Source: Mytilus galloprovincialis
Taxonomy: Eukaryota > Mollusca > Bivalvia > Mytilida > Mytilidae
Reading direction: 5' to 3'
DNA length: 64,000 nucleotides
NCBI RefSeq assembly: GCF_965363235.1
Contig: NC_134840.1
Span: forward strand, 86,400,916-86,464,915
The notes beneath the pieces are model-generated. The model was not told the DNA's origin and did no database searches. It saw only the letters and a program-made list of their open reading frames with translations. Every line of letters begins with the position of its first letter. The first letter of the stretch is position 1. This document shows positions 1 through 64,000 of the stretch, in pieces. A program made the translations under genes and the position numbers.

Positions 1-1972
1 CCATATATGTTTATAATAAAACTTTATAGGTTTTCATACTTTTTGATGTTGAATATATGGCAAGACAGTGAACAATTTGACTTAAAGGAGATTTGGGGTA
101 CACATCAATGAGATGGATTACAGACTATAAACCATACAAGTTTTAATAAATTGACTTGGTTTTTCAATTATTTTGTTCATTTTTTTTGGGGCTTCAGGTG
201 ACATATGTGGTCTTCAACTTTGTTTACCGTAACTGCATTATTTTTTTCCCCAACATGCATGCAAAATTTCTGCAAAAGTTAAAACAGATGATATTGTTAT
301 GCTGTAGCAAAAAAAAAAAACACACTGTTCAATGCAGGAAATAAGTGTGAAAAATGCAACGGGGTTATAATCACAATAATATAAATTCGTGTTTAGAATT
401 TTTTTATATAAATAAAACAGAATTTTTCTCAATATAGCAAAAATTAAAATTGCTTTTCAGTCTGAAATGACAAAATCACTATTGAATTCACGCAATCATT
501 TCTGAATTCACAGTAGTCAAAATATGGGAAATGTTGCATCACAATAGTCAAATCAAAACAACAGTATAATATGGTCAGCTACACATGATGACAAACAATC
601 CTACCAAGTATAAGAGCTTTCTGTCAAAAAGTCACTGTGGAGTTGCATTCACAAGGTGATTGACCTTCAATACTAAAAAAATTGCGAAGTCCCATAACTC
701 CTGTAAAAATAGTCAAATCAAACTGCTGACATAGCAGGGTGAAGAGAATATAACTACAAATTATATCTGAGACTGGATGTGTTTTGGACAAAGGCCATTA
801 CCATATTGCTGTGGCCTGATGCTAATGGGGATAGAACAGACATTCCTACAACCATCAACTCCAACAATGAAGCAAAGATATCTTTATTTTACTTCTTGAA
901 ACTGAAACTAGAAGTTTTAAGAAACCTTTATTGCTCAACTCATATACATAAAACATACCAAAATTTCTATTGGATTATAAAAACAAGGACATTATCTTCA
1001 ATACACATGATTTGTAATCTATTTCACAAAAAGACTTATGATTAAGATTGATTGTCAGTCATGAACAATTTAGTAGACTTACGGCCAATCTTAGTTGTAA
1101 GTTTTTTTGTGACAATGATTGCAGATCATGTATATTAAAGATATTCTCCTTGTTGTTTTTTTTAGACTCCTGTTCTCAGGAAGGCTAGATCATTATCACA
1201 AGTAATTTTCAAAAAAAATTTTTTTATTAGATAGACCTTTTTTGGAACCATTTTAAAAACTAGACTATGTGATGCCCACACATAGTCTAGTACAAATTTT
1301 CTTTCAAAAGAGCAAATATCAATAAAAAACAAAACCCTGATAAAAAGCACACCTTCAATAAATGAACAAACAGCCAGCAAAGTGAAAATTTCCTAGCATT
1401 CAAACTATAGGAGTTATCTGGTATAGCTACATGTATTTAAGGAATGACTGTAATATTTTTTCTGTCTATGACGAAACAACATCAAAATTGTGGTGCACAC
1501 TGAATAACCTGTGTAGCTGGTCATTTTAAATTGTGCACCACATTTTTTATGATATTTCGAATAGACATAAAAGTATTGCAGTCATTTCTTATAATTTAAT
1601 TCTAAATTTCATTTTAAACCAGAGTAATTAAATCATGAAAAAAAACGTTGATGACGTCCCGGTCACATGACAAAATTATGTCTATGAGCTAATAAACAAA
1701 ATGTCAGCCAATCAGAAGATGTGTTAAATCCAAAATTAAATCATATACAAATGTACCCATAATGGGACGTATAAATGACAGGTGTGAAACAATATGCTCC
1801 CCAACTTTTTGTATTGAAGACCCATTAAAGGCCTTCAGCTGTTTTCTGCTCTTTGGTTGGGTTGTTTCTTTGACACATTCCCCATTTAATTCTCAATTCA
1901 TTTGCACTAATTTGTATGAATGTACCAATCTGAATGACATTTTTCCAATAAAATAGTTTTTTTCTTTTTTTA
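1..1972. other. 3' flank of phnW, no gene seen
   Basis: No convincing coding exon is visible. Open frames here are short and lack recognisable motifs. The stretch is AT-rich with poly-A and poly-T runs and holds one small foldback element (1439-1591). The phnW 3' UTR must lie in its upper part. On the minus strand an AATAAA directly overlaps the stop region (about 1969-1974), and others could lie further on, so the cleavage site is not fixed. Confidence 0.6.
1439..1591. mobile_element. MITE-like foldback element, about 153 bp
   Basis: The left end GGAATGACTGTAATA at 1441 is the inverted complement of the right end, which reads TATTGCAGTCATTTC up to about 1588. The pairing continues inwards through GTCTATGACGAAA against TTTCGAATAGAC and TGTGGTGCACA against TGTGCACCACA. 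That gives inverted repeats of about 57 bp around a loop of about 40 bp. It has no coding capacity. I recall a near-identical interspersed sequence from mussels (memory, not a search). Confidence 0.75.
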
Positions 1973-2115
1973 TTATTTCATTTTTATATTCATTTCTTGA
2001 AGTACTTGTTTAATTGCAGTTAACAATCCTTTCATGTCCTCTGGGTATATATGTCCTATACTTCCTATTCTAAAACAGTCTGCATTCAATACTTTCCCAG
2101 GGTAAATAACGTAAC
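1973..2115 (-). CDS. phnW: phnW exon 8 (terminal, FRIG arginine and stop)
   Basis: After the acceptor TATTTCAG at 2116, the frame set by exon 7 reads [20 protein letters not shown], then [27 protein letters not shown] and a TAA stop at 1975-1973. GYVIYPGK and DCFRIG(S/C)IG are the expected C-terminal PhnW motifs, and Arg386 corresponds to the substrate-carboxylate arginine of the bacterial enzyme (family knowledge). The segment was found by translating the minus strand near the start of the window. It is too short to stand out as an open frame on its own. Confidence 0.93.
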
Positions 2116-5100
2116 CTGAAATAGAAATAGAAATAGACATTTACTTTTCAAAACCAATAATGATGAACATGATGAAAACCAGGTCGAGCACTACAATAAA
2201 TGCAACATTAACTCTAGAGCTTTTAGACTGAAGATATTATCATACAATCTTATTAAAATGACACACAGCGACATATAAAAAATCGAGGAGCAAGTGATGA
2301 GAACTTATTTTAATAAGATTGATTATCAAAATGATTCATATATCTGAGACATTTTCAATTCTAGTGCTTTTAAACTTAAAAACCACTTTTGGTTTGGCCT
2401 TGATATGTCCGAGGCATTTTTAGTTTAAGTGCTTTTAAACTTAAGAACCCCTTTGGTATGGCCTTGATAATATATATGTCTGAGGCATTTTCTTTTTTAA
2501 AGATTGTTAATGGGATTGTTAACCCTTTTGCAGATTTTTATTATTATTGCATATAGATAATTGGGTAAATTCTTAAACTATAAATTTTAATAAAAAATCA
2601 GCATAAATTTCCATAACAGCATACAGTAACTGCTGTGTAACTCAATCAACACTTTTAATAGTTTATAGGAGATAGTTCTAGAATAAATCAGTTAGTTAAC
2701 ATCCAGAAAAAATGATTTTAACTTGTTGATACACATTTTCATTGGGTATATGCTACCTTATGTTTATGCATCAGTTTCACACAACATAAAAGCAAGCTTG
2801 AATTCACTATATGTATTGATTAAGGTGATCCCATTTTTACAAACTTAATATATCTAAATGATATGGGTTTTGCTTACATAAACATCAATGGTGGATAGTT
2901 GTTCCATTAGCAATCATACCTCTTTCTCTTTAATTTTATAATGACTGAACTTTTTTTAGTTCAGCCTGACAAAATTTGTATAGACTTTCCCTATTAAGGT
3001 CATACTTAGTATTTTTATTTGTCCATGTTAAAGGCCGGCTATGTCAGAACAACCATACAAAATTTAGTCATTCATAACATTTGAACATCGAACTGATAAT
3101 AAAATTGAATTACATTAAAAAAAAGAGACTTCAAAGAGTCTGTGTCACTCACCTGATGTTAATATCTAATCATTTTATACTTAGACATGATTAAGCAGTA
3201 ATATGGCTACTGAATTCAAGTTCATTCTCTAATATATGGATAAAAAATACTGTAATTAAATTTTTTTTAGAACAAAACAAAAATCTTAGAGGCTTAAATG
3301 GTAATACAAATAAAATACTGAATAGTTTAAAAATATAAGAAAATGTGGTATAATTGCCAATGAGACAACTCTCCAAAAGAGTCCAAATGACACAAAAATT
3401 AACAACTACATTATATATGTCACAGTACACCTTCAACAATGAGTAAAACCAATACCTTACTTGGAATTTATTATTATTACATTTTATTTTTGACAAGTTT
3501 TCTAATCTTGTACGAATCATAACAATACACAAGGTCTGATAGCTTTTAACCCTATTAAAAAGGACCAGAAATTACAATTTATTCATATGAAAGTATAATT
3601 GATGGCTGTAAGGAGGTTGCAAAATAAAGGACCCCATCCAGACCATCATCCATGTAAGGAGTGATGGATGATGGTCTGGATGCAGTCTTCACGCCGAGTG
3701 GCAGCCCAGGCAGCCCAGGCTGGTAAAATTGCTCTCGGGCCTGTAAAAATTAGACCTACAGGCCAACAGAATTTAACTAAAAAAATATAAAAATTGAGCT
3801 GCGGGCCTGTAGATTTAGCAGTTCAGCGTGAAGACTGTGGATGGGGTCCTTTGTTTCTGTATTCTTAAATGTTCCCTATTATTTATATTTTGTCTATCAT
3901 TCTCTATTCTTTATATTTTAGTACCACATAATTCTCTATTCTTTATATTTAAGAACCATATTATTCTCTAGTCTTTGATTTTTTGCCGTATTTTTTTGTG
4001 TACATATTTCAACAGATTTGATACTCTATTCTGTAAACCCATCCAACCCTTCATGTATACAGAAGGACAAGGAAATAAGACCAAGGAAACATAAATCTAA
4101 ACCTCTGCACAGACAAAAATGACTCAATGCAGAAAATCTAAAACCTCTAGCATTTTAATAAGATTGTTTAATTTAAAGGAAATCCACACTAACTAAAAGC
4201 ACTGATCCACCTACACCTATTGCACATCTAGTAGTAGCCTCACGAAAACACCACAGACAATAACAATAAATTTCATAGTAAATATAGACGTGGTTAAAAA
4301 GCCAGAGGCAAAAATACAACAAAAATAATTATTATGAAATAAGAGGATATAAATTAGGATATCTACCTACAACCAAGATATTAGTGATATGCTTAAGTGA
4401 TTCAGCTTTGCCCTCCAAAGTCTAACTATATGTTTAAATTTTGTCAACTTCTTAACTAATGCGCTCATAAGGACAAGGTTCACTAATGGCACAAAATGGA
4501 CTAAAATATCAACTTTATCATAAAACACCAAAAGGTCTCAATTTGGTTCGTAAATGGGTCTATTTCAAAAGTATAAATGCTAAATATATTAGTTCTTTTC
4601 ATAAGAGTACAAGATATTCGCCAAAAGTAAGCCCATTTTGGACATTTTGTCAAAATATGATGATTTTGTGCATTTTTCAGACCTAAAAGCTTTTGAAACA
4701 CATTTACTGCCACTTACGATCTAAAATGTGTTGTAACCAAAAGATTCCAATTTTGATACAGATTTCATCAAAATTAAAACTTTTTGGATCGTAGATGGAG
4801 ATCCAAGGTTAATTATGCCAAAAACAATTGAAATTATGGACAAAAAGTACCAAAATTGACCTTTTAATACAAATGATGCTCATTTAAGGGGTCATTGCTC
4901 CATAAATAGTAAAGGAAAGTGCCAGAAAAAATATTTTTGTCTTAGTAGTATTATCACAAGTATTTCTATGTGAAATATGTAATTTTTTGGCCCGATTTAA
5001 AAAACATAAAAAATTCAGGGCCAATTTTAACCCTTCATGAACCTTCTCCTTTTCATTTATAATGATTGAAAATTACCCTGAATCTCCTGAGTCCAGATGA

Positions 5101-8100
5101 ACCACACTACTTTTCAGTCTGGCATATTCACTCCATTCAAGGAGTTCATAAGAAAAACATATACGACTGGTACCATGGGTAAACATATAAGACTTTGGGT
5201 GATGGTCAAACAGATAAGATTGTTAGTGTCAATTTGATGAATAGATAAGACTGGCCAACAGTAAAGTATAAAAGACTATGGCGGTGTATGGCCAATTGTT
5301 AAGCATAAAATACTTATGGCCAAAGGTTAAACCAATAAGACAGCAATGTCTATATTTACCTGAAGACTACGGGTAAGACTAGGAGAGATTTAGAGCTAGA
5401 CATTTTGTATAAACACCTTTCTGTTGTTGAAGAATTAGATTGACTATTTACCTAAAGATGTCTTGTTTATTTGTGTTGCATTGTTATGCACTCTACATCT
5501 CCCTTTTATTCATTTCATAGGTAACCATGGGGTGTTTAGCAAACATCAATTAAATTGCATAAAGTCACACCTTATGTTGACAAATAACAGATTTCATATA
5601 ATAGCAAGATTTTACATTATAATCTTTTTAGTGTTCAAAAAAGTTACTTCGTCGTGCATTTCTTTTACACAATAAATGGAAATAAAAAAAATCCCACCTG
5701 GGCTTTCTCAATAATATTTTTACAGTGTTATGTACTACTTTTGGGACAAATTATATCAAAATTATAGACAACTCAAACTACGGACAATTTTATGTTCAGG
5801 GGGTCTTGAAATCTTTTGACAGCTTCCGAAATACTTATTTTTAACCTTTTTCAGCTTGACCAAATCACTACTTTACTTTAAAATTCATGAATCAAACTTT
5901 TTCACAGTGTAATTTTATCCCCCTACTTGCTATTTGAGGCATAAAACATGAAGAAATAAATTTGGAAGGGGTATAAAAAAGATTGGCAAGTAACACACTG
6001 TCCACATTAGGGACTATATTCAAAAATCAAGGGACAATAACTGTACTCGGACCTACTATTTACAGTGTTTCCCTCATTAATGATGGTAATATGGTGCAGA
6101 AATGTCTCTGCATACATTTGTCGAGATTTTTAAAAGGATATAACTTTTTTAAACTTTGGTCTAAATATTTGCATTCTCAATTAAAAATTCCAATAGGAAA
6201 TAGGTTACATTATTGTGAAATTAAAGCATTTTTTTAGGATGTTTCAGCCAGTGGCATTCTTCAGTTTCTAATAATCTATTCAAACTAACATGGTAGATAT
6301 GTCACTTTCACTATCAATAAGATGTTATACATTTTGATTCTTGCAAGGATCTAAATGTGAATTACAACATCTTAAACATTGTGACAAAGACATGTCTACA
6401 ATGTAGTTTACAGTTTAGAAGGTTATTTATTTAAAGAAACTGTAGAAGTTTACTGGCTCATTCAGATCAGGTTTGATTGAAACAGTTGCTGCAGTTTCAG
6501 AGAAGAATATCTAAAAAAAAGTTCACCATGATGGATGAGGATAAAGACTGTAAGTTGCCATAGAAAAACGAGACACGGCCTATAGGGCCAGGGGTTGAAG
6601 GCATAAAACTTTGCTCAGTGCTTGGAGCACAAAAATCATGCTCGAAACATGAAATCCAGCAATTTGATTGGTTGATTTTCGAGTCCGAGTACAAAAATCA
6701 TGCTCGAAAGTTTTATGACCGTGAGGCCTGTTGTGGTAACAAAAAAAGCACACATTAATTTTTTTTTCATTCCATAATTTAAATGTATTGTAAATTTTCT
6801 AATCAAAGAGCTTTTGATGATAATGATGTTATTTTCAGCCTCAAATAGCATTAAATCTCAGATAGAGTAAATAACTTGGTGTTAAAACCAGTAAAGCATA
6901 TTGAATACCATCAGTAATATCGAACAGGTGTCTCATTTACATCTACAAGATTTTATTCAGTTAAAAATGTCTTTATTCTGTTTAGACTAGAGTATAGTTT
7001 CATCATCTACAGGATAAATTGTTCCTGTCTGCTTTCAAATTCAAAAGGTCATAATTTGTTGATTCAAGTAGGTCACCCAAACCAAAACAGACCTAAATCT
7101 GAAAATGCTCTTCAATATTTACAGACATAAAAATATTATATAAATACTAGTAACTATTTGATTTCAGAATAACTGCAAGACAGGACGACATAAATGAGTC
7201 CAACTTTATATAAGTGTATTTTATCATGTGTTATGCAACAAAATCCAAATCCTATCTTTAATAAGACCCTCCCCTCATATGAAGTTCAAACAATTCATGT
7301 CTATTCACTATCCAAATAAGAAAGTTAACATCGTGAAAGTGAATTTATACACTCATGACTGTCCACCCTGATTATGCTCCCCAATGGATTTAAATGTATT
7401 AGGTTTATTGTTAGACACTAATGTACACAATTGCTATTACGTAATAAAAGATTAAACATTACCTAATTAAAAAAATTATAAGGGATCTTTTCAAAATTAT
7501 TAAAATTTGTTAACAAAGAAATTATTTTTAAGATCTAACAATTAGAAAAGCTAATATTTGTTTTAATTTAACAAACAAACTTTAAGATTATTGTAGACGT
7601 GGATTCATGCATATTATCATTTCGGAATACAAATTTCAATGGATTTTGTGGGAAGGGATTCTGGTTTTTATACTAACTAAAAGGAAGAAGTATGGAGTCC
7701 ACAGTGGGATTTTTACATGATTTTCCAAATAGTTTCTTAATACAGGGCTATTGTGTCCTCGAGACCCCATATTGAATCCTAAATGTGCAAAATAATAAAA
7801 GATAATTAAGGGAAAGAATAGAAATTGGGTACATTGTATGATTATTTCCAGGAAAAAGGATCTGCTCCAAAAACAGTCTCAAACAAAACGGTTTCCAAAA
7901 ATCTTGCCAACAAATGAACAGAACAGAGAAAACTTAACTTCTGCTTTCAGAAGCATTACACTTCCTTCTTTGACCAATTTTAAAAAGTGACTCAAAAACT
8001 TAACCCTGTCATTTGAACTTAAAAAATGATGTCAAACCAGCAAGGACATTTGATACGGTGCTTTTTGTCCGCAATTCGCTTTTTGTCCGCTTTTGCTTTT

Positions 8101-11100
8101 TGTCCGATAATTTTGCTTTTTGTCCGAAACTTTTGCTTTTTGTCCGTTGCTTTTTGTCCGTTTTGCCTTTTGTCCGATTATTTTGCTTTTTGTCCGAAAC
8201 TTTTGCTTTTTGTCCGTTGCTTTTTGTCCGTTTTGCCTTTTGTCCGATTATTTTGCTTTTTGTCCGAAACTTTTGCTTTTTGTCCGTTGCTTTTTGTCCG
8301 TTTTGCTTTTTGTCCGATAGTTTTGCTTCATGTCCGATATGAAATGTGTATATTTATGGCAGGTTTCATTTTGAACTTCAAAATACCATGTCCTTTTAGG
8401 AGTTAAATACAGACCATACTCACATTATAAATGATTTGTACATGAAATTTCATGTGTTTTACAATATATCGCATTACCTCTAAAATGGCTCGAAGCACTA
8501 ATATCCTAGACCCGTAGGTGTTGGTCAACAGAGGGCAAGGGGAATACTCTTGTATATCCCTAAGTCTAAAAAACAACTATTGAAAGCTGGCTAAACTAAG
8601 ACATACTCCAGGTAGGCCATTATACCAGAAGAAGAGGTAGTCAAACTCTTATAAATGGCTTATAGCACTTATGTCCTGGATCTACACGAGTTTATCAGCA
8701 ACGAATTAAAAGGGGCATGAGTTTCGCCGGTATATCACGAAGTAAAAATAAACCTCATTATTGCCAGCTCTTCAAACTATGAGATAGGTAGGCAGTGCCT
8801 CTTAAATGGTCCATGGGCCATGGCACTTATGTCCTCGACCCGTACGAGTTGGTCAGAAGAGGGTAAGGGGAATACTCTAGTATATCACACAGTCCACCAA
8901 AAATAGTGACGGCTGCCCAAACTAAGACATTTTTAGGTGCGCCCTTATACTAGATGTTGGAGTAGTCATTCTCTTAAAAATGGCTCATAGCACTTATGCT
9001 ATAGACCCGAACGAGTTTGTCAACAATGAGTTAAAAGGGGGATGAATTAGCCCGGTATATAACGAAGTTGAAATAAACTGTTGCCCGCTGGCTAAACTAA
9101 GAAATTATCCACGCGGGCCATAATATGAGAGGTAGAGGAAGGGATTGCCTCTATAAAATGACCATGAGCACGTATGACCTAGACCCGTACGAGTTAGTCA
9201 GCAAAGTGTAAGGTTGGTACCCTAGTATATAATAAAGTCGAACTAACATATTGCTGGATGGCTAAGAGATTCTCCGCGTGGGCCATGATACCAGAGGTAG
9301 AGGTTGTCATTACCTCTAAAATGGCCTAAATCACTTATTCCCTAGAGAAGTACGCGGTATCATCAAAGGGTTTAAAAGGGAGTTGGAACCTCTGTTTACA
9401 AAGAAGTCGAAATAAATTATTGCCGGCTTGCTTAAGTACGAGATTCTCCAAGTTGGCCATTAATCCTAGGTTAAATGTGTGCATTGCCTTTTAAATGGCT
9501 GATAAAACTAACGCCTTAGACCTGTACGAGTTTGTCAGCAAAAGGTTAAAGGGGGGATGCGATGCCTCCTTTTACAATGAAAATATAAATTAAGACGACT
9601 GGCCTAACTAAGAGATTCTATACGCGGGGTATTATATCAGAGGATGAGGTAGGCATTACCTCTAACATAGCCATAACACGTATGTCCCAGACCCGTGTAA
9701 GTTAATCAGCAAAGGGTAAGGGGGGTACCTAAGTATATCACAAAGTCGAAATAAACTATTGCTGGCTGGCTAAACGAAGAGATTCTCCACATGGGCCATA
9801 ATACCAGAGGTAGAAGTGGCCATAGCCTCAAAAATGGCCACTTATGCCGTAGACCCGTACCAGTGCTTCAGCAAAGTGTTAAAAGGGGGCGGTGGTATCT
9901 ATGTTTACAACGAAGTCGAAATGAATTATTGCCGGCTGGCCAAACAAAGAAATTCTCAACATAGGCCATTATAACAAAGGTAGTGGTGGACATTGCATCT
10001 AAAATGGCCCATACTTCTTATTCCATTGATCTGTAAGAGTTTGTCAGCAAAGGGTAAGGAGGGTACCCTGGTATATAACAAAGTCGAAATAAACTATTGC
10101 CGGATGGCCAAAAATAAAAGATGATCCACGTTTATCATGATACCAGAGGTAGAGGTGGGCCTTGCCTTTAAAATGGTTTATAGCACTTATGCCAGCAAAA
10201 GGAAAGGAGGGTATTCTAGTATATCGCAAAGTCGTTATGAAATATTGCCGGCTGTTCAAACTACGAGATTCACCACATGGGCCATGCTACCAGAGGTATA
10301 GGTGGTCATTGCCTTTAAAATAGCCTATAGCACTTATATGGCATATACCCGTACGAGTTTGTCAGTAAAGAGCTAAAATGAGGAGGTGGTACCTCTGTTC
10401 ACATTAAAGTCAAAATAACTGTAGCCGGTAGGCCAAACTCCGGGATTCTCTACGTGGATCGTTATACCAGAGGTAGAGGTTTATTTCGACTTCGTTGTAA
10501 ACAAAGGTAACACCTTTTATTTTTAACCCCTTGCAGGCAAAATCGTACAGGTCTTTGGAATTAGTGTTATATGCCATTTTAAAGGCAATTACCATATCTA
10601 TCTCTGGTAAAATGGCCTACGTGGAGAACCTCTTAGTTTGGCCAGCCGGCAATACTTTATTTCGACTTTGTTGTAAACAGCGGTACCATCTCCCCCTTTT
10701 GATTCATTATTGTCAAACTCGTACGGGTCTAGGGCATAAGTGCTATAAGAAATTTGTATGGCAATGCCCTCCTCTATCTCTGGTAAAATGGCCTACGTGG
10801 AGAATCTTTTAGTTTGGCCAGCCGGCAATTATTAAAGTGTATTTCGACTTCGTTGCAAACAGAGGTACCACCTTACCCTTTTAATTCATTGTTGTCAAAC
10901 TCGTACGGGTCTTGGGCCTAAGTGATCTGTGCCTTTTTTTAAGGTAATGCCTACTTCTACCTCTGGCATCATACCCAACGTGGAGAATCTCTTGGCCAGC
11001 CGGCAATTGTTTATTTCGACTTTTTTATATACCAAGGTACTTCCCTAACCCTTTGCTGACTTACTCGCTGGCTTATCCCTTATTGTAAGTAAGTAAGTTC

Positions 11101-14100
11101 AATAAATATAAGACTATATGCCAGGTCTTTCTGACAACCAATTACAAACAAATTGGGGTTTATCTAATGAGGCTTTTCCCAGGATGCAATTGCTCGTAGA
11201 CTGTATACAGTTGACCAAATAATCCACAAATTCCGCAAAAGGATCTTTTAATTATAGGCCATGTCCATTTAGACATTAAGCAACAAAAGCCCAGCATGAC
11301 CGATGCATTTGTCTTTAACATCTCCGATATTGATTCCGCGTGGCCTTCCAATTGACATGAGTGTCCATTGGTGTTCATTGTTAAACCTTTGGAGCTATAT
11401 CAGTTTGTGTGGAAATTAAGAGCACGATGACCTTCCCTTGGTGATAACAACATGACCAACAACCATATCGTGTGTTACCAAAAGCCGTCAGCGATAGTCA
11501 CACCGACAATTTGCTACCTTCGTGGACAAAAGCCTGGCTTTTCGCTGGATCCTAATTAACATCTAGTGTTGTCACTACCATTTGCTGTAGAGATTTAGTT
11601 GCACAACATAACAGAAACATTCTTTGTAAATACTCTATGTTGATATTTTGACATTTGGATGGTTCATATACCAATTGTAGCCGAAAAATGATAATGAAAC
11701 ATTTCTGTTTAATATCGATCTATTGTTGGAATTGTAAATTTTCATATTCAATTTTTGTTTGGTTAAAGATGACCATTTTAAATAAAGATTTTAATTTTTT
11801 AAAAAGCAAATGTTAGACTTGTGCTTTTATTGCCACTCAGTTCATATAACCTGTCATTTTAGTCGAGCCTGTAACTTTTGTTGCAGAAAGCTCGACATAT
11901 GAATAGTGATCCGGCGGCGGCGGCGGCGTAAGTTAACTTCTGAAAAGCTTATTATTTTAGAAGGTGGAAGAATTGGATGCTTCATACTCTGTATATATAT
12001 GCCGCATGTTACGAAGTTTCTGTCAGTCACATGTCCAATGTCCTTGACCTCATTTTCATGGTTCAGTGATCACTTGAAAAAAAAGTTCAGAATTTTTGTA
12101 ATGTTGAATTCTCTCTTATTATAAGTAATAGGATAACTATATTTGGTATGTGCGTACCTTGCAAGGTACTCATGCCCGTCAGACAGTTTTCACTTGACCT
12201 CGACTTCATTTCGTGGATCAGTGAACAAAGGTTAGAATAAGTTTTGGTGGTCAAGTCCACATCTCAGATACTATAAGCAACAGGGCTAGTATATTCGGTG
12301 TATGGAAGGACTGTAAGGTGTACATGTCCAACTGGTAGGTGTCATCTGACCTTGACCTCATTTTCACGGTTCAGTGGTTATAGTTAAATTTTTCTGTCTT
12401 GGTCTGTTTTTCTCATACTTTATGCAATGAGTCTACAATATTTGTTGTATGGAATGATTGTAAGGTGTACATGTCTAGCGGGAAGATATCATCTGACCTT
12501 GACCTCATTTTCATGGTTCAGTGGTCAAAGTTCAGTTTTTGAGTTTTGGTCTTTTTATCTAATATTATATGCCAAAGGTCACTATAGTTGGTGCATGAAA
12601 ATATCTTATGATCTATATATAAGTCTCCCAGGTTTTATTTGACCATGACCTCAATTTCACGGTTCATTGCACAGTGTTAAGTTTTTGTGTTTTGGTCTGT
12701 TTTTCTTAAACTATAAGTAATAGGTCAAGTATATTTGTTGTATCGAAGAATTGTTAGCTGTTCATGTCTGCCTGGTATGGTTCGTCTGACCTTTACCTCA
12801 TTTTCATAATTCATTTGGTCTTTGTTTAGCTATCTTGGTTAATGTTAAGTTTATGTGGCAGTTGTAATAAATCTTTATACTTAGGGCTATCAACATAATA
12901 TTAATGATGAGTAAAGTAGGCGAGACATTTCAGTGTGTGCACTCTTGTTTAAATGTGCTTATTTATCCGAGTCCTGGACTGCATTCCAGTGGCTTTCATT
13001 CGTTTACTTTTGTGTAAATTTTATACAGATCAGTATTTTTTCAAAGGTTTTACCAATATTTTAGCTGCATGTAACATCTTGAACACTCAGAACAGCAAAA
13101 CAAAATTTAGATTTCAGAAATAAATAGCCTTTAGTCATCGACGAATAGCCGATGATTTCAAGAGTTGTTTTCGTTAAAGGATGATTCCTTTTTTTTGTGC
13201 AATACTTGCTCTTTCGGAGGCTCGAGGGTAATTTCAGCAAAATTTTTATCATTTTTGTTTTCATTACAAATTTTATTTATTACACTATTAGTTATAACTT
13301 TATGAATTGGCTCAAAAATCAACCCAAAAAATCGAATGATTTTGGCCTCAGATTTATTTTTCAAATGTTTATATCACTGTAAAAGCTCCAAATTGTCTCC
13401 CTTTAGTGCAATAATGACATTTTGTTTTGGCGTTAGAATTAAAATGTCTTTTTCAACTCATCGGTGACCTATAGATATTTTTCAAATATGCTTTACGTAA
13501 ACTAAACAGTTGTAAAATTAAATCAATTTCTGTAATTTAGTTCTTTTTTTATTTCGATACATATATCTCTCTATTTCTCCTATTAGTTCAACTTAAAAAA
13601 AAGTACCTTGACAAAAATGGTTGCTTCTTTCGAGGGCAGATTGTGAGCTTAAGTGAACGATAACCCCATGTTTTTATTTGATTTTTCTATTTAGTATATG
13701 ATAAAAGTTCATCTATAGAAAAACAAGCAAAATCCTACATGTATATTTAAAAAATAATGGATTAATACCCTCCAGTTCCCTTAACGACAAAAAAAAAATA
13801 AATAGAACATTACGTTCAAGTATCACCTTTAAACTTTAAATTTCGCCTTAACGATGTTTTCGCGAGAAATCCATGTATTATTATCGAATTACTACATTTA
13901 ATCATTGTCTAGTGCCCTAAAATGAGATTTTCCGAGACGCTGGGTTTGAAATGGGATACCCTATTTAATTTAAACAATATTTGCAATCTTTTCAAAAAGA
14001 TGCAGATGGGAATTTTCGTTCCTTATGAAAGTGTTCGCAAGGAGTTAAATTATAAACTCCTTATAGGATTATCAAAAAGCAACTATTAAGGACCCCCTTG

Positions 14101-17100
14101 GAATAAAGATCTTCCAAGACAACGTGTTCGAGAGTTTGAGTTTAATACATGACTTTTTAAAACTTAATGGACGGAGCAGGATTATCTTACTCTTCCAGTT
14201 AACCATACATCATCACAGTTGCATTGGTTCTTGTTGCTCAGATTTTAAATTTCAATGATTTCGTCCGAGACCACAATTGTCGTCCCTTGATTTTCGTTAT
14301 TAGTCCCTAGTGATAACAGTGGGTTACTTGCCAATAATTTTTATACCCCTTCCAAATTTATTTCTCCTTGTTTAATGCCTCACAGTGTAAGTAGGGGGGG
14401 GGGGGGTGAAATTACACTGTAAAAAAATTTGGGTCCAGAATTTTACAGGAAAGTAGTGATTTGGTCCAGCTGAAAAAGGTTAAAAATTAGCACTTTGGAA
14501 GCTGTCAAAAGATTTCAAGACACCTTAAACACAAAATTGTCCATATTTTGAGTTAGACGCGATGAAGTTTTCTATAATTTTGATATAATTTGTCCCAAAA
14601 TTAGTACAACACACTGTAAAAGTTTCATTGAGAAAGCGCAGGTGGGATATTTTAAATTTTCATTTATGTTCTAAAAGAAATGCACTACGAATTAATTGTG
14701 TTCTCGGACCATTTGTTTTGTGGACTGTTGTGTATCTTGTTGTTTTTCATTCAGCTGCGGCTTTGTTGGTTTGTTTCAACCCTTTTTAGTGTGATTATCC
14801 TTTGGTACACTTTGCCTCTCTCTTATATATGATATCGCAATAATTACATATATGTAAGCGTTCATATACATTTATATGGATACAATATTGAATTAAAATA
14901 GATATAATAATTAGATGAGTGAAAAAAAGAAAATGAAGTAATAATTGTACGTGTGAGGAGTTGGCATTCTTATAAAAAAGAAGATGTGGTATTATTGCAA
15001 ATGAGACAACTATCCACAAAAGACCAAAATGACACAGACATTAACAGCATTAGGTCGTCGTACGGCCTTCAACAATGAGGAAAGCCCATACAGCATAGTC
15101 AGCTATAAAAGGCCCCGATAAGACAATGTAAAACAATTCAAACGAGAAAACTAACGGCCTTATTTATGTCAAAAAAATAAATGAAAAAACAAATATGTAA
15201 CACATAAACAAACGACAACCACTGAATATTCAGGCTCCAGACTTGGTACAGGCACATACATAAATAATGTGTATTTGTTTGTCGTATAGTGTTTTGTAAA
15301 TCAATGGTTTTCTCGTTTGAATAGTTTTATCATTATGTTAAATGGTGTCGGCGTTTGCTACATGTGGAAGTGCACACATTTACGACATGTTATTGCTTAA
15401 ACGCACAGTTTCTTCTTCCCGCTAATAATATATAGTCACCATTTGCACTTATATGCGAATTGTTTATGTGTTACATATTTGTTTTTTCATTTATTGTTTT
15501 GACATAAATAAGGCCGTTAGTTTTCTCGTTTGAATTGTTTTACATTGTCTTATCGGGGCCTTTTATAGCTGACTATGCTGTACGGGCTTTCCTCATTGTT
15601 GAAGGCCGTACGGTGACCTAATGCTGTTAATGTCTGTGTCATTTTGGTCTTTTGTGGATAGTTGTCTCATTTGCAATAATACCACATCTTCTTTTTATAA
15701 GAATGCCAACTCCTCACACGTACAATTATTACTTCATTTTCTTTTTTTCACTCATCTAATTATTATGTCTATTTTAATTCAATATTGTATCCATATAAAT
15801 GTATATGAACGCTTACATATATATAATTATTGCGATATCATATATAAGAGAGAGGCAAAGTGTACCAAAGGATAATCACACTAAAAAGGGTTGAAACAAA
15901 CCAACAAAGCCGCAACTGAATGAAAAACAACAAGATACACAACAGTCCACAAAACAAATGGTCCGAGAACACAATTAATTCGTAGTGCATTTCTTTTAGA
16001 ACATAAATGAAAATTAAAAAAATTCCACCTGCGCTTTCTCAATGAAACTTTTACAGTGTGTTGTACTAATTTTGGGACAAATTATATCAAAATTATAGAA
16101 AACTTCATCGCGTCTAACTCAAAATATGGACAATTTTGTGTTTAGGGTGTCTTGAAATCTTTTGACAGCTTCCGAAGTGCTAATTTTTAACCTTTTTCAG
16201 CTGGACCAAATCACTACTTTCCTGTAAAATTCTGGACCCAAATTTTTTTACAGTGTAATTTCACCCCCCCCCCCCCCCTACTTACAATGTGAGGCATTAA
16301 ACAAGGAGAAATAAATTTGGAAGGGGTATAAAAATTATTGGCAAGTAACCCACTGTTATCACTAGGGACTAATAACGAAAATCAAGGGACGACAATTGTG
16401 GTCTCGGACGAAATCATTGAAATTTAAAATCTGAGCAACAAGAACCAATGCAACTGTGATGATGTATGGTTAACTGGAAGAGTAAGATAATCCTGCTCCG
16501 TCCATTAAGTTTTAACAAGTCATGTATTAAACTCAAACTCTCGAACACGTTGTCTTGGAAGATCTTTATTCCAAGGGGGTCCTTAATAGTTGCTTTTTGA
16601 TAATCCTATAAGGAGTTTATAATTTAACTCCTTGCGAACACTTTCATAAGGAACGAAAATTCCCATCTGCATCTTTTTGAAAAGATTGCAAATATTGTTT
16701 AAATTAAATAGGGTATCCCATTTCAAACCCAGCGTCTCGGAAAATCTCATTTTAGGGCACTAGACAATGATTAAATGTAGTAATTCGATAATAATACATG
16801 GATTTCTCGCGAAAACATCGTTAAGGCGAACTTTAAAGTTTGTCTTGGCTGATTGAAGAAATTTCACAATAAAAACTGAAACGCAAAAACGCATAAAGAT
16901 GTTTAGTCAGGACAATAACTTATATAAAACAACAGCAGAAATACATATAATGTATCACCAATGTAGGTTGTAAAATACTGTAGGTGATACTTAAACGTAA
17001 TGTTCTATTTATTTCTTTTGTCATTAAGGGGACTGGAGGGTATTAATCCATTATTTTTTAAATATACATGTAGGATTTTGCTTGTTTTTCTATAGATGAA

Positions 17101-20100
17101 CTTTTATCATATACTAAATAGAAAAATCAAATAAAAACATGGGGTTATCGTTCACTTAAGCTCACAATCTGCCCTCGAAAGAAGCAACCATTTTTGTTAA
17201 GGTACTTTTTTTAAGTTGAACTAATAGGAGAAATAGAGAGATATATATATCGAAATAAAAAAAGAACTAAATTACAGAAATCGATTTAATTTTACAACTG
17301 TTTAGTTTACGTAAAGCATATTTGAAAAATATCTATAGGTCACCGATGAGTTGAAAAAGACATTTTAATTCTGATGCCAAAACAAAATGTCATTATTGCA
17401 CTAAAGGGAGACAATTTGGAGCCTTTACAGTGATATAAACATTTGAAAAATAAATCTGAGGCCAAAATCATTCGATTTTTTGGGTTGATTTTTGAGCCAA
17501 TTCTTAAAGTTATAACTAATAGTGTAATAATTAAATTTGTAATGAAAACAAAAATGATAAAATTTTTGCTGAAATTACCCTCGAGCCTCCGAAAGAGCAA
17601 GTATTGCACAAAAAAAAAAGGAATCATCCTTTAACGGAAACAACTCTTGAAATCATCGGCTATTCGTCGATGACTAAAGGCTATTTATTTCTGAAATCTA
17701 AATTTTGTTTTGCTGTTCTGAGTGTTCAAGATGTTACATGCAGCTAAAATATTGGTAAAACCTTTGAAAAAATATTGATCTGTATAAAATTTACACAAAA
17801 GTAAACGAATGAAAGCCACTGGAATGCAGTCCAGGACTCGGATAAATAAGCACATTTAAACAAGAGTGCACACACTGAAATGTCTCGCCTACTTTACTCA
17901 TCATTAATATTATGTTGATAGCCCTAAGTATAAAGATTTATTACAACTGCCACATAAGCTTAACATTAACCAAGATAGCTAAACAAAGACCAAATGAATT
18001 ATGAAAATGAGGTAAAGGTCAGACGAACCATACCAGGCAGACATGAACAGCTAACAATTCTTCGATACAACAAATATACTTGACCTATTACTTATAGTTT
18101 AAGAAAAACAGACCAAAACACAAAAACTTAACACTGTGCAATGAACCGTGAAATTGAGGTCATGGTCAAATAAAACCTGGGAGACTTATATATAGATCAT
18201 AAGATATTTTCATGCACCAACTATAGTGACCTTTGGCATATAATATTAGATAAAAAGACCAAAACTCAAAAACTGAACTTTGACCACTGAACCATGAAAA
18301 TGAGGTCAAGGTCAGATGATATCTTCCCGCTAGACATGTACACCTTACAATCATTCCATACAACAAATATTGTAGACTCATTGCATAAAGTATGAGAAAA
18401 ACAGACCAAGACAGAAAAATTTAACTATAACCACTGAACCGTGAAAATGAGGTCAAGGTCAGATGACACCTACCAGTTGGACATGTACACCTTACAGTCC
18501 TTCCATACACCGAATATACTAGCCCTGTTGCTTATAGTATCTGAGATGTGGACTTGACCACCAAAACTTATTCTAACCTTTGTTCACTGATCCACGAAAT
18601 GAAGTCGAGGTCAAGTGAAAACTGTCTGACGGGCATGAGTACCTTGCAAGGTACGCACATACCAAATATAGTTATCCTATTACTTATAATAAGAGAGAAT
18701 TCAACATTACAAAAATTCTGAACTTTTTTTTCAAGTGATCACTGAACCATGAAAATGAGGTCAAGGACATTGGACATGTGACTGACAGAAACTTCGTAAC
18801 ATGCGGCATATATATACAGAGTATGAAGCATCCAATTCTTCCACCTTCTAAAATAATAAGCTTTTCAGAAGTTAACTTACGCCGCCGCCGCCGCCGGATC
18901 ACTATTCATATGTCGAGCTTTCTGCAACAAAAGTTACAGGCTCGACTAAAATGACAGGTTATATGAACTGAGTGGCAATAAAAGCACAAGTCTAACATTT
19001 GCTTTTTAAAAAATTAAAATCTTTATTTAAAATGGTCATCTTTAACCAAACAAAAATTGAATATGAAAATTTACAATTCCAACAATAGATCGATATTAAA
19101 CAGAAATGTTTCATTATCATTTTTCGGCTACAATTGGTATATGAACCATCCAAATGTCAAAATATCAACATAGAGTATTTACAAAGAATGTTTCTGTTAT
19201 GTTGTGCAACTAAATCTCTACAGCAAATGGTAGTGACAACACTAGATGTTAATTAGGATCCAGCGAAAAGCCAGGCTTTTGTCCACGAAGGTAGCAAATT
19301 GTCGGTGTGACTATCGCTGACGGCTTTTGGTAACACACGATATGGTTGTTGGTCATGTTGTTATCACCAAGGGAAGGTCATCGTGCTCTTAATTTCCACA
19401 CAAACTGATATAGCTCCAAAGGTTTAACAATGAACACCAATGGACACTCATGTCAATTGGAAGGCCACGCGGAATCAATATCGGAGATGTTAAAGACAAA
19501 TGCATCGGTCATGCTGGGCTTTTGTTGCTTAATGTCTAAATGGACATGGCCTATAATTAAAAGATCCTTTTGCGGAATTTGTGGATTATTTGGTCAACTG
19601 TATACAGTCTACGAGCAATTGCATCCTGGGAAAAGCCTCATTAGATAAACCCCAATTTGTTTGTAATTGGTTGTCAGAAAGACCTGGCATATAGTCTTAT
19701 ATTTATTGAACTTACTTACTTACAATAAGGGATAAGCCAGCGAGTAAGTCAGCAAAGGGTTAGGGAAGTACCTTGGTATATAAAAAAGTCGAAATAAACA
19801 ATTGCCGGCTGGCCAAGAGATTCTCCACGTGGGGTATGATGCCAGAGGTAGAAGTAGGCATTGCCTTAAAAAATGCACAGATAACTCAGGCCCAAGACCC
19901 GTACGAGTTTGACAACAATGAATTAAAAGGGTAAGGTGGTACCTCTGTTTGCAACGAAGTCGAAATACACTTTAATAATTGCCGGCTGGCCAAACTAAAA
20001 GATTCTCCACGTAGGCCATTTTACCAGAGATAGAGGAGGGCATTGCCATACAAATTTCTTATAGCACTTATGCCCTAGACCCGTACGAGTTTGACAATAA

Positions 20101-23100
20101 AGGGGGAGATGGTACCTCTGTTTACAACAAAGTCGAAATAAAGTATTGCCGGCTGGCCAAACTAAGAGGTTCTCCACGTAGGCCATTTTACCAGAGATAG
20201 ATATGGTAATTGCCTTTAAAATGGCATATAACACTAATTCCAAAGACCTGTACGATTTTGCCTGCAAGGGGTTAAAAATAAAAGGTGTTACCTTTGTTTA
20301 CAACGAAGTCGAAATAAACCTCTACCTCTGGTATAACGATCCACGTAGAGAATCCCGGAGTTTGGCCTACCGGCTACAGTTATTTTGACTTTAATGTGAA
20401 CAGAGGTACCACCTCCTCATTTTAGCTCTTTACTGACAAACTCGTACGGGTATATGCCATATAAGTGCTATAGGCTATTTTAAAGGCAATGACCACCTAT
20501 ACCTCTGGTAGCATGGCCCATGTGGTGAATCTCGTAGTTTGAACAGCCGGTAATATTTCATAACGACTTTGCGATATACTAGAATACCCTCCTTTCCTTT
20601 TGCTGGCATAAGTGCTATAAACCATTTTAAAGGCAAGGCCCACCTCTACCTCTGGTATCATGATAAACGTGGATCATCTTTTATTTTTGGCCATCCGGCA
20701 ATAGTTTATTTCGACTTTGTTATATACCAGGGTACCCTCCTTACCCTTTGCTGACAAACTCGTACAGATCAATGGAATAAGAAGTATGGGCCATTTTTGA
20801 TGCAATGTCCACCACTACCTTTGTTATAATGGCCTATGTGGAGAATTTCTTTGTTTGGCCAGCCGGCAATAATTCATTTCGACTTCGTTGTAAACATAGA
20901 TACCACCTCCCCCTTTTAACACTTTGCTGAAGCACTGGTACGGGTCTACGGCATAAGTGGCCATTTTTGAGGCTATGGCCACTTCTACCTCTGGTATCAT
21001 GGCCCATGTGGAGAATCTCTTCCTTTAGCCAGCCAGCAATAGTTTATTTCGACTTTGTGATATATTTAGGTACCCCCCTTACCCTTTGCTGATTAACCTA
21101 CACGGGTCTGGGACATACGTGTTATGGCTATGTTAGAGGTAATGCCTACCTCATCCTTTGATATAATACCCCGCGTATAGAATCTCTTAGTAAGGCCAGT
21201 CGGCTTAATTTATATTTTCGTTTTAAAAAGAGGCATCGCATCCCCCTTTAACCTTTTGCTGACAAACTCGTACAGGTCTAGGGCGTTAGTTTTATCAGCC
21301 ATTTAAAAGGCAATGCACACATTTAACCTAGGATTAATGGCCAACTTGGAGAATCTCGTACTTAAGCAAGCCGGCAATAATTTATTTCGACTTCTTTGTA
21401 AACAGAGGTTCCAACTCCCTTTTAAACCCTTTGATAATACCGCGTACTTCTCTAAGGAATAAGTGATTTAGGCCATTTTAGAGGCAATGACAACCTCTAC
21501 CTCTGGTATCATGGCCCACGAGGAGAATCTCTTAGCCATCCAGCAATAGTTTAGTTCGACTTTATTATATACTAGGGTACCAACCTTACATTTTGCTGAC
21601 TATTTCGTACGGGTCTAGTTCATACGTGCTCATGGTCATTTTATAGAGGCAATCCCTTCCTCTACCTCTCATATCATGGCCCGCGTGGATAATTTCTTAG
21701 TTTAGCCAGCGGACAACAGTTTATTTCAACTTCGTTATATACCGGGCTAATTCATCCCCCTTTTAACTCATTGTTGACAAACTCGTTCGGGTCTATAGCA
21801 TAAGTGCTATGAGCCATTTTTAAGAGATTGACTACTCCAACATCTAGTATAAGGGCGCACCTAAAAATGTCTTAGTTTGGGCAGCCGTCACTATTTTTGG
21901 TGGACTGTGTGATATACTAGAGTATTCCCCTTACCCTCTTCTGACCAACTCGTACGGGTCGAGGACATAAGTGCCATGGCCCATGGACCATTTAAGAGGC
22001 ACTGCCTACCTATACCTCTGGTATAATGGCCAACGTGGAGAATCTCTTAGTTTGAAGAGCTGGCAATAATGAGGTTTATTTTTACCTCGTGATATACCGG
22101 CGAAACTCATGCCCCTTTTAATTCGTTGCTGATAAACTCGTGTAGATCCAGGACAAAAGTGCTATAAGCCATTTATAAGGGTTTGACTACCTCTTCTTCT
22201 GGTATAATGGCCTACCTGGAGTATGTCTTAGTTTAGCCAGCTTTCAATAGTTGTTTTTTTAGACTTAGGGATATACAAGAGTATTCCCCTTGCCCTCTGT
22301 TGACCAACACCTACGGGTCTAGGATATTAGTGCTTCGAGCCATTTTAGAGGTAATGCGATATATTGTAAAACACATGAAATTTCATGTACAAATCATTTA
22401 TAATGTGAGTATGGTCTGTATTTAACTCCTAAAAGGACATGGTATTTTGAAGTTCAAAATGAAACCTGCCAAAAATATACACATTTTATATCGGACATAA
22501 AGCAAAATTATCGGACAAAAAGCAAAACGGACAAAAAGCAACGGACAAAAAGCAAAAGTTTCGGACAAAAAGCAAAATAATCGGACAAAAGGCAAAACGG
22601 ACAAAAAGCAACGGACAAAAAGCAAAAGTTTCGGACAAAAAGCAAAATAATCGGACAAAAGGCAAAACGGACAAAAAGCAACAGACAAAAAGCAAAAGTT
22701 TCGGACAAAAAGCAAAATTATCGGACAAAAAGCAAAAGCGGACAAAAAGCGAATTGCGGACAAAAAGCACCGTATCAGACATTCAACAGATTACAGATGG
22801 AAACTTAGACCATAAGCCTTTCATATACATTGTACAACAAGATGCTCTGCAGGGCACAGCTTTATAAGACCACAGAGTTCGAACCCTGAACAGTTGGGGT
22901 AAGTATGGACACAACATTCAGACTTGATACAGCTCTGAATTTGGATTGTGATTAAATAGTTGACACAACATAGGTTTCTGACACAGAATGAATGTGTACA
23001 AGAACTTAAACTGAAAAACTTAAAAATTTTAAATTGGACATTTACCTATTATGGTCCAATATCCAAAATCTTAATACATGGTTAGATTCAGCATATTCAA

Positions 23101-26100
23101 TTTTGGACCCTTTAGACCTCAATGTGGACCAATTTGATAACCGGGCCCAAATATCAAAAATCTAACTACATGGTTAGATTCAGAATATATATAAAAAAAA
23201 AACCATATATTCAATTTTTGTTGAATTCACACAAAGTTTAATTTTGGATCCCGATTTTGACCAACTTGAAAACAGGGCCTATAATCAAAAATCTAAATAC
23301 ATGTTTACATTCAGCATATCAAAGAACCCCAAGGAATCAATTTTTGTTGATATCAAATAAAGTTTAATTTGGACCCCAATTTGGACCAACTTGAAAACTG
23401 GGCCCATAATCAAAAATCTAAGTACATGCTTAGATTCAGCATATCAAAGAACCCCAAGAATTCAATTTTTCGTTGAAATCAAACAAAGTTAAATTTTGGA
23501 CCCCGATTTGGACCAACTTGAAAACTGGGCCCATAATAAACCAGATGCTCCGCAGGGCGTAGCTTTATACGACCGCAGAGGTTGAACCCTGAACGGTTGG
23601 GGCAAGTATGGACACAACATTCAAGCTGGATTCAGCTCTAAATTTGGATTGTGATTAAATAGTTGACACAGCATAGGTTTCTGACACAGAATGAATGTGT
23701 TCTAATGAACTTAAAATTTTTGTTTTCTCTTAGAGCAATTCACTATGCTGTTGAATATTAATCCTCTCAAAAAAATGTTTGAAGAAATTTTCTTTTTTAA
23801 TTATGAAATTTCAAATGAGAAAAATTGAACAATTTTTTTAATCACATCCCCCTTTCCCTTATTCCAAAACTAATCTCAATTAAAATTTCTAATGGAGTTT
23901 GCAACAATAACTACTCATTTAAATACATCATAAAATATTAAGATGTAAAAAAACTGCTTGTTATCACTGAATGGTAAAGATTATTTTAATTTATCAGTTG
24001 GTAGTAAAAAGTGAATATACATTGTATATTGTATATAACAAAGATTTAAGTTGATTCTGGACAAAGAAAGATAACTCCAATTAAAAAAAAATCTTGCTAT
24101 TCCACAATATTTTGCAATTAGATATTTCTTGCTTACTATTCTGGACAAAGAAAGATAACTCTAATTAAAAAAAAATTTGCTATTTCACAATATTGTGCAA
24201 TTAGATATTTCTTGCTATTGCGCAATACTGTGCAATTGAAAAGACTTGCTATTGCACAATACTTAATATAATAATTTTAGATCCTGATTTGGACCAACTT
24301 GAAAACTGGGCCCATAATAAAAAATCTAAGTACATTTTTGGATTCAACATATCAAAGAACCCCAAGATTTCAATTTTTGTTAAAATCAGACTAAGTTTAA
24401 TTTTGGACCCTTTGGACTTTAGTGTAGACCAATTTGAAAACAGGACCAAAAATGAAGAATCTACATACACAGTTAGATTTGGTATATCAAAGAACCCCAT
24501 TTATTCAATTTTTGATGAAATCAAACAAAGTTTAATTTTGGACCCCGATTTGGACCAACTTGAAAACTGGGCCAATAATCAAGAATCTAAAGACATTTTT
24601 AAATTCAGCATATCAAAGAACCTAACTGATTCATTTTTTGTCAAAATCAAACTAAGTTTAATTTTGGACCCTTTGGACCTTAATGTAGACCAATTTGAAA
24701 ACAGGACCAAAAGTTAAGAATCTACATACACAGTCATGACAGTTAGATTCGGCATATCAAAGAACCCCAATTATTCAATTTGGATGAAATCAAACAAAGT
24801 TTAATTTTGGACCCTTTGGGCCCCTTATTCTGTTGGGACCAAAACTCCCAAAATCAATACCAACCTTCCTTTTATGGTCATAAACCTTGTGTTTAAATTT
24901 CATAGATTTCTATTTACTTATACTAACGTTATGGTGCGAAAAACCAAGAAAAATGCTTATTTGGGTCCCTTTTTGGCCCCTAATTCCTAAACTGTTGGGA
25001 CCTAAACTCCCAAAATCCATACCAACCTTCCTTTTGTAGTCATTAACATTGTGTTTAAATTTCATTGATTTCTATTTACTTAAACTGAAGTTATTGTGCG
25101 AAAACCAAGAATAATGCTTATTTGGGCCCTTTTTTGGCCCCTAATTCCTAAACTGTTGAAACCAAAACTCCCAAAATCAATCCCAACCGTTCTTTTGTGG
25201 TCATAAACCTTGTGTCAAAATTTCATAGATTTCTATTAACTTAAACTAAAGTTATAGTGCGAAAACCAAGAAAATGCTTATTTGGGCCCTTTTTGGCCCC
25301 TAATTCCTAAAATGTTGGGACCAAAACTCCCAAAATCAATACCAACCTTCCTTTTGTGGTCATAAACCTTGTGTTAAAATTTCATAGATTTACATTCACT
25401 TTTACTAAAGTTAGAGTGCGAAAACTAAAAGTATTCGGACGACGACGACGACGCAGACGACGACGCCAACGTGATAGCAATATACGACGAAAATTTTTTC
25501 AAATTTTGCGGTCGTATAAAAATCTAAGTACATGTTTAGATTCAGCATATCAAAGAACCCCAAGAATTTAATTTTTGTTAAAATCAAACTAAGTATAATT
25601 TTGGACACTTTACACCTTAATGTAGACCAATTTGAAAACGGGACCAAAAATTAAGAATCTACATACACAGTTAGATTCGGCATATCAAAGAACCCCAATT
25701 ATTCAATTTTTGATGAAATCAAACAAAGTTTAATTTTGGACCCTTTGGGCCCTTAATTCCTAAACTGTTAGGACCAAAACTCCCAAAATCAATACCAACC
25801 TTCCTTTTGTGGTCATAAACCTTGTGTTTAAATTTCATAGATTTCTATTTGCTTAAACTAAATTCATAGTGCGAAAAACCAATGTGTCTTCGAACAATGA
25901 CAACGACACCAACGTCATACCAATATACGATTTCGGTCGTATAAAAACCAGCTCTTCTGATATATTAATCAAGGTGGTCAACACTGACAGATTTATAGCG
26001 TCAATTTGTTTCACATTCTGTGATTCATTTTTCAGTCAAGACAAAACCATCAATGGTGAATCAGATTTTCCCCCTTTAGGGTATTTCTTTTGCAAGTATT

Positions 26101-29100
26101 GATATGTATATTATAAATATGTAATCATGCCCATGTAATGTACACTTTTGACATGACGTGTTTGCTTCTAGTGCAGTTTGTAGTTTCGATCAAAGAAATA
26201 TCTTAAAAGTGTGTTTTCCCCACACAAACCAACCTTTCTGACCCATACTAAAACTGGAATGCACATATAAAAGTAGTTGTACATTTAACAAATTACACAA
26301 CAAGTAAGACATTGTGAATCGGAATATAAAACATGTGAACTACAGGACACATGATTGTCCTTGGTGATAAACATAATCCTTACGAAACAGCCTTAATGAA
26401 ATATGTTAACCACATTTGAATTATTCATGGTGACCACAATATACAATTGTAAAGCAGGTCACTTTCATTACAGGTTGGTATATACTGGAATGTTTGGATC
26501 TTTCCAAGGCTCCACTTTATATGAATGTAGCTTTCTGACCTCTTTGGCTCATTTACTTCAATTTAGAATATTAGTTAAAAGTAAACAATATTAGTAAGGG
26601 TGAGAAAAGATTCATTAAAGAATTGTATATAATAACAAAACATGTAAAACTGTCACATCCACAAATTTATTCAACTGTTCATATCTACTGTCTTATCAAA
26701 GTCACTGTAAGTTCATTAGAATTCATTAAATGTTTTACAAGATATGTCTTGTAAGCAGAAAAAGTTATATTATTATTGAAACAGAACAGAAGATAAAACT
26801 ATCAGGAATTAAAGACAGTTTTCTACATAAATAGTTTGAATTCATTCAGTATAACATAGGGAGATAGATTCAACAGCTTCTTTGCTAATAAACTGTTGAC
26901 ACAGAGATATGTCTCGACTGCTGGCATAATATTCAGAAAAAGACATGATGGTCAGCAACATATTTGTACCAATAGTATTGCAACTTTATATCAAATATCA
27001 ATGATCTTTCACAAGTAGTTCTTATCAAACCAACTTAAGCAAAAAAACTTATTGTTATTATAAAACACCCATGCAACCACGCATCCCATATTGCATGATA
27101 GGACTCTGTCACTGTGGGCAGAAAAGCAATACATAATGTCTAGCTTTCGTGACTTTCTACACAGGCAAGACATTAAATTAAAACCGTGTCTTATGTACCA
27201 ATTTTTGTGGTAAAAATAAAATGTATAGGAGTCTCATTGGGGGGTTCTAATCCCGGATCCCGCTAACTGTTTTGTCAGATTCACGTATCCTGCTTACACT
27301 ATGTACTTAAGCAATTATCATTTTTTTTGTAATTTCTCGTGTCCAGCTATACTTCATTTCCCGTTTTCACAAAACAATAATTTGTCTTTTACGTGTCACG
27401 TTTACAAAAAATCAGCAATCCCATGTCAAGCTTAGACCCAATGAGACCAAACGTATACTGAATTCAGGATAATTGTATTTTATTGTTTCACTATATGCTC
27501 ACATCAATGTGTTCCTCTATTCATGAAAATCATAAAAAAACATTTTTTAATCAATCAAAGTGATTACAGGATAAGAAAAGATGAACCAAATGTTCCACAA
27601 AACAGATATTTCCAATAGAAAATCTGTCAAAAACCATGAAATACTTACAAGTGGGGATTAAATTAATTCTTTAAAAAAAAAATCAAATAAACTTATTTCT
27701 AGATGCATGATTTCCCTAATAATTCACTAGATGCTTTTTGAGATGCAGTTTGTAGAAATTTAGTGCAATAAACACGCATATAAATTGATGATCTTTAATC
27801 TTCAAAAGTATATTCAAACCACAAATTGGACTAAAAAAAGCATGTCATAAGTGCATATCTTCACGTGGCACAGCATGGTTACACCCTTTTATAGTTAAAA
27901 ATTGACAAATTCCTTTGAATTTCAATAACATGTACAATTTGTATTAAGATGTAAATTCATTAAATATTGCATTTTCATAATGTCACTCATAATTGCAGTG
28001 CAAATAATTCAATGAATCTTCAGGGATGTAATCCAAGTATTATAACACTTACTTCCTATATCTTCAACATAAAAATAAAAGATGAACTTTAAAACTCAGT
28101 TTCTGTAAAGGAATTAACCAAAAGTGCAAGACACATATGGATTATGTTAAATGATCCGCGTAGCACAAAAATATTTTTATTAATTCATATAGTTACTAGT
28201 AAACAAAATATCCTTATTGACATCAATCCAGCAGGAACTCACTTATCTACCTCTTGTATGATTTTTAACTGAACATAAAAAAAACAGCAGTAATTCATGA
28301 TTCCTACATCATTAGTTGAAATACTTTGAACTAGCTTTCATGAATGAGACCATTCTTTATAATGAGTATATAAAAATAAGAAGATGTAGTATGATTGCCA
28401 ATGAGACAACTATCCACCAGACACAAAATGACAAGGGTATGTTTTTGTGGTATGTGGTTCTGATATTAAGCAAATTTTTCAACTTACTTTTAATGTGTCA
28501 TTTTCTTTAAGTACCTTAATTGTTATTCCTCCGACTCAAAAAAAGGTGAAAAAATAGGCAAAAGATGCCAAGAAAAAAAACAAAAAGCATAAGTAGAAGA
28601 AAAACAGACAAAAACATGGCAAACCAGATGCTCCGCAGGGCGTAGCTTTATACGACCGCAGAGGTTGAACCCTGAACGGTTAGGGCAAGTATGGACACAA
28701 CATTCAAGCTGGATTCAGCTCTAAATTTGGATTGTGATTAAATAGTTGACACAGCATAGGTTTCTGACACAGAATGAATGTGTTCTAATGAACTTAAAAT
28801 TTTTGTTTCTCTTAGAGCAATTCACTATGCTGTTGAATATTAATCCTCTCAAAAAAATGTTTGAAGAATTTTTCTTTTTTATTTATGAAATTTCAAATGA
28901 GAAAAATTGAACCCAATTTTTTTAATCACATCCCCCTTTCCCTTATTCCAAAACTAATCTCAATTAAAATTTCTAATGGAGTTTGCAACAATAACTACTC
29001 ATTTAAATACATCATAAAATATTAAGATGTAAAAAAACTGCTTGTTATCACTGAATGGTAAAGATTATTTTAATTTATCAGTTGGTAGTAAAAAGTGAAT

Positions 29101-30528
29101 ATACATTGTATATTGTATATAACAAAGATTTAAGTTGATTCTGGACAAAGAAAGATAACTCCAATTAAAAAAAAATCTTGCTATTGCACAATATTTTGCA
29201 ATTAGATATTTCTTGCTTACTATTCTGGACAAAGAAAGATAACTCTAATTAAAAAAAAATTTGATATTTCACAATATTGTGCAATTAGATATTTCTTGCC
29301 ATTGCGCAATACTGTCCAATTGAAAAGACTTGCTATTACACAATACTTAATATAATAATTTTAGATCCTGATTTGGACCAACTTGAAAACTGGGCCCATA
29401 ATAAAAAATCTAAGTACATTTTTGGATTCAGCATATCAAAGAACTTCAAGATTTCAATTTTTGTTAAAATCAGACTAAGTTTAATTTTGGACCCTTTGGA
29501 CTTTAGTGTAGACCAATTTGAAAACAGGACCAAAAATGAAGAATCTACATACACAGTTAGATTTGGAATATCAAAGAACCCCTTTTATTCAATTTTTGAT
29601 GAAATCAAACAAAGTTTAATTTTGGACCCCGATTTGGACCAACTTGAAAACTTGGCCAATAATCAAGAATCTAAGTACATTTTTAGATTCAGCATATCAA
29701 AGAACCTAACTGATTCATTTTTTGTCAAAATCAAACTAAGTTTAATTTTGGACCCTTTGGACCTTAATGTAGACCAATTTGAAAACGGGACCAAAAGTTA
29801 AGAATCTACATACACAGTCATGACAGTTAGATTCAGCATATCAAAGAACCCCAATTATTCAATTTTGATGAAATCAAACAAAAGTTTAATTTTGGACCCT
29901 TTGGGCCCCTTATTATGTTGGGACCAAATATCCCAAAATCAAACCCAACCTTTCTTTTATGGTCATAAACCTTGTGTTTAAATTTCATAGATTTCTATTT
30001 ACTTATACTAACGTTATGGTGCGAAAACCAAGAAAAATGCTTATTTGGGTCCCTTTTTGGCCCCTAATTCCTAAACTGTTGGGACCTAAACTCCCAAAAT
30101 CAATACCAACCTTCCTTTTGTAGTCATTAACATTGTGTTTAAATTTCATTGATTTCTATTTACTTAAACTAATGTTATTGTGCGAAAACCAAGAATAATG
30201 CTTATTTGGGCCCTTTTTTGGCCCCTAATTCCTAAACTGTTGAGACCAAAACTCCCAAAATCAATCCCAACCGTTCTTTTGTGGTCATAAACCTTGTGTC
30301 AAAATTTCATAGATTTCTATTAACTTAAACTAAAGTTATAGTGCGAAAACCAAGAAAATGCTTATTTGGGCCCTTTTTGGCCCCTAATTCCTAAAATGTT
30401 GGGACCAAAACTCCCAAAATCAATACCAACCTCCCTTTTGTGGTCATAAACCTTGTGTTAAAATTTCATAGATTTCCATTCACTTTTACTAAAGTTAGAG
30501 TGCGAAAACTAAAAGTATTCGGACGCCG

Positions 30529-30566
<38 letters not shown>

Positions 30567-33500
30567 AGACGCCAACGTGATAGCAATATACGACGAAAAT
30601 TTTTTCAAAATTTGCGGTCGTATAAAAAGGAATAGAAAAAAACGATGAAAAAAAAAACCAACAATCTACCAATAACCTAACACAGAAAACTAAACACTAA
30701 TCAACATGATGCCCACAAAATCTGTGAGTGATCTCATGTGCTTTTGAAGGGTCAGCTATCCTGGTCCACTAGTGGCGCCCATTGCACTGCTCATGGGAAT
30801 ACATATATTTGGTGATAAATCATATTGGGTGATGTCACAATCAAAGAAAAGAGGATTGTGCCTAATCTTTAGTCTATCTAGATCAGAGACATATAATACT
30901 TATTTCATATTATATGTCTCTGTTTAGACTAATATATTCAGAATTTGATAATGGTAAAGACACTTTTAAATTGTTGAAGACTGCATGATTACCTCAAATA
31001 ATTTTTATCATGCTGTGTGGTTTCTGTTTCACTAAAGTTAACACTACATCTTCACTCTTAAATGAAAGGTTTAAGCGTACAAAAATGCAAAATTTTTACG
31101 CCAATAGTTTTTCCCAATAACAAAAGTTTATCCTGAAATCAGGGTACTCAAAATATTTATGCATGAAGTCATCCATGGTTACATTCATAGTTGGTTCTAA
31201 CCAGTGGTTATAATTTATTCATATTAAATGGTGTTCATTTTAATTTTATGTATGAGTCTGATTCTCCTATACTTTTTGTACCACAACTTTATATGACTAA
31301 GAGTTTGGAAGCATCTATTGTTTGATCTCTACATAGAGGACATGGTTCAAAGAAAGACTTATTAGGTCTTATTGTTTTACTGAAATTTAACTCTTGTCTA
31401 AGATTTACAATTAATGTATATTATTAAAATTAAACTATGCCTGTATTCAAATGCAGTTATTACATCAAGGAAAAAGCCCTACATTTTCAAGAAAGGACAG
31501 CAAAGCGAAATTTTAACATTTATTTGTGTCTTGGCATTTTTCAATATCACATTCCATAACGCCTCAAAAGTGAAAGTGAAAATCGTCAACATTTATCTTG
31601 ACCTCCATCTTGTCATCACTTACACAACATATTTAAATTTGAAAAGCTTTGATTGTAAGGTTCATGAGTAAATGCACAGACACTGTTTGGCAATCGCCCA
31701 CCCATCCAGATGGACCAGCCCAGATGCCTGCCCAGATGTCCTCACAGATGTTTGCTCGCCATATATACAAATATCAATAACTGGTTTTTACTTAGTAAAT
31801 CAGGTTAAAATGAATAATTTTGATCAATTTTTATTTGATAATTTTGTAGTACAAAAGAGTAATTTGTGTGTAATTGATATCTCCTGCTCATGAAATATGT
31901 CAATATATGCAATTTCTGTCATATTTTGTACAAAATTTAATGTATGCTGTATATTTCTACTGTAAAATGTTCTTGGAAACTCCATAAAAGTTGTAAGACT
32001 TTGCACATATGGTAGTATATAATCTTTTTTAACAAATCATTATCAAAAACCCTTATTGATCCTTATTATATAGGAGTTATATAAAAAAAAACAATTTCAA
32101 TCTCCATTTAAACCTCAAAATAGTAATCAAGTGATTTTTCAAATAAATAACACTTATCTTATATTAACCAATCAAAATTTGATATTTTAACACAAGGTAT
32201 AATTCATATACCTATATCATGTTCCAATTTTTTATCTATTGATAAAGACCTAAGTTTTATTAGTAGACATTGATGTGAAAAATACATTAGGGAAAAGAAA
32301 TCATTATATGACATAATTGCTTATATTCACTTATTCTAACTCTGGTGGATAGTGGTCTCATTGGCAATCATACCGCAATTTCATATTCTTACAATGATAA
32401 ATTCAAATAGAACTTTAGTCTTTCAACATTATATATTATCCTACTGTTCAAAGAACTGCAAATAGAATAAAATTACAATAGTTTAAGAAAGTTTAACTAA
32501 CAAATATTAAGGATAAATGACCTACTGCCCTACCCTTTTTGTAATTTTATAGCTGTAAACAAACATTTTGCATATTCAAATGAGGACATAACAAAAAGAA
32601 TGAAGGACACATAATTTTAAGAAAAAGTCTTCACAATGGACTTAACTATTTGCTTAACATATTTCCCAACATTACTTTTTTGTTCAAAATATTTTCTTTT
32701 ATACTTTCATAGTAAGATTTATTGAAACGCATCACAACACCAACAGTTAACCAAATAAAGTCGTCTTAGAGATTACCAAATGGTATTTAAACTGGTCTAC
32801 TGCCCACGTCTTAAGATAAAACATTAAATTCCTGGGTCTTCAGTAGTAGTAGTGCCATGGTGCTTAAGGTGGTACCCAACACTTTGACTAAAATTAATTT
32901 GGCTTGTTTAATTTTCTTAAAATTTTGACAAAGTATTTACTTTGACTCTTTGACAAAAATATAAAAATTTCAAAAAATTTGAACCAACTGTTTTATCAGA
33001 AAAATTACACTGGTTATATAGCAGTTTGATGAACACTTATTTTGATCATTGAGAAGCTTGATATTCCCTTAACAACACAACGTAATCAAAACGTTTAGCT
33101 GATTTTACAGAGATGTTTGGAGTATTTGGTAATCTGGGTCAAAACCTTAATTTGACAATTTTTTAGAAGGTTCCCATCATGATGCATATATAAAATAAGT
33201 TTCAAGTTGATATGATCACAACTTCATGGTTAACAACCTTCAAACATAGCTTAAACCAGATACAGGATGGATGGACTGACCAACAAACAGATGTTTGGAC
33301 TGACCAACAGAGAGATGGATGGACTGACCAACAAACAGATGGATGGACTGACCAACAAACAGATGGTTGGACTGACCAAGAGAGAGATGGATGGACTGAC
33401 CAACAAACAGATGGATGGCCTGAACAAACAGATGGATGGACTGACCAACAAACAGATGGTTGGACTGACCAAGAGAGAGATGGATGGACTGACCAACAAA

Positions 33501-36500
33501 CAGATGGATGAACTGACCAACAAACAGATGGATGAACTGACCAATAAACAGATGGTTGGATTGACCAACAAACATATGGTTTAACTGACCAACAAACAGA
33601 TGGATGGACTGACCAACAAACATATGGTTGGACTGACCAACAAACAGATGGTTGAACTGACCAACAAACATATGGTTGGACTGACCAACAAACAGATGGA
33701 TGGACTGACCAACAAACAGATGGATGGACTGACCAACAAACATATGGTTGGACTGACCAACAAACAGATGGATGAACTGACTAACAAACATATGGTTGGA
33801 CTGACCAACAAACAGATGGATGAACTGACTAACAAACATATGGTTAAACTGACCAACAAACAGATGGTTGGACTGACCAACAAACAGATGAATGGTGGCA
33901 CAGACTAGAAAACATAATGCCCCTATTAATGTAGACGAGGTATCATAAACAAACCATGAAAGTACTCAAATCAAATATGTTTATTTTTCAGAATACTTAA
34001 CAAAAACTAGATAAAACTATTTTTTAAGATTCATAAAGATATATCTAACACAATTAAGTCTAGTGAACTGTGTGTCACCTATTTGAATGATAGTTTTTAA
34101 GATTATGTAAACAGTAACAAAATAAGTTTTGCATCAGCTTATAAAACAAACTTCATTTTTGAATAGTCTTAAAAAAATCTATTTCAATAGTCTAAAAGAG
34201 ATATCATGTTCTATAATATATGTTGACTTAGTCTAATTGGCACTACATCATGTTGGCATGATGGTTAAATAAAAAGTTTAAAAAAACAACATTGAATTGA
34301 AAAACTGCATATTAGGAAGGCATTATTTATATAATTAAAGGATCTAAAAAAAAAGATGATCTCAAATAGAATTCTTATCTGTCGAAAAAGTAGTTCTCAT
34401 AGGTTCAATACCATGTAAACAAGTAAACATTGGAAGCAAATTTAACAAACAAATCATAAAACTAAATATCCTTCACTTTCACAATTATGTTTAATTATTG
34501 TCATACTGAGAATCTATTCAATCTTTTTCATCAACAACAAAAGAACGTTTGAGATGGTTTTGAACTATTTTAAGTAACTTCCTTGCAAATCTTAAAACCA
34601 TCCCCAAATTAATTTAATCTCCTCATAAGACTTGTTATAGATAGTCATTTTAACCTAGGGTATATAGGTATTATGAATATATTATACAAGGAAAGTGAAG
34701 AGCAAGGTTAACTTTTGGCCGAGTATGGCCTTGAATTTCAAATTTATTAAAATATATCAAAATGTATAATTAGGTTCTTAAATGCTACTATTTCAAACTT
34801 AATTCAGGTTATAACCAATTTCTTTATACATATTTCATAATAGGCTCCTATATCACATTTTGGATAAATATTGTTAAAATGTGATGATTTTTTGCCTTTA
34901 ATTTTTTACTGAGTGTATAGCAAGTGGTAAACACAAACCTATCAGATCAGAAGTTGAAAGAGGGTAAAGGACTAAGTTCCGTAATGGCCATATTCATTTT
35001 TAAGTTCAATGTTTCAAGATAAAAATATCTAAGCTGATGAAAAGACACAGGAGAAAGTTAAACAGAACTTTTTAGTCACAGTTTTATTTCAAAGCTTTCA
35101 TTTTTACATCCAAAATGGAAAAAAATCCAGATCCCAATCAAATAAAGGCCTAGTGCTCAGTAAAGACATACTAAATATGCATTTCAGATATGTAAAATTT
35201 TACAACAAACATTATGTGAAAATATCTTTGTTGGTGACGAATGGGCTCTACGCTTCCTGTCCAAAAAAATAATTTAAGGCATTATTTAACCTACTCCTTT
35301 GAGACTTATCGTTGTCTGGAAACTAGTCTCAGTTAACAAATTTTTTCAACTCAACTTTGTAAATAAATGTGTCTTTAACTTAATGCATGATCAACACACA
35401 AATTATACAGACAATACAGATAAAAAATCTTACCAAATCTAAACAAATAAAATCATCAAAGACTAAAATTTGGCCTGGATGCAGTACTAATGGTTTGCCA
35501 CAAGGCCATTTAAAGACAGTGATAATCGTACCTTTACTGTCTGCTATATGATATGCTCTAGGGAAAATCAATTTAAATTCTAGTCAGGAAGGGTTAGCAG
35601 GCATAGATCCAGTTTTTGATGCAAGGGGAGAGTGGTAATTAATCCTGAGAGAAAATCAGCAAAAACCATTCAAAAGTGTAACAAAATCAGATGCCATTTT
35701 TCAATGTATATACAGCCAATCTAGAAAGTTTGAAAGTTTTTGGTTAAAACCTTTAGAGGAGCTTATAATCTCAAAAATGCTGCAAAAAATTTATTAATTT
35801 CGCCATATTCACAAGCAAATATTATCAAAATGTTATACAAAATCAGTTCCACATCTTCACTGTATTTATATATACACACATTCTAGAATGATAGGTGATA
35901 GTGGGTTGAGACTACATGGAATACATAAAACATGATCTTCCAATCAATATATAATAAATATTGATTATACACCTAGAAATAGCCAAAAACCCAAATCAGA
36001 GAGGTTTATATTCTGGACCTCCTCTCTAGAACACTGCTATTATCATCCTTGAAAAAATCAACCTCAAAATACAATGAATATATCTTATTGGAAAAATTTG
36101 AGTTTAAAAACAAAAACCTTCACTTCACTTCATTACATTACAGTACATAATATAAATTGAAAAGATAAAATAAATCAATGTCCCTTTTATATATGTACAA
36201 AAAATGTATACTATATATAAATTCTTTTATTTTACATAGTTAATTTAACATTTATTACAACAATTTATTTAAGTTTTCTTTTATGTGCTTTCTTGATTTT
36301 TTTGCATGTTATAATAAACTAATTGTATTTCCTGTGGCCCTGAGGGGAGAATGGAAGTCAGCCATACAAATATTTGTGGTAACATTTATATGAAGAAGAA
36401 AAAGAATTAATTTTATCAATCTCGACAGCTATTATCATTATTACATAATATGGTTATAATTATTATCACTATTAAACCAGCTTCTTGTCCACAAATAAAA

Positions 36501-39500
36501 TCAATTCAAACCATAGACATGCTGTTAAAATTACTTATTCTGTAAATAATGTTACCTAATTTTATAACATGCTGAAGTCAATACACATCAAATATACCTA
36601 TCATATAGTATTATTAATGATGAATAAATTGCCTAAAAAATAATCACCGATGGAGAAGAGAAATTGGGGGAGATTCCCTCTACACATGTGCTACAGGTTA
36701 ACAGGTATGAGGTCTTCTTTCTTGTCTGACATAACATAAATTGTTAGATAAATTCATCAGAGACGGGTCGAATATTTGACCCTTCAGTATAAACACAAAA
36801 TTATCAATACAGAATAGACCAAAACATGACAAGGCATTCAACCACTGAGACAATTCATGGCTTTAGACAAGTACTTAACATGTTATGTAAATCTGCAGTT
36901 TTAGCGTATATGATTCATTAGAAACTGTAAAATTTGCATTTTTGAAAATCAATTTTCTAATCAAATTTCTGTTTCTCAAGTCATAAGATGCATTTCTATC
37001 ATTAAAAAGATATTTTGTACTTATAAAATGACAATTTGTATCTTATGAATGGCAAAAGACATCAATGAATCAACAAAAATATCAAAGCATCCACATGAAG
37101 ATGATATCTCACTTATTTACTGTAAATGTACTAAATACGTCATAACAAATACGACATTGTGGAAGTGAACATAAACATCATGCACAGAACCCCTGATTGT
37201 TCCACATGATATATTATCCTTGATGGTCATGCATGACATAGCAAGGTTATTACCTATTTTCATTTCAAAAGTTGCAAGTTTATACAACAGTACTTTCAAA
37301 AAGTATGCTTCATTAATCTTTTATCTCGAGTCATCTTTTCCTTTTCTGAATTGGTTAATATGAATAAAGTACAGATGTTTTACAGTAGAGAGAGACCAAT
37401 TTGACATGACAAATAAGTGTGACATTAACATGAAAAAACTGTCAAAAACGGACTAAATCTACTCACTTTTCTTATCAAATGACAACATACCATATTTCAG
37501 TAGCAGTAGTTTTATTTTATGCAATTATTTTTTGTCAAGTTTTTTAACAGAGCATAGACCAAATATCAAATCATAATATACAAATAGCTACATTTGCTGA
37601 TTTTCATCTCCTTAACAAACAATATATGTGTAGTAATCTTGTAGCTTGATAAATAATGCTATTTCCAGTCTACTTATTTCCCTTTCTTATCATTTGCTCT
37701 GAGCAAAGTTACAATTATAAAATTGTCTTTTTTACTAGGAGACTATCCATAGAATTTGAAAATATCATTCAAAGGTGATTTTTCACTTTGAAAATATATT
37801 AATATTTCAATTCACAATAATGAACAACCTTCAATTATGTTTTAAATTCACAAATTTGAGTTCTCCAGCTTGTGGATTAAGATTCCATTCATTTATTTCA
37901 AAAATGGAGAAATATCTCCATTCTAGGTCAAGTTTAATGGCAAGGAGATAACAAACTTTCTGCATCTTCTAGTTGCAGTCATCCTTATTTGAATTTTATA
38001 ATAATATGTGAGTGTTTGATATTTGAAATGAACAAAATAACGTCAAAATGTTATCTTTTATATAGTGCATAAGCTAGTTTGAAAGTTTTTTTTAGATACC
38101 ATTATTTAATTTATTTATGATTGATGTCTAATAAATATATAAATTTTGAATATGTAACTTGAAAAAACAGTAAACCAAAACTACTTCCAGCTGTTATAGC
38201 AAATCTCTCAATAAAATCATTCCACCGTTTTAAAGGTGGTCCTCTAATTCTTAAATATAAATGATAATTATATGTCATAAAACTACTATTAAAAAAAACA
38301 TCAAATACCAACTTAAGGTCTACACTTTTCAGTTACATAAAGTATTTTTTATTTGCATAAAATATCAAATAATTATTTGAAGTAATGGTTCAACAACTTA
38401 TTCTTGAAGTGGGATAGATAATACATAGAACATTTTTTTTATGTTGAATTTATATTGCAAGGGAGATAATTTTGAAAATAATTCATCGTTCATTCAAGGC
38501 ATCTTTGGTAATATTTGTGAAAAGTATGATGATGAAAGTTGATCTATCACCTTTATTGAATTTGAAATAATTTGTGTAATAACACTCTAGACAGACATCC
38601 AACAAAATTTTGTCAAATTCTATGGAAATTGGTTTGAACAAGAAATATGCAAACATTTTACTTTTTGCCATTTGATGAGATACTCAACAAATTAACTGAA
38701 ATCTGCAAAAATGTTCCAAATGACATAAATAGTACATTGTACAGTAAAAAGATAAATAAATAAACCAATGATCAAATGCTAAAAATGACCTATAGATGGA
38801 TAGATGACAACAGGTTGAATAGTATGCGTATATCTATGGCCAACAATGCTTCTAATTTTTAGGTCTGCACGTTTCAGTTACATAAAGTATTTTGATTTCC
38901 ATAAAATATCAAATAATGACTGGAAGTAAGAGTTAAATAACAACTTATTCTTGATATAAGGTAGATAATGCAAAGAAAACTTTCTAAAGAAATTTTGAAT
39001 TTACATTGCAAGGGAGATAATTTTAAAAATAATTCATTTTTCACTCATTTCAATTTTTCTAACTCTTTGGTCTTTATTGTAATGCAAATAATATTTGGCT
39101 TTCTATGGAATAACACTCTAAACAGATATTCTACAAAATCAAAATCAGTTTTAACAGAAATTAATCACAGCAGGCTATATGCAAAACATTTAATTTTTGC
39201 CATTTGAACAGATATTCAAACAGTTAAAATAAAATCTGCTTGCATATCATATAAAGTTATAAAGGGACATAACTGAAAAACAGTAAAAGTGAAGCTACAC
39301 AAATTTGTTCATGCCCTCTCAGCTACGGTGAGGGCATAAAAATATAAATAAATAAATAATGTTCAAAGGTTAAAGAAAGAACTACCAAGAGATCACAAAA
39401 AGGTAAATAGAATGTGTGTATCTATTGCTAACACTGCTTACATTAGTTGCAATTATATCAATAACTTGAATAAGACTCTCAGTGGTGGATCCAGAAATAT

Positions 39501-42500
39501 TCTGAGTGGGGGCCCACTGAATCCCTAAGAGGGAGGTTCTCTCCGGTCATGCTTTAGTGATTCCCTATATAATCAACCAAATTTTTCCCAGAAAAGGGGA
39601 TGGGGGCAATCCAAATTTTCCCAAGAAAAAATTTTTCCCCACATTTAAATCTGCATAGCTTATTTTGAAAGTGAATGTGACTGAGGTTCGTGAATTTACA
39701 AATTACATAGTCATAGACAAAGTGTATGCAATGATGAATTGTACTACAGTCGAACCTTGTTGTGTCGAAGTCGAAGGGACTGGACCAAAGTATTCGACTC
39801 ATCCGAGGTTCGACTCATCCGAGGTCGAGTGTGTCGTCATAAATTTTGAATGCATGCTTTTTTTTCTATATGACACTTTATAATTGTGTATTCAATCTCC
39901 ATTTTTGGTCCTTCGTAATAATTAAAAACACAAGTACAGATACAAATCATGCACACATAAAATCAATAGTATACACAAATATTTACAAAGGTCAGTCGCT
40001 ATAAATTATGAAATCACTCGCGGCACGAAACAAGTTCTGAACGGTCTCTGATGAGGTCGTCTGCTTTACATTAAATTATCATGAATTTATTATAATTGTC
40101 CTAATCCTTTTATCAATAGTAATTAATGAGTTTTAAATCTCACGATTCATTTAATCTTGGTTTGTGTCATTTAAATTTGTTTCGTTTTTATCTCAGGTGC
40201 AAAATGTTCAACACACTAACATTCCGCTTGAACGATCAACACAGGTGTTAATTAGCGGTCACCATAAACATGTCATTTTAACTGTTATACAAACAAGTAT
40301 GTTTACTCAGCTTTAATCTCTTTTGAAAATGATCAGTTGACATAAGAAATACATCCGACTTAAATTTTTATCATTAGGTCTGCATCTTTCGAAAATTCTT
40401 GCTTTCGAAGTTCGAGACATCGGGGTCGATTTACATTAATTTTACTTCGACGGGACTATAAAATTTACTCGACTTAACCGAGTATTCGAATCAACCGAGT
40501 TCGACTCATCAGAGGTAATTATGCATTGAACAAACGGGAATTTTACCGGGACTGAGAAATTACTTCGACTCATCCGAGTTTTCGACACAACGAGGTTCGA
40601 CTGTTTAATAAAAAATTAAATACAGTATCCTGTAAAGTACCAGGGAAGCTGGCTCTGTCAAAAAGATAACAGCAGTGAGATGGGGTGTGAAAAATTTCGG
40701 TTTGGTTAATTATATTCAAAATACCTCTATCATTCAGTTTTGAGTAGAATGTAGTAAAATTCCAGTTTGGATCTTGAGGATATTTGTATGATGTGATAAT
40801 ATAACCTTCATGGCTATTGTCCAGAAATTCCTCAAAACCATAGTCTTTCATTCCTTCTCTAAGGATCGTTCTGTTCTTTTTGTACCTTTTGAGAGAAAAC
40901 AAATTATTGTGATTTAAAAAAAATCAAAAAAATAAATTCTCACAAAAGCTGATATGGGAGATCAGATATTTTCAACAAGTGTGAGCAAGTCAGTCTTTTC
41001 CTAAGGTAATGGTAAAATACTAAAACCTGTGGTAAATAATAATCTGAAAATATCTTAAATGTAGGAAATTATTTTTTTGTGATGACATATTCTATCTAGT
41101 ATATATCAATAAGAAATTTAAATAAATTTTTACGTTTGGAAATGTTCTAAATCACATTAAATGTCATTACTGACATTAAAAGAGCTCAATTCTGAATTTT
41201 ACTGCATACCTGTCTCCCCGGCCACTGACTCCTCCCTCTTCTTCAAACTCTTTTACAGCTTGTAAAAATGCCAGCATTGTATGTGTAGGAGGTGTAAATC
41301 TAAACTGATTTGTTTTCTCTAAATTATCATACTGGTCAAATAAATCTAGACTGAGACTACGAGAATTACCTGTAAAACAAATTGGTACATTAAATGTGAC
41401 AATCATAATCTAATTTGAAAAATAAAATAATTTCAAGATGTATGTAATATGCCTTCATACAAAATAATTGTACAGGCAAATTTAAGTAATCTATTCCTTG
41501 GGTATAAAATCCTTGGCATTTTGAAATTGTCACAGTTAATAATAGGACAGTCACTCAAAAAAGAAAACAAAAGAGAAACAGCTAGAGGTCAGAATACCAT
41601 ACGTTACATGATGATCGTGCTTGAAAGTCACATGACAATCTCTTACTGCCGTGTCTTGAAAATTCTCATTCACGAGTGAAATTAATATTCATGCATGCAC
41701 ATGGTTTACTTTTTAAAACATGAAGTCTAACAAAAAAGTCAAACAGAGCAACAGTTTTAAATCTGTGTGACAAGCAAATAACTGCTGAACTGATATGTTC
41801 TGATAGTATTGCAACTTATATTACATATCAATGAGCTATCACAAGAAGTTCCTATAAAAACTAACTTAATCAGAAAACTTAATAATTGTTGACGTCTCTG
41901 GAAAAGCAATCCCTAGTCTCCCTTTCCATGACTTTTAGCTCTCAGACTCATAAATCTTAAATTAAAAATTTACAAATGGATTTCTGATTTAAAATCATGA
42001 AATAATTTCACCAAAATGATGCTTTCTAATTTTGGGGTTAGTGAATTTATAGTGCAAAGCAAGGTTCATAAAATTACCATTGCAATTCATTAATACTGAT
42101 TTCTTAGCAATAGCATAAGAAAATCCTGGAATTCCTTGGAGACATTTGTTGGCAGAACTAACTAGAAAATCAATGTTTCCATTTACCATGTCCAGTGGTA
42201 CAGCACCAAAACTACTCATAGCATCAACAAAGAATATACAATCTGAAAAATATAAAACAAGAAGTTTACAATAATGAAATGTGATGTAAAATAACAAATA
42301 ATGTACCTGTATAAAGCAAATTTTTGTCATATAATAGTAAAATAATTTAAATCACCTTCAAGAGCATGTAATAGCCACCAGGATGTCCTTAATAAATGGT
42401 TGCTGCTAAAGGAAGCAATAAGGGTTCAAGGTTGTCAATGGTAAAGTTGAGGTAATCTATTCAAAGGTCATCTTTTGACTATTATGGAATATATATCTGT

Positions 42501-45500
42501 GTTACAGATGACGATGTATATGCTCATATTCTTTCCTCTTTTATCAATTTCAATTATCTAAAATAACTTATCACTAAATTTGTCCTGTCAGCAAGAATAT
42601 ATAGAAATTTTCTGTGATTGTTGCAAAACATTTGATTTGGTTGACTATTATGGAATACCAGAGTCACAGAACAACAAAGATATGTTCCGTTGTTATAGTT
42701 TCAATCTCATTATCACTTCCTTGTTCCTTAAAAATAGCAGACCTATAAAAATGTTAAAAACTGGAAAAGGGCTCAAGAAACAAACATATAAAAATACCTG
42801 GAATTATTTGCTTGACAACCTTTCCTACATCTTCTACAGGATTTATAACACCTGAGCTTGTTTCACAGTGAACTATACTAGTCATTGTAAATGACTTGTC
42901 CTTAGATAAAATGTCTGCTATCCGACTAACGTCCACCTTAGAGTCTTCTGAAAAACTTTCTAATTGATAAGGTACACTCATTACATCACAAATCTTTGCC
43001 AACCTCTTTCCATAGGCTCCATTCTGCAGTATCAGCACCTATCAAAATGAAAAGTAATGACATACAATTGACGTCAAAATAAATAATTGAAAATCCAAAG
43101 ATTATGGTATTACCTATCATTTTATTTTTCATTGATTTTTAACTATGAAAGAAATCCAATACATTGAAACATTTGTTCAATACTGGACCAAAATTGTGAA
43201 ATTCAGGAAGGTACAGTAAGAATTAATGATTTGTCAATAATCTACCAAAAATTGAGACCCGTCATAAAACTTTTTCACAGTACTCTACAATTAAAAGATT
43301 GACTGGCCAATTTTGGTCACATAGGACTAGCATCAAATATATTCATAGTAGATATCTATAACACATCCTGAAATTCACCTGGAATTAACAAACAACAGTA
43401 TATCTTAAATGATTAGAAATGGGTTACAAATGTTTATATCAATATCTGTTAATTGGGACAATATCCCCCAATGCGCATCCGATTGAGGAACACAAAAGTT
43501 GTTTGTAAACAAAAAATCTCTGTGTAGTGATATTGGACATGTTTCAATTTTGAACAAGTGACTGAGCTTAACCATTTGTGTTGATCTGGAAAGTATAGGA
43601 CCTTAGAATAAATGTGTAAAAACTATGGAGTTATTATATGTATTCAAAGTATTAAATTTAAGAAATTATTGTGTGAAAAAAGGGACTTTTTACCATGAAG
43701 AGCCGCATCATGAAAGGATTTTCAGGGTATGCTAATTTACTGAAAAATGAATCACACTTCGTACCCCGAAAATTTAACCACATATGTGAAAATGTCTCAG
43801 CTTCGAAACAAGCTATCATACATATACAAGTTTACGATATGGCCTGAGCTAGAGAAGAAAACGTTACCATTACGGCCTATGGAGAAACAATTGCGCATAT
43901 TGCCCAAATTGTCTATCAACTACAAATGTATTATACAAAATAATGCTCATCACTGAAAACAAAGGCAAATCTGTGAAGGCCCTTGATTTTTAGGTACGTT
44001 TTGAAAGCTTGTGACATTTTTACAATACTCTAAGAAGTATTTAAAAAAAATGTTTTTTTCTTTCAAATGAATGAACCAATTGCAGATAATTGTCATCCCT
44101 AACTTAACTAGTCAGAGATAGTTCAAATTTACAGTTCAAATATGTTACATCGTTCTTGCTTCATTTATAATTTTTGAACGTTCAATTGATTTAAATAAAA
44201 AGAAGATAAAAACAACTTTTGGGTAATCATTAAACTATTGTGATGTACCAGCTTTATTCAATATGAGGCAAAATAATTCCTTATTTGCTCTCAGCATTCA
44301 TTAATCTTCAATGATCAATTTATCAAAGCTGTTTAACAACAGAATGCAACATTTCAATAATCAATAGTGAAACATATGTTTTGGGACCATATTTTATTAA
44401 CTTAAAAATCTTTATCTGTTAAGTGTCAATTCATTATGCCCAATGAGCTAATAATGTATAAGGATTCAACTCATTTCAATTTAAAAATTAACAAATTTTA
44501 ATTGAATGTAAAAGAATTGAATATTTTGATTTCTCTTTTTATATTTGTCGGTATGCAATGAATTTCATTTTACAAGCTGTACATTATAATATTCATTTTA
44601 CTTGCTTTCTGGTTAAATAATTAAATAAATGCTTTTTATTAATTTATATCTCTATATTAATATTTGGGTTGAATTTTACATTCATGGAGACATTAAAATA
44701 TGTGGCTTTAACACCAATAGCCAAGACCACACTAGGAGATAGAAAAGATCAACAAACATATGTAACCTAAACACCAAAAGCCAAGAATACCTGAGGACAG
44801 AAGAGACAGAAACAAACTTATGTGGCATGAACACTAAAAGCCAAGACCACACTAGGAGATAGAAAAGATATTTAAAAAACATATGTAACCTAAACACCAA
44901 AAGCTAAGACCACATGTGGAGATAGAAAAGAAAGAAAGAAACATATGTGGCAGTAACACCAAAAGCCAAGAACATCAGTGTTCTCCCCAGGGCCTTTCAG
45001 CATCATGGTAATGTAATGCTATAATCTTAAATTTGATGCTTTCTGTAGCAGTTTTCTTATACATTATGTTATGGGTGTGATCATGGTGATGCTGTAGAAA
45101 CATATGGTATTTCAATTTCCCCTGTTTATTGGATGCTAAATGAAATATCTTAGAACACTGAACACATGAGGAGATAGAAGAGACTGAAAGAAACATATGT
45201 GGCATGTTGATGAACACCAAAAGCCAAGACCACACTTGGAGATAGAAAAGATCAACTAACATATGTAACCTAAACACCAAAAGCCAAGAATACCTGAGGA
45301 CAGAAGAGACAGAAACAAACTTATGTGGCATGAACACTAAAAGCCGAGAACATATGAGGATACAAGAGAGACAGCAATAAATATATGTGGCATGAACACT
45401 AAAAGACAAGAACACATGAGGATATAGAAGAGACAGCAACAACCATATGTGGCATGAACACTAAAATCCAAGAACACATGAGGATATAGAAGAGACAGCA

Positions 45501-48106
45501 ACAAATATATGTGGCATGAACACTAAAAGCCAAGAACACATGAGAAGATAGAAGAGACAGCAACAAATATATTTGGTATGAACACTAAAAGCCAAGAACA
45601 CATGAGGAGATAGAAGAGACAGCAACAAACATCTGTGGCATAAAATTAAAAGCCAAGGAACACATGAAATAGAAAAGACAGAAACAACCACTGAAGAGAT
45701 TTGTAAATATTGCACTAGGCAAGTTATAATGTGATGGCAGCTTTACCATTGAAGTTTTTTCCATTTTCACTAGCTCAATAATTAGGTTTAATAGGAAGAA
45801 GTGCAATAGTCAAGTCACATTTATAAAATCATTATTTTGCTAGACTGTTATGGCGAAAGTTTTGGCGATGTAAAATAAAAAAAAAAAAACATGATATTAA
45901 TAGCTTAGATGATACAGAATTAATAAATAAATAACATAAAAATGTTTATAGCGTATTAACTACCTTGCCTCTCTGTCTGGGGACAGCTGTTTGGAATACA
46001 GCCTCCACAGCAAAGGTTCCACTTCCCTGTATTGGAACACATGTGAACTCATCTTTGGATACTTCTACAAGCAAAAAAACAAGCCAAGTAAAACTTGTGG
46101 CAAGTAAGTTGTCTTTTCCTTGGTATATTCCACAAAAAATATATACTGTTATTTTAAAACAATTATTTTCATTTCTTATACTGTAAAGTGCTTTATTTTT
46201 ACAAATTTTTAACATATTTCTAGGTCAAACCTCTTTTACAAAGGTCTTATTTTCATGTTTTTCTTGTCCTGATTCTGATCAGCTGATTTAATTTACATGA
46301 AGGGATATTTTTCACAAGTTTTATCTCAACGGTCAATCTGATCTTAATATAGATCCAGTGTCCACACTTCACTTAGAAGGATTTAAGAACACTATGTTGT
46401 ACTTTCTGCTCTGGTAAATATTACAACAGACAATGAAATTTCATGAGCCATCAAAATTTTGAAAGTGTGTAACATTATGACAAAACCTGAGAATCGAGAA
46501 AGGTCTTAAGGATGTACTTAGGTCAGGTTTTGGAATTTGTGTCAAATGTTCGGACTCATTGGTGTTTTTCCATACAATACAATGTAAAATATTTTGCCCC
46601 ATACCACCAATTTATTTTTTCATATTAGACTTAATAGCTCATGAAAGGTCATTTACCAAAATTTTAGAAGATTCTTGATTTTCTTTCTTTTGTTTTGAGA
46701 CCCAAATTATACCAATGCAAATATAAGGTAAAAGTCCGAGTCAGCTTTTTCCCGCCATATTTTAATTCTCAAATATCTCGAAAAGGAGGTCCATGACCTA
46801 TCAATATTTTTAGCTTATCTTTATCCTTAATTGATGCTCTACCAGCTAATAATACCAATTTTCATTTCTTAATTTCTTAATTTTTACCTAACCTCACCTA
46901 AGAACATCCAAAATGATAGTAGAACAGAGTGTTTTCAGTTCCTTGTAGAAAAAGTGTGGACACAGGGTTAATATTTCAATAAGATTGCTTAAAAGTTGAA
47001 TCAATTAAAACAGAGATAAAATAAATATTAATTGCTGTGTTTGGATATACACCTGAGGCGACCTATGATTACCCATATTTTAAAATACCTGCTATTTCTA
47101 CTAGTTTTGATCTGAGAGTTTTAATTGCTTCTATAAATGCTACATCTCTTGAACCATATTCTGTAAATGCTGCTTGTCTGACTGTAGGAGAGGTCGATAA
47201 TGGTCCTGGAGTAAATAACTTTTTTTCTGAAAAAAATATACATGTATCATATTTTTTGTGCATTTTCCCTTTAGAAGGTTTATGTTCAGCAAATCATTTG
47301 GTAGTTATGTTATGACTATAGGCATACATTTGAATCACATTAAAAGGTATTTTTGATCATCGTTAATAAGTGTTGGCCTTTATGATGCACAAAATCATGT
47401 CAGAATTTTAAGAAAATAAGTAATTTGAATCAATGTTATTATAAAAACAGTATTGTTGTCTTTAAATTGTGTTGACATATTCTTATTTAAACAAGTAAGG
47501 TTGATTATGTCTAGCATAAGAACAGTGGTGGATCCAGAACTTCTTGTAAGGGGGGTTCCGCTCCAGTCACGCTTCAGTGATTCCCTATATAATCAACCAA
47601 ATATTTCCAACAAAAGGGGGGGGCAGAGGCCCCAGGCCCCCTGGATCTGCCTATGTAAGAAGATACCATTGCTTTTGATTTTCTTGTTATAGTGTATATA
47701 TATTTTGTTCTCTGTATTTGGATGTTCTGATACCAACATTGATGTTATATAATAAAGGTGTCATTATGGTTACATTACAAAAAAGGGGGAAATACTGACC
47801 ATAGCAACAAATTTCAAGAAACTGTCAAAGACTAAATGAATAAATTGCTGTTAAACATTTTCCTCACATATTATATTACTTAGAATACTTACATCACTTA
47901 GATAATTTAACAAAATATAAATGATAAGGAAATGTGATAAATAGTTCAGGTGTACACATACCTGGTGCATCTTTTGTGTAACACTTCTGATGATTTACAT
48001 GAGACATCTTAAAAACAGAGAGGAAATTTGGTACCTGGTAACTTTTATGTTGAAACTTAGTAAAAGCAACATAACTTCTCAATGTATTGCAAGTGATTTT
48101 GTTCAT
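1973..48106 (-). CDS. phnW: 2-aminoethylphosphonate-pyruvate transaminase (8 exons)
   Basis: PLP-dependent class V aminotransferase (fold type I). The family moves the amino group of 2-aminoethylphosphonate to pyruvate, giving phosphonoacetaldehyde and alanine. Exons in transcript order: 48106-47962, 47226-47089, 46064-45964, 43038-42798, 42242-42078, 41369-41210, 40885-40725, 2115-1973. All junctions are GT-AG and phases match throughout, giving 1254 nt (417 residues plus stop). Visible motifs: [16 protein letters not shown] near the start of the catalytic domain, GSGTFAVEA (residues 108-116, PLP phosphate loop), VDAMSSFG with Asp215, SSANKCLQG with Lys241 as the PLP lysine, [10 protein letters not shown], and CFRIG with Arg386. 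The Asp-Lys spacing of 26 equals that of the Salmonella enzyme (Asp168, Lys194). Residues 1-49 extend beyond bacterial PhnW, are basic and Ser/Thr-rich, and may be a mitochondrial presequence (inference). The last intron is 38.6 kb. The gene is divergent from PSMA3. Confidence 0.93.
2335..2500. repeat. short degenerate tandem repeat, period about 80 bp
   Basis: The words GCTTTTAAACTTAA, GGCCTTGATA and GAGGCATTTT recur at about 80-bp spacing, roughly two full copies and a partial one. No coding function. Confidence 0.6.
3337..3440 (-). repeat. fragment of dispersed 'TTGGCAATCATACC' repeat
   Basis: Reads GTGGTATAATTGCCAATGAG, then CAACTCTCCAAAAGAG, and ends in CTTCAACAATGAG. This is the reverse-oriented 3' half of the repeat seen nearly full length at 52284-52545. 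Shorter traces are at 28378-28436 and 32342-32375. Confidence 0.7.
3626..3852. mobile_element. nested foldback (MITE-like) element
   Basis: The outer inverted repeat is AAAGGACCCCATCCA (3626-3640) against TGGATGGGGTCCTTT (3838-3852). A second pair is GCAGTCTTCACGC (from 3682) against GCGTGAAGACTG (3826-3837). A separate perfect 19-bp hairpin (3635-3653 with 3664-3682, 10-bp loop) reuses the left outer arm. The interior contains repeated GGGCCTGTA words. It has no coding capacity. Confidence 0.75.
3865..3975. repeat. short AT-rich tandem repeat
   Basis: CTCTATTCTTTATATTT and close variants occur three to four times at about 35-40-bp spacing. Likely a decayed minisatellite. Confidence 0.5.
4468..5053. 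mobile_element. about 586-bp element with imperfect terminal inverted repeats
   Basis: The left end AAGGACAAGGTTCACTAATG (4469) and the right end, read on the opposite strand as AAGGAGAAGGTTCATGAAGG, are inverted copies. The length and end sequence match the element at 58808-59393, so the two probably belong to one family. Short open frames on both strands (4486-4713) have no recognisable domain. Confidence 0.6.
5650..6060 (+). repeat. dispersed repeat shared with the palindrome arms
   Basis: The segment carries CTTTTGGGACAAATTATATC, GAAATCTTTTGACAGCTTCC, TAAATTTGGAAGGGGTATA and TAGGGACTA in the same order as 15970-16420, and inverted in 14260-14700. It is more diverged than the two arm copies are from each other, so it is an older family member. 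Confidence 0.8.
6061..8044. other. intronic DNA, no gene seen
   Basis: AT-rich sequence without convincing exons. A local duplication of the words CACAAAAATCATGCTCGAAA and TACAAAAATCATGCTCGAAA occurs near 6627 and 6690. Short open frames on the minus strand (6497-6851) look like chance frames. Confidence 0.5.
8045..8050. repeat. left target-site duplication GACATT
   Basis: GACATT lies immediately outside the first base of the palindrome. The same 6 bp lies immediately outside the last base at 22778-22783. An exact direct repeat at both boundaries is what transposition of the whole unit would leave. Confidence 0.7.
8051..8340 (+). repeat. 70-bp tandem array at the left terminus
   Basis: The motif GCTTTTTGTCCG recurs every 12-20 bp, organised into a higher-order unit of 70 bp (TGTCCGAAAC at 8121, 8191 and 8261). 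The array begins at the element terminus itself. It gives open frames in all three plus-strand frames, which is a consequence of the repeat and not evidence for a protein. Confidence 0.88.
8480..11075 (+). repeat. about 168-bp satellite, dimeric, with orientation switch
   Basis: Units carry ACCCGTACGAGTTTGTCAGC, AAGTCGAAATAAACTATTGC, CGGCTGGC and CCAGAGGTAGAGG. Spacing of the ACCCGTACGAG word is about 165-175 bp. Two unit types alternate: one has GGGTAAGGGGGGTACC with TATATCACAAAGTCG, the other TTAAAAGGGGG with TGTTTACAACGAAGTCG. That gives a dimer of about 335 bp. At about 10475 the orientation reverses: forward CCAGAGGTAGAGG joins directly to reverse TTATTTCGACTTCG, and the rest of the array runs the other way. 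Confidence 0.88.
11076..11985. other. non-repetitive segment of the left arm
   Basis: No protein family recognised. A 72-codon open frame (11160-11378, minus) is exactly preserved in the other arm (19430-19648), but preservation follows from arm identity. A short CGGCGG-type run lies near 11910. Confidence 0.5.
11986..12850 (+). repeat. about 148-bp tandem array (left arm)
   Basis: The word TGACCTCATTTTCATGGTTC and variants recurs near 12046, 12195, 12352, 12498, 12640 and 12792, giving six units. Each unit also carries GTTTTGGTCTG(T) and a TAAGTAATAGG-like word. Similar coding-free repeats are familiar from bivalves (memory). Confidence 0.85.
12851..14259. other. unique inner segment of the left arm
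   Basis: Intact in the opposite arm. No protein family recognised. The open frames at 13061-13382 are overlapping frames of the same AT-rich stretch. Confidence 0.5.
14260..14700 (-). repeat. dispersed repeat copy in the left arm
   Basis: Inverted relative to 5650-6060. It contains a G homopolymer run near 14394-14406, matched by a C run near 16264-16278 in the other arm. Confidence 0.8.
14985..15270 (-). repeat. dispersed 'TTGGCAATCATACC' repeat at the palindrome centre
   Basis: Reverse-oriented copy of the 52284-52545 family (GACAACTATCCACAAAAGAC, GGCCTTATTTATG, ACGACAACCACTGAAT). It runs past the end of the left arm into the spacer, whereas the mirror copy on the right stops at 15459. 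The centre of the palindrome therefore lies within one copy of this repeat. Confidence 0.8.
15213..15458. other. asymmetric spacer (loop) of the palindrome
   Basis: About 246 bp with no inverted partner. The first 58 bp continue the dispersed repeat. The rest (TAAATGGTGTCGGCGTTTGC and onward) is unique here. No gene seen. Confidence 0.75.
15459..15700 (+). repeat. dispersed 'TTGGCAATCATACC' repeat, right of centre
   Basis: Mirror of the left-arm copy. It reads TTTATGTGTTACATATTTG, then AAGGCCGTTAGTTTTCTCG, GGCCGTACGGTGACC and GATAGTTGTCTCATTTGC. Confidence 0.8.
15970..16420 (+). repeat. dispersed repeat copy in the right arm
   Basis: Mirror of 14260-14700 and same orientation as 5650-6060. 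Confidence 0.8.
16842..16982. other. about 138-bp arm asymmetry (indel)
   Basis: Right-arm sequence from GTCTTGGCTGATTGAAG to the GTGATACTT junction has no counterpart at the matching point near 13826 in the left arm, where only a few bases separate the flanks. It is either an insertion in the right arm or a deletion in the left. Confidence 0.8.
17958..18820 (-). repeat. about 148-bp tandem array (right arm)
   Basis: Reverse complement of 11986-12850. Confidence 0.85.
19735..22350 (-). repeat. about 168-bp satellite array (right arm)
   Basis: Reverse complement of 8480-11075, including the orientation switch near 20325. A unit near 20095 lacks about 9 bp that the left arm has near 10700, one of the few arm differences. 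Confidence 0.85.
22488..22777 (-). repeat. 70-bp tandem array at the right terminus
   Basis: Reverse complement of 8051-8340 with a few substitutions. CGGACAAAAAGC recurs. Confidence 0.88.
22778..22783. repeat. right target-site duplication GACATT
   Basis: Directly follows the terminal CGTATCA of the palindrome and equals 8045-8050. Confidence 0.7.
23541..25517 (-). mobile_element. nested Helentron-like non-autonomous element, copy A
   Basis: Plus-strand left end CCAGATGCTCCGCAGGGCG, then TTTATACGACCGCA (23564-23577). The right end is TGCGGTCGTATAAA at 25507-25520. The 14-bp subterminal inverted repeat is perfect. Outside it on one side is the hairpin GCT-C-CGC-AGG-GCG-T-AGC, and near the other side a GAC-repeat microsatellite. 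The interior has about 125-bp units and about 170-bp units (CCTAATTCCTAAACTGTTGG, CCAAAATCAATACCAACC, CATAAACCTTGTGTT). No target duplication is seen. In the minus-strand reading it sits within a T run and ends CTGG before T. This fits the Helentron/HINE layout as I know it. The 142-codon frame at 24289-24717 is repeat-derived. Confidence 0.7.
24830..25440. repeat. about 160-170-bp units inside copy A
   Basis: Four tandem units with TTGGCCCCTAATTCCTAAAC, CCAAAATCAATACCAACCTT, GTGGTCATAAACCTTGTG and GTGCGAAAACCAAGAA. The same array occurs in copy B at about 29920-30510 and once in the older element at 25750-25890. Confidence 0.85.
25943..28623. other. intronic DNA, no gene seen
   Basis: AT-rich, without convincing exons. 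The piece at about 26960-27060 resembles 41785-41890 (GTATTGCAACTT, ATATCAATGA, TCACAAG(T/A)AGTTC). A fragment of the 52284-type repeat is at 28378-28436. Short frames here have no recognisable family. Confidence 0.5.
28624..30623 (-). mobile_element. Helentron-like non-autonomous element, copy B
   Basis: Almost identical to copy A along its length: same CCAGATGCTCCGCAGGGCG end, same 14-bp subterminal inverted repeat, and a longer GAC microsatellite near 30530-30565. Flanks after removal read GGC-AAA and AAAAGGAA, so insertion again lies in an A/T run without an obvious duplication. The 142-codon frame 29373-29801 parallels the one in copy A. Both consist of repeat units. Confidence 0.72.
30722..30800 (-). 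repeat. diverged relic of a Penelope-like element tail
   Basis: The segment GTGATCTCATGTGCTTTTGA and on to CACTAGTGGCGCCCATTG resembles 51430-51490 and 56419-56480 (GTGATCTCAGGTGCTCCGGA, CACATGTGGCACCCGTCG). Confidence 0.5.
30884..30922. repeat. 15-bp perfect hairpin
   Basis: CAGAGACATATAATA and TATTATATGTCTCTG surround a short loop. Flanking TAGTCTA and TAGACTA extend the symmetry, so it may be a tiny foldback element. Confidence 0.6.
30923..33267. other. intronic DNA, no gene seen
   Basis: No exon-like segment recognised. A 20-bp GATAGTGGTCTCATTGGCAA trace of the dispersed repeat lies near 32345. From 32863 (GGTGGTACCCAACACTTTG) to the minisatellite the sequence resembles an interspersed element, but its borders cannot be fixed. 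Confidence 0.45.
33268..33900. repeat. 24-bp minisatellite, about 26 copies
   Basis: Unit GATGGACTGACCAACAAACA plus four bases. Variants have GTTGGACTG, GATGAACTG or CATATGGTT. Because 24 is a multiple of 3 and the unit lacks stops in several frames, long open frames appear on both strands (up to 199 codons of [12 protein letters not shown] octapeptides). No splice sites, neighbouring exons or start context support translation. Confidence 0.9.
33901..38316. other. intronic DNA, no gene seen
   Basis: AT-rich throughout. At 34963-35260 it carries a copy of the repeat at 55107-55460. No protein domain recognised in any short frame. Confidence 0.5.
34963..35260 (+). repeat. dispersed repeat, relative of 55107-55460
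   Basis: Shared ordered words with the copy in PSMA3 intron 1: AAGTTC(C/G)GTAA, GGCCATATT, AAGTTCAATGTT, TCCAAAATGG, ACAAACATTAT, ATCTTTGTTG, GACG, GCTCTA and TTCCTGTCC. Confidence 0.7.
38317..38710. repeat. direct duplication, unit 1
   Basis: Pairs with 38860-39245. Both have CAGTTACATAAAGTATTTT, ATAAAATATCAAATAAT, CAACTTATTCTTGA, TTGCAAGGGAGATAATTTT, AATAACACTCTA, TTTTTGCCATTTGA and AAATCTGC in order. It is substantially diverged, so the duplication is old. Confidence 0.75.
38860..39245. repeat. direct duplication, unit 2
   Basis: Second copy of 38317-38710, offset by about 545 bp. The open frame 38968-39207 crosses it and has no recognisable domain. Confidence 0.75.
39312..39338. repeat. 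8-bp hairpin
   Basis: ATGCCCTC and GAGGGCAT flank TCAGCTACGGT, followed by an AAATA-rich run. Confidence 0.4.
39482..39605. repeat. short interspersed repeat ('GTGGATCCAGAA' family)
   Basis: Shares GTGGTGGATCCAGAA, TCA(T/C)GCTT(T/C)AGTGATTCCC and TATATAATCAACCAAAT with 47524-47658. No coding content. Confidence 0.7.
39747..40603. mobile_element. non-autonomous Tigger/pogo-like element
   Basis: Left terminus CAGTCGAACCTTGTTGTGTC. The right terminus, read inversely, is CAGTCGAACCTCGTTGTGTC, giving an inverted repeat of about 24 bp. Further TTCGACTCATCCGAG and ACCGAGTATTCGAA words recur near both ends. The left flank ends in TA, the target of this superfamily, but the right flank begins TT. 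CAGTCGAACCTCG termini are typical of pogo/Tigger elements (family knowledge). No DDE transposase frame remains in the 857 bp. Confidence 0.7.
40725..40885 (-). CDS. phnW: phnW exon 7
   Basis: Encodes [20 protein letters not shown], then [19 protein letters not shown] and SKLNDRG. The donor GTATTTTG gives phase 1. If this donor is not used, translation would continue about 51 codons into the intron to a stop near 40570, without the FRIG segment. The partner acceptor is 38.6 kb downstream at 2116. Confidence 0.94.
41210..41369 (-). CDS. phnW: phnW exon 6
   Basis: Encodes [18 protein letters not shown], then [20 protein letters not shown] and [20 protein letters not shown] and the F(T/S)PPTH block are diagnostic for PhnW. 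The donor is GTATGCAG, and the phase-2 junction gives Arg with the first base of exon 7. Confidence 0.95.
41785..41960. repeat. diverged dispersed repeat, partner of 26960-27150
   Basis: Shares GTATTGCAACTT, ATATCAATGA, TCACAAG, AAGTTC and AAAAGCAAT in order with the segment near 26980. Confidence 0.45.
42078..42242 (-). CDS. phnW: phnW exon 5 (catalytic Asp and Lys)
   Basis: Encodes [19 protein letters not shown] and then [20 protein letters not shown]. It contains Asp215, which pairs with the pyridine nitrogen, and Lys241, the Schiff-base lysine. It ends in phase 1 with G|GT making the Gly of GNSRSL. The acceptor is a T-rich tract ending CAG. Confidence 0.95.
42798..43038 (-). CDS. phnW: phnW exon 4
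   Basis: Largest exon, 241 bp. It encodes [18 protein letters not shown] through to the [17 protein letters not shown] segment. HCETSSG is the typical stretch before the PLP-binding aspartate strand. The acceptor TTTTGATAG and donor GTATTTTT are both good. Confidence 0.93.
44690..44980. repeat. 62-bp minisatellite, block 1
   Basis: Units with TATGTGGCATGAACACTAAA, AGCCAAGA and GAGATAGAAAAGA, four to five copies. Confidence 0.8.
45155..45690. repeat. 62-bp minisatellite, block 2
   Basis: GTGGCATGAACACTAAAAGC at 45449, 45511 and 45573 (variant) and GTGGCATAAAATTAAAAGC at 45635 give an exact 62-bp period, about eight copies. About 175 bp of non-repeat sequence separates the blocks. The 155-codon minus-strand frame (44975-45442) is repeat-derived. 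Confidence 0.85.
45964..46064 (-). CDS. phnW: phnW exon 3 (GSGT phosphate-binding loop)
   Basis: Encodes [20 protein letters not shown] and on to AVPRQRGK. The GSGT motif contacts the PLP phosphate in this family. The acceptor is TTGCTTGTAG, the donor GTAGTTAATA, and it ends in phase 0. Confidence 0.92.
46510..46909. mobile_element. 400-bp terminal-inverted-repeat element in phnW intron 2
   Basis: The left end GGATGTACTTAGGTCAGG and the right end, read inversely as GGATGTTCTTAGGTGAGG, are terminal inverted repeats. It has no coding capacity and is MITE-like. I recall this end sequence as common in bivalves (memory). Confidence 0.75.
47089..47226 (-). CDS. phnW: phnW exon 2
   Basis: Encodes [17 protein letters not shown] and then the [22 protein letters not shown] segment, the conserved N-terminal part of PhnW aminotransferases. 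The acceptor is a T-rich tract ending CAG at 47227. The donor GTATTTT follows 47089. It starts in phase 1 and ends in phase 1. Confidence 0.92.
47524..47658. repeat. short interspersed repeat ('GTGGATCCAGAA' family)
   Basis: Second copy of the family at 39482-39605, here ending GGCCCCCTGGATCTGCCTAT. Both ends carry GGATCCAG/CTGGATC, so it may be a small inverted-repeat element. It lies in phnW intron 1. Confidence 0.7.
47962..48106 (-). CDS. phnW: phnW exon 1 (start codon, leader)
   Basis: Encodes residues 1-48 plus one base. The ATG is at 48106-48104. It begins [18 protein letters not shown] and ends KDAP before a GTATGTG donor. The split codon G|AA gives Glu, joining to KKLFTPGPL in exon 2. 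There are no acidic residues before the final DAPE and several Lys, Arg, Ser and Thr, as in a mitochondrial targeting peptide. A second in-frame Met (MSHVNHQK) lies about residue 34. A possible 5' UTR intron is suggested by a donor at 48256 and an acceptor-like TTAG just before the ATG; both are weak. Confidence 0.75.
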
Positions 48107-48399
48107 CCTAATAGATCAGTTTCAGGGTGCTAATGTTAATGACACCAAGATTACAACCAGTTTCATTGACACATTGCATATATTGAATTTTATCTAGTCA
48201 TATCTTGTTATGCAAGGGGTGATTACTCCACTCAACTTTTCTATTGAAGCACTTACCTACACAAATATTTGTCATGTCCCTCCCGAATCCGGGATTTAGT
48301 TTTTATTGCTTCTCGGTTCTTTTCATTGAAATTTAAAGAAAACTACCGAGGGACCACGTTAGATTGAAACTTCCTGTCGGTAAATGACAAAGCAACAAC
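48107..48399. promoter_or_regulatory. probable bidirectional promoter, phnW / PSMA3
   Basis: 293 bp separate the start codons of two divergently transcribed genes, so both transcription starts should lie here. No TATA box is obvious. Candidate elements: AACTTCCTGTC at 48368-48378, an ETS/GABP-type GGAAGT site in reverse, and the near-palindrome TCCCGAATCCGGGA at 48281-48294. A donor-like GTAAG read on the minus strand at 48256-48252 could mark a short 5' UTR intron of phnW. That would leave about 140 bp for the core promoter. Motif roles are inference. Confidence 0.7.

Positions 48400-64000
<15,601 letters not shown>

Follow-up and report, generated by a model that had tools for sequence, protein, structure and literature searches.

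A 14.7-kb palindrome in the genome of the mussel Mytilus galloprovincialis is a derivative of an abundant family of 9.6-kb transposons. (The palindrome lies within a 64,000-nucleotide stretch of contig NC_134840.1, which we will call the window; positions refer to this window unless otherwise stated.) The family is non-autonomous. We propose that the palindrome is probably a unique rearranged derivative of it: two copies lying tail to tail were trimmed on the inside and inserted via their two left ends, and gene conversion between the arms came later.

The first-pass annotation of this DNA had reported a 14.7-kb palindrome, and self-comparison of the window bears this out. The element spans 8051-22777, with arms of 7,161 bp (left, 8051-15211) and 7,318 bp (right, 22777-15460) and a loop of 248 bp (15212-15459). 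(The earlier coordinates, 8045-22783, comprise the element and both copies of GACATT.) Compared to L015, an ordinary copy, the element is made of family positions 1-7391, then 8295-8485, and then 7331-1, inverted; positions 7392-8294 are missing. Because of this composition, both ends of the palindrome are left-type (CAATTCG). The parts are:

8045..8050, + strand: target site duplication GACATT, left copy
8051..15271, + strand: left half of the family element (L015 positions 1-7391, with about 138 bp missing near 13828)
8060..8316, + strand: array within the left terminal repeat, in which the 12-bp motif GCTTTTTGTCCG occurs 15 times (at most 1 mismatch)
8471..10480, + strand: forward-oriented tandem array of degenerate ~170-bp units, part of the family element
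10480..11067, - strand: ~170-bp array, orientation reversed
10978..12849 (mirror ~17959-19830): gene-conversion tract, in which the arms do not differ over 1,872 aligned bases
12290..12806, + strand: 147-bp tandem array of the left arm
15270..15460, + strand: loop core, family element positions 8295-8485, identical to L015 at 191/191 bp
15449..15479: 31 bp spanning the palindrome junction
15460..22777, - strand: left half of the family element, inverted (7331-1), which is the right arm, with its left-type end last
18002..18540, - strand: 147-bp tandem array of the right arm
19741..20318, + strand: approximate mirror of the reversed ~170-bp array
20318..22357, - strand: approximate mirror of the forward ~170-bp array
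22492..22768, - strand: mirrored GCTTTTTGTCCG motif, 16 copies
22778..22783, + strand: target site duplication GACATT, right copy

The array of 12-bp motifs in the terminal repeat is a candidate for a transposase-binding array. Captured host DNA can be ruled out for the inner arm, as it consists of sequence found in ordinary family elements. Searches against Rfam (at gathering scores) and for tRNAs found no match.

The ends of the palindrome are exact: over 100 bp, the left flank and the inverted right flank match at 24 of 100 positions. The termini are TGATACGG, of the form TG..CA, and GACATT abuts both of them, with a mismatch at the seventh base. The chance of such a 6-bp match had been put at 1 in 4096, which is the right order of magnitude but somewhat optimistic, as we measured 0.06-0.10%. 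Specifically, a 6-mer abutting both sites was shared by 30 of 49,173 distance-matched site pairs within the window (0.06%, counting the true pair) and by 135 of 200,000 random pairs (0.07%). Outside the element, flanks of any length from 6 to 10 were shared by 524 of 500,000 pairs (0.10%); for any length from 4 to 12, the rate was about 1.0% of pairs.

The search for other copies with these ends, which the first-pass annotation had suggested as a check, found them in the window's own assembly. A first look gave 1,011 candidates for the ends, and the 40 that were scored were all 99% identical. (Copies were sampled for their close match to the left end in the window, not at random.) Ordinary copies are 9.4-9.7 kb long and are not palindromic (the first 15 simple copies measured were 9,430-9,693 bp). 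Their ends are TG..CA, and their terminal repeats are about 261 bp and carry arrays of the 12-bp motif; the left and right repeats are 96% alike. The left-type end was present at 28/28 of the other left ends we examined, and the right-type end, CGATTTG or a variant, at 26/26 right ends. L015, the copy that we examined for genes, has none; its longest stop-to-stop frame is 117 amino acids and lies within the motif array. When 10 of the 33 frames of at least 55 amino acids (none of them from the motif array) and one frame from the right arm were compared with Pfam, there were no matches.

The other copies are also flanked by 6-bp duplications, as the earlier annotation would predict. We fetched the 20 top-scoring other copies; 17 were simple, with both ends seen, and all 17 had an exact 6-bp duplication. 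We looked for the right end of 18 further copies at its predicted position and saw it in 8, with seven 6-bp duplications and one of 5 bp. So the duplication is exactly 6 bp in 24 of 25 simple copies and 5 bp in the other one. These are unrelated sites with a constant duplication length, as for a mobile DNA transposon, and there are 21 distinct 6-mers. Among 24 duplications, the third position is C in 23 and the third and fourth are CG in 19, while CG makes up 1.1% of dinucleotides in the window outside the element. GACATT has A2, C3, and T5 in common with the family's duplications. Given the 6-bp duplications at other copies, the GACATT pair is far more credible than its own odds suggest.

The first-pass annotation had instead proposed a new class of giant foldback element. 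Exact palindrome ends and a 6-bp duplication would fit a family of such elements. But the simple copies examined have one left-type and one right-type end, short terminal repeats, and lengths under 10 kb, and the 31-mer across the inner junction, the one junction searched for (allowing up to 2 mismatches), occurs just once in the 1.38-Gb assembly. We consider a family of giant palindromes to be very improbable. Since the junction is single in the assembly, the palindrome is a single derivative. And because the same junction search found no second copy of the palindrome, the matching GACATT is the only sign that it moved as a unit.

Joining of a read to its own reverse complement is a recognised artefact of long-read sequencing, so we also considered that the palindrome might be an assembly error. 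However, the flanks are unrelated while the 6-mers next to the element match, the differences between the arms are unevenly spread, there is an internal deletion, and the loop comes from family positions 8295-8485. An artefact is hardly credible.

Three of the 20 top-scoring copies had unusual structures. In L023, similarity to the family ends at 5274, and the right end is absent within 13 kb. L025 consists of joined pieces of the family with two left-type ends facing outward, but its flanks are GACGGT and TACGTA. These differ, so matching flanks are not automatic for arrangements with two left ends. L026 consists of joined copies, and its flanks match over 5 bp only. The assembly contains seven non-standard ends. 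L078 and L079 have altered tips but are otherwise ordinary copies; the relatives L080-L082 are 84-91% alike across 62-548 bp; and L084/L085, 8,187 bp long, shares the family's terminal repeats but has a different interior and the duplication GACGTC.

Do the arms come from one copy or two? They differ by 77 substitutions in 7,145 aligned columns and by 12 gaps, which include length differences of 30 bp and 138 bp. The difference between left and right is 1.48% in the outer part and 1.40% in the inner part (p = 0.91). Either arm differs less from its nearest copies (0.82-1.06%). Two right-arm variants, at 9958 and 14654, are common to the same 6 of the 16 aligned copies, and a third, at 14903, is present in 4 of these copies; all three variants are absent from the left arm. 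Outside the identical tract, the arms share 2 variants in the outer part and 1 in the inner part, compared to 43 and 33 that are private to one arm. From these sequence comparisons, it seems probable that the arms derive from two different copies. (This reading depends on the three diagnostic sites.)

Alternatively, a single copy might have undergone an inverted duplication of its own left half, with the arms diverging since. In a tree built from 16 copies and the whole arms, the two window arms do group together (support 0.979), and equal outer and inner divergence also fits one early inverted duplication. However, 7 of the 10 variants shared by the arms come from the identical tract, leaving few shared variants outside it, and the three subfamily sites are in the right arm only. 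We consider this explanation unlikely. Still, the grouping in the tree and the 3 shared variants outside the identical tract count against our proposal.

Seven variants that set both arms apart from the sampled majority lie in the identical tract. In a placement test, none of 20,000 placements gave such a tract; this is the fair test, as another p-value (1.4e-10) used limits that were picked after seeing the tract.

The palindrome might also have been made in place. If an ordinary copy had inserted at GACATT, an internal break could have been repaired with another copy's left half as template, starting in the similar terminal repeat at the right end. This would account for GACATT without any movement of the palindrome and for the single junction in the assembly; the likeness of the left and right terminal repeats suffices for mispairing; and the arms evidently share a conversion tract. 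But the right end is already left-type at bases 22-28 of the tip, the first that tell the two types apart, and stays so from there on, so conversion would need to reach nearly to the very end. We find repair in place doubtful.

Instead, we suspect that the palindrome inserted as a unit with two left ends, for which the odds seem reasonably good. Under our proposal, two copies would have lain tail to tail, or else one would have been nested, inverted, within the other, and the tails of both would have been deleted. A transposase acting in trans would then have brought the two outer left ends together and integrated the entire 14.7-kb unit at GACATT, and later gene conversion would have made a 1.9-kb tract identical between the arms. 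More generally, and more tentatively, the family might be able to transpose without one left and one right end: the left ends of two different tail-to-tail copies might pair and carry everything between them to a new site as a palindrome.

Which enzyme might be responsible? The 6-bp duplication, the TG..CA ends, and one frame elsewhere in the assembly make it plausible that an integrase-type enzyme acts in trans. The end at L083/L086, also among the non-standard ends, is related to the family's (81% over 306 bp). A 428-amino-acid frame (P0001), 7.1 kb inward of the L086 end, matches the integrase core rva_4 in Pfam (E = 1.2e-34), with weak matches to rve and HTH_21 as well. Against the NCBIfam model for IS481 transposases, P0001 scored 26.4 of 224 bits, far below the cut-off, and we found no convincing solved relative. 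No right end of the L086 element was found within 10.4 kb, and the link from this related end to the frame is weak. We lean slightly towards a transposase of the integrase-related type (IS3EU/GingerRoot/IS481-like).

Other collections gave little. Neither the 21-bp end nor the ~170-bp unit had any matches in viral_contigs. A query with two motifs found one locus in viral_contigs and four in genome_contigs; four of the five resemble the element only across 33-38 bp of motif sequence and one not at all, and we judged these to be chance matches. As a control, we searched viral_contigs with a dispersed repeat, which picked out a single contig. Its likeness to the element extends over just 23 bp, and at E = 1e-3 it did not match the window, so there is no sign in viral_contigs of DNA like this. 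A search of phages gave no match. Among the matches listed, literature with 11-12-mers from the end or the motif included no title on a transposable element, and Mytilus literature (foldback, inverted-repeat, or hemizygous) included no title on a mussel foldback element.

So the palindrome can be explained without a new class, and it shows base by base how ordinary transposon sequence can be turned into a near-total palindrome. The family behind it looks more interesting than was supposed: it is abundant, with near-identical copies of ~9.6 kb, no gene found, and a 6-bp duplication. CG is rare, yet the family strongly prefers targets centred on it, and this preference could direct insertions according to CpG content or methylation. 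If the two-left-end unit did move as such, then end pairing is promiscuous and neighbouring copies can act as composite transposons. An integrase-type enzyme with this preference could then mobilise arbitrary DNA between neighbouring copies, and large palindromes would readily arise through it.

Among known systems, Mutator-like elements and Mavericks were both present in every mollusc genome covered by one survey (PMC10294476), so knowing the host does not settle which enzyme is involved. Polintons (Mavericks) also make 6-bp duplications and have a similar range of lengths (12.7-24.6 kb in vertebrates), but they are described as having virus-like genes and mostly AGT or AG end motifs, with a third type in one species (PMC8097293). 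The family's ends lack the AGT/AG motif (the commonest in vertebrates), and L015 has no intact Polinton core genes. Tm1 of root-knot nematodes (PMC3169594) and Tetris of Drosophila virilis (PMC4079207) resemble the family in having motif arrays or tandem repeats in their terminal repeats and non-autonomous members. However, these are assigned to Mutator and have 8-10-bp duplications, so the family, with its 6-bp duplications, does not fit Mutator foldback elements. Long inverted repeats make up most of the window copy, as in foldback-type elements, but not of ordinary copies such as L015. IS3EU and GingerRoot have 6-bp duplications and an integrase-related transposase, like the frame near L086 (PMC10045372). 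As described there, the ends of IS3EU are always TA..TA, which the TG..CA ends of the family do not fit. GingerRoot ends are mostly TA..TA and occasionally TG..CA, and with its 6-bp duplication and TG..CA ends the family agrees with this. The account of IS3EU and GingerRoot in PMC10045372 notes no CG-centred target.

The 12 chimeric Galileo copies of D. mojavensis each carry two terminal repeats that belong to different subfamilies, as the palindrome probably does (PMC3573991). Unlike GACATT, their flanks are non-matching 7-bp sequences, and L025 is the closer parallel. Galileo copy 112 of D. willistoni is a near-total palindrome of 9,021 bp, with inverted repeats of 4,246 and 4,680 bp (PMC4168063). 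Copy 112 belongs to the P superfamily, with 7-8-bp duplications and the consensus GTATTAC, and the family's 6-bp duplications do not fit Galileo or the P superfamily (7-8 bp, consensus GTANTAC). The section on copy 112 in PMC4168063 does not describe an origin from two left halves. But like the window palindrome, copy 112 has internal tandem repeats, no transposase segment, and identical target duplications, and it is a rare form in a family of more ordinary copies.

A palindrome with GACATT at either side had been described in the first-pass annotation, and this was borne out: the arms, the loop and the sharp ends are present as claimed, and GACATT adjoins each end.

8051-15211: left arm of the palindrome
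15212-15459: loop
22777-15460 (inverted): right arm of the palindrome

The arms differ by 77 substitutions across 7,145 aligned columns, plus 12 gaps. As estimated from pairs of window sites, the chance of an abutting match is 0.06–0.10% for at least 6 bp, or about 1% if any length from 4 to 12 bp is counted. Within the window, a 12-bp motif (at most one mismatch) is confined to the palindrome's two ends, with 15 and 16 copies.

CpG observed/expected in blocks of 8051-15459 and in the palindrome's flanks
Motif array: 1.73
Spacer: 0.0
~170-bp array: 0.68
11068-12009: 0.76
147-bp array: 0.42
Inner arm: 0.81
Loop: 1.13
Flanks: 0.30 and 0.48

Other copies with the same ends, whose existence the annotation had suggested checking, were found in the window's own assembly (1,384,861,812 bases in 331 contigs, including the window). 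The query was the element's left 601 bp, and 40 of 1,011 first-look candidates were scored. All 40 are at least 99% identical across nearly the whole query; two are the window's own ends. Of the other 38, we retrieved the top 20 in full and probed the last 18; these are best matches and do not form a random sample. Both exact ends lie inside a 10-kb stretch in 15 of the 20 fetched copies (lengths 9,430–9,693 bp). Two more fetched copies have a variant right tip (L019) or an additional insertion of ~1 kb (L020), and all 17 have exact 6-bp duplications. In the 601 bp probed, the right end was seen in 8 of 18 copies (7 with 6-bp and one with 5-bp duplications) and was absent from 10. This gives 24 copies with exact 6-bp duplications and one with 5 bp. 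By its features, the family belongs to the non-autonomous DNA transposons with 6-bp duplications. It is probably unnamed, since its end sequences were not found in any paper of the literature searched.

The family's target preference is palindromic and NACGTN-like: the 24 duplications have C at position 3 in 23 cases, CG at positions 3–4 in 19, A at position 2 in 15, and T at position 5 in 14. (CG makes up 1.1% of dinucleotides in the window outside the palindrome.) GACATT agrees with this preference at A2, C3 and T5.

In L015, an ordinary copy, the terminal repeats are 261 bp long, 96% alike, and bear arrays of the 12-bp motif. The two end types diverge after base 21 (left CAATTCG, right CGATTTG). 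Because the window's left arm aligns to L015 throughout, the interior of L015 contains the ~170-bp array, which runs both ways, as well as the 147-bp array and stretches that look like dispersed repeats. Its longest stop-to-stop frame, 117 amino acids, is in the motif array.

Elsewhere in the window (51879-52316, minus strand, and 52277-52543), an open frame that we take to resemble a reverse transcriptase had no match among Pfam families; it adjoins a repeat that is also present in the family element. Two ~2-kb direct copies (23538-25522 and 28621-30628; 97% identical, 5.08 kb apart) are rich in 126–161-bp tandem repeats, and a more diverged piece of these repeats begins at ~22836, directly right of the palindrome. 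A 24-bp tandem repeat at 33266-33895 (26 copies) has frames open on both strands. The open frame at 41998-42351 (minus strand) matches aminotransferase class V (PF00266, E = 6.5e-06) and is probably a host gene exon.

Aligned to L015, the palindrome reads as positions 1-5812, 5953-7391 and 8295-8485, then 7331-1 inverted. A 31-bp sequence that spans the inner junction occurs only once in the whole assembly, so the palindrome is one derivative of the family. A family of palindromes sharing this inner junction is thereby excluded for the assembly, and the annotation's undescribed class of giant foldback elements is not supported.

Several comparisons point to the arms having come from two parent copies. 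Outside 10978-12849, divergence between the arms is 1.48% (outer part) and 1.40% (inner part), and each arm is closer than this to its nearest sampled copies (0.82–1.06%). There, 2 and 1 variants are shared by the arms and 43 and 33 are private to one arm. Right-arm variants at 9958 and 14654 are common to the same six copies, and that at 14903 is in four of those six; the left arm has none of the three. Against two parents, a whole-arm tree unites the window's arms (support 0.979), partly because of the tract at 10978-12849, where 1,872 columns are identical between arms and 7 variants are shared. Random placement never produced such a tract (0/20,000), and we read it as gene conversion between the arms.

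Both ends of the palindrome are left-type, while other copies keep their own end types (28/28 left ends, 26/26 right ends). The palindrome might have been made in place, by repair that started from the right terminal repeat of an ordinary copy. This is possible, but the right end would need to have been converted to left type almost to its tip. Family copies do adjoin or nest in one another: in L026 a partial copy is joined to a nearly whole one of like orientation, and in L025 a partial copy meets an inverted one, so that two left-type ends face outward. (L025's joined copies are within a ~21-kb region of contig C14, ~3,626,000-3,647,300, that has three left-type ends.) The outer flanks of L025 are unlike (GACGGT and TACGTA), each resembling a separate target site, whereas the palindrome's are identical. 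The simplest account is that an arrangement like L025 had its middle trimmed and would then have inserted as a unit via its two left ends.

As for the enzyme, the groups with 6-bp duplications in the relevant part of PMC10045372 are IS3EU, GingerRoot (whose ends are occasionally TG..CA) and Polinton; Dada also makes 6-bp duplications, but is described as having no terminal inverted repeats (PMC3706591, in part). Only 7 ends in the assembly carry the family's 21-bp tip without a C as the next base. One of them, in L085 (C10:72671736-72681735), leads to an 8,187-bp element with duplication GACGTC, the family's terminal repeats (88–95% alike) and an unlike interior, which makes this element the group's second non-autonomous type. 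Another, the end at L086 (on contig C8), is 81% alike to the family's over 306 bp, and the locus has a long frame:

L086 383-1666, minus strand: 428-amino-acid frame, 7.1 kb inward of the diverged end

This frame matches an integrase core (PF24764, E = 1.2e-34) and scores 26.4 bits, under the cut-off, against the NCBIfam IS481 transposase. The L086 element is a candidate autonomous partner of the family. This link is a lead: a right end was looked for over 10.4 kb and not found.

By analogy, the 12-bp motif arrays are candidate transposase-binding sites: in Galileo, binding in terminal-repeat arrays was demonstrated (PMC3688188, in part). The palindrome also parallels Galileo copy 112, as presented in a portion of PMC4168063. 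And in the pertinent section of PMC3573991, the lengthening of Galileo's terminal repeats drew, like the palindrome, on internal element sequence and not on host DNA.
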